Origin: Phytophthora colocasiae
Lineage: Eukaryota > Oomycota > Peronosporomycetes > Peronosporales > Peronosporaceae
Length of the DNA stretch: 64,000 nucleotides
Assembly: GCA_018806915.1 (NCBI GenBank)
Contig: JAGKQI010000096.1
Span: 1,426,001 to 1,490,000, forward strand
Direction: 5' to 3'
Positions 1 through 64,000 of the stretch are shown one piece after another. The position numbers and the translations under genes were made by a program. The notes under the pieces were generated by a model. That model searched no databases and was not told where the DNA came from. It was given only the letters and a program-made list of their open reading frames with translations. The stretch's first letter is position 1, and every line of letters starts with the position of its first letter.

Positions 1-3000
1 TGGAGCGTTTCTTCAAACAGATCCATGAGAGGCAGCAATAGAGCTGACGAGGCCGTGCGCTTCGATCCCAACGGCTTGTTTGAAGAAGACACCGCTCCAA
101 ATCTCGAGAATTGCGCAGCCAACCATCCCACCAACGCTGTTTTCGTCACGAGATAGGTACTTCCTGAAGGTGTTCGCAAAGCTGCAAGAAGAATGCTCGT
201 AATCAACGGTTGTGTGTGCGTATCCGCCAACTCGGACGTAAAGAAACTCAACAGCATCGGCAGCACGTGACGTCGCACAAGCAGCGCAACGTCATCATCA
301 CCACGAACTCCACGTCGAAGCATGTGGAGAAGCCACGAACGTTCTTGGCGGAAAGTTAGAGGCGTCCGACTGTTAAACAGCGAGTAGAACATTGGCACAT
401 CCGACAGATCCATGGCTGGGCGAGCCAACAGGAAGTGATTCACTTGCTGGTACAACACGTGCGTCGGACGAGTTAACACAGCAAGTGCGTCATTGAGAAA
501 CACAGTCACAACCGACGGAACCTGCTCAAGTGGCTCCTGGACTCCACGACGGAACACGTCCAGCAAAAGATGCACCTGTCTCCCCGCTTTAAAGTCGCTT
601 GTCGTTTCCGTTGTAGCCTGCAGAGTTTCATGAAGATGTGCGAGGATGCCGAACGCATATTCACGCATCTTCTCCACATCAGAAGACGTCGCACGAATTG
701 CTACGCCCATTAAACCTTGTAACACAATGTCTCCGTCCGGCAAGTCGGACGACGAGATGAAATGTGAAAGCATCGGCAAAAGAAAAGCTGGGTCATAAGC
801 CTCAGTTTGCTTGTCATCTCTTGGAAGGTCTGCATCAAGTTCCAAAAGGGAGGAATCACTTGCGGTCGAGACCTCGCGTTCTAATGGAAAGTGTTCGACG
901 GTGGCACGAATTCGATTTTGCTCGAGACCTCCGCCCAACACCCAGGCGGAGTCGTCAACCAGATCGTTGTGGGAACGCTTTGATGACAAATCCGTTGTAG
1001 AAGACGCACCGAAGCGGAAGCCCATGCTTACTAGCGTTAGCTCTTCCTGCTGCGTCTCGAATTCAGCAAACAGGACCCGCAAACTGCGATCAAACGGCGA
1101 GAGTGACATCGAGTACGAACTCAACAACGTCTGTAAGATCGAGCGCGTGTAGTTCCCCGTGATACGAACGAGTTGAGCCAGAACGCGCACCAAAAGAAGG
1201 CGTACAGTGTTGTTGTCTGTCTTTTGAAGGGTCTGAGCAAAGCATAAGTGCTGCACCACTGCATCGAAATGCGCTTTGAAATTGAAATCGACGCTGCTCG
1301 AGTCGTTACCCACTAGACGCAGCAAAACTGCTGTTAACTTGACAAAACCCTCGAACCCAAACTCGCTGACACTCTCTTGGACAATTTCACGCGCCTCCGA
1401 AAGTAGCGGAAAAACCATCTTCAAAGCAATCAGCTGCTTCTCTTGGCCCTGGCCCTTTAGAGATCTAACAACACGTTCGATCAGCAGCATTGTCGCTTCA
1501 TACTCCTTCAGCAAATGCTTCTCCACATCATTTTGCACTATCTTCAGAGCTGCCAGGCTGCTCCGAACGAGAATGAGCAATAAACTCACATCCACGTAGT
1601 CATCATTGCCACTGTTACGCAACAACAACAGTAACCCAAGCAGCTGCGTAGAAGAAAGACGCTCCTCGGTTTCCAACCTTGCTAATTTCTTCACAATATC
1701 GCCAGCAGGCGCATCCAGAGCGTTGGCGTTTATACCAGAATCGATTGATACGTGTTGCAACAGTGCAAGTTCTGCTGTGTAGCTTCCCTGGGAGCCCAAC
1801 AACACGCGCTTGGTGCAAACTGGAATCAACTGCTCCACAAATTGGCGTAGATTCTCGCTCACAATGCGCGTAAACACGTTGTAAATCGCCCCTACAAGTT
1901 CACATTTGACGCGATCATCTTGCTCTCGCTGAAGTCGCTTCAGCAGTTGCTCTTGAAACACCAGGGGGAAATCTGCAGCCCCGTTTCCGGATTGAATTGC
2001 TGCGATAATAGCTCGCAGCACACCTGTGCAGTGCTTCGTTGAATCTGTTTGGGCACTTCGTACTACAAGAGGCACTAGGGAGCTCCCAATTGATGCAACA
2101 GCATTGGAAGCTTCGATCCCACCCAAGCGTCCAAGTACCGTGAATCCAGTCGTGAAAAACGACACCTGTCGCTTGTGTTGGTTATTCAACAGCTGCCAAA
2201 GTTTGCGTGAGAGTAGCTTCGCACGCTTATAGTCCGCGAATGACTCGAACTGCTTGCCATTGTCTACCAGGGATTCAAGAACACGTTCAATGAGCACCAC
2301 GTGAGGGGCGTTGATAGTTGTTGTGCTGAAATGGCGCAACAAACTATCCAACACAGGCATGCAGGTAGTAGCAGGAGCGCGCGAAGCTAACACTGCTACG
2401 GTGGGCACACCAGTACGTTGAAATAGGCCGCCAAAGTCACACAGAGTCGATAAATCCGTATCTGGGTTGTTGCTCGAGTAAATTCGCAGAGAAACCATTT
2501 CCACAGCAGAAAGTTGTCGCCACAAGAGAGAGTTCGAAACACTACCCACCACGGCTCGTAGCTTGAAGAGGATCCGGTCTAGTACATTGAAAGGTGGGAC
2601 GTCCTCGCTAGAAACAAGAACGATCGTCAGTAGATAGAGAAGCAGTTCACACAGCTGCGTCGATCCACTTGCAGGGAGCTTGGAATGACTGGATGAAAGA
2701 AAAAATAGCAGTTGTTCGCACATGCGCGCTGATTCCGTTGCTGACACCTGACGATCCTTAGCAACACGTGCCATCGAAGCAATTGTTGAGTCCTGTTCTT
2801 GAGAAGTCTTGCTCGCGATACTGAAAAGAACATGTTGAAGGACAACTGATGCAGGGATCACCTCCGCGAAGTTCTCTGCGACAGTCAACTGCTTTTTCTT
2901 GCTGGTCAGGAGTGAGAAGATATCCACATCCCCTCGCGCAGACAAGTAATGAAGCACCGGACCAAAAGATTCGTCTACATCCGCACAGTTGCTGACAATC

Positions 3001-5564
3001 TTCTCCCAGGACGAAATCAATTCCGCAGGTGGCATTGTCACCAAAGCTGCAGTGAGAGCACCCGGATCACTAAAGCGGTGCCAGTTGCTGCTAGTCGCTC
3101 TCGCTTTCTTCTTTGGGGTAGCAACGTTCTTAGATGCAGGCTTTCCGGGAGCAAGTGCTTCACAATGAGTTTTAAGCCAAACATAAGCATCTTTACGATC
3201 AGACTCGTCAGATCCCACCGACCGCTTCCGTTTTTTACCGTTGGCATCCTGGCTGTCATCCACTTGTTTTGAAGGCACATCCATATCCGTAAAAGCATCG
3301 TGGCTTGCAATAAGAGCAACTAGTTGTTCCGGGTGCTTACTGGTTGGAATAAGAGCTAGCAAAATCCGCACAGCAAAGGCTACAACACACGGGTCGTCAC
3401 GATACAAGGACAGATCCGTCGCTCCAATCAATCCACGCGAATTGAAAAATCCAACCAGAGCCACAGTAATCGGACTCAGAGAGGACGATGCAGACGAATC
3501 GACTACGCGACTGGCAACCGCAACATACACGAGAGGGTCCGCCATCACAGCACGTGCGAGCTGTTCCGTGAACTCAGCACAAGTTTTGCTTCCGCCGTGG
3601 CGTAAGCTCTCGAGCCAGAACATAACTTCTTCACTGCCACGCCCGCCGTCCAAAGACTCCTGTCCGAAGATGTCCGAAGCGAGTAAAGCACGTTGAAGCA
3701 CTGCTCCTGCCAGCTCTTGCACAGTACCGCTCGTTGAGACGTACAAAAGCAGCATCTGCTGTAACTTTGATCGATCGCCAGAGCTTCGGCTAGTGAAGAG
3801 GAAACGCAGTCGAGAAGTATCCACAGCAAGCAAAAATCGGAGCATCTCACCAATGATCAAGTTTCGCATCGGTACTGACACGGCATCGACATCATCGTCC
3901 AAGTAACGCCACGTTAGAGTCTTGGTGAAATCAACCTTGACTTCACGCATAGTCTGCGGAAGACACTCCAGGTACAGGCGGAAAACGGTGAGTGCACGCA
4001 CGTAGATGAGCGCCACGCTCCGCTCCTGGGAAGTGCACAACTTGAGGAGCAGTGAGACAAGCGCTTCAGGACTCGGAAGCAAGAAGCGCAGCTCTGACTG
4101 CACTTCAGATGCCAGGCCAAGCGATTCCAAAGCCGATGCTAGACACACGTAACGTTTCAGTGTCGCCTCAATCACGCCTAAAGACGAGTAGATGACCAAG
4201 TTATTGCTGTTCTGGATACAACGAGATAGCTCCTTTCGGTAGTTGCCAGGGGCAATTAGTCTTGACGCCAGAGACTGAGCAGAGCACCATGACGAGAGCG
4301 AATCACCACTCTTGGCTGTGGACAGACTTGTAATTACTGCATCCAAGGAGCAGGACAGTAACTTCTGCACTAACGATGCCACACAAAACCAGCGATAGAC
4401 TGGCTTAGGCTCCAACTGAATCGACAACGCAGCGAGATATTCCGACAGAAAGCCTGGATACTTAACGAGAAACTGCATCACGAGTGTCTGCGCTTGACTA
4501 CTGTACAGTAGCTCATTCACACCGATCGTACCCACAGCGTTTCGGATCACCTTCAGTGCGTAGGCCTGTTCTGACGTCGTCACTTCCTCGTTTCCTTGTG
4601 AATTCGACGCTGACTTGGCCAGGAAAAGCCTCAGCGCCTGCGTCTCGGGCACCACATACAGTGCACTGTCGTCAAAGAACAGAGCGTTAAGTACACCCAG
4701 TGCTGTGTCGCGTACACTCTCGTCGTCCTCCACTTGTAGCAGCGCCAGCAATTGGTGCACACATGTGGCATTAAAGACCACGAGCTTGTTCTTGTGCTCC
4801 ACCTCTTTATTATGAAGGACCAGCTCCCCCAATCTGCTGAAAATTGTTGTCAATACTTCAGCTGAATCCCCATCCATGCCTTTGAACAGCGAGGCTGTAA
4901 GTCCTCCCTCTTTCATGGCAAAGCGATGGACACTTTTATCCGGACAAGCTGTGAGTGCCAGTACCAGGTCCACATACGCTGTTCTCAGTTGGAACGGGAC
5001 CTGCTTCACCTCTTCTTGGCCGTCGTCATCCTCTACTGGCTCTGGTTTCTTCCACCGTCTCGTAGCAAGCTTCACAAATGCTCCGCTCTGAAAATTAAAC
5101 AGTCTCACAAGCTCTCTCGTTGCAGTTCCAGCAACTTTCGCTACTGTTGCAAGCAGCTCCAGCGCTCGGTACTCAATTAGTGGCTTGTCGCTCCAGCTCA
5201 GAACCTTCTCCAGTTGCGACGTCTTCTCTCGAATAATTCGGAGCGCAAAAGCTTCAGCTTGGGCGGCATCTTGGCTCTGTTGGGCCTGTAATAGGTGGTT
5301 AACCACGTGCAAAAAGGTTGCAAAGCTCTCGCGCTTCTCCCAGCGACTATTGGCGCCGTGCTGGTCAGGCCAGATACGCAGTAGCAGCTCTCCTTGCGGG
5401 TGGATGGACAGGAATTTGCTGCACAGAGCGGAGGTGTCTGCGGAGCTGTCGGAGGATTCTTCAGGTGGAAAGAGCTGCAAGGCGCGTGCGAAGGACACGA
5501 TGGCGTCGTCCAGGGGCTGGCGGTCGCGCTCCGCCGCTAGAAGCAGCTCCCGCAGCGCCTCCAT
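1..5564 (-). CDS. URB1: URB1/Npa1-like nucleolar pre-ribosome protein, partial (3' end outside window)
   Basis: One uninterrupted minus-strand reading frame runs from an ATG at 5564 to the left edge, about 1,854 codons with no stop, so the C-terminus is missing. The protein is an acidic, leucine-rich helical-repeat protein without catalytic motifs. It looks like URB1/Npa1, a very large armadillo/HEAT-like nucleolar factor that acts in early 60S ribosomal subunit assembly. The part nearest the window edge (roughly residues 1700-1820), with the stretch LLSFFTSEL and nearby helices, resembles the conserved URB1 C-terminal domain. A basic patch (KKRKRS) lies near residue 780. The start was chosen because it is the first ATG of the open frame and translation is leucine-rich from there. 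No introns were needed. Family assignment is from overall character and the C-terminal block, so it is good but not certain. Confidence 0.75.
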   Translation of the reverse strand, partial: MEALRELLLAAERDRQPLDDAIVSFARALQLFPPEESSDSSADTSALCSKFLSIHPQGELLLRIWPDQHGANSRWEKRESFATFLHVVNHLLQAQQSQDAAQAEAFALRIIREKTSQLEKVLSWSDKPLIEYRALELLATVAKVAGTATRELVRLFNFQSGAFVKLATRRWKKPEPVEDDDGQEEVKQVPFQLRTAYVDLVLALTACPDKSVHRFAMKEGGLTASLFKGMDGDSAEVLTTIFSRLGELVLHNKEVEHKNKLVVFNATCVHQLLALLQVEDDESVRDTALGVLNALFFDDSALYVVPETQALRLFLAKSASNSQGNEEVTTSEQAYALKVIRNAVGTIGVNELLYSSQAQTLVMQFLVKYPGFLSEYLAALSIQLEPKPVYRWFCVASLVQKLLSCSLDAVITSLSTAKSGDSLSSWCSAQSLASRLIAPGNYRKELSRCIQNSNNLVIYSSLGVIEATLKRYVCLASALESLGLASEVQSELRFLLPSPEALVSLLLKLCTSQERSVALIYVRALTVFRLYLECLPQTMREVKVDFTKTLTWRYLDDDVDAVSVPMRNLIIGEMLRFLLAVDTSRLRFLFTSRSSGDRSKLQQMLLLYVSTSGTVQELAGAVLQRALLASDIFGQESLDGGRGSEEVMFWLESLRHGGSKTCAEFTEQLARAVMADPLVYVAVASRVVDSSASSSLSPITVALVGFFNSRGLIGATDLSLYRDDPCVVAFAVRILLALIPTSKHPEQLVALIASHDAFTDMDVPSKQVDDSQDANGKKRKRSVGSDESDRKDAYVWLKTHCEALAPGKPASKNVATPKKKARATSSNWHRFSDPGALTAALVTMPPAELISSWEKIVSNCADVDESFGPVLHYLSARGDVDIFSLLTSKKKQLTVAENFAEVIPASVVLQHVLFSIASKTSQEQDSTIASMARVAKDRQVSATESARMCEQLLFFLSSSHSKLPASGSTQLCELLLYLLTIVLVSSEDVPPFNVLDRILFKLRAVVGSVSNSLLWRQLSAVEMVSLRIYSSNNPDTDLSTLCDFGGLFQRTGVPTVAVLASRAPATTCMPVLDSLLRHFSTTTINAPHVVLIERVLESLVDNGKQFESFADYKRAKLLSRKLWQLLNNQHKRQVSFFTTGFTVLGRLGGIEASNAVASIGSSLVPLVVRSAQTDSTKHCTGVLRAIIAAIQSGNGAADFPLVFQEQLLKRLQREQDDRVKCELVGAIYNVFTRIVSENLRQFVEQLIPVCTKRVLLGSQGSYTAELALLQHVSIDSGINANALDAPAGDIVKKLARLETEERLSSTQLLGLLLLLRNSGNDDYVDVSLLLILVRSSLAALKIVQNDVEKHLLKEYEATMLLIERVVRSLKGQGQEKQLIALKMVFPLLSEAREIVQESVSEFGFEGFVKLTAVLLRLVGNDSSSVDFNFKAHFDAVVQHLCFAQTLQKTDNNTVRLLLVRVLAQLVRITGNYTRSILQTLLSSYSMSLSPFDRSLRVLFAEFETQQEELTLVSMGFRFGASSTTDLSSKRSHNDLVDDSAWVLGGGLEQNRIRATVEHFPLEREVSTASDSSLLELDADLPRDDKQTEAYDPAFLLPMLSHFISSSDLPDGDIVLQGLMGVAIRATSSDVEKMREYAFGILAHLHETLQATTETTSDFKAGRQVHLLLDVFRRGVQEPLEQVPSVVTVFLNDALAVLTRPTHVLYQQVNHFLLARPAMDLSDVPMFYSLFNSRTPLTFRQERSWLLHMLRRGVRGDDDVALLVRRHVLPMLLSFFTSELADTHTQPLITSILLAALRTPSGSTYLVTKTALVGWLAAQFSRFGAVSSSNKPLGSKRTASSALLLPLMDLFEETL

Positions 5565-6321
5565 GATGGCCAATTGTGGTGGTCTCGGTTGGTTCTAAGG
5601 ACTGCTCTGTGATTGGTCGGTGTAATGTAAATTTTCGCGATTGTATGACAGATGGCGCTTATGAACCTGTACGTGCTGTACGTGCTGTACTTGCAGTTCA
5701 ACAACGTCTAATGAAAAGAGAATTGATTTACTCATTTCGACAGCATACTCTTCATGCCGGGTACGCTAATTTGACGACAAAGTGTCCGGGAATCAGTGTC
5801 CATCCTGGTGCTGTCGTTCTGGTGGGGCGATGTGAGAATGGTTGAAAGGTTGATCGAAATTCGAGAGCTGCCGTCCGCCAAAGAAAGGGTCATTTGCTGC
5901 GAGGGCTGTACTTGTAGTCGGGTACAGTAGCTACCGATGGCGGATATTGTAGAGCTTGCGGTTGATAGTACTGCTGGGGATCTTGTGTTTGGCGTGCTGG
6001 GTTCCGGAAGATGGTTAAATGAGCTGCCTACCCAAGTGCATTCACACGCAGGCTTAGTGTCTCCTCTGCGCAGAGCTGAAAAAGAATCCTGTCGAGAGAG
6101 ACAATATGCGCCGCCTCTCAGCATTGCCCTCTTTCAGTGGAAAATTCGCACGCACACACTTCCGTCATTACCAGCATAAGGCTTCTCCCTGCGGTGTGAG
6201 GAACGTGGATGCTGTTTTCGATCTCTGTTATACTCGAATGTTGTCCTAGGCTGACAACATTCATCAACCAGGGATATTCTTAAGTAATAAATACCGGTAT
6301 TAATATCCAATCGACGTATAA
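5565..6321. other. Divergent intergenic region between URB1 and VKOR
   Basis: About 750 bp separates two divergently transcribed genes and should hold both promoters. A 9-bp word (GTACGTGCT) is repeated from about 5670, in a run that ends in a similar GTACTTGCA. Open frames at 5732-6124 (minus) and 5937-6179 (plus) overlap each other and have no recognisable motifs; I do not call them genes. Confidence 0.5.
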
Positions 6322-6941
6322 ATGAAGTACGGGATCCGGTTGAGCGTGTACGGGGCGTTGGGTGTGGCGGTGTCGAGCTATGCAGTGTATGTGAAGAAGC
6401 AGAAGACTGTATTGGAGAGTGAATATGCCGCATTTTGCGACTCGGAAGTGTTCTCCTGCTCTGAGGTTAGTAATGCCGTAGTTTTGTGACGAAAGTTTTT
6501 TTTAAATCTTTGTTCTGCAGGTGCTGACGAGTGAGTACAGCAGTTTGCTGTCGCATTGGGGGGTTGTGGAGAGAGATTCCGTGTTGGATGTATCAAACGC
6601 ACACTTAGGAGTAGTTGTGTACACGTTGTACATGTTGTTCCCATTAGTGCAGAAGGTGATGCCGTACCATGCGGAGTTTTACGCTGTGGTCTCGTGCTGT
6701 GCAACGGTGAGTGAAATGGGAATTTCATATTGAGTCTATCGGTCCGATAGGACTTATGCTAATGTTGATTCAGATCGTGATGCTGTACTTGGCCTTCATT
6801 TTGGCGTTTGTGCTGCGGGATTTCTGCATCGTGTGCGTGGCGACATACATCATCACAACTGCACTACTGTGGAACTCGCTGGCGTTGCTCCGAGTGGAGA
6901 GGGGGTGGCATTCGTTGTCTAAGAACCAGAAGTCTGAATAG
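6322..6941 (+). CDS. VKORC1: Vitamin K epoxide reductase (VKOR) family protein, 3 exons
   Basis: Exons 6322-6465, 6521-6706 and 6774-6941 join in frame to a 165-residue protein, the usual size of animal VKORC1 (163). Each intron is 55-67 nt with GT and AG ends. Four hydrophobic segments are visible. The luminal loop carries the conserved cysteine pair (Cys39 and Cys46) followed by a serine/asparagine-rich stretch, and the CIVC motif that forms the redox-active CXXC lies in the last helices. The tail is polar with lysines (KNQKSE), as in the ER-resident family. Members are ER membrane enzymes that reduce quinones such as vitamin K epoxide and drive disulfide formation. The substrate here is unknown. 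The gene ends 73 bp from the 3' end of the converging gene at 7015. Confidence 0.9.
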
Positions 6942-7014
6942 TGAGTAGAGTGGCAGAAACTACGTACGTTTGGAAAAAAAATCATTCCTCAAGGAAAAAT
7001 CTATGCTGCAAACT

Positions 7015-9255
7015 TTACTCCTTCGTCCCGAAGAAGACTGGCTCGGGTCTCGTGATCACCGAGTCCTGGGAACTTGCTTCGCGCTTCAAGGCAGTAGAGA
7101 AGTACTTTGGCGACAACTTGTTCTCACCAGCCTCGATCCTGAACTCGACCACATTCGTTTCGTTTTTTAAGTACGGGTGTCTGTATTTGCGCCATCCCCA
7201 TGGACGCCGACGAAGAAAACGTCGGAAAGTATCTTGAAGACCCACTTCAATCAGCTCGTAGAACTTGAGCTCGCGTGGTGAACGCTTTAACGTGGCCAAG
7301 ATATCGTCAATCGGCACAAAGCACCACCGAATGCACTTGTACAGACGAACCACGTCCTTTGCACGGCCATTGTACTCCTTATGTGTCTCTTGGTTCGGAG
7401 AACTACCAAGGTAGCTGAAGTTGTTGCCAAAGACCAGTTTGTTTAGCAGTCGCAATAACGTCCGCTCTCCGTTGGGTACCCGTAGACGATCGCTCCGAAG
7501 TACAAGCACGAGTGTCTCCACTGGCAGGCGCTGCATCTCGGACACGACCATCAGATCAGACATCCCCGCCGACGATTCATATGGGGCCGCGTAGAACAAA
7601 GTAGTGTGCAGTAGAAAGTGATACAAACTGCATACGGGGTCTCCCCAGACGAAAAACTTGCCACGAAATTGCACCTTCCCCGTTCCTTCGGGCTGTATCG
7701 CTGCAGCTGTAACAGGAGCCAGACTTGACGGCGAAGGAGGCACAAGATCATACCAAGTGCTATACTGCTTGGGGCAGTGCTGGTACTGAATCACGACTTC
7801 ATGCGAGACCTGTGCACGACTGGGATACGCACGCTGATACTTAATCTTCATTTGTCCTCGGATCCAGAACTCGGGATCACTCTTGAAAGCCTCACTGTCA
7901 TATTGCTTGTCCGGATCAGAGGACAGTAGCTGTGGAGACGAGGATCTAATAATGCGCCACAGAATCGGCATTTCGGCGGTGATATCGATCCGTACCTGAA
8001 GCTGAAATTTACTAAATTGCAGCAGTGTAAAGAGATTTCCTTCTCCAGGAGTCACTTCCAGTTCCACAGGCTCTCTCTCCATGTACGGCTTCCATTCTGG
8101 AGCGAAATTATGGTGCAATGCACGCAGGGATGGAGGATGTGGTATATGGAGCCGTATGCTCAACCATTCGCTCAGCCCATCCAGTAAATTTCTCCAAAAC
8201 TCTAGAAGCCGAACTCTGTTAATAAGCCCCGCCACTGCTCGCACAAGGATGTCGCGGTGTTTCAGTTGGTGAATGTACCTATAAGGCATTTTTACCAAGG
8301 CGTCGTAATACTGCTCCGGTGTCAGTGCCTCCACAAAATCTAATAAGCGATCACACAAGATCTGTCGCATCACTTTGTCGTGCAGTGTAGACACTCGATA
8401 CAGCATCTCCATCCATGTCTCCACCGTCACGTGCCGTATAGCGATGAAAAGACAATAGTAGAGCATCGTGTCTCGCATGTGCAGCCACTGTCCAAATCTC
8501 ACCGCCTGCATAGCGTTTCTCTCGTCAATCATCCGCACTTGGTATCTGTAAATATACTCCAGTCCTGTCACGACAGCCCCGATATTTGTGCCTTCAATTT
8601 TGACGTGTATCACGTCTCGTTGTAGCTCGAGAGCCTCCAAACTGGAAGGAGACAGAGGAGTTGGTATGTCATCATTGAATAAGCTCCTTGCACGTCGAGA
8701 TCTAACCATGCCTTGTCCATTTGAAGGCTGTTTTTCGTCCACATCCGGTCGCATCCGTTTCCTCCTTGGAGAAATACCCTGACTGCCATGCTGTGATCGC
8801 CCTGGATTACTGTGATACTTGTGCGCATTGCACCGCACGTAATCGAGTCGTAGCAACTCTGGATTGTGAAGTGGACACTCAGCAACGCCCTCCAAATTGT
8901 CCTTTTCAAGCTGACGGAGATCTTCGACTTCTAGAACTTTTAGGGTAATGGGTCCCTGTTTCACCTCCGATAAATGACGAAGCTGCCGCAGTTGCTTGTA
9001 TAGAAAAGGACAGCGCTGCTGTATAATAGGCAGATGAACAGCTATAGCGCATCCATCTGAGTGCAGCACAATGTCTGGTGGACTGCTCTCCATAAACGAA
9101 ATGGATGAACTGTTCTTCGACAGAACGTTATTGGCATACGAGTGCTGCGGCTGAGAGTACGCAAGAGACTCCTGTTGGATGATGTCCGCGTCGTCATCGG
9201 GCTCGCGGTCGTTCAGCAGCAACACACGCCGCTCGCCGTCTGCTACGCGGTACAT
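7015..9255 (-). CDS. BTB/BACK-domain-like protein, 746 aa
   Basis: Single-exon ORF from an ATG at 9255. Residues about 60-100 (DIVLHSDG followed by a buried-helix pattern) look like the core of a BTB/POZ fold. Residues about 575-620 (LPVETLVLVLRSDRL, then NGERTLLRLLNKLV) fit the BACK domain that follows BTB in many Cullin-3 adaptors. Between them are a basic region with RRKRMR (about residue 165) and a second stretch with BTB-like features (VIHVKIEGTNIGAVVTGLEY). By family analogy it may be a substrate adaptor for ubiquitin ligation, but this is inference. No kelch repeats are present. It lies tail to tail with the VKOR gene. Confidence 0.6.
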   Translation of the reverse strand: MYRVADGERRVLLLNDREPDDDADIIQQESLAYSQPQHSYANNVLSKNSSSISFMESSPPDIVLHSDGCAIAVHLPIIQQRCPFLYKQLRQLRHLSEVKQGPITLKVLEVEDLRQLEKDNLEGVAECPLHNPELLRLDYVRCNAHKYHSNPGRSQHGSQGISPRRKRMRPDVDEKQPSNGQGMVRSRRARSLFNDDIPTPLSPSSLEALELQRDVIHVKIEGTNIGAVVTGLEYIYRYQVRMIDERNAMQAVRFGQWLHMRDTMLYYCLFIAIRHVTVETWMEMLYRVSTLHDKVMRQILCDRLLDFVEALTPEQYYDALVKMPYRYIHQLKHRDILVRAVAGLINRVRLLEFWRNLLDGLSEWLSIRLHIPHPPSLRALHHNFAPEWKPYMEREPVELEVTPGEGNLFTLLQFSKFQLQVRIDITAEMPILWRIIRSSSPQLLSSDPDKQYDSEAFKSDPEFWIRGQMKIKYQRAYPSRAQVSHEVVIQYQHCPKQYSTWYDLVPPSPSSLAPVTAAAIQPEGTGKVQFRGKFFVWGDPVCSLYHFLLHTTLFYAAPYESSAGMSDLMVVSEMQRLPVETLVLVLRSDRLRVPNGERTLLRLLNKLVFGNNFSYLGSSPNQETHKEYNGRAKDVVRLYKCIRWCFVPIDDILATLKRSPRELKFYELIEVGLQDTFRRFLRRRPWGWRKYRHPYLKNETNVVEFRIEAGENKLSPKYFSTALKREASSQDSVITRPEPVFFGTKE

Positions 9256-9346
9256 TTCTGCCTGATCCGCAGGAATGCGAAGTGAAGGTCTCGTTATTAT
9301 AAAATGGTAGGTGCTGGTATAGTCGATGTGCTCTTTAAATAGAATG

Positions 9347-9371
9347 TTGATACAAATGAAATTTGTATCAA
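9347..9371. repeat. Perfect inverted repeat, 11-bp arms
   Basis: TTGATACAAAT is followed after 3 nt by its exact reverse complement. It lies about 90 bp upstream of the BTB/BACK gene (minus strand), so it could act in that promoter region or be the relic of a small element. Confidence 0.8.
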
Positions 9372-9639
9372 AGAGTGCAAATTACAGTTCAAGAGCGATA
9401 GCAAATTTAATGTGTACTTCGAAGTAGGTACTATCATAGTACTACTATGGTCTGAAGCCTACGTTTTAGTAAGGTAAATCATCAATTTAGGGCCATCAAC
9501 CATTTTAAGGCCGTATTTTAACTGCCAATCACGTGAAGTTTTTCACAGAGCAAGTACTTTATTGGCTAAAACACACTAAATACGAATACCTTCAAAAATT
9601 AAATTTGTAAATTTGGCGCGAGGTGTCATGGCTCCAGGC

Positions 9640-9740
9640 GATGACAGATCAGTCGCCTACATGGTTGGCGGCGAGCTTATTGAGGGCACATTATGGGAGC
9701 AGGGTTGTCGCGGGTTCAAGTCCCGTTAATTCTCCGCACT
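9640..9740 (+). repeat. tRNA-derived fragment (T-arm / Pol III B box)
   Basis: Positions 9710-9726 form a perfect tRNA T-arm: a 5-bp stem (with one G-U) around the loop TTCAAGT, giving the Pol III B box GGTTCAAGTCC. I cannot fold a whole cloverleaf because the 5' acceptor strand that would match the 3' flank is absent. The words GGGTTGTCGCGG and CCGTTAATTC recur around 34,990-35,020 inside the Mutator-like element. A SINE or truncated tRNA pseudogene is the best reading. Confidence 0.45.
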
Positions 9741-9847
9741 GATTTGGAAAGTAAAGCATCTATTCAACCTCACTGTGCCAGACACTCGACTAACATTTTG
9801 TTGTTTAGAATACAGCTGAACAAGTGATATGCGCTACATGTACTTAT

Positions 9848-10057
9848 CTACACCTTTACCTGCAGTTGTAGTAACAGCTTTCTTAGACGACTTGGTTTTT
9901 TGCTGCCAGCCTCAGCAAGTTCCTGGAGCACTTCATGGGTAAACAGCATCCCCCCAACTGCGACTCGTTTACGCTTTGTCGTCTTCTTCGGCAGGGGCTT
10001 CAATTGTTGGCCTGCCACTTGACCTCCGTAATCTAATTTCCGTCGAAACTTGATCAC
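9848..10057 (-). CDS. Short lysine/arginine-rich ORF, doubtful
   Basis: A 69-codon minus-strand frame rich in lysine, arginine and leucine, with KKTTKRKR resembling a nuclear localisation signal. No homologue is recognised. It could be the end of a spliced gene or noise; it lies downstream of the AstE-like gene on the same strand but I could not splice the two together. Confidence 0.2.
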   Translation of the reverse strand: MIKFRRKLDYGGQVAGQQLKPLPKKTTKRKRVAVGGMLFTHEVLQELAEAGSKKPSRLRKLLLQLQVKV

Positions 10058-10355
10058 AAGTAGAAATATAAAAGGTGAAGGTGGAATAACCCAAACCTCA
10101 AATGGTCACAAAAATGACACTCACTCAGCGCTTTCAATACTGAAAGCAAGACTAAATTCGGCCGTAAACTGATTAAGTCGATTTTTTTCTTCTCCACGAG
10201 CATGTGCTTAATTTCATTGGTCTGCTACTACAAAAAATCGAGAAAAAATCTCTGGTTTGCGAAGTTTCAGAAACTGTCTCACTTTTTGTCAACGCATAAG
10301 TAGATGCCGAGTAATTCGAGCATCTTTTATCTCGGCCCATATTTGATTTTTTACC

Positions 10356-11404
10356 TTACCGTCGAGTAAGCCATCCCAGTGGTCTGCAAAACAGTATGAC
10401 ATAAGTTAGATACCATCTTGCTCAGGCACAAATTTAAAGCGCGACACTTACTTATCAACCTTCCATAGCGATGGAATCTTCGGGAACACAAGGTGCGAGT
10501 CGTAGTTGACAGTGAATGGCTCACTACCGACAAATCCAATGGGTTGACCTGCGGGAACTAGTTGGAAATTCTCCTCGCCAACGCCATCCGCCCAACGGAA
10601 TCCACTGCTCGTGAGTTTGAAAACTTGCGTGATCTCGTATGCATCTCTTGATGTAGTGTCAGAAGCAGCGTTCAGGTTCACATTGTCACTAACACGGATG
10701 TGTCCATCTGCGTCCATGAACTCGATCACTTTCATGTCGTGATGAAGAATCTGTAGCACACTGCGCGTTATACTATCAATTTTCTCTTGCGATAGATCAC
10801 TTGCCAACCCGCTTTCGTAGCAAATGCCCATGCCTCCGTGAACACCAACAAACTCGTCCGTCAACGCCACGTTTCCGTCTCCAATAAGGTATTTCGGGTC
10901 AAGTAACAGCATTTTCGTCGGCAGACGTCCCGACAGCTCCAGCAGTTGCGACGGAACCTTGTCATATCCCGACAGCCTAACAAACGGTGGAGATGGTTTG
11001 TTCGTCGAGTGTAAATCCACCAATAAATCGCTCGAGGCGAACAATGGCGCCAACTCCTTCACACGACGTCGTTCGTAGTCGGATCCTAATGTCGCCTCAG
11101 GAATATCCAGTAAATTCCGTGGGAAGCATCGGTTCAGGTCTGCATGAGGCTCACTGCCTCTCGTGCCAATGCGTATCGCCTTCGGATTGCCGTACACCAA
11201 CGTCACTGATCCCTGGGTGATTCGTGGGATAAGGTTATTCGCAGTTGATAATGGAGCTGCACCAAGTAGAGCGACTCGCAATACGTCCAGAACTTCCACT
11301 CCAATACGTTCGTTGCCGTGTACACCTCCCACCAACGTCACATTGGGGCCAGAGCTTGAACCCGCTCGAGAAAAGCGATAAACTCCTTCATGAAGTCTCA
11401 GCAT
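10356..11404 (-). CDS. Aspartoacylase / succinylglutamate desuccinylase (AstE) family zinc hydrolase, 2 exons
   Basis: Exon 1 is 11404-10452 and exon 2 is 10383-10356, giving 326 residues. Zinc-site motifs of the M14-like AstE/ASPA family are clear: GGVHGNE near residues 26-32 (His29, Glu32) and a later VDLHS (third ligand His near residue 131). The family removes acyl groups from N-acyl amino acids; the exact substrate cannot be read here. Without splicing the frame would stop after VDK at 10448, but that stop (TAA) lies inside a strong donor, GTAAGTG, and a good acceptor (TTTTGCAG) follows 68 nt later, adding ten residues ending WLTRR. Both ends remain possible. It is divergent from the MINPP1-like gene, with about 96 bp between start codons. 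Confidence 0.85.
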
Positions 11405-11500
11405 TCTTATCGGAGCTCTTCACGAAAAATATACATTAAATAAATAAATGTATTAAATAATAGCAAATAAGTACTGATTTTAGGATCGTATCCCATTACA

Positions 11501-12841
11501 ATGAAGAAGATGTGTCGATACACGGTGGTTCTGCTGTTATATGCGGCCGTTTGTGCCGTTGTTGACGCTGGTGGAGAGGATCGAGAGGTTCTGCGTAAGC
11601 ACATGTCCACGAAGACGCTGTATGAGCCACCTCCGACGTCGGAATCAGATATTTTGGAGGAGAGCTGCACTCCCATTCAGCTGAACTTCGCCATTCGTCA
11701 TGGCACCAGGAATCCGACGATAAAGGACATCACCCGAATAAACAAAACGTATACGAGACTACTGGAAGCTCGAGAAGGAAGGTCTAAGACGTGGGTTGAC
11801 AGCTGGACGAACCACCCAAGGGAGACAGAGGCATGGCTGGCGGAACTTGGAGCTCGTGAACTAATTGGGATTGGACAACGACTACGTGCTCGTTTGTCAT
11901 CGTTGCCGGTGAATTACGATGCTAGTAAGTTCGTGTTCGACCATACATGGAAGATCCGGACGAAGCAGAGCGCAGAAGCCTTTGCGTTTGGGTTCTTTGA
12001 TGGGTTGCAGCCAGTATACTATTACAGCGCCCCCGCTGGCGAGGACGAAATCCTGCGGTTTTATGATAACTGTCCAGTATTTGAGCTGCAGATTGACTCG
12101 AACAAGAGCTCTACGATCGAACATAGTAACTATCGCGACAGTGAGCAGATGCACAAGAATCTGGCAACGTTCCAGAAGCTATCGGGGTTTTCGAAAGCAA
12201 CCCAGAAGGATATGGAGGCGGCTTACGCTGCTTGTGCATTTGATGTGGCTGTGCGGGACATATTTGACCAGTGGTGTTCATTCTTTGACGATGAAATGCT
12301 GCTATCCATGGATTATTTCCAAGATCTCAAACATTTCTACCGGAAAAGTCATGGGCATCCTCTATCGTATGAGATCGCTACCCCGATATTACGGGATATT
12401 TTCCGTAGTATGAAGCTGCGTGTGGATGGCAAGAGCGACGTTGAAGGATACTTTCGCTTTGCACATGCTGAGACTATTCTACCATTGGCATCACTTTTGA
12501 ACGTTAGCTACTTCGACCGTCATGCTAGTGATCGGGAAGGACATTTTCGTGCGGACACGCCACTGGAATTAGCTCTACAGCGAAAGTTTAAGAGTTCCGA
12601 GCTAGCTCCGTTCGCAGCTAACATTGGGTTTGTGTTGTACGAGTGTTCTGCTCCGGGGGACAAACAAGTAGGACCAACGTTCAAAGTGAAGGCGTTGCTC
12701 AACGAACGCGAGGTGGTGTTCAACGAGTGCAAGGGTCAAGCTCTTTGCCCATTCAACGTACTGGAAAATATCTTCCGTCGATGGATTTTCGAGTTTAATT
12801 TTCAAGAGCACTGCGCACTCGCACCGCATCTAGTCAAGTAA
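11501..12841 (+). CDS. MINPP1: Multiple inositol-polyphosphate phosphatase (histidine acid phosphatase)
   Basis: Single exon, 446 residues. The N-terminus has a signal peptide (hydrophobic residues about 8-22), so the enzyme is secreted or enters the ER or vacuole. The catalytic RHGTRNPT motif begins at Arg66 with nucleophile His67, and the HAE motif that marks MINPP-type enzymes (in place of the HD of ordinary histidine acid phosphatases) is at about His322. Cysteines and N-glycosylation sequons fit a secretory protein. The family removes phosphates from phytate and other inositol phosphates. In a plant pathogen this could be used for phytate nutrition as well as for internal inositol phosphate turnover; that last point is inference. 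Confidence 0.92.
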   Translation: MKKMCRYTVVLLLYAAVCAVVDAGGEDREVLRKHMSTKTLYEPPPTSESDILEESCTPIQLNFAIRHGTRNPTIKDITRINKTYTRLLEAREGRSKTWVDSWTNHPRETEAWLAELGARELIGIGQRLRARLSSLPVNYDASKFVFDHTWKIRTKQSAEAFAFGFFDGLQPVYYYSAPAGEDEILRFYDNCPVFELQIDSNKSSTIEHSNYRDSEQMHKNLATFQKLSGFSKATQKDMEAAYAACAFDVAVRDIFDQWCSFFDDEMLLSMDYFQDLKHFYRKSHGHPLSYEIATPILRDIFRSMKLRVDGKSDVEGYFRFAHAETILPLASLLNVSYFDRHASDREGHFRADTPLELALQRKFKSSELAPFAANIGFVLYECSAPGDKQVGPTFKVKALLNEREVVFNECKGQALCPFNVLENIFRRWIFEFNFQEHCALAPHLVK

Positions 12842-12911
12842 GGCGAAAATCGATATTTGAATGTACTGGTGGCTCTTCTCTCATATGGCTGTTCCTCTGG
12901 GTTCACTTACA

Positions 12912-14389
12912 CTAGTCCAGTTCGTTTACGTCTGTGTGCGTGGGTGGCGGCAGTGGCGGCGTGATTTGAGTCGTTTCCTTGAGTGGCTCAGTTGAGCTCA
13001 TCGGTGGGGGAGGTGGTGGGAGGAGACATAAGCTGGTTGGGTTATAAGTTGAATCCGTAGAAATCAATGGTAATGCCTCCTGGTGAGTCGACTCAGACGC
13101 TGAGGCTACTTCGCTTTCTCCACCTACCAAAGGAGTTTCTGGCGCAAGAATGGTAGGTGCTGGGGGTGGTGCCAACGCCGTTAGAGAAACCGGAGCAGCA
13201 GGTATAGCATCGCTGACTTGAAATAAAGCGTTGACGAGGGGGTCTTTGCCTGAAGAACTGGCCACTCCGACCGTCGCGCATTGGTGTAAGACTTCAATAC
13301 GTCGTTCATCAACCGGAATACCTCCTGAGGTAGCAGTATCGCTTGTTGAAAGAAGATTTTCCTTGGCGGCGTTGTTATCACCACAGTTGAGTGCATCAGG
13401 GGCATTGACCACAGCTTCCCACCGCCTCTCGCGTTCTTGCTGTAAGAAGGCGCAGTCTTCCACAGGGATGATTTTCTCGCCTGAAAAGATATTCATTTCG
13501 TCTTCGTCGCTCTCTGGGGTTTCGACCTTGCGTTTACGTTCCTCCTCCTCGCGTTTGCGGCGACCTTCGATCATCATTTGCTCAAAGAACAGGAAGTTCT
13601 GCTCGTCACGCTCTTTCTTCTCGCGTTGAATCGCGTCCATTTCCTGGCGTTCTGCTTCTTGAGCTGCCTTAAAATCTCCGTTAGATGCCTCAAGGGCCTT
13701 CCCCCAAGCCTCAACTCGACGCCGTTCGTCATCGAAAACCGGCCTATCATCCAGGTATTTCAGTTTGCGGCATCGATACACCATCGTCTTGCGGTATTGC
13801 TTGATGTGTTTCACGACTTCATTACCCTGCAAATACAACACCTTGAGGTTCGGCAACTGAGCTAGAATATCTACAATGTCGGTATCGTTGATTCGGTTGC
13901 TCTGAATGTCCAACACTGAGAGACTTGGCACTTCCAGTACGTTCGCTATGTCCTTTGCGCTGGTCAAGTAATTGGACTTGAGTGCCAAACTCTGCAATAA
14001 AACCACAACATCAGTACATAAGTTACATAGCGTGCTGCGTATTGACGAACCGTTAGCTGCTTTAGGTGACCAAGGTTTTCGATGCAGGAGATCTGGTTCT
14101 GTGAGAGATTGAGAGTGTCCAACAGCAATTGCGACTCCAACCCCTCGATCTTATAGATCAAATTCTCATGCAGGTAGAGTGTACGCAGTTCCTTCTGATG
14201 CTCCAACCCTTCAATCCGAGGCAACCCATTGCCTTCGAGCCATAAAACCTTTAGCCCCGTGTATTCCTCCAAGTTTTTAATACTGCGAAATCCCTTGTAG
14301 TGCAAATAGAGCTTGTCATTAATGGACGGTGTCACGTACAAGTCGTTGTCTCGACAGAGCTTTTTGAGTAGCTTATTTTCCATCTCCAT
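12912..14389 (-). CDS. DNAAF1: Dynein axonemal assembly factor 1 (LRRC50/ODA7), 2 exons
   Basis: Exons 14389-14051 and 13991-12912 give 472 residues. The N-terminal half is a run of SDS22-type leucine-rich repeats (about residues 30-175; [27 protein letters not shown] and similar), followed by the LRR cap with [21 protein letters not shown], which is diagnostic of the DNAAF1 family. A charged coiled coil (about residues 190-280) and a proline-rich tail follow. The protein helps pre-assemble outer and inner dynein arms in the cytoplasm before transport into flagella. This fits an organism with biflagellate zoospores. The intron is 59 nt with clean GT and AG ends. Confidence 0.93.
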
Positions 14390-14640
14390 CTTGGTATACA
14401 GAGGAAGACACCAGTGCTTACTTGAAAGTGTCCGTCCATGAAGAGACTCTACGTCTCTTCAAGATCCAGGTTTGTGTACAACACATTAAATTTTGCACCT
14501 TCGCTGCACATTTCCGTCCCAACTCGTGCAGATCACATCGCCAGCATCAACACGCACCTGCTAGACATATGCAATGGTGTCTTGGCCCAAGAAACTTCTT
14601 CTTGGAAAGATGGGTAGCAAACTTACGATCCACAAAACAT

Positions 14641-14673
14641 GTTCAAGGAGGTGACTAAGTCACCTCCTTGAAC
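14641..14673. repeat. Perfect 16-bp inverted repeat hairpin
   Basis: GTTCAAGGAGGTGACT and its exact reverse complement are separated by a single base. It lies between DNAAF1 and the aldolase duplication, outside any gene. The arms are long enough for a stable cruciform or RNA hairpin. Confidence 0.85.
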
Positions 14674-14715
14674 ACTGACTTGGAGTGCGATGACGTGGTA
14701 GTTCGAGCTCGACTC

Positions 14716-14731
14716 GTACTACCGGTAGTAC
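14716..14731. repeat. 16-bp perfect palindrome
   Basis: GTACTACCGGTAGTAC reads the same on both strands. It is 43 bp from the 33-bp hairpin, outside coding sequence. Confidence 0.8.
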
Positions 14732-14806
14732 TCCTTCATCCGTGACAACTTGCAATACTGTACATGTACATCCATCGATCTTTCTCAAACAACATCTCCA
14801 CCTACA

Positions 14807-16243
14807 TCAATTCATGCATCGACGCGTCATTCATGTCATCAATCACCGAACAGTACGTCACGAATGCGGCGCACACTGTACCAGGTATCCAGCTCGCATT
14901 TTGCATATTGCGTTGCTATCGCGTAGTGGGGTGGGGTGGGGTGGGGTGGTCTTCCCTTTAGGGAAGGAGATTTATTTGCTATTACATGATGGGAAAGATC
15001 GCTGCTGGCCAGCGCACGACGCTCAAACTTCAGACCAGCGAGGACGCCGCCGCAGCAGATACGAACGCCGAAACGACTACTCCGAGCCACCGACCGGACT
15101 TACAGCACGTTCACGCAGTTCAGGTTGCGGTACGCCTCGTGCAGACGAGTGATCATCGACTCCTCCGACTTGCGCACCCACACACGCGGGTCGTAGTACT
15201 TCTTGTTCGGGGCGTCCGGACCATCGGGGTTGCCGATCTGGCCCTGCAGGTAGCCCTTCTTGTCCTCGTAGAACTTGCGCAGACCGTCCCAGTACGCCCA
15301 CTGCGTGTCCGTGTCGATGTTCATCTTCACCACACCGTTGCCCACGGCCGTCTGGATCTCCTGAGCCGTCGAGCCAGAGCCGCCGTGGAACACAAAGAAC
15401 ACCGGCTTCTCCGAAGCGATCGACTTCTCCTTGGCCACGTACTTCTGGAAGTCGCCAAGGATCTCCGGGTGGAGCTTCACGTTGCCCGGCTTGTACACGC
15501 CGTGCACGTTGCCGAACGCAGCGGCGATCGTGAAGTACGGCGACACGGATCCCAGCTCGTTGTAAGCCAGCAGGATGTCCTCCGGCTGCGAGTACAGCGA
15601 AGCGTTGTCCACGTCGCTGTTGTCGACACCGTCCTCCTCGCCGCCGGTAATACCCAGCTCAACCTCAAGGATCAAGTTCAGCTTGGCCATGCGCTCGAAG
15701 TACTTCTTGCTGATGGCAACGTTCTCCTCCATCGGCTCCTCCGACAGGTCGAGCATGTGCGAGCTCCACAGAGGGACGCCGTGCTCCTTGAAGTACTGTT
15801 CGTCGGCCTCCAGCATACCGTCGAACCACGGCAGCAGCTTCTTGGCGCAGTGGTCCGAGTGGAGGATCACGGGGATGCCGTAGTGCTTGGCCATGGCGCG
15901 CACATGGTACGCAGCCGCGATGGCACCCAGGATCGAACCGTTCTGGTTCTTGTTGTCGATGCCCTTGCCGGCGTAGAAGGCGGCACCGCCGTTCGACGTC
16001 TGGATGATAATGGGCGACTTGATGTCGCGGGCGGCCTGCAGCGCGGCGTTGGCCGTCGACGACGACGTCACGTTCACGGCCGGGATGGCAAAGTTGTGCT
16101 CCTGAGCGTACTTGTACACCTTGACCACGTCCTCGCCGTTGAGGACGCCGGGCTGCACGATGTCGAGAAGACCCATCTTGAGTTGGAAGTGGCTGGAAGG
16201 CTTGGGGGGATCGAAGCAAGATTCGAAATGAGCCTCTGGGTGG
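14807..16243 (-). repeat. Left arm of 1.43-kb inverted duplication carrying an aldolase gene
   Basis: This arm is the near-identical reverse complement of about 17008-18433. It covers the 3' flank, the 3' UTR, the whole aldolase coding region and about 65 bp upstream of the start codon. Differences I can see are few: two extra GGGGT units near 14930, single bases in the 3' flank, and scattered silent changes in the gene. The outer edge is sharp at 14807; the inner edge is near 16240. Confidence 0.93.
15100..16176 (-). CDS. FBA: Class II fructose-1,6-bisphosphate aldolase, copy 1
   Basis: 358 residues, the size of bacterial class IIA FbaA. The zinc-binding and catalytic block HSDHC is at residues 106-110. 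The glycine-rich GGEEDG segment, the NVHGVYKPGN zinc-ligand segment and the FHGGSGS phosphate loop are all present. It catalyses reversible cleavage of fructose-1,6-bisphosphate into DHAP and glyceraldehyde-3-phosphate in cytosolic glycolysis and gluconeogenesis. Codons end almost entirely in C or G, which suggests very high expression. The predicted protein is identical to copy 2 at 17074. Long antisense frames overlap this gene because of the codon bias and are not real genes. Confidence 0.96.
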   Translation of the reverse strand: MGLLDIVQPGVLNGEDVVKVYKYAQEHNFAIPAVNVTSSSTANAALQAARDIKSPIIIQTSNGGAAFYAGKGIDNKNQNGSILGAIAAAYHVRAMAKHYGIPVILHSDHCAKKLLPWFDGMLEADEQYFKEHGVPLWSSHMLDLSEEPMEENVAISKKYFERMAKLNLILEVELGITGGEEDGVDNSDVDNASLYSQPEDILLAYNELGSVSPYFTIAAAFGNVHGVYKPGNVKLHPEILGDFQKYVAKEKSIASEKPVFFVFHGGSGSTAQEIQTAVGNGVVKMNIDTDTQWAYWDGLRKFYEDKKGYLQGQIGNPDGPDAPNKKYYDPRVWVRKSEESMITRLHEAYRNLNCVNVL

Positions 16244-17007
16244 CGGAGCCTTTTGTGAGGAATCGTACGTCAGCTGAGCGGCTCTTGCACCGCAATAGCC
16301 GTATAGCCTTTGAAATATAATATTTGATGAGGATCCAATGACACATTTTTAATCGCTATCATAAACTGGAAGTGCTGGTGACGGGCTTGCAACCTTTGTT
16401 TGCTGCACTAGCTAATCATGCTGCTGTAGTAAATCGTAGCAGCAGTACATGTATACCGATCTGGCAGAGTAGTGCTGCTGCTAGTGGCCTGCTGCCCCTG
16501 CTGGCTGTGTCTGAAGGATCCCTTTCTAAATTTATCACCTTCAACGACTAATGCGATCTGCGGCGATGGGGACTTTTGAACGGTATCCAAAGCTTGTCCA
16601 GACCAACGTGTCCCAACTGCTGACTGCGACTGTTAAATCCCTGTCCGAAAGCGCTGGACGCGAGCTCGCCACGCACGGAAACGGAGGAAATAGAAACACG
16701 CGCGTTGTGTCGCTGAGCTTGCTAGCTTGCATGCACACACACCGCCAAGCTCGCCACGGCGCCGAGGACAAAGGTCCCCCACGCGGATCGCGCTCCCTCG
16801 TTTTACAGAAAAACGCGCCGTTTTGGTCCACGTCAATTGCTACACTTGGTTTCACTATGACCGCATTTTTCTTCAACACGAATGGGTTCGTGTGACAAAG
16901 CCTTGTCACTAAGCTCGTATTGATTGCACACGAGTGGGTGGGTTTCATCCCTATCTATACCCAAGCGAGCCAAACCAAGCAGCCAAGCTACAGTGAATGC
17001 CCCCCAC
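16244..17007. promoter_or_regulatory. Divergent promoter region between the two aldolase genes
   Basis: About 760 bp of sequence is unique to the spacer, flanked by the inverted arms, with a gene pointing away on each side. The two halves are not copies of each other, so the genes share coding and 3' sequence but have different upstream DNA. Short open frames here show no motifs. Confidence 0.6.
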
Positions 17008-18433
17008 CACCTAGAGGCTCATTTCGAATCTTGCTTCGATCCCCCCAAGCCTTCCAGCCACTTCCAACTCAAGATGGGTCTTCTCGACATCGTGCAGCCC
17101 GGCGTCCTCAACGGCGAGGACGTGGTCAAGGTGTACAAGTACGCTCAGGAGCACAACTTTGCCATCCCGGCCGTGAACGTGACGTCGTCGTCGACGGCCA
17201 ACGCCGCGCTGCAGGCCGCCCGCGACATCAAGTCGCCCATTATCATCCAGACGTCGAACGGCGGTGCCGCCTTCTACGCCGGCAAGGGCATCGACAACAA
17301 GAACCAGAACGGTTCGATCCTGGGTGCCATCGCGGCTGCGTACCACGTGCGCGCCATGGCCAAGCACTACGGCATCCCCGTGATCCTCCACTCGGACCAC
17401 TGCGCCAAGAAGCTGCTGCCGTGGTTCGACGGTATGCTGGAGGCCGACGAACAGTACTTCAAGGAGCACGGCGTCCCTCTGTGGAGCTCGCACATGCTCG
17501 ACCTGTCGGAGGAGCCGATGGAGGAGAACGTTGCCATCAGCAAGAAGTACTTCGAGCGCATGGCCAAGCTGAACTTGATCCTTGAGGTTGAGCTGGGTAT
17601 TACCGGCGGCGAGGAGGACGGTGTCGACAACAGCGACGTGGACAACGCTTCGCTGTACTCGCAGCCGGAGGACATCCTGCTGGCTTACAACGAGCTGGGA
17701 TCCGTGTCGCCGTACTTCACGATCGCCGCTGCGTTCGGCAACGTGCACGGCGTGTACAAGCCGGGCAACGTGAAGCTCCACCCGGAGATCCTTGGCGACT
17801 TCCAGAAGTACGTGGCCAAGGAGAAGTCGATCGCTTCGGAGAAGCCGGTGTTCTTTGTGTTCCACGGCGGCTCTGGCTCGACGGCTCAGGAGATCCAGAC
17901 GGCCGTGGGCAACGGTGTGGTGAAGATGAACATCGACACGGACACGCAGTGGGCGTACTGGGACGGTCTGCGCAAGTTCTACGAGGACAAGAAGGGCTAC
18001 CTGCAGGGCCAGATCGGCAACCCCGATGGTCCGGACGCCCCGAACAAGAAGTACTACGACCCGCGTGTGTGGGTGCGCAAGTCGGAGGAGTCGATGATCA
18101 CTCGTCTGCACGAGGCGTACCGCAACCTGAACTGCGTGAACGTGCTGTAAGTCCGGCCGGTGGCTCGGAGTAGTCGTTTCGGCGTTCGTATCTGCTGCGG
18201 CGGCGTCCTCGCTGGTCTGAAGTTTGAGCGTCGTGCGCTGGCCAGCAGCGATCTTTCCCATCATGTAATAGCAAATAAATCTCCTTCCCTAAAGGGAAGA
18301 CCACCCCACCCCACTACGCGATAGCAACGCAATATGCAACATGCGAGCTGGATACCTGGTACAGTGTGCGCCGCATTCGTGACGTACTGTTCGGTGATTG
18401 ATGACATGAATGACGCGTCGATGCATGAATTGA
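17008..18433 (+). repeat. Right arm of 1.43-kb inverted duplication
   Basis: Reverse complement of 14807-16243, beginning about 65 bp before the start codon of the second aldolase and ending sharply at 18433, where similarity to the left arm stops. It has two GGGGT units fewer in the 3' flank. Confidence 0.93.
17074..18150 (+). CDS. FBA: Class II fructose-1,6-bisphosphate aldolase, copy 2
   Basis: 358 residues, identical in translation to copy 1, with the same HSDHC, GGEEDG and HGGSGS motifs. The start at 17074 (AAGATGG context) matches that of copy 1. The open frame extends upstream to another ATG at 16924, but those 50 codons lie mostly in spacer sequence not shared with copy 1 and look non-coding. 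The few nucleotide differences between copies are silent, for example in the codons around 17343. The pair is head to head, so both may be co-expressed from the shared 0.76-kb region, or keep independent promoters. Confidence 0.96.
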   Translation: MGLLDIVQPGVLNGEDVVKVYKYAQEHNFAIPAVNVTSSSTANAALQAARDIKSPIIIQTSNGGAAFYAGKGIDNKNQNGSILGAIAAAYHVRAMAKHYGIPVILHSDHCAKKLLPWFDGMLEADEQYFKEHGVPLWSSHMLDLSEEPMEENVAISKKYFERMAKLNLILEVELGITGGEEDGVDNSDVDNASLYSQPEDILLAYNELGSVSPYFTIAAAFGNVHGVYKPGNVKLHPEILGDFQKYVAKEKSIASEKPVFFVFHGGSGSTAQEIQTAVGNGVVKMNIDTDTQWAYWDGLRKFYEDKKGYLQGQIGNPDGPDAPNKKYYDPRVWVRKSEESMITRLHEAYRNLNCVNVL

Positions 18434-19014
18434 GGCAGCTGCAGTAACTTGGCCTGAAGTACTCGTTTAAAACAAAGTTTCCGCTTAGTTCGAACTTCCA
18501 TGTTAGTGGCATTGTCATCGCACTGCAAGCGAATGCAGGGTATCTTCGGACATGTCTGTTGCACAAACTCTGTGCGCATGGCGGATCGCTACTTTGCTGC
18601 ACATCTCAAACGAACAAACAAGGTTGCTTCCGATCATTGAGCGTCACACTGCCGAGCAATGTGCAAGCGTATCACGTACTACATGCATATGTACCTTACC
18701 TGTACTACATGCAGTGCTGCTGTGGTATGGCAGGCTTCACGTACAGGTCTCCAGAACACTCACCCGTGATGGCGATCTTCCACCATGGTCCACCAGTCAC
18801 TAAAGTGATGAATGACATAGGTTCAAAAGAATAAACCCTATCGAAAAGAATACTATATATCATAGTGTTTTTGTCCGAATGCAGGTCCCTCGTGTCTCAC
18901 CTCACCTTCGCATACAAATTTTCGAAGTGTACAGATAGACATCGAGAATCACAAGCCTGCTCCAGTTCTTCTTCTCTCAGATTAGTCGTAGGCTCTGCAA
19001 CAACCTCCGTCACC
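18434..19014. other. Intergenic region upstream of the SYLF gene
   Basis: About 580 bp between the end of the duplication and the SYLF start codon. I see no gene or clear element; the last 100 bp is pyrimidine-rich, as expected for a promoter and 5' UTR. Confidence 0.4.
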
Positions 19015-20534
19015 ATGCCGCTCCACATGCCGTACCACTCGACGATGGACAAGGAGATCGTCAAGGCTGCCGGAATCTTGGACTCTTGCTTCAGCTCGAC
19101 AGTGGACGCAGACTCAGCCATTCCAGCCGAGATGATCCAGAACGCGGCCGGTCTAGCGTTCCTCACAGTCATTAAGGCCGGTATGATCTGGACCGGTAAG
19201 ATGGGCACAGGTGTAGTCATTGCTCGCCTTGAGGATGGCTCCTGGTCGCCCCCGTCAGGTATTGGTACAGCCGGATTGGGCTTTGGTGCCGAAATTGGTG
19301 GAGAAATCATCGACTTCCTCATTGTTCTGGGCTCACCCAGCGCTGTTAAGACCTTTAAAAAAGGTACACAAGTCTCGGTAGGCGCTGGATTAGATCTTGC
19401 TGTAGGCCCCGTTGGTCGTGCAGCTGGGGCCAGTGTTAACGCCGGTGGAGGTGGTGTCAGCGGGAACTACACGTACAGTCACGCCAAGGGCGCGTTCGCT
19501 GGCGTTGGTCTGCATGGATCTACCTTCATGGTGCGCGGTGAGATGAACAGCCAGTTCTACGGCCGTAAGGTCACCCCCAACGAGATTCTGAGCGGACAGG
19601 TAGCTCCGCCCGCTGGAGCGTGCGACGTGCTGTTTGAATCGATTCGTCGGGCATCCAACCAGCAGGGTCTTGGAGTGGAGCGCAACCCGAATTCGTTCGG
19701 ATCTGGCCGCACTAGCAGTAGCAACAGCTATGGCAATGGCAATGGCAATGGTACGCCTGACGCATCGGACCACGCTGCTGCTGCCCGCGCGTCGTTTGCT
19801 GGAACAACTTCTTCGTCGTTCTCCAACTCGAACCGCGAGCAACGGATTTCGTCGTCGTCCGGATCAGCTCGGTCGCTGCCAGCTCCATCTACGATTCAAG
19901 CAGACCCGAATGACCCACGACTACGTCGATACAGCGCGTACAAATCTGAACGGGAACTGTATGCGCAGTTTGAGCAGCGAAAGAATGGCGTGGCACCTCC
20001 AGCACCCACTGAGTCTACGCATACTCACCCAACGGATCCTTCGCTCAAGTACAAGTCGTACCCAGCTCCGGCGCCCAACTCGTCGTACACAGCGCCACCA
20101 CAGGCCCAAGCCATGTATAATTCGTTTGTCCAGCCTTCGGCACCCAAGGCTACGCAGCAGCCAGTACCCCGGCTTCCACCTTCGGCTAAGGGAGTGGAGA
20201 TGAAGGAGGTGTACTCAGAGGTTATGAACTTCGTGCAGACCAAGTGTCCGTACGCAAACTTGCAGGTATTCAAGGACAACTGCCGGCTTTTCGGTCAGGA
20301 CGCGATGTCGCTCGACGCTTTCTTCAGTTATCTTCTGTCGATTTGCTCGCACCCACAGATGCAGGAGCTCGTGCCCAAACTGGTGCGTCTGCTGCCGACG
20401 CAGGAGAAGCGTGAACGCCTTTGGGTAAGATATTGTCATGTATCGAGATGCCGAAGGTAATGCTGACTATGTGATGACTATGCTTTTTGTTACAGACGTT
20501 GTACGTGCGTGAAATCCTCCTGATCAAAATCTAA
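19015..20534 (+). CDS. SYLF-domain (Ysc84/SH3YL1-type) protein, 2 exons
   Basis: Exons 19015-20424 and 20496-20534 give 482 residues. Residues about 15-225 form a SYLF domain, with the conserved order AAGLAFLTVIKAG, GSWSPPSGIGTAGLGFGAEIG, a central glycine-rich segment and FAGVGLHGSTF. SYLF domains bind phosphoinositide membranes and in Ysc84/Lsb3 proteins also act with actin at endocytic sites. A long serine, proline and glutamine-rich linker (about 240-400) follows. The C-terminal 80 residues form a compact helical block ending in LLPTQEKRERLW, similar to the C-terminal helical region of ZNF598/Hel2-type proteins. The start at 19015 has a CACCATG context; the frame is open upstream but without another good ATG. 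Confidence 0.88.
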
Positions 20535-20758
20535 GGAGTGCAGATATAATTTTCATCACAAGGCGCAAGGAATTGGTCAGGACGAAGGACAACAATTTAG
20601 TATCGACAATTCCGACACGGCGAGAGGAAGAGGATACATTGTGCAGTACATGTATCTTTGATTTTGGCGCTTTCAACACGTTTGTTATGAGTGTGGTTTG
20701 TAGGAATGAAGCGTCGTACATAATTATCTTCCGTGTGTGCAGACCAAATTCGACAAAT

Positions 20759-21205
20759 ATGATCCTGACTCAGGAAGAAATCGACGCCTGCCGAGAGTCA
20801 TTCGTGCACTTTGACAAAGACGGTAGCGGCACTATCGACAAGTATGAGCTGTCGAAGGTACTAGAAGCCATGGGCCAGAAGCCGACCGACGAGGAGCTCT
20901 TTCAAATGATTGCCGAGGTTGATAACGATCACAGTGGAGAGATCGAGTTTGCCGAGTTCCTCCAAGTGATCGAGGCACAGAAACTTCGTGCAGCACAGTT
21001 TGACGATGAATCCGACTTTATCGACGCCTTCGTGGCCTGTGGAGGTAATCCCGACAAGACAGGGCATGTGGAGCGGAAAATGCTAGTACAGCTCATCAAG
21101 AAGGACTTTGGTTTGCCCATAGACATCGATCGCATGCTCGACGAACTGGACACAGACGGAAGTGGAGAAATTGAATACGAAGAGTTTAAGGCGCTGCTCT
21201 CTTAG
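20759..21205 (+). CDS. Calmodulin-like EF-hand protein, 148 aa
   Basis: Single exon from an ATG at 20759. Four EF-hand positions: loop 1 DKDGSGTIDKYE, loop 2 DNDHSGEIEFAE and loop 4 DTDGSGEIEYEE have full calcium ligands; loop 3 (NPDKTGHVER) has lost them. So it is a three-site calcium sensor of calmodulin/centrin size. Partner and pathway cannot be told; axonemal light chains of this size exist, and flagellar genes occur nearby, but there is no specific evidence. It converges with RAD18, with 63 bp between the stop codons. Confidence 0.88.
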   Translation: MILTQEEIDACRESFVHFDKDGSGTIDKYELSKVLEAMGQKPTDEELFQMIAEVDNDHSGEIEFAEFLQVIEAQKLRAAQFDDESDFIDAFVACGGNPDKTGHVERKMLVQLIKKDFGLPIDIDRMLDELDTDGSGEIEYEEFKALLS

Positions 21206-21268
21206 AACAAAACACTGGTACATTGCAAGTGTCTCTAACAATGCAGGAGAGAATGAAACTGGAGTCTA

Positions 21269-22777
21269 TTACAAAGATATTTTGCTCTGGAAATGCATCT
21301 TCTTGCGTAAGCGCTTCTTGGCAGGGGTGGATGATGCCTCGTAGCCGCATGCTTCACATTGCCGACATGTTGCTTCGTTGATTAATGTACACCGTGAACA
21401 CTGCCACTCGCTGGGTGTTTCACTCGCGTCTTCGGTATTGGCAATCGTTATAACCGAGGTATCCGCTGCCGAGTCGGAACCATCGTTGCTCCGAGCATGT
21501 TTACCTAGGCTTTCGTGCTTTTTGCTCCCACCCGTAAGTTCCTCCTCTTCCTCTCCATCCTCGCCTTCATTTTCGGAGACGACGATCTCTTCGGTAGCTC
21601 GTTGGAACTCAGACGTGGCATCCGGAGAAGCAAACGCAGGAGCAATTGCCCGCTTGGCCTTTGCCTTGGCTTTAAGTGGAGTCTTGGATTCTTTCTCGCA
21701 TAAAGCACGCGCCACGCCATCCAGATCATCATAGCGATTCGCGGGAGACTGCTCTTGAACAAGTGGAGATGGTAACACAGTTCGAATTTCATGAGTCACT
21801 GAGTTCACGTAGAATTCTTGCTTGATGCTTGTGTCTAAAGCACAAAAATGTCTCCACACGCCCACCGATGTTGCATCTTCATCTCTGTCCTTCTGTTTTG
21901 CCGGCGTACTGGTCGACGATGTATCCGTCGCTGGTGTTGCCGGCTTCTTCCCTGCTTTCCTGTCTGCAATATCTTGTCTGAGCTTCTCAAAATTAGCACG
22001 CATCTGTACGGACACGCCTGACGACGGGGACGCCGCGTTCCCACCCCCTGCGTTTTCATTTCCACTGTGACTGCGTTTGAACGCGTCCGTCTTAGCCTTC
22101 AGTTGAATTCTAGCATAGTGATTTCGCACTACTTCCTCTCGTAGCTGAGTTGCGCTCTTTGGATTCACTGAATCGGCTTGAGCATTCGACAGCAAAACGT
22201 ACTACAGGGGGAAAAAATGAGTAAAAAAATTAGATATACCAATTCAGTCTCATTCCCCCACCTCTTTGTGAATCTGAATGATCTCGTCTCGATTTTTGGT
22301 CGGTACTCGAACGTTGATGGAGTCCAGCAGTTTCCTCACTTCCTTGTCCCTCATGACGTTGTACGACATGAGCGGCATGCGTTCTGGTTTTTCCTGTTTG
22401 CTCTTCTTTTTCTCCGTGTTTGGAGTACATGTGGCAGATCTAGGTGCCTTTGTCCCCTGCAGTCTCTTAAGTAGACCTGGTTTAGATCGCTCAAAGAGCA
22501 GAGCTACCTGTTCCAGTGCCCGATTCGGCACTAATTCCCTTGACGTGCAGGGCTTTTTACACGACGGACAGCAGCCATGCGCCCCTTTGCTCTGCAGGAA
22601 GCGGCGCACACAGGTCGAGCAGAATGTGTGCGAACAGGGAAGTAGCACTGGGCCGTGGAAGAAGTCGCCGCAGATCTGACAGCGCAGGTGGTTCTCCATC
22701 TCCCGCTGGGGTTTGCAGTCCTCCGGCCATTCCCATTCGTCCTGTATATCATCGGCTTCAAAACCCATCATCTGCAT
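21269..22777 (-). CDS. RAD18: RAD18-like E3 ubiquitin ligase with C-terminal RanBP2/NZF zinc finger, 2 exons
   Basis: Exons 22777-22262 and 22201-21269 give 482 residues (human RAD18 has 495). A C3HC4 RING lies at residues 33-73 (CQICGDFF, CSHTFCSTC, CPSC). The SAP-like segment MSYNVMRDKEVRKLLDS at about 138-170 leads across the intron into NAQADSVNPKSATQL, a signature of RAD18. RAD18 with RAD6 monoubiquitinates PCNA at stalled forks. The UBZ4 finger found in animal RAD18 is not visible; instead the C-terminus has a W-x-C-x2-C...N...C-x2-C RanBP2/NZF finger. A short WW-like segment (WRHFCALD...FYVNSVT) occurs at about 320-350. The two halves were joined by the 60-nt intron with GT and AG ends. 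Confidence 0.9.
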
Positions 22778-23039
22778 GACTTTAACCCTTCTAGTAATGT
22801 CACCTTGCGAATAATAAAATTGTAAACGTATTAAATCGATAAGGAATCAAAGGGGGAAGGCGAGTATGACCCGAGTGTACTGAAGCAGCGCAAATGGGGA
22901 CTGCAGCGGTTCCCGCGAAAATTGCTGCTAGTATTACCGGTTTTTACGTCAGTTTGATTAGCTATGTGGTTGACACCAGTTAATACGAAATGATTGCGTC
23001 ATTCTGTGCTTGGACTGGAAGAGACCATTTAAGGAAAAC

Positions 23040-24269
23040 ATGACGAGCTTCTTGACGGCTTTTGACGCGCAACTGGTGAAGTACCTGGAGCAGTTGGAGG
23101 ACCTTCAGGACAGGAACCAAAAGCAGCATAGCTTTCAGCCCACATTCTGGCTTCAACAGACCGACTTTGATGTTGCGCGGGAGGTTTTCGTTGCGGTAGG
23201 ACATCAGTCAGGAGTTCGAAGAGGTTGTGTGATACATGCTGATTAGTACTGGTTATTGTAGGCAACTGGAGTCATCGGACACACCGTAACCAAGTTTTCG
23301 CTCGTGTATAGCAAAACACCCAGCAAGGAGGAAGGAGCCAGCATTTGTGAAGCACTGGACAAGCCCTGCGAGCACCTTCTGGCTGCCACCAACGTTGCGC
23401 TATTCTGTGGTGCTGGACCGTCACTCGCGACGGAGATTATCAACGATGCAATGTACGTTACCAATTCCGATAGCTTCAAAAGCTACAGTCTTGGAACTGA
23501 CATCAGTTTGGTGTATGTGTTGAAGCCGTCTGATCAAAAGCGTGCACGACCTAACCAAAACCATCGAGAAGGGTGATTTGGCCAAGGTGCCGCAACTAAC
23601 TGGTCGTGTATGGGAGTATTCTACTGCTCGTGTGTCGAAGTCTAACTGCGTGGCTTCGAAGCGCAGCATGCTGCAGGTGCGGAAGCAACGCACCTGGGTA
23701 ATCAGCTGTATTTACGACCTTGCTGACAAGTTCTTGGTATGCTGTAGTGTATTACAATGCTGAACTCTACGGTCGACGAGCTGAAGGAGTTCCTCTCTGA
23801 GCAGGAAGAAGGTGACAACGAAGGTGCTACACTGGACGAGGTTGAGCAGGACGACGAGTTCGGCTTCGACTCCAAATTGACAGAGGAGGAGCGTACACTG
23901 TTCCAGAGCGGACTGAAGCTGTTGTCGATGTGCGCAGCAATTATGAAGCGCGGCGTGCTCACCATCAAGAAGCTGACGATCACGAATGAGCAAGACGCGT
24001 TCTTGAAGTGGACGGCCCGGCTAGATACCAGCTACACAGCAGCGCAGGACGCGATCGTGGACTTTGGCGCGGCGCTGTATCCTCCAATCGGAACTGACGA
24101 GTTGTCTGAGGCTGTAAGCGAATTAGAGACTTCGGCTACAGCAATTCTGGCTTGTTTGAAGGAGATGCCTGATCTAGCTTCGTCTGAGGAGAATGCTCTT
24201 GGCGTTGGTGAGGCTGCCTTCATTAAGCAGCTCGCAACTGTGAAGACTCAAATAGAGGCCTCCTCCTGA
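23040..24269 (+). CDS. CCNDBP1: Cyclin-D1-binding protein 1 / GCIP-family protein, 4 exons
   Basis: Exons 23040-23195, 23262-23452, 23526-23676 and 23748-24269 join in frame to 339 residues (human 360). The family pattern is clear in the second half: an acidic loop DDEFGF, then LTEEE, a helix with MKRGVLTIKKLT and FGAALYPP. The first half is helical with VTKFSLVYSK. Human GCIP/CCNDBP1 is a helix-rich binding partner of cyclin D and Grap2 and has been linked to transcription and DNA repair; the role in oomycetes is unknown. Exon 3's acceptor is weak, so its exact left edge (23526 or 23542) is uncertain. It is divergent from RAD18 by 262 bp and followed 39 bp later by the next gene. Confidence 0.8.
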
Positions 24270-24308
24270 ATTTCCTAGCCAATCACAACCGAGGAGTGTC
24301 GAGGGAGA

Positions 24309-25255
24309 ATGGAGGACACGAACGCTGACCTTGTGTCGGGTTTCTCTATATGGGCTGTCCCGGCCCAACCGGCAGCCAAAGAGCTCGAAGACGTTATTAA
24401 TGCGTATGCTAAGAAACTGTCGACGCCGTCCTTCCTGCCGCACATGACAGTACTCTCTGGCGTGAAGGTAATGACACTATAGATTTAATGACAACTTTAC
24501 CATTTCACTTAACTCTTGAGTGTGAAGGGGCTGATGGCTGCAGAGGCGACGGCTAAATTGTCGGAACTGGCAGCTTCGATGCGTGTTTTGGATGTGGAGA
24601 TCGAGACTGTGACGTTCAAGGTGCAGTGACTTTTCTGAAATGCGAGAAATAGCCTAACGTGGCCTGGCATTCTTGTAGGAGCTGTACTTCCAGTGCGTTT
24701 TCGGGCTGCTGAAGCTCACTCCTGACCTCCAGCAAGCGCATGACCTCTCCAAAGAGGTGGGATGAACTTAGCGGCATTTGACACATGAGACAAAGTTTTG
24801 CCACTGACAACAATCCGTGCTGCTCTTGCGATCTACTGTAGATCTTTGCGGTTGAGAGGAACGACGCGTTCATGCCCCACGTGAGGTGAGATCACTTTCC
24901 TGCCCAGGAATATCTCTAGCCGTCAAGCAGCTACCGTTGACTCAAAGCCCATACTTCCTGGGTGTCGGACGGAGAATATCAGTGCCTGACGAAGAGTAAC
25001 TACTTGCGTGTACAGTTTCATCTACGGCGATCTGGCGAGTGAGGCGCGTGCCGAGTTGGCGAAAGAATTACGCCCGGAACTCGACGGGAAGTGCTTGAAG
25101 GTGGGGTTTGCAGGCATGGTCGTGCGTAGAAACACCATCCAACTGATCATTTTGTCACGGTCCGATGTGTGCAGATGGAGAAGCTGCAGTTATGGCGCAC
25201 ACTTGACCAAGTCGAGACTTGGGAGCTCCTGGCGGAAGCCAACCTGCACGAGTAG
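24309..25255 (+). CDS. 2H-family cyclic phosphodiesterase-like protein, 6 exons
   Basis: Exons 24309-24467, 24528-24620, 24679-24756, 24842-24885, 25016-25118 and 25175-25255 give 185 residues. The two catalytic H-x-T/S motifs of the 2H phosphoesterases are present: PHMTVLSG (His45, Thr47) and PHVSFIYGD (His123, Ser125; split by an intron). Length and motif spacing match plant and yeast cyclic phosphodiesterase (CPDase/Cpd1), which opens ADP-ribose 1'',2''-cyclic phosphate from tRNA splicing. It starts only 39 bp after the preceding gene's stop codon on the same strand, so its promoter must lie in or next to that gene's 3' end. Confidence 0.88.
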
Positions 25256-26379
25256 TTGTTGAGTTCAAGCCTGACATAGACAGTGTTGTGGTGAATACAA
25301 TTTCACCCGATCGTAGGGGATAGGACTGCTGGTGGCTTTGATTCGCTACAAATGCGCAAAAGGAAAAGCCGAGCCAATTGTACAGGCATTTTCTGAAGGG
25401 CAACGAGCTACTGTAAGTTGTTTTTGGATCTGATGGACCCAAGCATAATAGCGATAGCGATAGCCCCATGTCTATTTGTTTGCTGAAGACATGCAGCAGC
25501 ATTGCACGGCTTTACCGGATTCGAAAACGTGTGGACCACGCAGGCAAATCTCTTCCTGGGATACAGTACGGTCGTGCACGCGCTTTTTGGGCGTCATCTC
25601 GGCAGAGCGGCGATTGATCGATCGATCGCCCGACTGGCATCCATCGGCTGCTTTTCGGTGACCGCGTTTGACGTCACTACATATTGACCGACCGAGTTGC
25701 CGAGTTGGCTCAATGTCGCTAAATTTTAACTGCCTTGCCCACGATGGTCTATCATGTTTGTTTGCATGTCTTCCCACAATGAATATCTTAGTTCTGCAGT
25801 ATTGAATGAAAATCGTTTGAACTACACCTGTCATATACAATGATTTCTGACAAACAATATTTCATGACGGAGTGCAATTGTTATTCTAAGATTAACTATG
25901 AGACACTAAATCGCCAGTTTCGGGTGCTCAATTGTATTCAAATCAAAGAAATGACAATCTCCTTGAAACCCCCTGAACTGTCACTTTATCTCTGCCTGTT
26001 GCAGGGCGAAAAGAAACGCACTGCTCAGCCATTCCGCGCGTGTCGATGTCCAAGCGCTAGCCGGCCACTGCCTATACTGAGCCGCAGTTGCAAGCCTCGC
26101 CGCGCCCGGTAAGTAACTTTTTAGCCGCCTGCGAAGCTTCCGCGGGTGATAAAGTGGCCTTCCTCCTCCCCCTTCCCTTCTGCATGAGCGTGAGGCGCGG
26201 CAGTCCTTAAAAAAGCCGCTTGCCCTCGATTGCTCAGCCTCTGGTCGCCTTCATCACTGAGGCTCCGGTCTGTGCTAGTAGAAAAACACCCAACGGTGGC
26301 CAGGAGGAAGCGCCCCGCCAGCCTCATCGTCTCGGTAGACGACGAGGGGAGGAGGCCCCCGCAACTAACTACCTCTGCC
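25256..26379. other. Intergenic region upstream of the thiol dioxygenase gene
   Basis: About 1.1 kb. It includes a run of CGAT units (GATCGATCGATCG, near 25614-25627), AT-rich DNA and, in the last 250 bp, a GC-rich leader with pyrimidine tracts. No gene is supported. Confidence 0.4.
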
Positions 26380-28001
26380 ATGGGCAAGACTCACACACTC
26401 TCTGCTCCCAACAGCGCCCACCCCGCGTCCGAGACCGCCACCCGCGCCGTTCAGTCGAAACACAGCGCCAGTTCCAGCCCATCCAGACACAAAGGAGACG
26501 TTGGGAAGCTCGTTTACTGTATTCTTCGCGAGTACCCGACCCCGCAGCACTCTTCAGCACCAGGAGGCTTCCCATTAGCTCGAGAGCCACAGCCAGAACC
26601 GTCTACTAGCCCCTACGACCCTAGCCACCACTACAACGGACTTGTCCGTCGCCAACAACTCCCGCTCCGTCAGAGATCCAGGAACCGCCACGCCATGCCG
26701 CGTCAGAAGGACACGAAGCGGATTGACCCCACACGTGCACGTAACCCTGGGGAACCAGTGGCTGATGCCGAGCCGCATAATGTGTTTAAAGTCAGCGGCA
26801 GCCCGATCATAAGTCCACGTTCGATCCGTCACTGTCTCGAAGAGCCCGAGTACGGAATCGATGGCAAACCCAGGAAGCACTCGAACGGAGGCGTATCACT
26901 GCCCAATCCGCCTCTTTCCAAGGAAGACGCACTAGTAGCAGCAGCGGCAGCAGCTGTTCAAGCAAAGGAAGCTCAGAAGGCACTTGAAGCAGAACAGGCC
27001 GCTAATGCCAGTTTACAGGGACTCACTGGTGTGCAGCTTGTCGTCCAGCAGATGCTGGCTACGCACACGCACACCCTCAATCTACTCGGTGTCGAGAGGG
27101 CTGAGTTCCCGAACACGAGGTTGTCTCTGAAACAGGTCGAGACGATGTTGAGCCCCATCGTGGCGCTGTGTAACGCGCTGCGAGCCGATCACTTCGGCAT
27201 TCACGTCCCCACCCCACAGATCGCGAACACCATGAACGACGTACATTACTGGAAGCTCTGGGAGTCGGATACCATTGACATCGGTATCTTCTTCATGCCA
27301 CCGAACAGCGCTATCCCGCTGCACAACCACCCAGGCATGAGTGTGGTTACGAGAGTGTAGGTCATTCTTGGTTACAAGGATACGCAGTGGAGAGGTCTAA
27401 TGATTGTGCTGTTTTCTTGCTTCAAACAGACTTTATGGCTCGGCCACTGTAACCTCGTACGATATCATATCCGATACGGAAGTCCAGAGGCTGGAAGCAG
27501 GGGACGAGATTGTTTACGAAGATGCCACGTTCAGCTCCGAGTACGTTTAGCGTACTTTTTGGGTTTCTTGGTAATGTTTTCATCTGCTAATTTGTTTGTA
27601 TTCAACTCAGTGCTGTCAACCCTGAAAAGGAATCGGTGTCATGGGCACGCGTCAGTCGTGAAGGCCAGTATGGTCAGGAAACCACTACATGGCTAGACCC
27701 TCGTCGGTTTAACCTTCATAACATTCAGGCTAGCTCGGATATTGGGTGTGCGATGCTGGATATTATGGTGCCTCCCTATGATAAGTACGTGCCCAAGACA
27801 AGCTTACGTACGGATAGAATACTTACTTAGCTTTCTTTTCACTGCAGTGCCAACCGGGATTGTCATCATTTCAAGGTTTTGGAGAAAAAAATGGTGCACA
27901 ACGAACGTCTAGTGAAGATGCTAGAGTCTATCAAGCCTGACAACCACATGGATCCCGCCAATTCGAATGGAACGGCGAACTCGTCGCCAGCATCTTCGTG
28001 A
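26380..28001 (+). CDS. Cysteine/cysteamine (PCO/ADO) thiol dioxygenase, 4 exons
   Basis: Exons 26380-27356, 27430-27540, 27611-27784 and 27848-28001 give 471 residues from the ATG at 26380; an in-frame ATG at 26695 would give 366. The C-terminal 270 residues match the PCO/ADO fold: GIFFMPPNSAIPLHNHPGMSV with the iron-binding HNH pair near residues 317-319, LYGSATV at the next exon joint, and RDCHHFKVL with the third histidine. Plant PCOs and animal ADO use iron and O2 to oxidise N-terminal cysteine of target proteins (an oxygen-sensing degron) or cysteamine. The N-terminal 200 residues are low-complexity, rich in Ser, Pro and Ala, and probably disordered. Confidence 0.88.
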
Positions 28002-28266
28002 TCTTGGCGCTGAGGGCACTACGCTCTCGGTGGAATCCGCGAAGAGGTCGTATCTGGTTTCTATTTCCTATATCTTCCATGCCATTGTCATGCGTGGAAT
28101 GCTCCCAAACATGCCAGTCTGGTTGAGTTTTGGATGGTTGCGTATTCTGTCCGCGTTGTGCATGCTCTGGCAACAAGTAATGGAGATGAAGAATCAAGTA
28201 CAGGACGGCGCGATAGAAGTCGAGCAGCAGCAGATCAAAGCGAAGCGCGCCCGCGTCGGTAGATGA
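27967..28266 (+). CDS. Overlapping ORF at the 3' end of the dioxygenase gene, doubtful
   Basis: A 99-codon frame overlaps the last 34 bp of the dioxygenase gene and continues through a hydrophobic stretch (WLSFGWLRILSALCMLW) and a charged helix ending KRARVG. It could be an alternative 3' exon, a separate small gene, or 3' UTR noise. No homologue is recognised. Confidence 0.2.
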   Translation: MERRTRRQHLRDLGAEGTTLSVESAKRSYLVSISYIFHAIVMRGMLPNMPVWLSFGWLRILSALCMLWQQVMEMKNQVQDGAIEVEQQQIKAKRARVGR

Positions 28267-28523
28267 ACGTCCAAGGCGTATTGGTATTATTATTATTGGG
28301 ATTTGGTGTGGAAACCTTGTGTGCTATTGTTCGTTCCCTGTGCGAAGGAGTAATAGCAAGCGAGAAGAGAAGAGAAAGAAGGCCAAACCAGTAAACATGT
28401 GAAAAATGAAGCCTTGTGGAAGAGTGAACTGAGGTGTAGTACACTTGTTTTCTTTGATAAGTAGGTAGGGCCATGTGCGGCGTAGTACGGAACTCGTGAC
28501 ATGATTAATATACATTTGCTAGC

Positions 28524-31500
28524 CTAGAGATGCGTCATGCCGCCGCCTTCTTCTGTTTCAGCCGACTCCATGGCACCAGGTCGGTTTCCAAGCTCTGGTC
28601 GGCATTTCAAATCTTCTACCAGAGTCGTCTTCGGTGTGTACTTGAACGAGCGGAACTTGGTACGAAGAGGAGCGTCATCAATACCTAACGCGTTGATCAC
28701 TTGCAACTGCAATTCGCTATCCATGAATCCCAGCAGCTTGCGAACACAGTAAATGTCGGAAACATCATCGCCATCTCTGGTAACTCTGGTAGCCCCACCG
28801 AAATCGTGGCGGTACCACTCGCATACACGGGGCAACACGATAGTGTTCGAGTCCTCTTTCACCTCTAAATATCCTAGTACACTGCTGCGCTTCAGCAACA
28901 CGCGCAAAACGGCATTCAGCTGGTCGTGTAAGCTTTCTGGTTCATAAATGACGATTTCTTGGCTGTTCATGTGGTTCATCACCAGCGCGAGACTAAGGCG
29001 AAAATCTGGATGTGCGATCCCGAGATCCTGCAACCGACTAGCTGGTCCATTTGCTGTCGTTATAACGCTTTGAACGCTCAGGTGGGGGAGCTCAGCGCGA
29101 GGTAGGCGGTTCCGCAGGATCACGTGTTCAATCTCCGCAAGTGATAAACTAACTTGTTCCCCAGTCGGTCCACGACTCAGTGCGTAGCATGTTCGTGTGA
29201 GGAAGTGGCTCCATTGGCCTTTGCCACGCGGAAAACCTTGGGAAATCATGGCATGTGCGAGCACCGTGTGGTACAGGTTCAAGTAGAAAGCCACCTGCTC
29301 TTCATGAGAACCTGAATCCTGCAAAAGCTTCAAGTCCACTGCTCGCAGTGCGCTAGCATCGTCCAAGAATGCCAGCACATCCGTCACAGAGAGCTGTTGA
29401 GCGTTGTTGAGAATGTGCAAAGCTCGTCTCAGCGTGCGCTCCACAAGCTTCAGTGACCCCGCAACAGTGTCAGCAACAATTTTCTCGACACCTGCTTCAT
29501 CAGTGCCAACTGATAGGCATTCTGGTTGTTTCAGCTGCGGGAAAAGGAGCCGTGAGTTGAGGTCCACCCGATTCGCAGGTCGAAGCGCAGTGGAGGCAGT
29601 GAATCCAATATACATTTCGCCTTGAAGCGCGCGATCAAAGTTGGCCTGGGGGTTGCAGTACTGTAGAATGCCTCGCACCCATGCATCTCGAGTCGAGCTG
29701 GTGCCAACACACAGGACAATTTCCTCTGCGAAAGTGCTGATCTGCAGCGCGAAAGCCCCTTCAGTGCCGCTAGCTCCGTCGTGAAACGCCGCAACCGACG
29801 GAATTTCTACAACTCGAGCACCGATGATGTGGGAACACGGTACCTGCTTCTCTGGACTAGAGTCGTACGACCGATAAAACATGAGTGTGTCCTTGGTAAG
29901 CAGTAGCACCTCCTGTCGAAGCAATTCAGCGGCATAGTAGCGATAGATCACTCCTTCAAAGACGACGCCCATATCTTCGCGATCACGGCGACTGAGATTG
30001 ACGCCAATTCGCGATGGGGATAATTTGGTGCTGGAAGTATACGACTCTTGTAGTCTTTGACGCCTCGTAAGACACTTGTATAGCTCTGCCTGGGCTGCAA
30101 TCAAGTGGCCATCTTCTAGCGTATTTGTCTCCTCTCCAAATCCGATTCCGTTTAAAGTCTCGGTATCGCTAGGGCAATCACTGGAGTAAGACAGTGTCGA
30201 TGGAGGAAGCGGTTCTCCAGCTAGCCGTTGAAGATGCATCATCACTTGTTGAGCTTCACTTGAGATTGTGCTGTAACTGCCGATACGTGAGCGACTATGA
30301 AAGCGCAGCTTCGCCAGTTCGTCGGCTGATTTTCCTCTTTTCTGAGCGTGCCGACCTTGCAACAAGTTACGCAGCTCGTAACTACTCACAATAGCAAGTC
30401 GATAGCGGCACTGCGGCTTAACCAGTTCACCGTCCGCATCCAATGCAGCATCGTCATATTCTCCAATCCTGTCTTTCACAGCAAACACGTAGTGGACGCG
30501 GCGCACATCGGAAGCTACATCCACCTCTTCCATCCAGCACAAGTACGAAAACGAAAGTTGTCCGAGACGTCGAGCGTGCTCAAGTCGCAGGAACTCCGCA
30601 TGCTCCTGAGTCAGCACAGGGTCCTCTTCTGTCAACGAGCTTGCATCGCTCAGCGTCGTGCTCATCGTGCTCATCTCTGAACCTATGAGACTCACTCCAG
30701 TTCCAGATACAGAAGACCCTCTGCCGACACCGCTGTCTCGTCCACCAGCTTCGCGCATCGCCTCCTCATTGACCATAACCTCATAGTCGTTGTGAGGGTG
30801 CCGCTTGTTCTTGTTGTACTTGACCTCGAACGAGAACAAATAGTCCTTATCGCGCTGTCGGTGGCTGTCCGACAGCTCCACAGCTGAAGGTTTCACTTCA
30901 TACGCCACCAATCTCAATGGCAATGAGTCGAAAAAGCCCGCGAGATCCATAGCATTGAGTCCTCCAGGCAAATTGGCAGTCTCCCATCGAGTCAGATCCA
31001 CATACATCGTGTGGAAGTCAAACGTGTACGTCGGTCCAACAGCGTATTTTTCTTCTCCAAGCGCTGTGTGTCTTCTCTTCCTGCGCTGTTCCTCACTTTC
31101 TCCAAAGTCTGCGGTACCTAACACAGGCGGGATCTCTCCTTCCAGTGTCACCGCGAACTGATCCACTGATTGATACAGCGGAAATGCCACAGCAGGCAAT
31201 TCGTCGAAATCCTCACTGTCTGTAGAGCTGCCAAAGCTGAAACTCACTCTGCCAAGTCTCCTGATTAGCCCCATAATAACCATCGCCACACTTCGCGTGA
31301 ACACTCCCGGGGTGATCCTTGCCGGCAATTCTCCGCCTAAAAACACTGGTCCGCTCGGCGCCTGTTTGAAACGTCCCTGCACTTGAATCCAGAACATGCG
31401 GCGTTTGCCTGCAAAAAGCCCCGCGTAATGCGAATCTTCAGGCTGTGTACGCACTAGGAACAGTGCATGACCAATAAAGAGTTCTGTCTCAAAAGGGACG

Positions 31501-31895
31501 GGCGTACGGGAGTTCATCTCGAAATCTTCATGTGTTGTCGTAATACTGCCCACGTCACTGACCACGAGGTTGGCCATGCGTTGCCGTGCGACGCGTTGAC
31601 GATGTAGCGTCTCTTCTTCTTCCTCCTCTTCTTGTTGGTCCAGTAGCTCTTGGTCCTCTCCTGGGGCTGGGAGCTCCTCGTCACCTTCAGTGGACGCGTC
31701 ATCCTCCATAGTGGACGGCGTCCGCTCGCCTTTAAGATGAAACCGGAGCTGTTCAATGACATGTGCGCCGTGTTCCAGCAGGATGAAGATCAGGAGCGCG
31801 CCTAGAAGTCCGTAGATACCCAGAACGTAGTGTACTGCCACACTGAGCGATGCCAGCGCCGCCAAGTCCGGCAGCCAGTCCGCATCGTCCGCCAT
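28524..31895 (-). CDS. Membrane-anchored DUF1769 + PH-like + DUF547 protein, 1123 aa
   Basis: Single exon from an ATG at 31895. A hydrophobic segment at residues about 18-43 probably anchors the protein. An acidic stretch follows (about 65-95). Residues about 140-370 contain FWIQVQGRFKQAPSGPVFLGGEL and MYVDLTRWETANLPGGL, the signature of DUF1769, known mainly from fungal proteins. Residues about 645-745 look like a PH domain (IYRYYAAELL...LLLTKDTLMFYRS...TRDAWVRGILQYC). Residues about 850-1035 match DUF547 (VAFYLNLYHTVLAHAM and a later HPDFRLSLALVMNH). The pairing suggests a lipid- or membrane-associated adaptor, but no function is known. Confidence 0.75.
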   Translation of the reverse strand: MADDADWLPDLAALASLSVAVHYVLGIYGLLGALLIFILLEHGAHVIEQLRFHLKGERTPSTMEDDASTEGDEELPAPGEDQELLDQQEEEEEEETLHRQRVARQRMANLVVSDVGSITTTHEDFEMNSRTPVPFETELFIGHALFLVRTQPEDSHYAGLFAGKRRMFWIQVQGRFKQAPSGPVFLGGELPARITPGVFTRSVAMVIMGLIRRLGRVSFSFGSSTDSEDFDELPAVAFPLYQSVDQFAVTLEGEIPPVLGTADFGESEEQRRKRRHTALGEEKYAVGPTYTFDFHTMYVDLTRWETANLPGGLNAMDLAGFFDSLPLRLVAYEVKPSAVELSDSHRQRDKDYLFSFEVKYNKNKRHPHNDYEVMVNEEAMREAGGRDSGVGRGSSVSGTGVSLIGSEMSTMSTTLSDASSLTEEDPVLTQEHAEFLRLEHARRLGQLSFSYLCWMEEVDVASDVRRVHYVFAVKDRIGEYDDAALDADGELVKPQCRYRLAIVSSYELRNLLQGRHAQKRGKSADELAKLRFHSRSRIGSYSTISSEAQQVMMHLQRLAGEPLPPSTLSYSSDCPSDTETLNGIGFGEETNTLEDGHLIAAQAELYKCLTRRQRLQESYTSSTKLSPSRIGVNLSRRDREDMGVVFEGVIYRYYAAELLRQEVLLLTKDTLMFYRSYDSSPEKQVPCSHIIGARVVEIPSVAAFHDGASGTEGAFALQISTFAEEIVLCVGTSSTRDAWVRGILQYCNPQANFDRALQGEMYIGFTASTALRPANRVDLNSRLLFPQLKQPECLSVGTDEAGVEKIVADTVAGSLKLVERTLRRALHILNNAQQLSVTDVLAFLDDASALRAVDLKLLQDSGSHEEQVAFYLNLYHTVLAHAMISQGFPRGKGQWSHFLTRTCYALSRGPTGEQVSLSLAEIEHVILRNRLPRAELPHLSVQSVITTANGPASRLQDLGIAHPDFRLSLALVMNHMNSQEIVIYEPESLHDQLNAVLRVLLKRSSVLGYLEVKEDSNTIVLPRVCEWYRHDFGGATRVTRDGDDVSDIYCVRKLLGFMDSELQLQVINALGIDDAPLRTKFRSFKYTPKTTLVEDLKCRPELGNRPGAMESAETEEGGGMTHL

Positions 31896-32525
31896 GTGTC
31901 CACCCGTACGTCCGCTTGTTGTCTTCGTCGTGATTCAAAAGTGGTTTCTTCGTTTGGGATAAGTTTAAACAATAAAATAAAAACCGGATGGCAAAAGTGG
32001 ATGTTGCCTACAGACGGAGTTTGCCAGACTGAGCAAGCGAAGAGCTCTTAGGCTCTTGGCAGGTGCGATGCGTCGTGGAAAGATGGCAAGCGCGAAACAC
32101 CCCTGGAAAAAGATTGCAACTGATTTTCGCGTCGTCACAGCGTGGGATTTGACTCGACTCAGACTGTGTTATGCTAATAGTCAAGCAGGCAAGACGATAT
32201 GAATGGCAATGCCACTGGGCCAGTATTTTTGCACTGCAAAATGCACTGCGCTGTAGTCTGCAGTGGTCTAACCACGAGGTTAGTAACCAGTTATCGCTTT
32301 ACGCCGCTTCGCTCATAAAAAGATCCGAGAGCATTTTTGCGGCGAAGCAGCGTTATGTGTACCCCACCAAACTATCGCGTTTAGTTCCGTTTCCCGCTTA
32401 TTTCCGCTCTCCTCGTCCAGTCCTCTTTTTAGCCTGACCCGCTGTTATCCTACGCTCCGTCTCCACAATACAAAGGCGACGTAAGACCAAGCGAGCTCCT
32501 CCACTCAAAGCCTTTAAAAACGACC
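31896..32525. other. Divergent promoter region
   Basis: 630 bp between the DUF1769 gene (minus) and the nucleotidyltransferase gene (plus). No gene or repeat is evident; a pyrimidine-rich stretch lies about 60-150 bp before the start codon at 32526. Confidence 0.4.
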
Positions 32526-34478
32526 ATGAAGCCCCGCGATGCCGCCTTCATGGTGGACCACCGGCGCCAGCTCAGCGGGGCATCGGCAGCCTCCCCTGTG
32601 CGCAAAGACGAGGAAAAGAATAAAAAGAAACGACAGGTTAAAGCGGCCACTATTCAGCAACAGCAGCAGCCCTATAAACCCCCAAAGACGACTCCTTCAC
32701 TCCCTGCGGCGCAATTCCCGTCGAAATCGGCCAAGAAAAACGCTAAAAAGAAGGAGAACAAGGCTAAATTAGCAGCTCAGGCGCTTCAAGACCCTGCTGA
32801 CTTGTTGCATCAAGACAGTGTCAAATCCCGGAATCACAAACTCGTGCTGGCTCCTGCTACAAGCGCCACCACATCCTCTTCGAGTTTCTGTGTCTCCAGC
32901 AACTTCCCTAGTTGGGGAGCTAAGAAGAAGAAACAGGAGCAGATGAAACCCACGTTAATGGCGATGAACGCTAATCGAGCAGTGACAGATGCGCTCCATG
33001 AGGAGATTTTGGAGTATACCAAGTACACCAAGAAGACGGTGGAGAGAATGGCTGTTCATATTGAAGAGATGATCGCCAATGTACGTGTCTGTGTGCAGTC
33101 GCTCTGGCCACAGTCCAAAGTGGAGGCATTTGGGTCCTATTCGACAGGTATTTGGCTGCCCAGCAGTGATGTGGATTTGGTGATTCTTGATGTCGTGGAG
33201 GTGAATGACTCAAAGCTCACGGCGAAGCGTCTGCGGGAGTTGGCCAATGTTCTGGAGAAGAAGAAGTGGGTCGAGTCGCTGCTGTGTCTGGACACCGCCA
33301 AAGTGCCTGTGCTGAAGCTGGTCAGCGCTGAAACATCTGTGCCTATCGACATCACGTTCGAGTCGGCTGCCACGCACAGCGGATTACTCGCTCGCGACCT
33401 TATTAAGCGCTACGCAGACAACATGCCGGAGCTTTACCCGTTGGCGATTGTGTTCAAGCAACTTTTACGCGAACGTGACTTGAATGATGCCTATACTGGT
33501 GGACTTAGCTCGTATTCCGTGGTGCTGATGATTATTCACTTCTCGCAGCTCTGGAGGAATGGAGACTTGTGCTTCGAAGCGGCTTCTATCTATGCGTCGG
33601 GCTCACTGCCACCCGCGCCTTCCAAGATGCAGGCTCAGAAGGCAGCGCGGATACAGGCTGAAGCAGGTTGTAATATTAAAGATGGAGGTTTGGAGGTGCT
33701 ATCTAGCAAAACTCAGTCTTCCACGATTGCACTGAAGAAGTCTGCTTCGTTGCCGTTGCCTGCCCCGACCTCGTCTTATGCAGCAATTGTGGCAAAGAAG
33801 CAGGTTACAGATGATTCTTCACCTTCTGAGCCGCGGTTTAGCTACGCTGCTGTTGCAGCAGGGATCGCCAAGGTGTCGGAGAAGAAGAAACCACCGTCTA
33901 GCTACGCAGCAGCTGTGTCTGCACCAGCAGGATCATCATCCGCTACAGCAAAACGTAAGAGTGTTACCACCGTCACGAAGCAGAACCAGGATGGACATTC
34001 ACTGGACTCGATCAGTGTGTCAAGCAGCAATGCAGACACAGAAGACTCGAGCTCATCATGCAGCCATTCCTCCTCAACAGATAGCGACGACGAAACACAG
34101 CCTCAACAGCCTCCAGTGTCGCTTGGCCAGCACCTTTTGATGATTCTCGAGTTCTTTGGCATCATCTTCGACTACCGCATGAACGGGCTGTCTGTGCGCG
34201 ACGGAGGTTATATCTACAGACTCGCAGATAACCACCGCACACACATCGGTAAGCCGGCGTTGGTGATCGAAGACCCAATCCACCCGGATCGCAATGTGAG
34301 TGCCAGCAGCTTTGCGTTTTCCAAGGTAGTAGCGGTGTTCGAGGACTCGTACTATGCGCTGAAGTATTTTCGAGCGACCAAGTTCACACCGTCGGCGCTC
34401 AGTTGTTTGCTCAGCACATCCGGCCACACGAGCCATACCAATCACATCCACAGCAAAGCGCAGGCTGTTCGATCATAG
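32526..34478 (+). CDS. Trf4/PAPD5-type non-canonical poly(A) polymerase
   Basis: Single exon, 650 residues. The nucleotidyltransferase signature GSYSTGIWLPSSDVDLVI begins near residue 201, with catalytic aspartates near 213 and 215 and a third in PIDITFE (about 276). The central domain shows YPLAIVFKQLLRERDLND and GGLSSYSVVLMIIHF, and the PAP-associated domain shows LGQHLLMILEFFGIIFDY (about 540). This order is typical of Trf4/PAPD5/7 enzymes, which add short oligo(A) tails to nuclear RNAs for exosome decay. The N-terminal 150 residues are lysine-rich and disordered. About 170 low-complexity residues (Ser, Ala and Tyr-Ala repeats such as SYAAIVA/SYAAAV) are inserted inside the central domain. 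Confidence 0.93.
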   Translation: MKPRDAAFMVDHRRQLSGASAASPVRKDEEKNKKKRQVKAATIQQQQQPYKPPKTTPSLPAAQFPSKSAKKNAKKKENKAKLAAQALQDPADLLHQDSVKSRNHKLVLAPATSATTSSSSFCVSSNFPSWGAKKKKQEQMKPTLMAMNANRAVTDALHEEILEYTKYTKKTVERMAVHIEEMIANVRVCVQSLWPQSKVEAFGSYSTGIWLPSSDVDLVILDVVEVNDSKLTAKRLRELANVLEKKKWVESLLCLDTAKVPVLKLVSAETSVPIDITFESAATHSGLLARDLIKRYADNMPELYPLAIVFKQLLRERDLNDAYTGGLSSYSVVLMIIHFSQLWRNGDLCFEAASIYASGSLPPAPSKMQAQKAARIQAEAGCNIKDGGLEVLSSKTQSSTIALKKSASLPLPAPTSSYAAIVAKKQVTDDSSPSEPRFSYAAVAAGIAKVSEKKKPPSSYAAAVSAPAGSSSATAKRKSVTTVTKQNQDGHSLDSISVSSSNADTEDSSSSCSHSSSTDSDDETQPQQPPVSLGQHLLMILEFFGIIFDYRMNGLSVRDGGYIYRLADNHRTHIGKPALVIEDPIHPDRNVSASSFAFSKVVAVFEDSYYALKYFRATKFTPSALSCLLSTSGHTSHTNHIHSKAQAVRS

Positions 34479-34761
34479 CATCGCTGTGACCCTATTATAG
34501 TCCAGTGACCAACACAAGCGCGTGTTGATGATCCATGTTGTACAAGATTTGATAGCCACGTTGAAGCATGCACGGGAAAACAAGCAACGTTAGTTAGTAA
34601 TTTGTAGTCTAGCAAGCAGGAGAAACGAGTAAATACAAACGAGGGAAATGAGCAGGATTCATAAGAAATGCTTCAGAGGAGAATCATCTTGAATAACATG
34701 CGCTGCGGCGTGAAAAGCGTTTTCACAAATCATTCACTTAGCTGCAGTGGCCAGACTCGAA
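34479..34761. other. 3' flank between the polymerase gene and the Mutator-like element
   Basis: No gene. The last 9 bp (34753-34761, AGACTCGAA) is the target site copy of the element that follows. Confidence 0.6.
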
Positions 34762-34833
34762 GGGAGAAACTAAAAGGAGCGCCCAAGTACGGAGCGCCCA
34801 AACATTAATAGAACACCCAAAGATTATAAGATG
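34762..34833 (+). repeat. MULE left terminal inverted repeat
   Basis: Inverted copy of 37389-37458, with two extra A bases near position 12 and one substitution in the AACATTAATAG part. Confidence 0.95.
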
Positions 34834-35109
34834 GCGTGATTGATGGAGTATTAGGACGTTTCTAGGAAAGAAAATCCGAAGGATTCATAGTGATGGAGAA
34901 CAAGTAGTCACGAGCTGTGGTTAGAAAATATTGTTCATTGTCTGATTGACTGCCGAAGGGCAAATTGAGCGGGGGCTTCTGTCCTAAGAGGGTTGTCGCG
35001 GCATGCCGTTAATTCCCCGTCAGACAATTAAAGGTGCGCTGATGTGTTGACCATACAACTCCAGAATTGTTAACTAACTATGACAACGTTTCTTATTTCT
35101 TAATTAGAC

Positions 35110-35172
35110 ACCACCGTAGCTTAATGGTAAAGCCCCGAAAGGGGTGAAGGAGGTTCGATTCCTCTCGGTGGT
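35110..35172 (+). ncRNA. tRNA-like cloverleaf with a GAAA tetraloop in place of the anticodon loop
   Basis: A 63-nt stretch inside the MULE has a perfect 7-bp acceptor stem (ACCACCG with CGGTGGT), a D-arm (GCTT...AAGC around AATGGTA) and a 5-bp T-arm with loop TTCGATT. Where a 17-nt anticodon arm belongs there is only CCC-GAAA-GGG. It therefore cannot decode, and is a tRNA-derived pseudogene or a tRNA mimic carried by the transposon. Expression is unknown. Confidence 0.6.
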
Positions 35173-35234
35173 ATTGTGTTATCGAACAGATTTGTGAATG
35201 TGACGCGTATTATATGAAGGAATTCCATATCAGC

Positions 35235-37380
35235 CTAATTCAATCCGGAATAGCCCCATGTACGAGGTGGCAAGTACGCACTGGTGAAGCTTTCATGTGT
35301 ACCTTCTTGCAGAAGCGCCTGAAATGATTGAACCGGTGGAGTATTGGAATTGGAACTGTTGTCTCTCTCGAACCACGATAATTCGCGACGTGTGGTATTG
35401 GCGCCGTGCCCAGCCTTGTGTTGACAATGCGAACTGCCCCTGCTTTTATGGTTGCGCCGGTTTGAAGGCTCCAAAACGCGACAGGTTGAATGCTCATCGT
35501 TTGCTAGTATCCACCAGTGCTTGTCGAAGTGTGTTGGCAGAATCTTTAAATCTCCGTTGGACTCGTAAATGTTTACTAGCTCGTGGATACATGGTCTACC
35601 GTACGTGTGGCGAAAAACTCCGGTACATAGTGATTTTTCGGCTCCAGAAATTATTAGATTGTGCGCCATCTTCCAGAGCTTGTCCGTCTCGATTAGCGCA
35701 TAGGTACTGATCAAGCGAACCACAGCAGAATTTTGGTCGTATCTAAGTCGGTGTGGAATAATAGTAGCATCTTTGGCTGACTGGTAGCTGATAGCATTTG
35801 CAGAGGATATCCACCACGGAAGTAGCTTCAGAAACACAGTGAGAAGATCTCCTTTTGAACTTTCCAACCATCTTTTAATCTTCGCATGCGTGCCTTCCAC
35901 CGTAGACGTGTCATGGCATCCAAAGTGCGCGTACTTGTCCGTCCAGCACTTCACGATCTTCGTTTTGTATCTCCACCAGGTACGTTCCAAATAGAGCGCC
36001 AACGTATTGCTTAAAGCTCGCAAGGCAACGCAATGTGCGTCAAAATCTGCTTCCGTCTTTGATTCTAGTGTTTCGTAATATTCAGCCATGAAAACATTGG
36101 TCTGCACAGTGTTTGTTTTCGTCTCTCCATTTGGCCCAGGTTGATCGAGTCGTACAGTTCCTAGTTCACCTTGAACACGCGCCAATACGTTGCGGTTAAT
36201 GTGCCAGCGACAAAGAATTTTGGGGACGTCTGGGAAAACCATATCACTGGCGTTCATACAGGCAAGATCCCTGTCCGTAGCGAACAGTCGGGGTTCAGGG
36301 ATTCCAACCTCCTTTAGAAGTGTCTTCAATGATTCGAATGCCTATGTATAGTTCGGCTCAGCCTCCCCGGGTAGCCAACATTGAACTAGCGGAAGCACCT
36401 TATTCAGTCCAGTAAGGATGACCATGTTTAATAAGGGCCAGTTGTGCTTATTAGTCTTGTATGTGCAATCCAACACAACGACACCCATTAAGTGTCGAGA
36501 TAGCTCCAATGTTTGCGGGTGCGCCCACAACAGGTACATTAACCGAGGGTTGGAGTCCGACTCAATCTCATATTTGTAGCGAAATCCATGGTCACTCAAC
36601 TGTCGAAATAAAACCTCAATCGCAGTGTCCGTTTCCAGCATCTCGCGCCGCCACACATCCTTAGCGTTTGCAATGTCCTTAGGTATAGCAAGTGATTTCG
36701 TGTTCGCAAGTAATAGAGTTGAATAAATTCGTGACACAGGAATTCCAGCTTCAGTTTGGAGAGTTATCAACTCGTTCGCACTTGAAATCGCATGACCACA
36801 ATTTTGTTGAACGCTACGTCGCCTATGTCCAGTGTGTACTCGAACATCCAAAGAAGGCGGGTGGTTGTGGGTTCGACTTCCATCTCGTGTGTACACAATT
36901 TTCATGCCCCGCCGTGTTGTTGCGATCTATAGCCACAATTTTAATGTGCATGGGGCAACCCATTCGTTTTGACCCTCGCAATGTTCTGACACGATCCTCC
37001 TCACGAATACGGCGAGTATTCTTGGGTCTTCCACTACGATCACAGGCAAATAAAATTGTCCGAATTTCGTTATTGTTGTTGCGTTCGATCTTTTGCCTGG
37101 ATACGTCATAGCGACGAGATTGGGTCCACCTGTGTATTGCGTCAATAGCTGCATCTACAGAAGGATGAACACCTTCTGGAGGTGGTTCGATGGTATAAAG
37201 CTGCGATACCTCTGCGGTGTAGTCATCCGGATAATTGAGGGCTTCAGCGTGATTCTGCATGGTGTTCCTTGCTCTTAGTGTTGTACAGGTATTGCTCGCG
37301 TCAGGTTGGAAATTGTTCTCTGTTCTAGTTGATGTTCTCTCTAATGTTAAAGTAATAATAGATTCGAAGACGATCACCAT
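35235..37380 (-). pseudogene. MULE transposase (FAR1-like N-terminus), frameshifted and with a nonsense codon
   Basis: Three pieces follow each other on the minus strand. 37380-36823 carries the FAR1/WRKY-like DNA-binding part (GCPMHIKIVAIDR). The frame then shifts into 36905-36342, which holds the rest of that domain and the start of the MULE catalytic domain (GVVVLDCTYKTNKHNWPLL). An in-frame TAG near 36340 separates it from 36329-35235 (LFATDRDLACM, CRWHINRNV, and a degenerate SWIM-like CIHEL). The DDE aspartates in LDCTYKTN and ATDRDLA are visible. One frameshift and one stop make it non-autonomous now. Confidence 0.9.
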
Positions 37381-37388
37381 ATCCTCCG

Positions 37389-37458
37389 CATCTTATAATC
37401 TTTGGGTGTTCTATTTATGTTTGGGCGCTCCGTACTTGGGCGCTCCTTAGTTTCTCCC
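37389..37458 (-). repeat. MULE right terminal inverted repeat
   Basis: Inverted copy of 34762-34833; the outer end TTTCTCCC abuts the target duplication at 37459. Confidence 0.95.
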
Positions 37459-37467
37459 AGACTCGAA

Positions 37468-38328
37468 CGGTGCAGGCCGAGCCCCAAGCCAGCAAGATGC
37501 GGCTATCGCTCTTTTCTCAGCAGTGAACATTTTGTCCAAGCCAAGTAAAAAAATGAAATCAGCCGAAGTTGGCCCGAGAAAGTCTGTCCACCAGAAATGT
37601 TGGCTTGCATGTTCTTGATGACCATTTCTTCAGGATATATGTGTTAGCTAACAACATTGACTTGGCTTCGCGTTCGTTTATCTCGGGCGTTACACCGATT
37701 CCTCGACACTCTCAAACCGTTTCGGCGTGAGAAGATCGCTGCGATTGCCACTTCTAGCAGATACCATACGACCTTTGCCAGCAGATTGTGTCCCGTACCG
37801 CTGCCACGATATTCGCCCTCGTCACCAAGCTAGGCAGCGTATCGATACCAATTGCCAACGGATGACCCGCATAAGATCACTCGGCCTTTGGCAGCGCTGG
37901 CTTGTTCAGGCTGAACACTCCGCCACTCTGTGCAAAAGAATCAATCGTTGCACAAATTTCGGGCAAGTCAGTTGAGGTTCGCCGTCGCAAACTGCCATCG
38001 TCTCGCCCTCTACATCGTCGCAAACGCAACCCCACACAGACAACCACTAGTGCTGGAAGTGCGGCGGCGCATTCAACGACGCGCTGTCGTCCCAAAAACT
38101 TTTTATCATCGTGTCCCGTTTATGGTTATCATACAAAACTCTATATTCTTGTGGGCGGAAAAAAAAACGAGCGTCTGCTTTCTTCCGTCCATCACACAGG
38201 CAAAAGCCAAAAGGGAACGGCGCGTGTGGTTTAACCGGGGCGGAGGCGAAACTCATTTGCGAGACCAAGCGGCAGCCCACAACCCGCGAAGAACCAGATC
38301 GTCAATTGCCCTTCGGCCCCTGGCCGCA
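37468..38328. other. Upstream region of the myosin gene
   Basis: About 860 bp between the MULE and the myosin start codon. Short open frames overlap on both strands without motifs; nothing else is supported. Confidence 0.4.
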
Positions 38329-41300
38329 ATGGACGTGGGCACCAACGTGTGGGTTAAGACCAAGGACGCTGCTGTCTGGGCGGCAGGCGAGGTGGTTGAC
38401 TACCAGGATGCGGGTGGCCTCGTGCACGTGCGTCGTTTCGACACGGGCGACGTCATCATGCGTAAGTGCTTTTAAACACAAGCCTAACCAGTAAGGCGTC
38501 TCTTCACTGACAATCGCTTATTTGCCACTTTAGGTCGCTACCCGGGACCTGACAACGAGTTGTGTCTGCGCAACATGTCAGCCAATTTCCCTACTATGTC
38601 GAGTCTTACCAGTCTGGAACATCTTCATGAAGCTGCGTTGCTACAGGCGCTAAGCGAGCGCTTCGATCATGACCAGATCTACACTTCCATTGGGGACATT
38701 CTCGTAGCCTTGAACCCGTTAAAACCACTGCCACAACTGTACTCGGAAGCGCAATTAAACGCGTACAAACAGGTGATGACAAACCCCAGTGCTTCAGTGA
38801 AGGAAGAGTTGCCGCCACACGTGTATGCAATTGGTGGTAAAGCTTTCGGAGGATTGTTGAAGCCGGAACGACGTAATCAGAGCATCTTGGTCAGTGGAGA
38901 GAGTGGCAGTGGCAAAACCGAGAGCACCAAGTTCCTTATGCAGTTTTTGACCAGTGTGGGCAGAGATCAGTCACTGACAGAACAGGAAGGAAGTGGCGCC
39001 GTGGAAATCGGCAGGCGTATCCTGCAAACAAACCCGATTTTGGAATCTTTCGGCAACGCACAGACGATCAGGAACGACAATTCAAGTCGCTTTGGCAAAT
39101 TTATCAAGATCCAGTTTGGTGAGAAGAATGAGATTGTTGGAGCACAGATTGTAAGCTATTTGCTGGAGAAGGTGCGGCTGCTGCACCAGAACCCAGAGGA
39201 ACGCAGTTTCCACATTTTCTATGAGCTGCTCGAAGGAGCAGACAAGGGGCTGCTAGACACTCTGGGACTTCAGAAAGGAGGCAAATACGAGCTGCTCAAC
39301 TCGTATGGGCCCAGTTTTGCACGGAAACGAGCGGTGGCAGATAAGTATGCGCAGTTGTACGTGGAAACAGTTCGAGCGTTCGAGGATACGGGTGTGGGCG
39401 AGCAAGAACGGCTGGATATTTTCAAGATTCTAGCAGCGTTGCTGCACCTTGGAAATGTAAACTTTACCGCTGCTGGCGGACAAGAAGATGCTACTGCTGT
39501 TACAAAAGCTTCTCGCTTTCATTTGGAAAAGTGTGCTGAGCTCATTGGTGTGGATGTGGACAAGCTTGAAAAGTTGCTGAGTAGCCGGGAGATTAAGGCT
39601 GGTATGGACGTTATGGTGCTCAAGCATAATCCGGAGCAGGCGAAGGAAATCTGCCGATCACTTGCTAAGGCTATCTACGGTCGTCTCTTTACTTGGCTTG
39701 TACGTCGTCTAAGTGACGAAATCAATTATTGCGACTCGGCCATTTCAATCTCGGACGAAGACGAAGAAATGGCTACTATCGGTATTTTGGATATCTTCGG
39801 CTTCGAGAGCTTGAACCGCAATGGATTCGAGCAGCTCTGCATCAACTACGCCAACGAACGACTTCAAGCACAATTCAACGAGTTTGTATTTGTGCGCGAG
39901 CAGCAGGTATACATTGCAGAGGGGATTGACTGGAGGAATATCTCGTACCCTAGCAACGCAGCGTGCTTGGCTCTGTTCGATGACAAAAGCAACGGTCTGT
40001 TTTCGTTACTGGATCAGGAATGTTTGATGCCGAAGGGCTCAAATCAAGCTTTAAGCACCAAGTTTTACCGTTACCATGGCGCGGAGGGTTCTCCAGACTC
40101 GGCCGGCTTGCTTCAGCAACCACAACTTGCTCAGAATACTTTGCCACTGTTCATGTCATCTTTCAGTCGGTATTTGCACCGAAGTGAGTCTCAAGAAGAA
40201 GCTGTGCGCCAAGATACAAAGAAGCATCCGTTCTCGGCGTCCAAGATGGAGCGCGTGAAACACCAGTTCGTGGTCCACCACTTTGCTGGCCGTGTATGCT
40301 ACAATGTGGAGCAGTTTGTTGAGAAGAACACGGACGCTTTACCTGCCGACGCAAGTGACATCCTATCATCTTCGAATAATGAAGTGGTGGTGGCTATTGG
40401 TGCTGATGAGAATGTTGACTCGCCCGATGACAACGGAACAGCTGGACGGAGACGTTACTCGATGCTGCGTGCACCTAGCGTGTCAGCGCAGTTCAAAAGT
40501 CAGCTAGACCGGCTTATTGTTCAAATTGGACGTACCGAAGCCCACTATGTTCGCTGTCTGAAGCCCAACGAGGTGAAGAAGCCTGGCATTTTCGACCGCG
40601 AGCGTATGGTAGAGCAAATGCGCTCTGTAGGTGTACTGGAGGCGGTTCGCATTGCGCGTCATGGATACTCTATTCGTCTCTCACACGCGAACTTTACAGA
40701 GCTGTTTTCTGGGTTTAAGTGTTTCTTGAGCACTCGAGAGCGAACAACGAAGATGTCCAACCATGACTTAGCCCAGGCATTAGTAACTGTTTTGATGGAC
40801 AAGGTGCTCCTGGAAGACGGCGTGGAGCGCGAAGAGAAGAACCCTGGCGCTATTACTGCTGTTACTGATGATGGCACGGGCACAGCATTCGAGAATGACA
40901 TCCGCCGTAAGGACGTGCAGGTGGGCAAGACACTCGTGTTTTGTAAATCTAGCACTTACAATCGGTTCTCTCGCTATCGCGTGGAGTTGCGGAATCATTG
41001 CGCGACTGTGCTGCAGAAGCATTACCATGGATATCGCCGGCGAGTATTGTATCAAGAGTTGCGCAATTTCGTGGTGCATGTTCAAGCAATTGTCCGAGGA
41101 TTCCTCGGTAGAAGGCGAGTCGACAAGTTGCGCCAGTTACGATGCGAAAATGCTGCCACTCATATCCAGTCGTATTGGAAACGCTTTGTGACCCAACGGA
41201 AGTTTGCTGAGCTGCTGAAACACAAGCGGCAGGTTGAGGCTGCCACCATGATTCAGACTTGTTTTAGGTGTTTTGTGGCACGGCGGATTCTTTTGGGAAT

Positions 41301-43239
41301 GCTGAAGACCAAGCGCCAGGTTGCTGCGGCTATTCGTATTCAGTCACACTCCAGGCGTTGGCTAGCACAGCGGAAACGTGCAGAACTCCGTAAGCGGAAG
41401 CTCCAGAATGCTGCTGCCGTTTGCATTCAAACAAATTACAGGTGTTGGCTGGCACAACTGCAGCTTGCGCGACTTCGTGAGCACAAAATGCGGATTGTTG
41501 CCGTTGTTCGTATTCAGACGCAAACCAGGCGTTTACTGGCCCAGCGGGAGCGTGCGAAGCTTCTACGTCATAGACTTGAAATGGTTACAGCAGTTCGAAT
41601 CCAAGCTCAGTGCAGACGTTGGTTGGCCCAGCGAAAACGAGAGCAGTTGGTACAGGAAAAACATGAGCTTGCTGCTGCTGTCACTATCCAGAGGCAGAGC
41701 AGGCGATGGCTCCACCAAAACAGCTTTATATCGGCGAAGCTGCACCGTTTCCGCTTACGTGTTGCGTTTGGCAAGCTCCGCCGTGCGTGCCAAGCTTCAC
41801 AGGCAGCAAGCGAAATGGAAGCTGAGCCTTCTCCGAGCGACGATTCGTCGGCTAGCCGAGCAAAGCAAATGCCTAAATCGATTGGTCTCCTGTCGACCCA
41901 GTCGAGCTCGGAGCAGGAAGACAGTTCCAACAGTGATGATCGGATGGAGCCCCCCATTCGTATTTCTGCCCCCACCCACCGGCGCACCATGAGCAGACAG
42001 CGTACTCGGACTAATAGCCGACAACGCAGCCGTGCAAGTAGCAGCCATATCGAAGATCGCAACTCATTGCTGGAGAACGAAATCTTGCGTTTACAGCAGA
42101 TGCTCGTTGAGCAGCAGAGCGGCAACAGTGCCAGTCCTTTACGGGATCAACGACGTCGATCCTCAACGGTTGCTCGTCCGCCTCGAAGCGCTCCACTTGA
42201 CCTAAGCCAGTCAACCCGTGTCACACGTTCACGCTCCGGCCGTCGTCGGTACTCAGTCGATGGCGCTTTATCCGAAGATGAGGACGGAGAGAATGACGCC
42301 GAGGTGTCATTGTTACCTCCACGTCGTGCGCGCAGCGTCGTGCCTGCTCAACAAGCTGATCATGTTTCCATGCTGTCGCAAAAGATCGAGGAGCTGGACG
42401 CGAAGTGCAAGTTCCTGGAACAGCTCGTGGCTCGCAAGAACTATGAAGATGCGGCTAGAGAGTCCTTTATCTACGGTCGGGGGTCGCTTGGCGGCAGGGA
42501 GCGTTTACCTTCTGGAGATGGTTCGTTGTACGGAGACGTCCCTCCAAGTGAAGCAGGCTCGGACGTGGACTCGATCATCTTCAACATTCAGAACCAGATG
42601 GACATGCTGCGTCAGTCTATCGCGGTGAAGGAACAGGTCCTTCAGACGTCTCGCAAGTCTCATGGGCTGTCGTTCTCATCCAGCACCCGGCCGACACGGT
42701 CTTCATCCGCTGCATCGACCACATCGTTCTCGAACCCGTTCGGTGAGGCTCCTCCGAGTCTTCCATCACTTCCGCTGTCCGAATCGCAGCTTTCAGCTGG
42801 CGGGTCGTCGCATGGTAATGGCCGACGCAGTGGCGGAAGTTCGCTTGGGCTCCCTCCGACGCCGACTTCCTCAATAGCGTCGTCGTTTTACCAGGGACCA
42901 CCACGTTCTTCACCCGCACATTTCGGAGGTCGAGGCATGCCCCGCATCGTCAAGTGGGCACGTTCTACCAACTGCTACGAGTGCGAGGAGCCGTTCAACC
43001 TGTTTGTGCGACGTCACCACTGCCGCATGTGTGGCAATTCGTTCTGCCATGAGCATTCCAGTCGTCGCGTATCGGTCTTCGGCATCGGATTTGACGATGA
43101 GCCCGTTCGAGTGTGTGATAACTGTTTTGCCGAGTATTATGCAGCATCGCAGGAGCCACTCACGCCCCAATACACCAGCTCCCAGTTCGGCTTCAACTCC
43201 GGGCCAATGTCCTCGTCTTCGCGGCTCAGCGGATTGTAG
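38329..43239 (+). CDS. Unconventional myosin with six IQ motifs and a C-terminal FYVE finger, 2 exons
   Basis: Exon 1 38329-38461 and exon 2 38534-43239 give 1,612 residues. Exon 1 codes for the SH3-like N-terminal barrel. The motor domain (about 55-850) has the P-loop GESGSGKT at 166-173, switch 1 NDNSSRFGK and switch 2 DIFGFESL. About six IQ motifs follow (about 866-1107; IQ..RRWLAQRK type), then a short coiled coil (about 1230 and again 1310-1330) and serine-rich linkers. A FYVE zinc finger lies at about 1516-1583 with RRHHCRMCG, although the WxxD part reads WARS. FYVE domains bind PI3P on endosomes, so this motor probably carries or tethers endosomes on actin. Myosin-FYVE fusions are known from oomycetes. 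Splicing was chosen because it restores the N-terminal domain in frame. Confidence 0.95.
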
Positions 43240-43591
43240 TTGGTGAACTAGAGACAGCACGAATCGCGTCGTCTTCCAAGAATTTCCAGTAGTATAGTGC
43301 AGTTTTAATTAGAAATGTTTTTGAATTGAAGCTATCGACATCCCTGACTTGCAGGCCATATTACAGTACATGTACTACGTAGTAGAACACCACCATTATT
43401 GACTCAAAACAATATCGCAATAGTATTGTATTGGGTATTGCAATACTAGTGTAATATTGTGTGTATTGTTTGACAATATTGCAATAGTATTGTATTGGGT
43501 ATTGCAATACTATTGTAATATTGTGTGTACCCCACCATCATTCGTTTGACTGGTGCGTACGTCACTAACCAAACCACGAACCACCAGCATC
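43240..43591. other. Intergenic region with palindromic tandem repeat
   Basis: 350 bp between the myosin stop codon and the RlmN-type start codon, dominated by the AT-rich repeat at 43409-43529. Confidence 0.6.
43409..43529. repeat. Two tandem 64-bp units, each a long imperfect palindrome
   Basis: Units begin at 43409 and 43473 and differ at a few positions. In the second unit ACAATATTGCAATAGTATTG pairs with a downstream complement with one mismatch, leaving a short loop (about TATTGGGTATTG). It ends 63 bp before the RlmN-type start codon, so it lies in that promoter or 5' UTR. Confidence 0.9.
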
Positions 43592-44953
43592 ATGGTCAAG
43601 AAGCGCACGCTGTCTCCGCTACCAGCCTTCGACCAGAAGGCTCTACCCGAGTTCCTACAAACCCACGGGTTCAAGGAGCTGCACGCTCTGACGATCTGGC
43701 GTCACCTGGCTCAGAACCCCGAGGCTTCGTTCTCCGACATCCCCGGAATCCCCAAAGCTCTTCGAACTCTTTTGAGCGAAAACTTTGCGCATTTCACCAC
43801 GACCGTCACCACCGAACAGCATTCATCTGATGGAACGGTTAAGTTGCTGGTTAAGTTGCAGGACAGTCACGAGGTAGAGGCTGTGATCATGCGCCACAAA
43901 GGACGCAACACACTCTGTGTGAGCTCCCAAGTGGGTTGCCAAATGGGGTGCACGTTCTGTGCCACTGGTACACTTGGTATCATTGCCGACCTGTGCAGTG
44001 GAGAGATCCTAGAGCAATTGGCTCATGCCAACCGTGTGGCTCCTATCCGTAACGTGGTCTTCATGGGAATGGGTGAACCCTTGAACAATTACGACGCTGT
44101 TTTAGCTGCTATTCGAGCCATGACGAAAGTGTTCGGACTTGCACCGAAGTATATTACTCTTTCGACGGTGGGGGTTATTCACCGCATCCGTCAATTGTCG
44201 AAAGACGCGCCGTTGGTGCGTCTTGCGCTGTCGTTACATGCCCCGACGCAAGAGATGCGTAGTGAAATTGTACCCACTTCAACGGCGTATCCTCTGGATA
44301 AGCTCATGGCAGCTATTGACGACCATTTGGCGATGAAGTATGTGTTTTTAATTGAGATTTCTCATTGTTGTAATGTACTGATACTGTGGATTTTGCTTTG
44401 TAGGGAGGGACGTCTGGTTATGGTGGAGTATTGTATGCTTGCGGGCGTGAATGACTCGATTGAGACGGCGCACATCCTTGGCAAGTTGCTGCAGAACCGC
44501 TCGGTCCATGTAAACCTTATCCCGTACAACACGACGGACGTTGGTGCGCAATTCCAGTCACCTTCGCCTGAGGATATCCGAGCATTCCATGCTGTTCTAC
44601 GTGATCCGTACAACCTCAAGGCGACGATCCGGGAGAACCACGGCACGGACATTGATGGTGCGTGTGGTCAGTTGGCGCTGAAAAGCAAGCCCGATGGTAG
44701 TGCAGTCCAGCGTGATATCGAAGATATCGGCACTCGACGGACCAAAAGCCCACGCAAAAACAAGAAACCGTCGTCGAACTCGGGTAGTGACAGTGGAGAC
44801 GCTGCTGCAACGTCCATTGTTACTTCTTGGATCTCCCGCGCCAACAACATCCTCGACGAGCACCAGCAGATGATTGGTCTGGCCTTGCTTGGAGCGTCGG
44901 CTGCAGTGCTTGCGATCGGGATCGCGCGTCGCGGACGGGCTGACGTAAATTAA
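43592..44953 (+). CDS. rlmN: RlmN/Cfr-family radical SAM RNA methyltransferase, 2 exons
   Basis: Exons 43592-44337 and 44404-44953 give 431 residues. The radical SAM cluster motif C-x3-C-x2-C is at Cys116, Cys120 and Cys123 (GCQMGCTFC). GMGEPLNNYD, STVGV and LALSLHAP follow in RlmN order, and the second catalytic cysteine is in ACGQL (about 336). Bacterial RlmN makes 2-methyladenosine in 23S rRNA and some tRNAs. In a eukaryote an organellar target is likely, but no clear transit peptide is seen. After the catalytic domain there is a basic linker (RRTKSPRKNKK) and a hydrophobic segment near the C-terminus (IGLALLGASAAVLAIGIA), which could be a tail anchor. The 66-nt intron is divisible by three and has no stop, so retention would insert 22 residues. 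Confidence 0.93.
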   Translation: MVKKRTLSPLPAFDQKALPEFLQTHGFKELHALTIWRHLAQNPEASFSDIPGIPKALRTLLSENFAHFTTTVTTEQHSSDGTVKLLVKLQDSHEVEAVIMRHKGRNTLCVSSQVGCQMGCTFCATGTLGIIADLCSGEILEQLAHANRVAPIRNVVFMGMGEPLNNYDAVLAAIRAMTKVFGLAPKYITLSTVGVIHRIRQLSKDAPLVRLALSLHAPTQEMRSEIVPTSTAYPLDKLMAAIDDHLAMKYVFLIEISHCCNVLILWILLCREGRLVMVEYCMLAGVNDSIETAHILGKLLQNRSVHVNLIPYNTTDVGAQFQSPSPEDIRAFHAVLRDPYNLKATIRENHGTDIDGACGQLALKSKPDGSAVQRDIEDIGTRRTKSPRKNKKPSSNSGSDSGDAAATSIVTSWISRANNILDEHQQMIGLALLGASAAVLAIGIARRGRADVN

Positions 44954-45093
44954 TCCATCTTGGACCATAGAAAGTTGAGGCAGTAGTGTTGGATATTTCA
45001 TGAAAACAAACATCTTTTGCTGTGGAAGCACAGTTTTTTATTCATTGGCATGAAAGTCGATGTACTACAACACCGCGTTTGTTGAACAATGCC

Positions 45094-45609
45094 TTACGCG
45101 TACTTGTATCCCCTCGTCATGCGGTTGTTGAAAAACTCTTCGTAGCTCTTGAAAAACGCTGGATACTTCTTCAGGACATATTCGGGCTCCTTGTTTTCGA
45201 AGATCCAACTGTTGTATTGCGCGATTCTTCCTAGCTTGTTGGGGTGCTCCTGAATCATTTTTGGCACCTTGCCAGTAATCTCGATGATCTTCTCTCTCTC
45301 CAATTCCACCAGGACTTTCAAATACGTCTTTTTTAGCTTGGGTTCTAGGCCGGCGATGTCCGCATACGGGATGACTTGCAACCCCTTGGACGTGAGCAAA
45401 TCGTCAAACATTGAAACAGCAGACCGCTCTTCTTCACTCGCTTTCTTGCGGAGGTTTCGCTTGGCTTGGACTTCATTTTCAGTGATGATGCGCCATTGAG
45501 GGGCTACAGGTGAGTTGACGTCGAGATGTTGTTTTGATTCTGACTGAGCGCTTGCACTTGTCACGATGGTTGTCGCCGCAATAAGGAGGAGGATAGAGAA
45601 GACTCGCAT
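45094..45609 (-). CDS. Secreted RxLR-EER effector candidate
   Basis: Single exon, 171 residues from an ATG at 45609. A signal peptide occupies residues 1 to about 22 (MRVFSILLLIAATTIVTSAS). RNLR at residues 51-54 matches the RxLR host-translocation motif and is followed by an EEER (59-62) that fits the EER motif; spacing from the signal peptide is typical of Phytophthora effectors. The C-terminal domain (70-171) is helical, lysine- and tyrosine-rich, with KKYPAFFKSYEEFFNNR near the end; I see no clear WY repeat. Such proteins are secreted into plant cells and modulate immunity; its target is unknown. An oomycete Inr-like motif sits 29-42 bp upstream of the ATG. The gene lies in a 0.6-kb island next to transposon debris, typical for effectors. 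Confidence 0.9.
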   Translation of the reverse strand: MRVFSILLLIAATTIVTSASAQSESKQHLDVNSPVAPQWRIITENEVQAKRNLRKKASEEERSAVSMFDDLLTSKGLQVIPYADIAGLEPKLKKTYLKVLVELEREKIIEITGKVPKMIQEHPNKLGRIAQYNSWIFENKEPEYVLKKYPAFFKSYEEFFNNRMTRGYKYA

Positions 45610-45637
45610 GGTTTGGTTGATTGGTTCGATGCAGAGG

Positions 45638-45651
45638 AAATTGCAAAGTGA
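45638..45651 (-). promoter_or_regulatory. Oomycete Inr-like core promoter of the effector gene
   Basis: On the minus strand TCACTTTGCAATTT matches 13 of 14 positions of the core of the oomycete initiator consensus GCTCATTYYNCAWTTT. It lies 29 bp upstream of the start codon, the usual distance. Confidence 0.7.
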
Positions 45652-46027
45652 TAGAAAGCCAGCAAAATGCCAATGCGCAGAACCCGAAAAGATCATCGAG
45701 TTGCGATCGGCTCACTGTATGCCATGTACAGTGCCATGCACATGCAGTCATGTTTTGATTACTTCGAAGCATGATAAAAAATAGCAAATAATTAAAGATT
45801 TAGACCTGCATCGACACGGGCTTGAGGGTGAGAGATGCTGGGCATCTAGTGAATTTAACTTGTTGGCGTACTTACAAGGTATGCGAATTGAAGTTTTCGT
45901 TAGGGATCCATCATCATTCACACCGACGCGCGACGGCCGCAGTCTCATTCTCGGGAGCGATATGAAGAAAACTCAAGAAAGTATTGGTGAGTGGTATAAA
46001 TTGTTATGCCATGTTGTTTGCATGAAG

Positions 46028-47181
46028 CTAATGTAATTCATTGTACAGCTCAATTTTCAACCGCAGATGCGAAAGCTTATCCAGTCTACAACAAGATGTT
46101 GGAGGTGAGCAGCATTCGCTGGAGGTGCAAAGTCTGTTCGGCGCGTGTAGACTGGTTACCGACTTCCCTTTGTCTAAGGCGCACCCTATCTTCGGGTGAT
46201 GAGCAGGTCTCCAAAAAGTTGATCTTCGGAGATGAGCAGTCAAAACCGTGGTATCGATTAGCAGAATGCCTACGTAAAGATTCACTCGTCGTTGCCAATA
46301 CGGTATCGGTATCGGAGTCGATTTCGCCGATCTGTTCGTCCAGAACGTGCAAGCCAGCAAGCTCGGCAGCTCGTTCGCATTGCAGTCTCGGCTTTTGTGA
46401 GCTTGGACGTTGTAGCTTGTAGCAACTTCAGTGGCTTTTAGGCTAAGCATGAGCGCAGAAACTGGAACGCCTTCTTGCCTCAGGTCGTTGATCCAGTCGA
46501 CGATCTCGCCTTGCGGGCTGAATCTTGAATGGTAGCACGCCACAAAAATAGAAGCGCCAAGTTCAATGTCGCCTTTGACAGAGGTAGTGATTCGTATCGC
46601 TATGATTGGTTGAAACCCTGTGTCGCCTGTATGCGGTGACGCCTTAGACAAAGTGAAGTCGGTATGTGAGAGCGAATTAATATCGATTTTGGTAAAAGAT
46701 AGAGAGCAGCTGTATTTTGCACTAAAAATTGCACTAGTGACGGTTTAATGGATTCCCAGGCTGAAATGGCACGCTTTATCGTAGCCAAGCGCTCTCCTTT
46801 CGCCGTCGTAGCAGTAGCTGTTGCTCTTGCGTAGCTTTGCGTTGGCTTAGCCCCTCTATAGCTTAAAAGGACACGTCGTTTTTCTTGTATTGTGTAGTGC
46901 ATGCGGCGTTGTTTGGCTGGCGCGTACACCTCGTCAAGGAGGCCTGTGTGTGGCAACCTCCTTTGCTTCCTGCAATACTGTCGCGGGTGGTGGGGGCTGC
47001 GAGGACTCCTCGTCCGCTTCCTCCATTTTATCGAGTGGCTGGTGGAGACCTCCGTTTTATCGAGTGGCTGGTGGAGTTTTATTTTAGCGATTGAACGCTG
47101 CATCGGGCAATTTGATTGGTTGATAACAAAATGTGCACACAATTTTATATCACAGGCGCCCTTTTTATATGGACGCTGCAT
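46028..47181 (-). pseudogene. Degenerate DNA-transposon protein (CENP-B/pogo-like), frameshifted
   Basis: Two overlapping minus-strand frames (47181-46600, then 46651-46028) appear to be one gene split by a frameshift. The first contains HYTIQEKRRVLLSYR, like the N-terminal helix-turn-helix of pogo/Tigger-type proteins. The second contains IVDWINDLRQEGVPVSALMLSLKATEVA, like the CENP-B-type DNA-binding helix pattern (W...R..G.PVS..ML..KA.E). No catalytic domain follows. The family call is tentative. Confidence 0.4.
47026..47076. repeat. 22-bp direct repeat
   Basis: TTTTATCGAGTGGCTGGTGG and the two following bases occur twice, at 47026-47047 and 47055-47076, with 7 bp between. It looks like a simple tandem duplication. 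Confidence 0.85.
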
Positions 47182-47652
47182 TCTGTCGATCGGTGTAACT
47201 GCATCTGCTAAGCTTAGTATGTATGATACTAGTAGAAAAGTTATTAGTGACTGAAACTGAGTTGACAGCTTTGAGACACTGAAGATCGAGGCAGCTCACC
47301 TCCAGCAGCTACACGGAAATGCCAGAGACTGGTACTAGTCAAGAGGATACGTCAATTCCAGGCTATTAACTAAGGTTCAATCTCTCGTTATTATTAGTGT
47401 AGCAAATCTCGGGAATCCTGAGCTTTTTTTTGCTTGTTTGTGGGGCCGTTACTGCAACGTTTAGGATCTGACTGTACAGTAATGCGCTGTTTTAAAAGGG
47501 TTCACGGGAGGAACAGCGAGGAATGGCGGGAGGAGGGGGGATCGAAATGGGCAAACCAGAGTGGCCCCAGGACTCGCAGAATTCGAGTACGATGTGCTCA
47601 TTTGAAGTCAATGCCACTTTATGTTTAAGGCACTCGTTGGCAACGAGTCGTT

Positions 47653-50221
47653 GCTGCACCCACCTCATGCACATGGGACGGGACAGGCCAGATTTACGAC
47701 GCCCAACGGTTGGGCGTCGGTTGGGCCCCAACCAGCACCCACCTGCACCCAATCGTGACCGTCGGACACCCTTCTCGCACCCACTAGTGCACCCAAGTCG
47801 AAAGAGCCGGCGCAAAAATTATACAATATACACGTATATCCGGAAGATACCAAAGAGCCGGAGCGACAGCATCAGCTCTGGAGGCCAAAGCGCGGGAAGT
47901 ATTCTGCTGGGCTTCTCTTTCAATTTCTAAAAGACATTATCAAGCATATAACTCAACAAACATAGTTCGATGCAACATCTTCATTGACTTAGTTGCTGCT
48001 TCTCCTTACTTTCATGAAAACGGCCAATTAGCTGCTACTGCTACTGCTACTGCTATTTCTTTCTTCGTTCATACACATGCGCAAGTAGCGGTAGCGCATG
48101 CATTGCAGAGTCTTCTTGTCGAGGTGACCGAGCGGCTCTGACCCACAGAATATCTCGAACGCCAGCAGTACGTACACACCACAGTTGTAGCTGTCGCTCT
48201 GGATGCCAAGGCCAGGATCGTGGGTCACCAAGCGAACGCTGGGTCTGACACTTTCTGGTATCATCGGGATCATCTGCTGTGTCACGGCACGGATACTGAT
48301 AGCATAGGAGGACGCCATCGAGTCGTAGACGTACACTCTGCCCTTCTCCAGATTCATCAGCACACCACACCAGTGGTTGTTGTTGCAGTTGACTGGAAAG
48401 AGTACTTTCATTTCCTTCGTGACCCCAGCCAACGCCCGTTTGAAATGCCCGCTGTCCGTCGTAATAGCTCCATTTGAAATTCCCAGGTTGGACGGGTCAA
48501 TCACTCGAACACCAGGCTCCGCTCCGAACAATTTGTGTAGGATCATCTGCATGACTTGGGCGCTAAGGGTTTCCTTCGCAGCCAGATCCACCATGTCTGC
48601 ATATTCGTTAGACATAACTGGCAATCCTGCAAGCAGCGTAGGTATAGCTGGGTCCTCCTCGACGTAGAAACTAGAGTTCCCGTAGCGTGTGAAGTCTAGC
48701 CGATCAATCCAAGTGAGTGCTCTTTTGGTCTTCTTAATGAATTTTACTGCGGTGTGCCACTTTCGCATGAGAGCTATTGTAGAGTTCGCGAACACTCCAA
48801 CACCAACGATCTCCAGAGCCAGCTGCATCTCCAACGTTCCTGGTTTTTTCGCTTGGTAGGCCGTGACTGCGGAGGTGCACTTGTTGAGGAATTGCATGGG
48901 AAAGATTCGCACTACCTCTTCTGGTCGCATAAGAGGTTTTGTGGGGAGCAGTTTGGTAATCTCATGGGCGATGGGGGCCTTCGGCTTGTTTGCGAACATA
49001 AACTCCTTGAACCGTAGCAGCTTGTCATGTGTCGAGTTGTAGGTGGGCTTATCATCCAGTAGTTCGTAAACAGTCAGTAGATTCATTTGGCGCTCGTGCA
49101 TGACCAAATTGTGAATGTCCTGGCTCGTTGGGTTGCAGCTGGAATTCTTGTGGATGAACTGCAGAATGCGTTTCTTCTTGGCCCCGGCTTTGACAAGCTC
49201 GCTAACAGTCCCCGCTAGCTCAGGCTCGATAGCTGTCCGGTTGTGGGGATAATGGTCGAATGTATGTCTAGAAAGGGAATGATTGTGCTCCAAACGGGCA
49301 GCAGTAATTCGCAGCACAAACGTAGGAATAGCCGCCGCCGAATCAGCCACTTGCACGCATGCATTGATCTAGAAAACAATACAAATTGTACGTGAGCTTA
49401 TATAAGACCAACAACTGTATTTTGTTCGAGCCCAACAGAGCCCAATCAAACCCAACTGAACCCAACTAAACCCAACTGAGCTCCACATACCTGCACGTCG
49501 CACTCAAGGGCTCTCGACTCTTGCCGCTTTCTCTTGCCTTGTCCACGCGGCTTGTATTTCCCTGCGTGCGTACAGACGAACGTCTTGGAGTAGTGAACCC
49601 ACTCCTCGGGCACAAGCGGCTTCGTAGACCCGGAGTCTCGAATTTTGTTGTTTCTGGATGCGACTTTGTTATTAGTGCGAATGCGGAAGCTCTGCACGCA
49701 GTAGTGGAATGAAAAAAAGAAGTTAGGACCTGCAAAAGCGATTCAGGTGTAATGTTAGGTACAACAAACGTTACCTGGTATGTCTCGGCTGAATAGGATT
49801 TCAGATACACGTCGAATGCGCCCCATGAATCAAATTCTGTCTTCTCGGGTGGCGGCGCAATAACCGCTCTCTGTTCGACGTTCTGCGTTGCCCGAAGGCG
49901 ATCAGAAGCACCCGAGCGACGCTTCTTCGACGTGGAGCTGGCAGTACTTGACGACTCCGCCGACGATTCGACCCACTCCTCATCACTGTCCACCGTCTCC
50001 TCCCCGTCACTCTGGTCCCCTTGTCGTGGCGGTCGCACCACCGCTTTGACGCGCAGGTCGGGCGTCATGGCTTCTTGGTTGCTGATTTTCCCCCGCTGCA
50101 AAAATGAGTGGGGGGGAAGAAATATACCGCTATACGTCGACGTATATCCGCAAGACGGATACGAGTTTGAAGGGTTAGGGAAAAAAGGAGTCCCGTCCCA
50201 TGTGCACGAGGTGGGTGCAGC
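47653..50221 (-). mobile_element. Candidate transposon: C48 protease gene between 32-bp inverted repeats
   Basis: 47653-47684 (GCTGCACCCACCTC...) is the reverse complement of 50190-50221 with one mismatch in 32. The only gene between them codes for a protein with a Ulp1-like protease domain and a FAR1-like N-terminus, a combination known from MULE-type elements. No target duplication is visible next to the repeats, so the true ends may lie slightly further out. Confidence 0.65.
48028..50068 (-). CDS. Transposon-associated protein with Ulp1-like (C48) cysteine protease domain, 3 exons
   Basis: Exons 50068-49775, 49691-49491 and 49368-48028 join in frame to 611 residues. Residues about 60-190 are a FAR1-like zinc-binding region spread over all three exons (ETYQSFRIRT, CTHAGKYKPRG, ECDVQ, LEHNHSLSRHTF). 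The C-terminal 180 residues carry the C48 triad: His in CNNNHWCGV, Asp in VYVYDSM, and Gln and Cys in QSDSYNCGVYV. The protease is thus intact at its active site. The protein ends in eight serines coded by an AGC/AGT repeat. An Inr-like CTCATTTTTGCA lies about 35 bp upstream of the ATG. Introns are 83 and 122 nt; the second contains a degenerate 10-bp repeat (CCCAACTGAA type, 49430-49480). The frame is intact, so the gene may be active or recently mobile. Confidence 0.8.
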
Positions 50222-51027
50222 ACTCACTCCCTATGTTTAATGACGGAACGTCTCCGTCAAGTAGTATTTGGGCCTACGAAGTAAAATATGTGTACGCATT
50301 ACGGTAGTTGGTAGTGTCTGCAGGAATGAAGACACGGATGGGGGAGCCGGCGGAGCTCCCTGGTAGTTTAGCCTTGTTGTTGTATTGATTGTAAAATGCA
50401 AAGTGATTCTCTCCACACAGTACTTGCTACTCTAGTTGGCGTCGGAGGCGCTCCTGGCGGTTGGTTGGAAGCCCTTCGTGTCATCAGCATTGTCGTCGTG
50501 TCGTGATGCACATCAACATGTAGACAGCATTGTCGATACGCAGGTGCAGCCGTTCAGGCGCACTGCAACTTATGTTCAACAATTGCAGCAAACTGGAGCT
50601 GGCTGGTCATGGATCCACTACAATAGTTGACGTTCATACGTGCAACACTAGGATGCATTGCCAATTGGTAGTTTTTGCTACTTCAGATGTGCCGTACAGA
50701 CTGTCTGTACAGTACGTGTATCGTTACATAGTTGACGGGACGGTAGTACAAACGTTCAAGCGTCTGCAAAAGTTCCTGGCCAAGGGCGACTACGCGTCAA
50801 ATATGGACCGGGGGCACTATCTGCACCGCTGGGCTTGCCATTATCCGCAGTTTTTCCTCTTTAGGGTCGTCCCGTAATACGTGTCACGTGCCAACACTAC
50901 ACGGCTTTGAAGTTAATTCAAAAAAGGAATTGTGAAGTCAAATTGCTTGTTGCATTAGCGGTAGAAATGGAAACGCTTATGTGGAATAAAAGCAGTGACG
51001 AATCTGCAAAGCACAACTTCTTGCCGC
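50222..51027. other. Intergenic region 3' of the transporter gene
   Basis: About 800 bp. Only short overlapping open frames; a small inverted motif GGAGC...GCTCC near 50347. No gene is supported. Confidence 0.4.
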
Positions 51028-54000
51028 TCACTCGGGTTTACCTTCCTGTATCTCAGGCACGACAGGAGAGTGTTCGAGTAGATAAGCCCCATCGTCCTTG
51101 TTCTCCGGAGTCATCAGCGACACAGCCACAGTCACGACGGGGGGAATGATGAGCGTCACGATGAAAGTGATCATGCTGTTTTGCGAGTACAGACCCTCCG
51201 GCAGGACGAACCAGTTGAACCCTCCGACGAATTTCCCCTGGGCGATCACGCCGTAGACGAAGACCGTAAGGAATCCAGCAGCGTTACCAGCCAAAACACC
51301 AGTACGTGTAGCAGGTTTCCAGATTCCAAGGAGCATCGGACCCACTGCAATGGTACACAGTAGATCAGCGATGAGATAGAGAGTCATTATATCGTACTCC
51401 TGGTAGCCGATCGCAATGGCCGGTGCATTGAGAACCACTACAGCACAACAAAAACAATCAGTTAGATTGTCACGTGTTCTGTAATCGAACGGAGTCTTGT
51501 AGAGGACTTGAGATTGATAAAGAAAATTGAAGACTGAGATTAATATGTAAGGAATGAAAGCCACAGCTAGTCGTTACCTAAGCTTCAGGAGGAGAGAGTT
51601 TCCTGTCCTTGTCGTCCGTTGCAAAACGAACGCAGCATCAGCGTTAGTTTCAAAGAACCTGGTTTCATCTGTGAAAACTTTGAATGACGATGCATCATCG
51701 TCACAGTTCCCCCTGTAGACGAGCGGTAGCACGAGTTTTGGGTAGAGTGTCGAGATAACGACGTACAAGTCCCACCACTTGGGTTAAGTGGTCGAGGGGC
51801 TCCCACGATGGTTTAATTGCCGAATCTTGCCACCGCACGAGATATTCTGTTTGTCTCTTGCGCTTGCGGTGCTTAGTTATCGCTGAAACTAGGTGCCCAA
51901 CTGCACCGTCACGTGTTAGCAGTGGTTGAACGCGGTTGGCTCGGCTTGGAGATAGATCTTTGAAGTATTTCCGAAGCATTGAGACGTGAAATTCGGGAAA
52001 AAGCCGAAGTCCTGGTGGCAACTTGAGCTTGTATCGGTCGGGACCTGTAATAGCTGTAACTCGATAAGGCCCAATAAACCTGGCGGCAAACTTCCTTGCA
52101 CCATCAGTTCCGAGGTGATCCAGGTCTAAGTTCCGTGTGTTTAATAGTACGTCATCTCCGATTTGGTAGACTGTATGGAGTCGATTTTTGTCGTAGTTCC
52201 GCTGCCAGTTAGCTTGTGCTGCTGCAATCGCGTCACAGGCTTCACTGAGAATGGCCCTTTGATGCTCCAGAAATGTAGTAGCCGCTCGTGATGATGTAGT
52301 TGGCCTCGGTAGAACGCAGTCGGATACAGAGCGCGGTTGGTATCCCAAATCTGCCACGAATGGCGACATGCCGATTGACTCGTGAACTCGCGAGTTATAG
52401 GCAAATTCTGCGAGCGGTAGCAGCTCGTTCCAATCCGTTTGATGAGGATTTATAAAGTGCCGGATGTACTCAGCTAGCACCTTGTTGGTAACTTCGGATT
52501 GGCCGTCCGTTGATGGTTTAAAGGCAGTACTGAGATGAAGCCTCGTACCTTGCAGGTTCATGATACTTTTCCACAAGTTGGCAGTGAATTTTACATCTCG
52601 GTCAGACACGATCGAAGACGGCAATCCATGGAGTCGTTGGTAGAAGTCGCGGAAAAGTACAGCTGTCTGCTTGGTGGTAGCATTAGAGGTTGTCGGGATA
52701 AAGTGTGCTCGTTTTGTAAGGCGATCGACCATGACCATAATTGCGTCAAACCCGTTGTCTGTGCGTGGAAGCTTTGTCATAAAGTCCATACTGATGTCGC
52801 TCCATCAACGATCTGGAATCTCCAGCGGATGAAGATGTCCAGTGGGCTTTCCTCGTACATATTTATTTCGTTGGCAAAGCTCACAGCTTTCCACGTACGA
52901 ACGGACGGAAGTCACCATACTTGGCCAGTAGTATTTGGATGCAACGAGTAGTTGTGTCTTGGCTTGACCTGGGTGACCCCGAGTTGGCGTGTCATGTTCC
53001 TCGTGTAGAATCGCATTTCGCAAGGCTGTGTTAGCTGGTACACACAGACGTGCTGGCGCTCCAGGTCGAATTTTGAAGAAAAGCAAGTCATCCAAAAGTT
53101 CAAAACGCTGGAATTGGTGCTGACGAGGGACATCACTCTTGAAAAAGCGCCAAATTGGACCGAATTATTTGTCTGAGTCGTACAAGCGCTTGCACTCTGT
53201 TGCAATATCGGTCAATGAAGATGTTGACAGGGCCAAAAGGGTTTCTTCTTCAGTAGATTCTTGAGTCGTCAGGGATTTTAACAGGGATGAGAGGCTGATT
53301 GATCTGCTGGTACCGTCATTCCAGTTTGGATTTCGCGATAACGTATCAGCTACGATGTTTGTCGCTCCTGCTACCCACTTAAATTGAGGTTGAAACAAGG
53401 CAAGCTCATTGAGCCACCGCGCCAACCGCTGGGAACAGGTTTGCTGCTGAAGTATCGTCTCGATTGTTCGATGGTCCGTATTTATGAAGAACGGGCGATC
53501 AATGAGGTACACTTTCCATGTCCTCATAGCATGAAGAGCAGCCAGCAGCTCTTTTTCTCTCGTTGGATAAATTAGTTCCGCACGAGAAAGCTTTCGGCCA
53601 GTAAATGCGATTACACGCTCATATCCAGAGTCATCATACTGAAAGAGATATCCACCTATCGCGAAATCAGAAGCATCCATGCTGACGTGAAAAGGTTTAG
53701 AAAAATCTGGGTGAGCTAGCATCGGTGGGGATGACAATTTGCGCTTAAGTTCTTCAAATGCTTGTTGTTCGCGCTCTCCAAAGTTGATTGGATCTCGTCG
53801 ATTCTTCCCTTTAGTGAGTTCTGTCAACGGCGCGATCAAATCACCAAATCCATCGCAGAACTTCATCACGTAGACACATGTACCTAGGAACGATTGAAGC
53901 TCTTGCTTTGTCCGTGGTGTTGGCCAGCTCCTGATAACGTCAATCTTGCTGGGATCCATCCGGACGCCGTCTCTGCCCACAAAGTCGCCGAGACAAGGGT

Positions 54001-57000
54001 TTTTTGTGGAGCAAAATGTACATTTCTCGATCTTGACGAATAGCTGCTGCTCTTCACACCGCGTCAGCACCTTCTCTAAAGCCACCAGGTGCTCCTCAAT
54101 TGAGTCGGAAGGAGTGAAGACGAATAAGTCGTCAAAATAAGTTTGGCAGCAGAAATTTAGGTCTGAGAAAATGGCTTGAACCAGTCGATTGAAGGAAGAC
54201 GGACTACTTGAAACGCCCATCGGAGTAACTAAGTATTCAAATAAACCGTCAGGCGTTGCAAATGCCGTGAAAGGTATAGATTCTTCGGTAAGTTTTACCT
54301 GGAAAAATCCCCAAAGTAAGTCCATCGCGGAGAAGAGTCGTCCTTTAGCCATTGCACGCAGAATATCATCTTTACGCGGTATTGGGTTTGCTGGAACTCT
54401 AATTTTCGTGTTCAATCCACGGAAGTCGTGAACAATTCTCCATTCACCACTGCTTTTCTTCACACAAAAGGTGGGAGCACAGTAGGGTGAACTAGAGGGC
54501 CGGATCATTTTAGCCGCCAGCATTTCAGCAGTCCATGCGCGAATTGCCTCGCGTTGTTCGGCTGAGATAGGGAATTGTTTCCGGTGAATCGGAACATCAT
54601 CTGTGAGCTCAATCTTGCATCCATTCCATCTTTCCGCGTAGGTGGGACAGCTGGAAGGTGCGAACGAAAAACTTTATCGCGATACTTGCATAGTAATGGG
54701 TAGGCAGGTGATGTTTTTAGCTTTTCCCATGCTTGATCGGCTTTGGTGATTCCTTCACATGGGTTTACAAAGAAGAAAAATTCGTTGTCGCGTTCACGAA
54801 GAAGTCGATTAAGATTTCGTGTTCGCACAATTCTTGTAGTTCCCACGGACGAGTGGTGGCCATGTTGTATATAGTAATGAAGGAGTACGTCCTCATCTGA
54901 TTGGTCCTGTTGCTGTGCACTGCCACGGCGCCGTCCAGCAATAATTCTAGCTGGAGGAACAGGAACACACGGACGAAAGGGAAGACTTGGTGTTTGTTGG
55001 TTACGTGGTCGGACTGACTTGAGCTTCCAGTCAATATCAGGATTTGTATCCACTAGCCATGGTATGCCAAGTAAAATGTCCTTGCCTTCGGGAATATCCA
55101 ATATAAATGCCTTGGAGCGATATGTAGAAAATCCATCTAGTGCAAAGTTGAGATCTACTACTCGTCTCGGAATAACCGAAGTGGTTCCGGTTCCTAAACG
55201 AATTAGTAGAGGTTTGGAGTACTCTTGCACTGGTACGTGCAGAGACTCCACGAAACGTGGTGACACCGCGTTGAACGAAGCACCGCTGTCGATGAAAGCG
55301 GATACAGGATCATTGTTCCAATGGCCCCGTTGCTCCAGGTAGCCATAAATGTTGTCGTTGGTCGGCCTTCTAACCGCTTCGTCAGTACTATAATTGAAGA
55401 TCTGCGAGGTGATTGGAGGTTGACCCGTGGCTTGACGGCTTGCAGTCGTATGGCAGGCGGCTGCAGCGTCAGACTCGGTGGGGCGCCAGCCCACCGAGTT
55501 ACCTAGTTTTTTTGTTTACCAGCACCGCCCTGCTGCCGATCAGGGCAGGCAGGGGCGATGTGACCTTCCACACCACATGAATGACATGTGGGTACAAAAC
55601 CTGGCGTCTTGACTGAACTAGTTCTTGAGGCAGGTTTGCCTTTTCGGATATTTGACTTGACCGAATTTGTACCAGTCGTAGTTGAAGTTGGTACTGAAGT
55701 TGAAGTTGACCCCGAAACCTTCTGATTCTGATTCTGAATCTGATTCTGCCTAAACTTTGAAGGCTTGCGGGCATCCTCGAAGCGTTGAGCGTGATCAATA
55801 GTTTCTTGTAAAGTCAAAGGAATATTTTGCGAGATGTGACTGGACGTGTCTGCACGCAAATTCTGTTGGTACAGCCAGCGCTTCACCATTTCTGGCAATT
55901 CCAGGGACGATTGAGAAAGAAGCAGCATGAACTTGGAGGTATACTCATGTTGTGTGCCAGAAACTTGTAGATCATGTAGTTTCGAGAGTAGTTTAAACTC
56001 GAAATCACTTTCGCGAAAGCGCACGCGAATCTGTTGTTTGAAGAGGAACCAGGTACGAGGTTGGTCTCCAACGATGTTCTTAAACTCTCTGTACCATGAC
56101 ATCGCGTCTGGTCCCAGAAAAGGGACCACCATATCGACGAATCGTGAGTCACAGCTGTCCCGCTCTCGGGCATAGCTGCTCAGGTGCTCTTCTATGGCGA
56201 ACAGCCACAGCTCCAAATCTTCACCGGCCCGTCCATGGAATTTAGGGGGCTCGGCTTTGTGCTTTTGGCGAGCAACACGAGATTGTTGCTCGAACATCTC
56301 GCGCTGGAATGTAATCTGTTGCTCCATGAAAGCTTGGAATTGTTGCTGTTGCAACTGCATGGCCTGCTGCTGCACTGCCATCATGTGCAGCACTTGACCC
56401 ATCACACCATCATTAGACCCCGACCCAGGCTGTGGCATAGCTGGTTGGGGAGCTTGTGGAGGTGGTGGAGGAGGGGAGGTTGCACCCGGCGCTGGTGTTG
56501 CCGGTGTGCTTGATTTGTTTGGTTGGGGCAGCCCAGAGGACGACGCGTGGTCCATCCCTTCGTCGTCGGTGCGTGGATGCTGACGAGGTCTCAAATTTGG
56601 TGATGTTTCCTCAGCAGCACGCGGAGTCTTGGGTCGCTGCATGTACGGTATCGTACTTAGCCGGGTATATTCGGTAGTTGCCTCAAATACGGTCGAACAG
56701 AGTTTTCACTCTAATTTCGAAATTGTCACGTGTTCTGTAATCGAACGGAGTCTTGTAGAGGACTTGAGATTGATAAAGACAATTGAAGACTGAGATTAAT
56801 ATGTAAGGAATGAAAGCCACAGCTAGTCGTTACCTAAGCTGCAGGAGGAGAGAGTTTCCTGTCCTTGTCGTCCGTTGCAAAACGAACGCAGCATCAGCGT
56901 TAGTTTCAAAGATCCTGGTTTCATCTGTGAAAACTTTGAATGACGATGCATCATCGTCACATAGATACAACTACAAGACAAGTGGCACAAAGTACTTACT

Positions 57001-58082
57001 GCAAATGATGCGAGCTTGCAGTAGTGTGAGCTTCGGGAAGCACGTCGTGAGCTCAGCAGCGATTCCAATTTGAAGCGAGTCAGACACTCCACTGGATAGC
57101 ATGGCGATGACGATGATGATAAGCACTTGCCAGCCACGGCCCATATCAATCAGGATCGCGAAGAATAGGCTACCTTCCGGATAGGCCAAGTATGAGACCA
57201 AACCTGCCATTGCCAGCGCTACCGTGAAGAAACAAAGGATCACTGCAGCCAAAAACGCAGCCTTGTGAAGGGTACGGTCGTCATAAGCAGCATACACTCG
57301 CTGCCAAAAGCCGGTGAAGAAGAGGTTCGATGCCGTTACGGCAATCACCAGCGTCACTAACGTCTCGAAGCCTACCGTCGTGAAAGCAGCCACATTCGTT
57401 CTCGACCACTCCCCGTCCGGAATGGACACGTGAAAGAACATGGCGATGCACACTAGGAAGACCAGAGTCACAACTCCGATGCCTTGCCACACATCCGTCG
57501 CCAAACTGGCACGTAACCCACCAATAGTAAGATAGAGGTTGGTGAGGAAAGCCACAAGTAGAATGGTGATGATCGGGTGTGCGTTGGGGGACATCATTGT
57601 CGTAAGTTGTGCGACGCAAGTGTACTCGGACGCCAGACAGATGAACTGGTAGAACACTGAGATGCACCCGATGTACAGCCTCATGACGTAGCCAAACCGA
57701 CGAGAAACCACGTCTGTCATTGTGGCATTTTCACCCACCACAGAGCGGATGTAGGGGCCAACGAGGGCTAACACTGCCATTCCAGTGATGCTTGAAAGGG
57801 AGTAACCAATGATACCCCAAGACCCTGCGCTCACACCAATTTCCGGGAACGTGAAGAGTGATCCAGCTCCAATTCCAGCAGAGAAGAAACACCACGCTAG
57901 ACGCAGGGTAGTTGTTGAGTTCTTGGCACTAAAGTTGACAATAGGCATAAGATATTGTTTCACATTGACTCAATAGTACTGAGGCAATAGTCTCACCTGA
58001 CGAAGTTCTTGACCGAATTGATGTCAATGTGCCGACTGATAGTGATGGCGTAGACTGCCACAGCGACGAGTGTGGCGGCCAT
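51028..58082 (-). CDS. Sodium:solute symporter (SSS family), TPP-riboswitch-controlled, probable thiamine transporter; last intron holds a retrotransposon
   Basis: Coding exons 58082-57997, 57928-57000 and 51437-51028 join in frame to 474 residues with about 12 hydrophobic segments. LAWCFFSAGIGAGSLFTFPE and GPYIRSVVG, then GVSDSLQIGIAAE and VLNAPAIAI...LYLIADLLC, match the sodium:solute symporter family (DUR3-like branch). The join at the large intron makes codon ATG from A+TG and continues the conserved transmembrane segment. The start at 58082 is the first in-frame ATG with a good context (GTGATGG), but the first helix would be short, so an upstream start through a missed exon is possible. 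A TPP aptamer lies 186 bp upstream on the same strand, which suggests transport of thiamine or a precursor. The insertion left all exons and both splice sites intact. Confidence 0.88.
51468..51705 (-). repeat. 3' LTR
   Basis: 238 bp; pol ends on a TGA three bases inside it. Confidence 0.97.
51701..55502 (-). pseudogene. Retrotransposon Pol (protease, RT, RNase H, integrase, chromodomain), broken
   Basis: Frame 55494-54505 holds the retropepsin (IDSGASFNAVS). A frameshift of one base near 54,620 moves into 54523-53165, which has the RT (YFDDLFVF catalytic motif, PMGVSSSPSSFNRL) and RNase H (SMDASDFAIGG). An in-frame TAA (53165-53167) and a TGA just before 52789 interrupt the integrase: the zinc-binding part is in 53095-52805 and the DDE core (SDRDVKF) and C-terminal chromodomain (TEYLVRWQDSAIKPSWEP) are in 52789-51701. 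The chromodomain places it among chromoviruses. Three lesions mean it cannot make full Pol now. Confidence 0.93.
55473..55512 (-). promoter_or_regulatory. -1 programmed ribosomal frameshift signal (gag-pol)
   Basis: On the minus strand the heptamer A-AAA-AAC (55512-55506) sits in the gag frame immediately before the gag stop codon. Six nucleotides later a perfect 10-bp stem (ACTCGGTGGG at 55499-55490 pairing with 55482-55473, 7-nt loop) follows. A -1 slip reads straight into the protease frame. Slip site, spacer and stem are the three standard parts of a -1 signal. Confidence 0.85.
55503..56642 (-). CDS. Retrotransposon Gag
   Basis: 379 residues, intact. A proline- and glutamine-rich N-terminus is followed by a capsid-like helical region (about 120-260; WLFAIEEHL, WYREFKN, FRESDFEF) and a zinc knuckle CHSCGVEGHIAPAC (CCHC) near the C-terminus. 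It packages the element RNA. The frame ends at a TAG directly after a slippery A-stretch. Confidence 0.95.
   Translation of the reverse strand: MQRPKTPRAAEETSPNLRPRQHPRTDDEGMDHASSSGLPQPNKSSTPATPAPGATSPPPPPPQAPQPAMPQPGSGSNDGVMGQVLHMMAVQQQAMQLQQQQFQAFMEQQITFQREMFEQQSRVARQKHKAEPPKFHGRAGEDLELWLFAIEEHLSSYARERDSCDSRFVDMVVPFLGPDAMSWYREFKNIVGDQPRTWFLFKQQIRVRFRESDFEFKLLSKLHDLQVSGTQHEYTSKFMLLLSQSSLELPEMVKRWLYQQNLRADTSSHISQNIPLTLQETIDHAQRFEDARKPSKFRQNQIQNQNQKVSGSTSTSVPTSTTTGTNSVKSNIRKGKPASRTSSVKTPGFVPTCHSCGVEGHIAPACPDRQQGGAGKQKN
56724..56961 (-). repeat. 5' LTR
   Basis: 238 bp, three substitutions from the 3' LTR. Confidence 0.97.
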
Positions 58083-58122
58083 CACGCCGTAGGTAACTCC
58101 ATTGGCCAGTATCTTGACGAAA

Positions 58123-58190
58123 CTTTACAAAAATATTGTACAATATGTTAGGATAGACATCAGGTTTTAGAAAACCTACTTGAAACTTAC
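58123..58190 (-). other. Probable 5' UTR intron between riboswitch and start codon
   Basis: A GTAAGT donor at 58190, a CTAAC branch-point-like motif and an AG at 58123 define a 68-nt intron between the TPP aptamer and the coding start. It contains an ATG followed by a short frame ending in TAA, so keeping it in the mRNA would add an upstream ORF. Confidence 0.55.
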
Positions 58191-58267
58191 CCGGGTGTCT
58201 TGATTCTAGAGACGAATAAGGCAACGCGAAAGGAGACACAAGCAACGTCAACAACAACAACAAGTTA

Positions 58268-58371
58268 CAGCAGTCCCTCCGCCGGTGCGAACCGGATCAG
58301 GTTCTAAGGGTATCATCTCAGCCGGTCAGCACATGGAACTGGTCCATGACTGGCATCGGCACCCCTCGCTG
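58268..58371 (-). promoter_or_regulatory. TPP (thiamine pyrophosphate) riboswitch, THI element
   Basis: The minus strand reads GGGGTGC, a P3 hairpin (CATGGA...TCCATG), GGCTGAGATGATACCC, GAACCTGATCCGG, the P5 loop, then CACCGGCGGAGGGA. These are the conserved TPP-binding core blocks in the correct order: CTGAGA in the pyrimidine sensor and the GATCC..GG..GGAGGGA half in the pyrophosphate sensor. P1 closes CAGCG (58371-58367) with TGCTG (58272-58268). L5 is CCGG-TTCGCA-CCGG. It is on the same strand as, and 186 bp upstream of, the symporter start codon. Confidence 0.97.
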
Positions 58372-58482
58372 ATTGAGTGTCAGTGGATTTCACACAGGAA
58401 GAGGACAATAATAACTAAAAAGTGGAAAATACACACAGTACCGAAATACCAACGCTTGAAGCACTTGAGCGACTTGAGAGAG

Positions 58483-58495
58483 AATTCGCAAATGA
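58483..58495 (-). promoter_or_regulatory. Inr-like motif of the transporter gene
   Basis: TCATTTGCGAATT on the minus strand resembles the oomycete initiator (consensus core TCATTYYNCAWTTT), with some mismatches. It lies about 110 bp upstream of the aptamer, so the transcript would start there and carry the riboswitch in its leader. Confidence 0.5.
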
Positions 58496-58571
58496 GACCT
58501 ACCGGTAACCGTGGGGAGTTGAACGTGCACAGATCGTTGGGATAGAGGGGTTCGTTGTTGATCGTACACCT

Positions 58572-58635
58572 ATATTGTCAATTCCGGGCAAATTTGCCGA
58601 ATTAGCTCGGTTAAACCGAGTCGTTTTGACAATAT
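58572..58635. repeat. Nested palindromes (outer 10-bp stem with two inner hairpins)
   Basis: ATATTGTCAA at 58572 pairs with TTGACAATAT at 58626. Between them are the perfect palindrome GGCAAATTTGCC (58587-58598) and the hairpin CTCGGTTAAACCGAG (58606-58620). Together they make a three-way cloverleaf-like fold upstream of the transporter promoter. Confidence 0.8.
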
Positions 58636-58639
58636 CCAG

Positions 58640-60300
58640 GTCTAGATACCTGGGTGGAGACTTTCTCATCTCCACGATTCTATCTACCTACGTCCGCACG
58701 AAGGGCTCTATCCTTCCAGCAAACCTTCAGCACTTCGGCTCGGTTGCGGGGGAGCACCACTCCTTTGCATTTTCGTCGCTTGAGCAGCTTCATGTGTACG
58801 GCCTACCCGATGGGCGAAAGAGACTGGTGGTAACTTCGAGCAGAGCTTGCTCGTCCTGGACTCCGTCCATGGAGACACACCTTTACGCGCTTGCGCAGCT
58901 CCTTCGAACCGTTCACCGGGCTCGGCGCGTGGCCCTTGATGCGATCGAAGCTTGGGTCCTCTTCGGCGGACAGCAGGTAGAGGGTCTGGTCGGGCGGGCG
59001 GAACTCCGTGCTTGAATGGGCTGTTTCCATCGTGGCAGATTGCGGAGTGTAAGGATGGCATCAAGGCGCCAAGGCCTGTGCCTGCAGTGCTCGGAATCGA
59101 AGCCTTCGATTTTACATCCAGCTGCGATCAGCGGCTGATTTAGCCAGCCAAGATGGTACGTGCTGGTCTAGCGCCATCAAGAATGTACCCCAACCACTCT
59201 TCGCAAAATCACCTAGCGTATGACGGAGCAGACTTGCGTGTACAGTGGTTCTTCAGCAACAGATCTCGCATGGTCGACGACACGGGCATGAAGCTAAGCT
59301 TCGCTCGCGTGTAGTTCGTCCTGACGTCGATCTCGATGAGAGGCGTGAACGAAGTTGGGTGAGGCCGCCTCACCCAAAAACACAGAGGAACCAACATCAG
59401 CTTAAATAATGCCAAAACAGAGTTTGCCGCGATTGCTTGTCGCACGGAAATTTTGAAAGTTAGCTAAAAATAAGAGTGGGTATTATATTAATATGAGTTA
59501 ATATAGGTTTGGCGATTGCCCAGCGATTTGGCTCCGGCGATTCAACCAATCGCCCAATGCAGTTTCGAGTCGTACACCTATAAAAGTCATCTAGTCGTTG
59601 TTGTGGTCATCAAGAGAGACGTGAATCGGCCCTTCTCAGGCGAGTGCATTTGTATGTGCAGGTACAACTTGCTATGAGATTCAATGCACGGTCTCGCTAT
59701 GTATTTAGGTTGTTGTGGGAAGTAGGATATGATTTGGGGAAATGTCAACAAACGTATAATTCGGCCGGTAAAGGCAAAGACGTAGTTTTTGCGTCAGTAA
59801 GCGTATACGGTACACAGCTGCGAGAAAGTTAAGCAGAAGGCGTATTAATTGTAGCCGATAATGCCAAGAAACGTATTCTAAGGAGTTCCTGCTGATTCCA
59901 ACGTCGAGTCTCTCAGGTACATTATCGATGTAGTAGATAAGATCTTGAATCTCTCAAAATCTTATCTACTACGTGTACATAGACAAAAGTACCTCACAAG
60001 TGATTCAACCGGTCACACATTCAAATTTCCGCTCTGGTTCTTGGACCTATAAATTCATTCTAGCTGCGTGCGCTGTGTGCGTGAACGCGCTTTAGCAAGA
60101 AGTGCTTGCTCACTTGGAGTCGACTTAGCGTACACGAAGTTCTGGGAGGAAGAAGGAAAAATCAAAAGTGGATTGAACGTACTCATAGCACTTCACTATA
60201 GTACGAGGAGGAAAAGCTCAAGGCTACCAAACCCCCTGTCGCTCGTGTACATTCGCTCTGTGTAGCTCGTCCCAGTCTCCAGGTTGTGTGAACTGCCACA
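58640..60300. other. Region between transporter promoter and copia element
   Basis: About 1.66 kb. Open frames at 58708-59064, 58803-59030 and 59209-59445 (minus) overlap or are short and have no motif I recognise; they may be gene debris. TATA-like CTATAAA motifs occur near 59578 and 60048. The part next to 60300 is probably the copia 3' LTR; its far end could not be fixed because the other LTR is outside the window. Confidence 0.35.
59930..59972. repeat. Perfect 14-bp inverted repeat hairpin
   Basis: GTAGTAGATAAGAT and its exact complement are separated by 15 nt that can extend the stem by four more pairs (TTGA/TCAA). It probably lies in or near the copia LTR. Confidence 0.8.
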
Positions 60301-60316
60301 TCCTGCTACTCCCACC

Positions 60317-63013
60317 TCACACATCTGAAGATGGTGCATTCTTCTTGACCTGCGTGACGTCTTCGACGTTCAATAGCTGCCTAAACTTCTGGAATTTGTT
60401 TGGTCCCAAAGCCTTTGTAAAAACGTCCGCAACGTTGTCAGCACTGGGCACGTATTCAACTTCAATCTTCTTCTTCTCCACGAGCTCAGCAATCTTGCTG
60501 CTCTTTTTAGCGTAACTCTTCATACGCTGGTAGTTGCCAGCTTCACTGATCACTGTCTGTGTACTTTGGTTGTCCACGTAAAGCACTGACGTGGGTGGTT
60601 TCTCTCCACGTATCTCCTTTAGCAACTTTCTGGACCATAGTAAGTCCTCAACGCAGCTATCCGCCGATATCAACTCCGAGCTACACGTCGCCGTAGTCAC
60701 TTTAGTCTGCATCTTGCTCTTGTAGACAAATGCATTTCCATTTAATTGTATGACATACCCACTGGCCGATCGATTTGTGTCCGGGTCATTCGCGTGATCC
60801 GCGTCACAGTACGCGTCCACACGTAACGGTAAAGTAGGTTCTTCACACCTGTATACCAATCCGTAGGTTCTAGTGCCCTTCAGATAGCGTAAAGTACGCA
60901 TCGCTCTTTTGTAGTCGTCCATCGTGTAAGAGCTCATGTACTTACTCAGTTGCCGCACTGCACATGCCAGGTCCGGCCTACTGCACGCCACCAAGTAGTT
61001 CAACGCACCAACCAGCTCTCGATACGGGATATTAGGATCATTAATCTTGTCTTCATCTCTTTCGAGAGGGGTAATCGGTTCATTTTGCTCTTGAGGTGAT
61101 CCCACAGATTTAGCGTTAGTCATGCCAAAGCGTTCTAACAGCCGATCGATATATGCCGTTTGCGAGATACAGAGATGATTGCATGGATCCAGTAATACTA
61201 CCATAGAAAGTAAATGGTGTACTCGTCCAAGATCTTTGAGTGCAAATTTTGCTGCTAATTCGTCGATACATTGATCAATGTCTGCTGTCTTTCCCGCAAA
61301 AACCAGATCATCAACGTACACCGTAATGTAGACAACTTTGCCTCCACGATGTCTCTGATAAAGCCCCACATCAAAAGCACATCTCTTGAATCCAAGTTGT
61401 AACAGGTACTTGTGCAGCGTATAGTACCACAAGCGCGATGCCTGTTTGAGGCCATAAATTCCTTTCAACAGCAAACAAACTCGGCCACTCCCATCATCAA
61501 AGTACTTCGGTTGTTCCATGTAGATAGTGAATCGCATGAGCTCCGAATTCAAAAACGCTGTTACAAAATCAACGTGCTTGCAGTCCAGTGACAGTAATAG
61601 AGCAAGTAGCAGTATCATCCTCACAGTCTCCATTCGAACCACCGGTGAGTAAGTTTTGCCATAGTCCACACCTTTCTTTTGCTTGCAGCCACGCACTGCC
61701 AGCCGCGCTTTCAGACGGTCAGCACGACCTCTCTCATCACGCTTCACTCTCAAAACCCAGATTGAGGTCAATATATTCACTAACATTCCGTCTTCCGGCT
61801 TCGGTCGCTCCACGAGCTTCCACGTGCCATTGAGCATGTGAGCATCGAACTCTTTCTGCATTGCTTCCATCCATTTGTCCTTGAGATCTGAACTCAAAGC
61901 CTCCTCAACACTGGATGGATTTCCATGCAATTGGTCCATTGTTTGTGCCATCACGTAGTCGTTCATGCGTACGTTGGGCTTCTTTTTCCTTGATGAGCGT
62001 CTTGGAGCTCTTGGTAGTGCTGTTTCAATAGGTGCAGGTGTAGGTGCTGGCGGCTTTTCTTCTTCACTGTCCACATCCTCTTCATTCGCCTCACCATTTA
62101 CCTCACCATCAGCTCCCACCGAAACAACATCATCCAAGGTTCCAAATGCCTCTGTCGAAGCTCCCACCGAAATTGTATCTGTGCCAGCTGTGCTTTTGCC
62201 AAACTTGTTATTTGGCTCAGCAACTGCTTTGGCTACGACACTATTCGCTTTATCACGTGTGACCGAAATTGTATCTGTGCCAGCTGTGCTTTTGCCAAAC
62301 TTCTTTTGCTTTCTTTGCAACTTGTTATTTGGCTCAGCAACTGCTTTGGCTACGACACTATTCGCTTTATCACGTGTGACCCGGTCCGCTACGTAAGTTA
62401 CTGGCAACGGGACAAATGGTATTTGGGCATAGTAGTGCTGTCGCCCCACCAGGAGCGCATTTACATATGTACCATCAACCGTGATGTCCTCGCGGAATTG
62501 TACGTCTCGTACTTCGATCATCTTGCCAGTCCTCAAGTGTAGCAACCGGTATCCGTGTTTTGACCGTGGATATCCAAGAAATAGAGCAGGTTCAGCCTTT
62601 GCTGATAATTTACTCTGCCGCTTCTCTTTCGGTACGTGAACAAACCCGACACAACCACAAACTTTTAACTGCTTCACATCCGGCTTCACACCAGTTAATT
62701 TCTCCACCGGCGTCATGCCATCCAACGCTTTGGTGGGACTCACATTGTCCACTTCCACAACGTATTGTATGACTTCGGGCCAGAGCTTCATCGGTAAGTT
62801 TGCCGCATACATGACAGCTCTCATCTTGTTAACGAGAACATCATTCAGTTTCTCCACCAAACAGTTCTCTTCCGGAGTATATGCGTGCGTAGGTATGAAC
62901 TGAATTCCCCTTTTCAAAAGGAAGTTCTTCAGTACTGCATTCACATACTCGCCGCCTCCATCACTCGTGAATCGGTGAATTCGCTTCCCTTGCGCTAACA
63001 ATTCAGTCAGCAA
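60317..63013 (-). pseudogene. Copia polyprotein, integrase core to RNase H
   Basis: 898 codons. Integrase catalytic part (SDGGGEYVN, AYTPEENCLVEKLN), a charged linker with a tandem duplication (62166-62378), RT with LKGIYGLKQASRLW and the YVDDLVFAG catalytic motif, and RNase H (DAYCDADHANDPDTNRSASGY). This part is itself uninterrupted; the start at 63013 is only the first start-like codon after the frameshift. Confidence 0.93.
62166..62378 (-). repeat. In-frame tandem duplication in the copia linker
   Basis: Unit 62166-62261 (96 bp) is repeated at 62262-62378 (117 bp), the second with 21 extra bases that add seven residues (LQRKQKK). Both stay in frame. Confidence 0.9.
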
Positions 63014-63035
63014 TTGCTTGACATTACCTGCAGCT

Positions 63036-64000
63036 TCACTTTTTGTGACTTAGCGGGTAACACCACTTGTGACGTGAGCCTTCGTCAAGTATCAACTGGA
63101 AATACCGAGTCGAACCACTAACAGAGACATACTTGCGAATATCACAGACATCTGACATAATTCGCTCGAAATTGTGTTTCGTTCGCTTATCTCCAGGGTT
63201 CTTGTACGATTTCCTACGCTGTTTTCCAGTCATGCAGCTCAGGCAATTCAATTTGGTCTTCAAATGTTCGTGTGAGATATTCATCCCATTCACTGTCTGG
63301 TTTCTCATCATGAACTTCAAAGCTGCCTCATTGAGATGAGCAAACCTTTCATGCCAACGCATAAGAGGATTCGCATCCGCACTTACTGAAGACGCAATTA
63401 CTGCTGCTTGATATCCACCAAATTCTTCAGTGTTCAGCCAGTAATGCACTCCATGTTGCACGAATTCCAATTTCTGTTCGTCACGTTCAAGCCACATCTT
63501 CTGAGGCATTTCCGATGGTGCAGTGACAGTCAAACCCCATCCGTTCTTCTGCATTACTCCAAGAGAAATAATGTTCGTGGGTCCATGAGGCGAATATTCA
63601 ACACCATCCATAGTAAACGAGGTTTCATTACCACTTCTCGCATTTACTGCATGTACCAGCACTGATCCAGCAAATTCTCCCTTCGTCTTGTTGCCATTCC
63701 ACACAGTGAACACCGTCTTCGACTTATGAAAACTGGTGAACATGTCCTTCACAGTGCAAACATGAGTAGTTGCGCCATTATCTAGCATCCAATCCACTTG
63801 AGAGACGCTCCGGCTGTGCTTCAGTACCATTCCAACGAAACTCTCTGTGCTACAATCACTGCTCGAACTTGAATCACTCTTCTTCTGTACTTCAGTGACA
63901 AATCTCATGTAATTCATAGCACCAGAAGAATCTTCTTCAGAGTCATCGTTTTTCTTCTTCTTCTTGGCTTCTTTCTTCTCCTTTTGCGTCTTCTTGTCGC
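63036..64000 (-). pseudogene. Copia polyprotein, protease and integrase N-terminal part, partial
   Basis: The frame is open to the right edge, beginning with a lysine-rich stretch. It contains the protease motif LDNGATTHVCT, a GAG-pre-integrase domain (MRWHERFAHLNEAAL) and the zinc-binding H...C-x2-C (NCLSCMTGKQRR). It stops at 63036 inside the integrase core, where the continuation is in another frame, so one frameshift separates it from 63013. Confidence 0.9.

Follow-up and report, generated by a model that had tools for sequence, protein, structure and literature searches.

TPP aptamers ahead of three sodium:solute symporter paralogues in Phytophthora colocasiae, including a copy with a changed start codon and a retroelement in its last intron

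Introduction

According to the available excerpts of Mukherjee et al. (2018; PMC5882874), TPP riboswitches on a group of sodium symporter genes are widespread in oomycetes, and riboswitches of Phytophthora were also treated by McRose et al. (2014), likewise available in excerpt (PMC4260697). Comparable systems are the SSSP and ThiV transporters of algae and bacteria, which resemble the genes described here in belonging to the SSS family, in having an aptamer beside the gene and, probably, in serving thiamine or HMP uptake, as far as the excerpts of three papers report (PMC4260697, PMC9544697, PMC11452348). Thiamine uptake by the diatom P. tricornutum requires SSSP, although the putative aptamers of this species are reported not to act as switches (excerpts of PMC9544697). 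Phytophthora species depend on external thiamine (excerpts of PMC10499793). No published test of a thiamine transporter or of a riboswitch response in an oomycete was found in a search whose scope lay mostly outside the subscription literature.

Here, a symporter locus of P. colocasiae is described which lies in a 64,000-nt stretch of contig JAGKQI010000096.1 (referred to as the window). Its TPP aptamer heads an SSS-family symporter gene, one of three paralogues found in the genome. In the reading preferred here, with a probability of roughly 0.55, the three genes would encode ThiV/SSSP-like importers of thiamine or its phosphates, each under a TPP aptamer in its 5' leader that would lower expression at high TPP through a choice of splice sites.

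The aptamer and symporter gene of the window

An initial annotation, made from the letters alone, had placed a TPP riboswitch in front of the symporter gene and had proposed a covariance-model check of the minus strand. Scanning of the whole window with cmscan gave an RF00059 match at 58376-58256 (-) which covers model positions 1-105 of 105 and exceeds the gathering score of 54.3 bits. With an E-value of 1.5e-10, referring to 64 kb, both strands and 4227 Rfam families, a chance match is excluded; the conserved blocks named in that annotation are present in the alignment, and its distance of 186 nt between the end of P1 (58268) and the ATG at 58082 is correct. In the same alignment, P3 bears an additional long hairpin. 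Free-energy folding of the aptamer stretch was uninformative (z -0.39; 68 of 200 shuffles fold equally well or better), and RNAalifold returned compensatory changes at none of 38 pairs across the three paralogous aptamers, three sequences being too few for this purpose, with 2 pairs broken in one of them. It is the covariance model together with the conservation among paralogues that argues for the predicted aptamer. The features of the window copy are as follows.

58256..58376 (-): TPP aptamer (RF00059), P1-P5 with long P3 extension, 65.2 bits
57997..58112 (-): first coding exon, with ATA at 58112-58110, where the orthologues start
57000..57928 (-): second coding exon, SSS-type symporter
51438..56999 (-): last intron of 5562 nt (GTAAGT...AG), expanded by the insertion of an LTR element
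51468..56961 (-): Ty3-type LTR element, 5.5 kb, in sense orientation relative to the symporter gene
51028..51437 (-): last coding exon, TGA stop at 51030-51028

The symporter has the SSS fold. In the Pfam comparison, the intact paralogue described below matches PF00474 with 34.1 bits against a cut-off of 22.8; the window protein itself shows no Pfam family at E<=1, which counts against the preferred reading. The gene model needed revision at both ends. The ATG at 58082, previously taken as the start, is in frame, but the orthologues start 10 codons earlier, at 58112. This position is occupied in 29 of the 32 aligned relatives, 27 of which have Met, and the window copy has ATA. The next in-frame ATG (58082-58080) lies within the first predicted helix and is preceded by an out-of-frame ATG opening a six-codon frame. 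An end of the gene near 57000 did not hold, the last coding exon lying beyond the LTR element at 51437-51028. Furthermore, while the pairing of aptamer and symporter stands, a predicted GT-AG intron between the two (58190-58123) had been overlooked.

The insert in the last intron is a complete-looking Ty3/Gypsy element with paired LTRs, a target duplication, reverse transcriptase and RNase H. Its LTRs (56961-56724 and 51705-51468) measure 238 bp each and differ at 3 positions, and the 5-bp target duplication ATCTA is found at 56966-56962 and 51467-51463. RVT_1, RT_RNaseH, RT_RNaseH_2 and SH3_Tf2-1 score over their Pfam cut-offs; the integrase core and the Ty3 capsid fall below theirs. The genome holds 11 LTR matches at 96-100%, the element's own two counted, so that the LTR family appears young and small. 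Donor, acceptor and a CTAAC site, which we take to be a branch-like splice motif, all still flank the insert, and a short intron occupies the equivalent place in the paralogue on contig C56 at 156 kb. Upstream of the symporter gene lies a Copia-type element (RVT_2, Pol_BBD, gag_pre-integrs; 60317-62824 (-) and 63036-63917 (-)); with one retroelement upstream and another in its intron, the gene is both flanked and invaded by such elements. In a Peronospora effusa protein (P0042), the C-terminal half matches the symporter and the precomputed Pfam domains are those of a retroelement RNase H, which may represent another retroelement insertion in this gene family.

Several further features were recorded in the window. 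A tRNA match at 35110-35173 (+) with 47.9 bits adjoins a MULE transposase frame at 35235-36341 (-), and a frame at 48028-49368 (-) with an Ulp1-type protease domain (Peptidase_C48) is possibly derived from a mobile element. A pair of class II fructose-bisphosphate aldolase genes (PF01116), 15100-16269 (-) and 16924-18150 (+), points in opposite directions and sits in an inverted repeat of ~1.34 kb with 99% identity, and a long frame at 38488-43239 (+) combines a myosin head, IQ motifs and a FYVE zinc finger.

The window copy combines an intact aptamer with an altered gene. The ATA at its start position and the young LTR element in its last intron make a reduced or changed output probable. The same two features, together with the out-of-frame ATG ahead of the next in-frame one and the sense orientation of the element, might mark the copy as a dying pseudogene whose aptamer is of no further importance, an explanation that falls just short of an even chance. 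It has to contend with 484 codons that are still open and with the splice signals and branch-like site retained around the insert. Additionally, the tree described below gives the window copy a shorter branch (0.017) than the P. capsici orthologue (0.038), and hence no sign of long decay. A pseudogene in the window can be reconciled with the preferred explanation for the family as a whole, in which the intact paralogue probably carries most of the function.

Three paralogues with a common leader layout

The aptamer is present in all three symporter paralogues, and no fourth one was found in the genome search (92.5 Mb, 105 contigs), the count being at least three with 49 of 3367 first-look candidates scored. 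Both further aptamers lie on contig C56.

C56:81199-81077 (-): second aptamer, 68.0 bits
C56:155531-155653 (+): third aptamer, 68.0 bits

The paralogue following the second aptamer (C56:80937-79421) is intact, with 482 codons. In the one beginning at C56:155794 (locus L005), a 10-nt deletion, absent from the P. capsici counterpart P0016, breaks the frame, while the aptamer is kept at 68 bits. All three copies share one leader layout, in which the aptamer is followed by a predicted 5'UTR intron of 62-68 nt and by the start position ~260 nt past the aptamer start. Counted from the latter, the donor is found at +183 to +190 and the acceptor at +248 to +252, with the start position 7-12 nt further. 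The following leader elements were located in the window copy.

58123..58190 (-): predicted 5'UTR intron, 68 nt, GTAAGT...AG; the corresponding introns of the paralogues measure 62 and 64 nt
58437..58442 (-): GGTACT word, candidate distal splice donor (GT at 58441), common to the three leaders
58318..58356 (-): upstream ORF in aptamer P3, 12 codons
58248..58316 (-): upstream ORF beginning inside the aptamer and ending past it, 22 codons

The proximal donors are well formed, reading GTAAGT in two leaders and GTACAA in one. The GGTACT word stands 61-68 nt upstream of the aptamer in all three leaders, and an equally long shared word occurred in 4 of 1000 single-base shuffles, a figure to be read with the fact that the word had been spotted in the leader alignment before the test; its use as a donor is what we infer. 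Three further upstream ATGs lie within the window aptamer.

From this layout, the following course of events can be proposed, in which TPP binding, the direction of control and the splice choice are all conjectural. At low TPP, splicing would join the distal donor GGTACT, ~65 nt upstream of the aptamer, to the acceptor that immediately precedes the start position; the aptamer would be lost along with its three or four upstream ATGs, and the message would yield the transporter. With TPP bound, the proximal donor ~185 nt past the aptamer start would be used instead, the mRNA would keep both aptamer and upstream ATGs, and translation of the main frame would be poor. Several observations speak against such a scheme. 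Pairing of the aptamer with the proximal donor is not conserved among the three leaders (72%, 76% and 15% of shuffles as low), nor is pairing with the distal site (ranks 163, 42 and 14 of 300). Upstream ATGs are not enriched in the leaders, their number being no more than length predicts, and the leader of the copy at 81 kb on C56 has four more ATGs upstream of the distal site, which would count if transcription starts so far out.

A sharper version, tentative and rather unlikely, holds that Phytophthora thiamine import would run through a set of three riboswitch genes whose leaders can include or omit the aptamer: donors ~65 nt before and ~75 nt after it would compete for one acceptor at the start, and TPP would decide whether the sensor and its upstream ATGs are retained. 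If true, the window copy would be a sensor kept on a gene altered by a retroelement and a start-codon change, and the two-donor layout would stand outside the four fungal types given in the excerpts of PMC5882874. The layout common to the three paralogues makes the splicing question testable in existing RNA-seq data.

Doubtful to about the same degree is a control without any splice choice, where the bound aptamer and the upstream ATGs would hamper scanning and translation and the 5'UTR intron would be constitutive. The well-formed proximal donors and the constant intron length of 62-68 nt do look constitutive, the lack of conserved pairing with either donor fits as well, and a non-splicing type IV has been put forward by Mukherjee et al. 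for genes with a single exon (excerpts of PMC5882874). Against it stand the GGTACT word common to the three leaders and the fungal cases, for which control has been shown to work through splicing (PMC5882874, same excerpts).

Kinship and bacterial relatives

Of the orthologues found, P0014 of P. capsici comes closest, with 95.7% identity and 21 of 484 residues differing from the window protein. A tree built from 27 oomycete and 4 bacterial rows places the window copy beside this protein (100/100), with P. fragariae and P. palmivora joining next (100/99). The 156 kb paralogue falls into a sister group with P. capsici P0016 (98/97), and the intact paralogue into a third, weaker group (88/83). 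The duplications thus seem to predate these species. Between paralogues, dN/dS amounts to 0.07-0.09 with synonymous sites near saturation. Viral contigs, searched with the orthologue from P. capsici, gave no match.

Beyond oomycetes, the nearest named relatives are bacterial and ~35% identical. A TPP aptamer lies at or just before the symporter in 15 of 20 bacterial loci scanned, which had been hand-picked from 80 fetched to spread genera; as with ThiV and SSSP, most of these relatives are placed under TPP aptamers. In 13 of the 20, the gathering score is exceeded, and two more have E<1e-6 (L045 with 53.4 bits, L091 with 51.0 bits). The other five, all Marinobacter loci (L041, L070, L076, L082, L089), gave no TPP match at E<=0.01. 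For other oomycetes, the N-termini of the fetched proteins were checked, among which one contains a translated aptamer: the annotated protein P0004 of Phytophthora megakarya begins inside the TPP aptamer and runs into the symporter. Its start is probably a gene-model artefact; it also gives indirect evidence of the aptamer in P. megakarya.

These data also bear on the view that the aptamer is a relic which switches nothing any more, as the putative aptamers of the diatom would lead one to suspect (excerpts of PMC9544697). This is improbable in view of an aptamer core that is identical across the three paralogues amid diverged flanking leader sequence, of covariance scores of 65-68 bits, well above the cut-off, and of the P. 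megakarya protein.

Thiamine economy and likely substrate

Thiamine pyrophosphokinase is clearly matched in the genome (E 3.4e-33). For NMT1, ThiC and TMP synthase, an exon-by-exon search, which could miss an intron-rich gene, gave no genome match; the control genomes of these biosynthesis-gene searches were all prokaryotes, and 11 of 14 were matched in the case of TMP synthase. THI4 gave six partial matches inside larger frames, covering 32-48 of 235 positions and four of them over the cut-off, which presumably reflect a shared cofactor-binding motif; a full-length THI4 was not found. A folate carrier (PF01770) was matched neither in the genome nor in the control genomes, so that this search carries no weight. 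NCS1-type transporters (PF02133) have matches at two places in the genome; these loci could represent further thiamine carriers, which counts against the preferred reading.

The external thiamine need that the initial annotation had stated for many oomycetes is supported by the biosynthesis genes not found here, in agreement with P. sojae and P. infestans, for which homologues of THI4, THI5, THI6 and THI20 were not found and THI80 is present (PMC10499793, in excerpt). Judged from its gene content, P. colocasiae seems unable to make thiamine. The same excerpts report growth of three Phytophthora strains with thiamine, TMP or TPP, and none with HMP or HET (PMC10499793). With biosynthesis genes not found and the pyrophosphokinase present, uptake of thiamine or its phosphates is the most economical role for an importer marked by the aptamer. 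As to the substrate, for which thiamine or a precursor had been suggested, the former half is favoured: TMP synthase not found and no growth on HMP or HET (PMC10499793) together narrow it to thiamine or its phosphates, which the symporter likely imports ready-made. A precursor (HMP) or an unrelated solute, conceivable since SSS members transport many solutes and the SAR11 ThiV is a likely HMP transporter (excerpts of PMC11452348), is still more improbable than a relic aptamer, no TMP synthase having been found in the search above that could use the precursor and the diatom homologue being needed for thiamine uptake (excerpts of PMC9544697). The aptamer-marked symporter family is the best sequence-based candidate found for the thiamine uptake route.

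Comparison with known systems

Compared with algal systems in the excerpts of the respective papers, the leaders described here differ in their architecture. In diatom SSSP genes, the aptamers reside in the 3'UTR and no switching is observed (Llavero-Pasquina et al. 2022; PMC9544697), whereas the aptamer here is located in the 5' leader before a predicted 5'UTR intron. Among marine algal SSSP genes, the majority carry the aptamer in the 5'UTR and have a single exon, while the predicted 5'UTR intron follows the aptamer here (PMC4260697, PMC9544697, PMC11452348). Among fungi, Dur31/NCU01977 likewise combines a transporter of the wider SSS superfamily with a TPP riboswitch, in that case intronic and with thiamine as substrate (Donovan et al. 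2018; PMC5997356); it belongs, however, to the urea-transporter branch, unlike the symporter here (PMC5997356). Type I splice control in Neurospora, as given in the excerpts of PMC5882874, shares with the present layout two candidate donors, upstream ORFs and one acceptor just before the start. Unlike there, the second candidate donor is situated downstream of the aptamer, and a conserved donor-aptamer pairing was not found. The closest counterpart is the oomycete sodium-symporter group of PMC5882874, in which a TPP aptamer is found on an oomycete sodium-symporter gene just as here; the pairing as such is therefore already published. That paper, in its excerpts, calls the symporter group unique to oomycetes, while bacterial relatives with ~35% identity are found here, most of those scanned bearing an aptamer. 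To the published pairing, the present analysis adds the set of paralogues, the leader layout, bacterial relatives with an equally placed aptamer and the alterations of the window copy.
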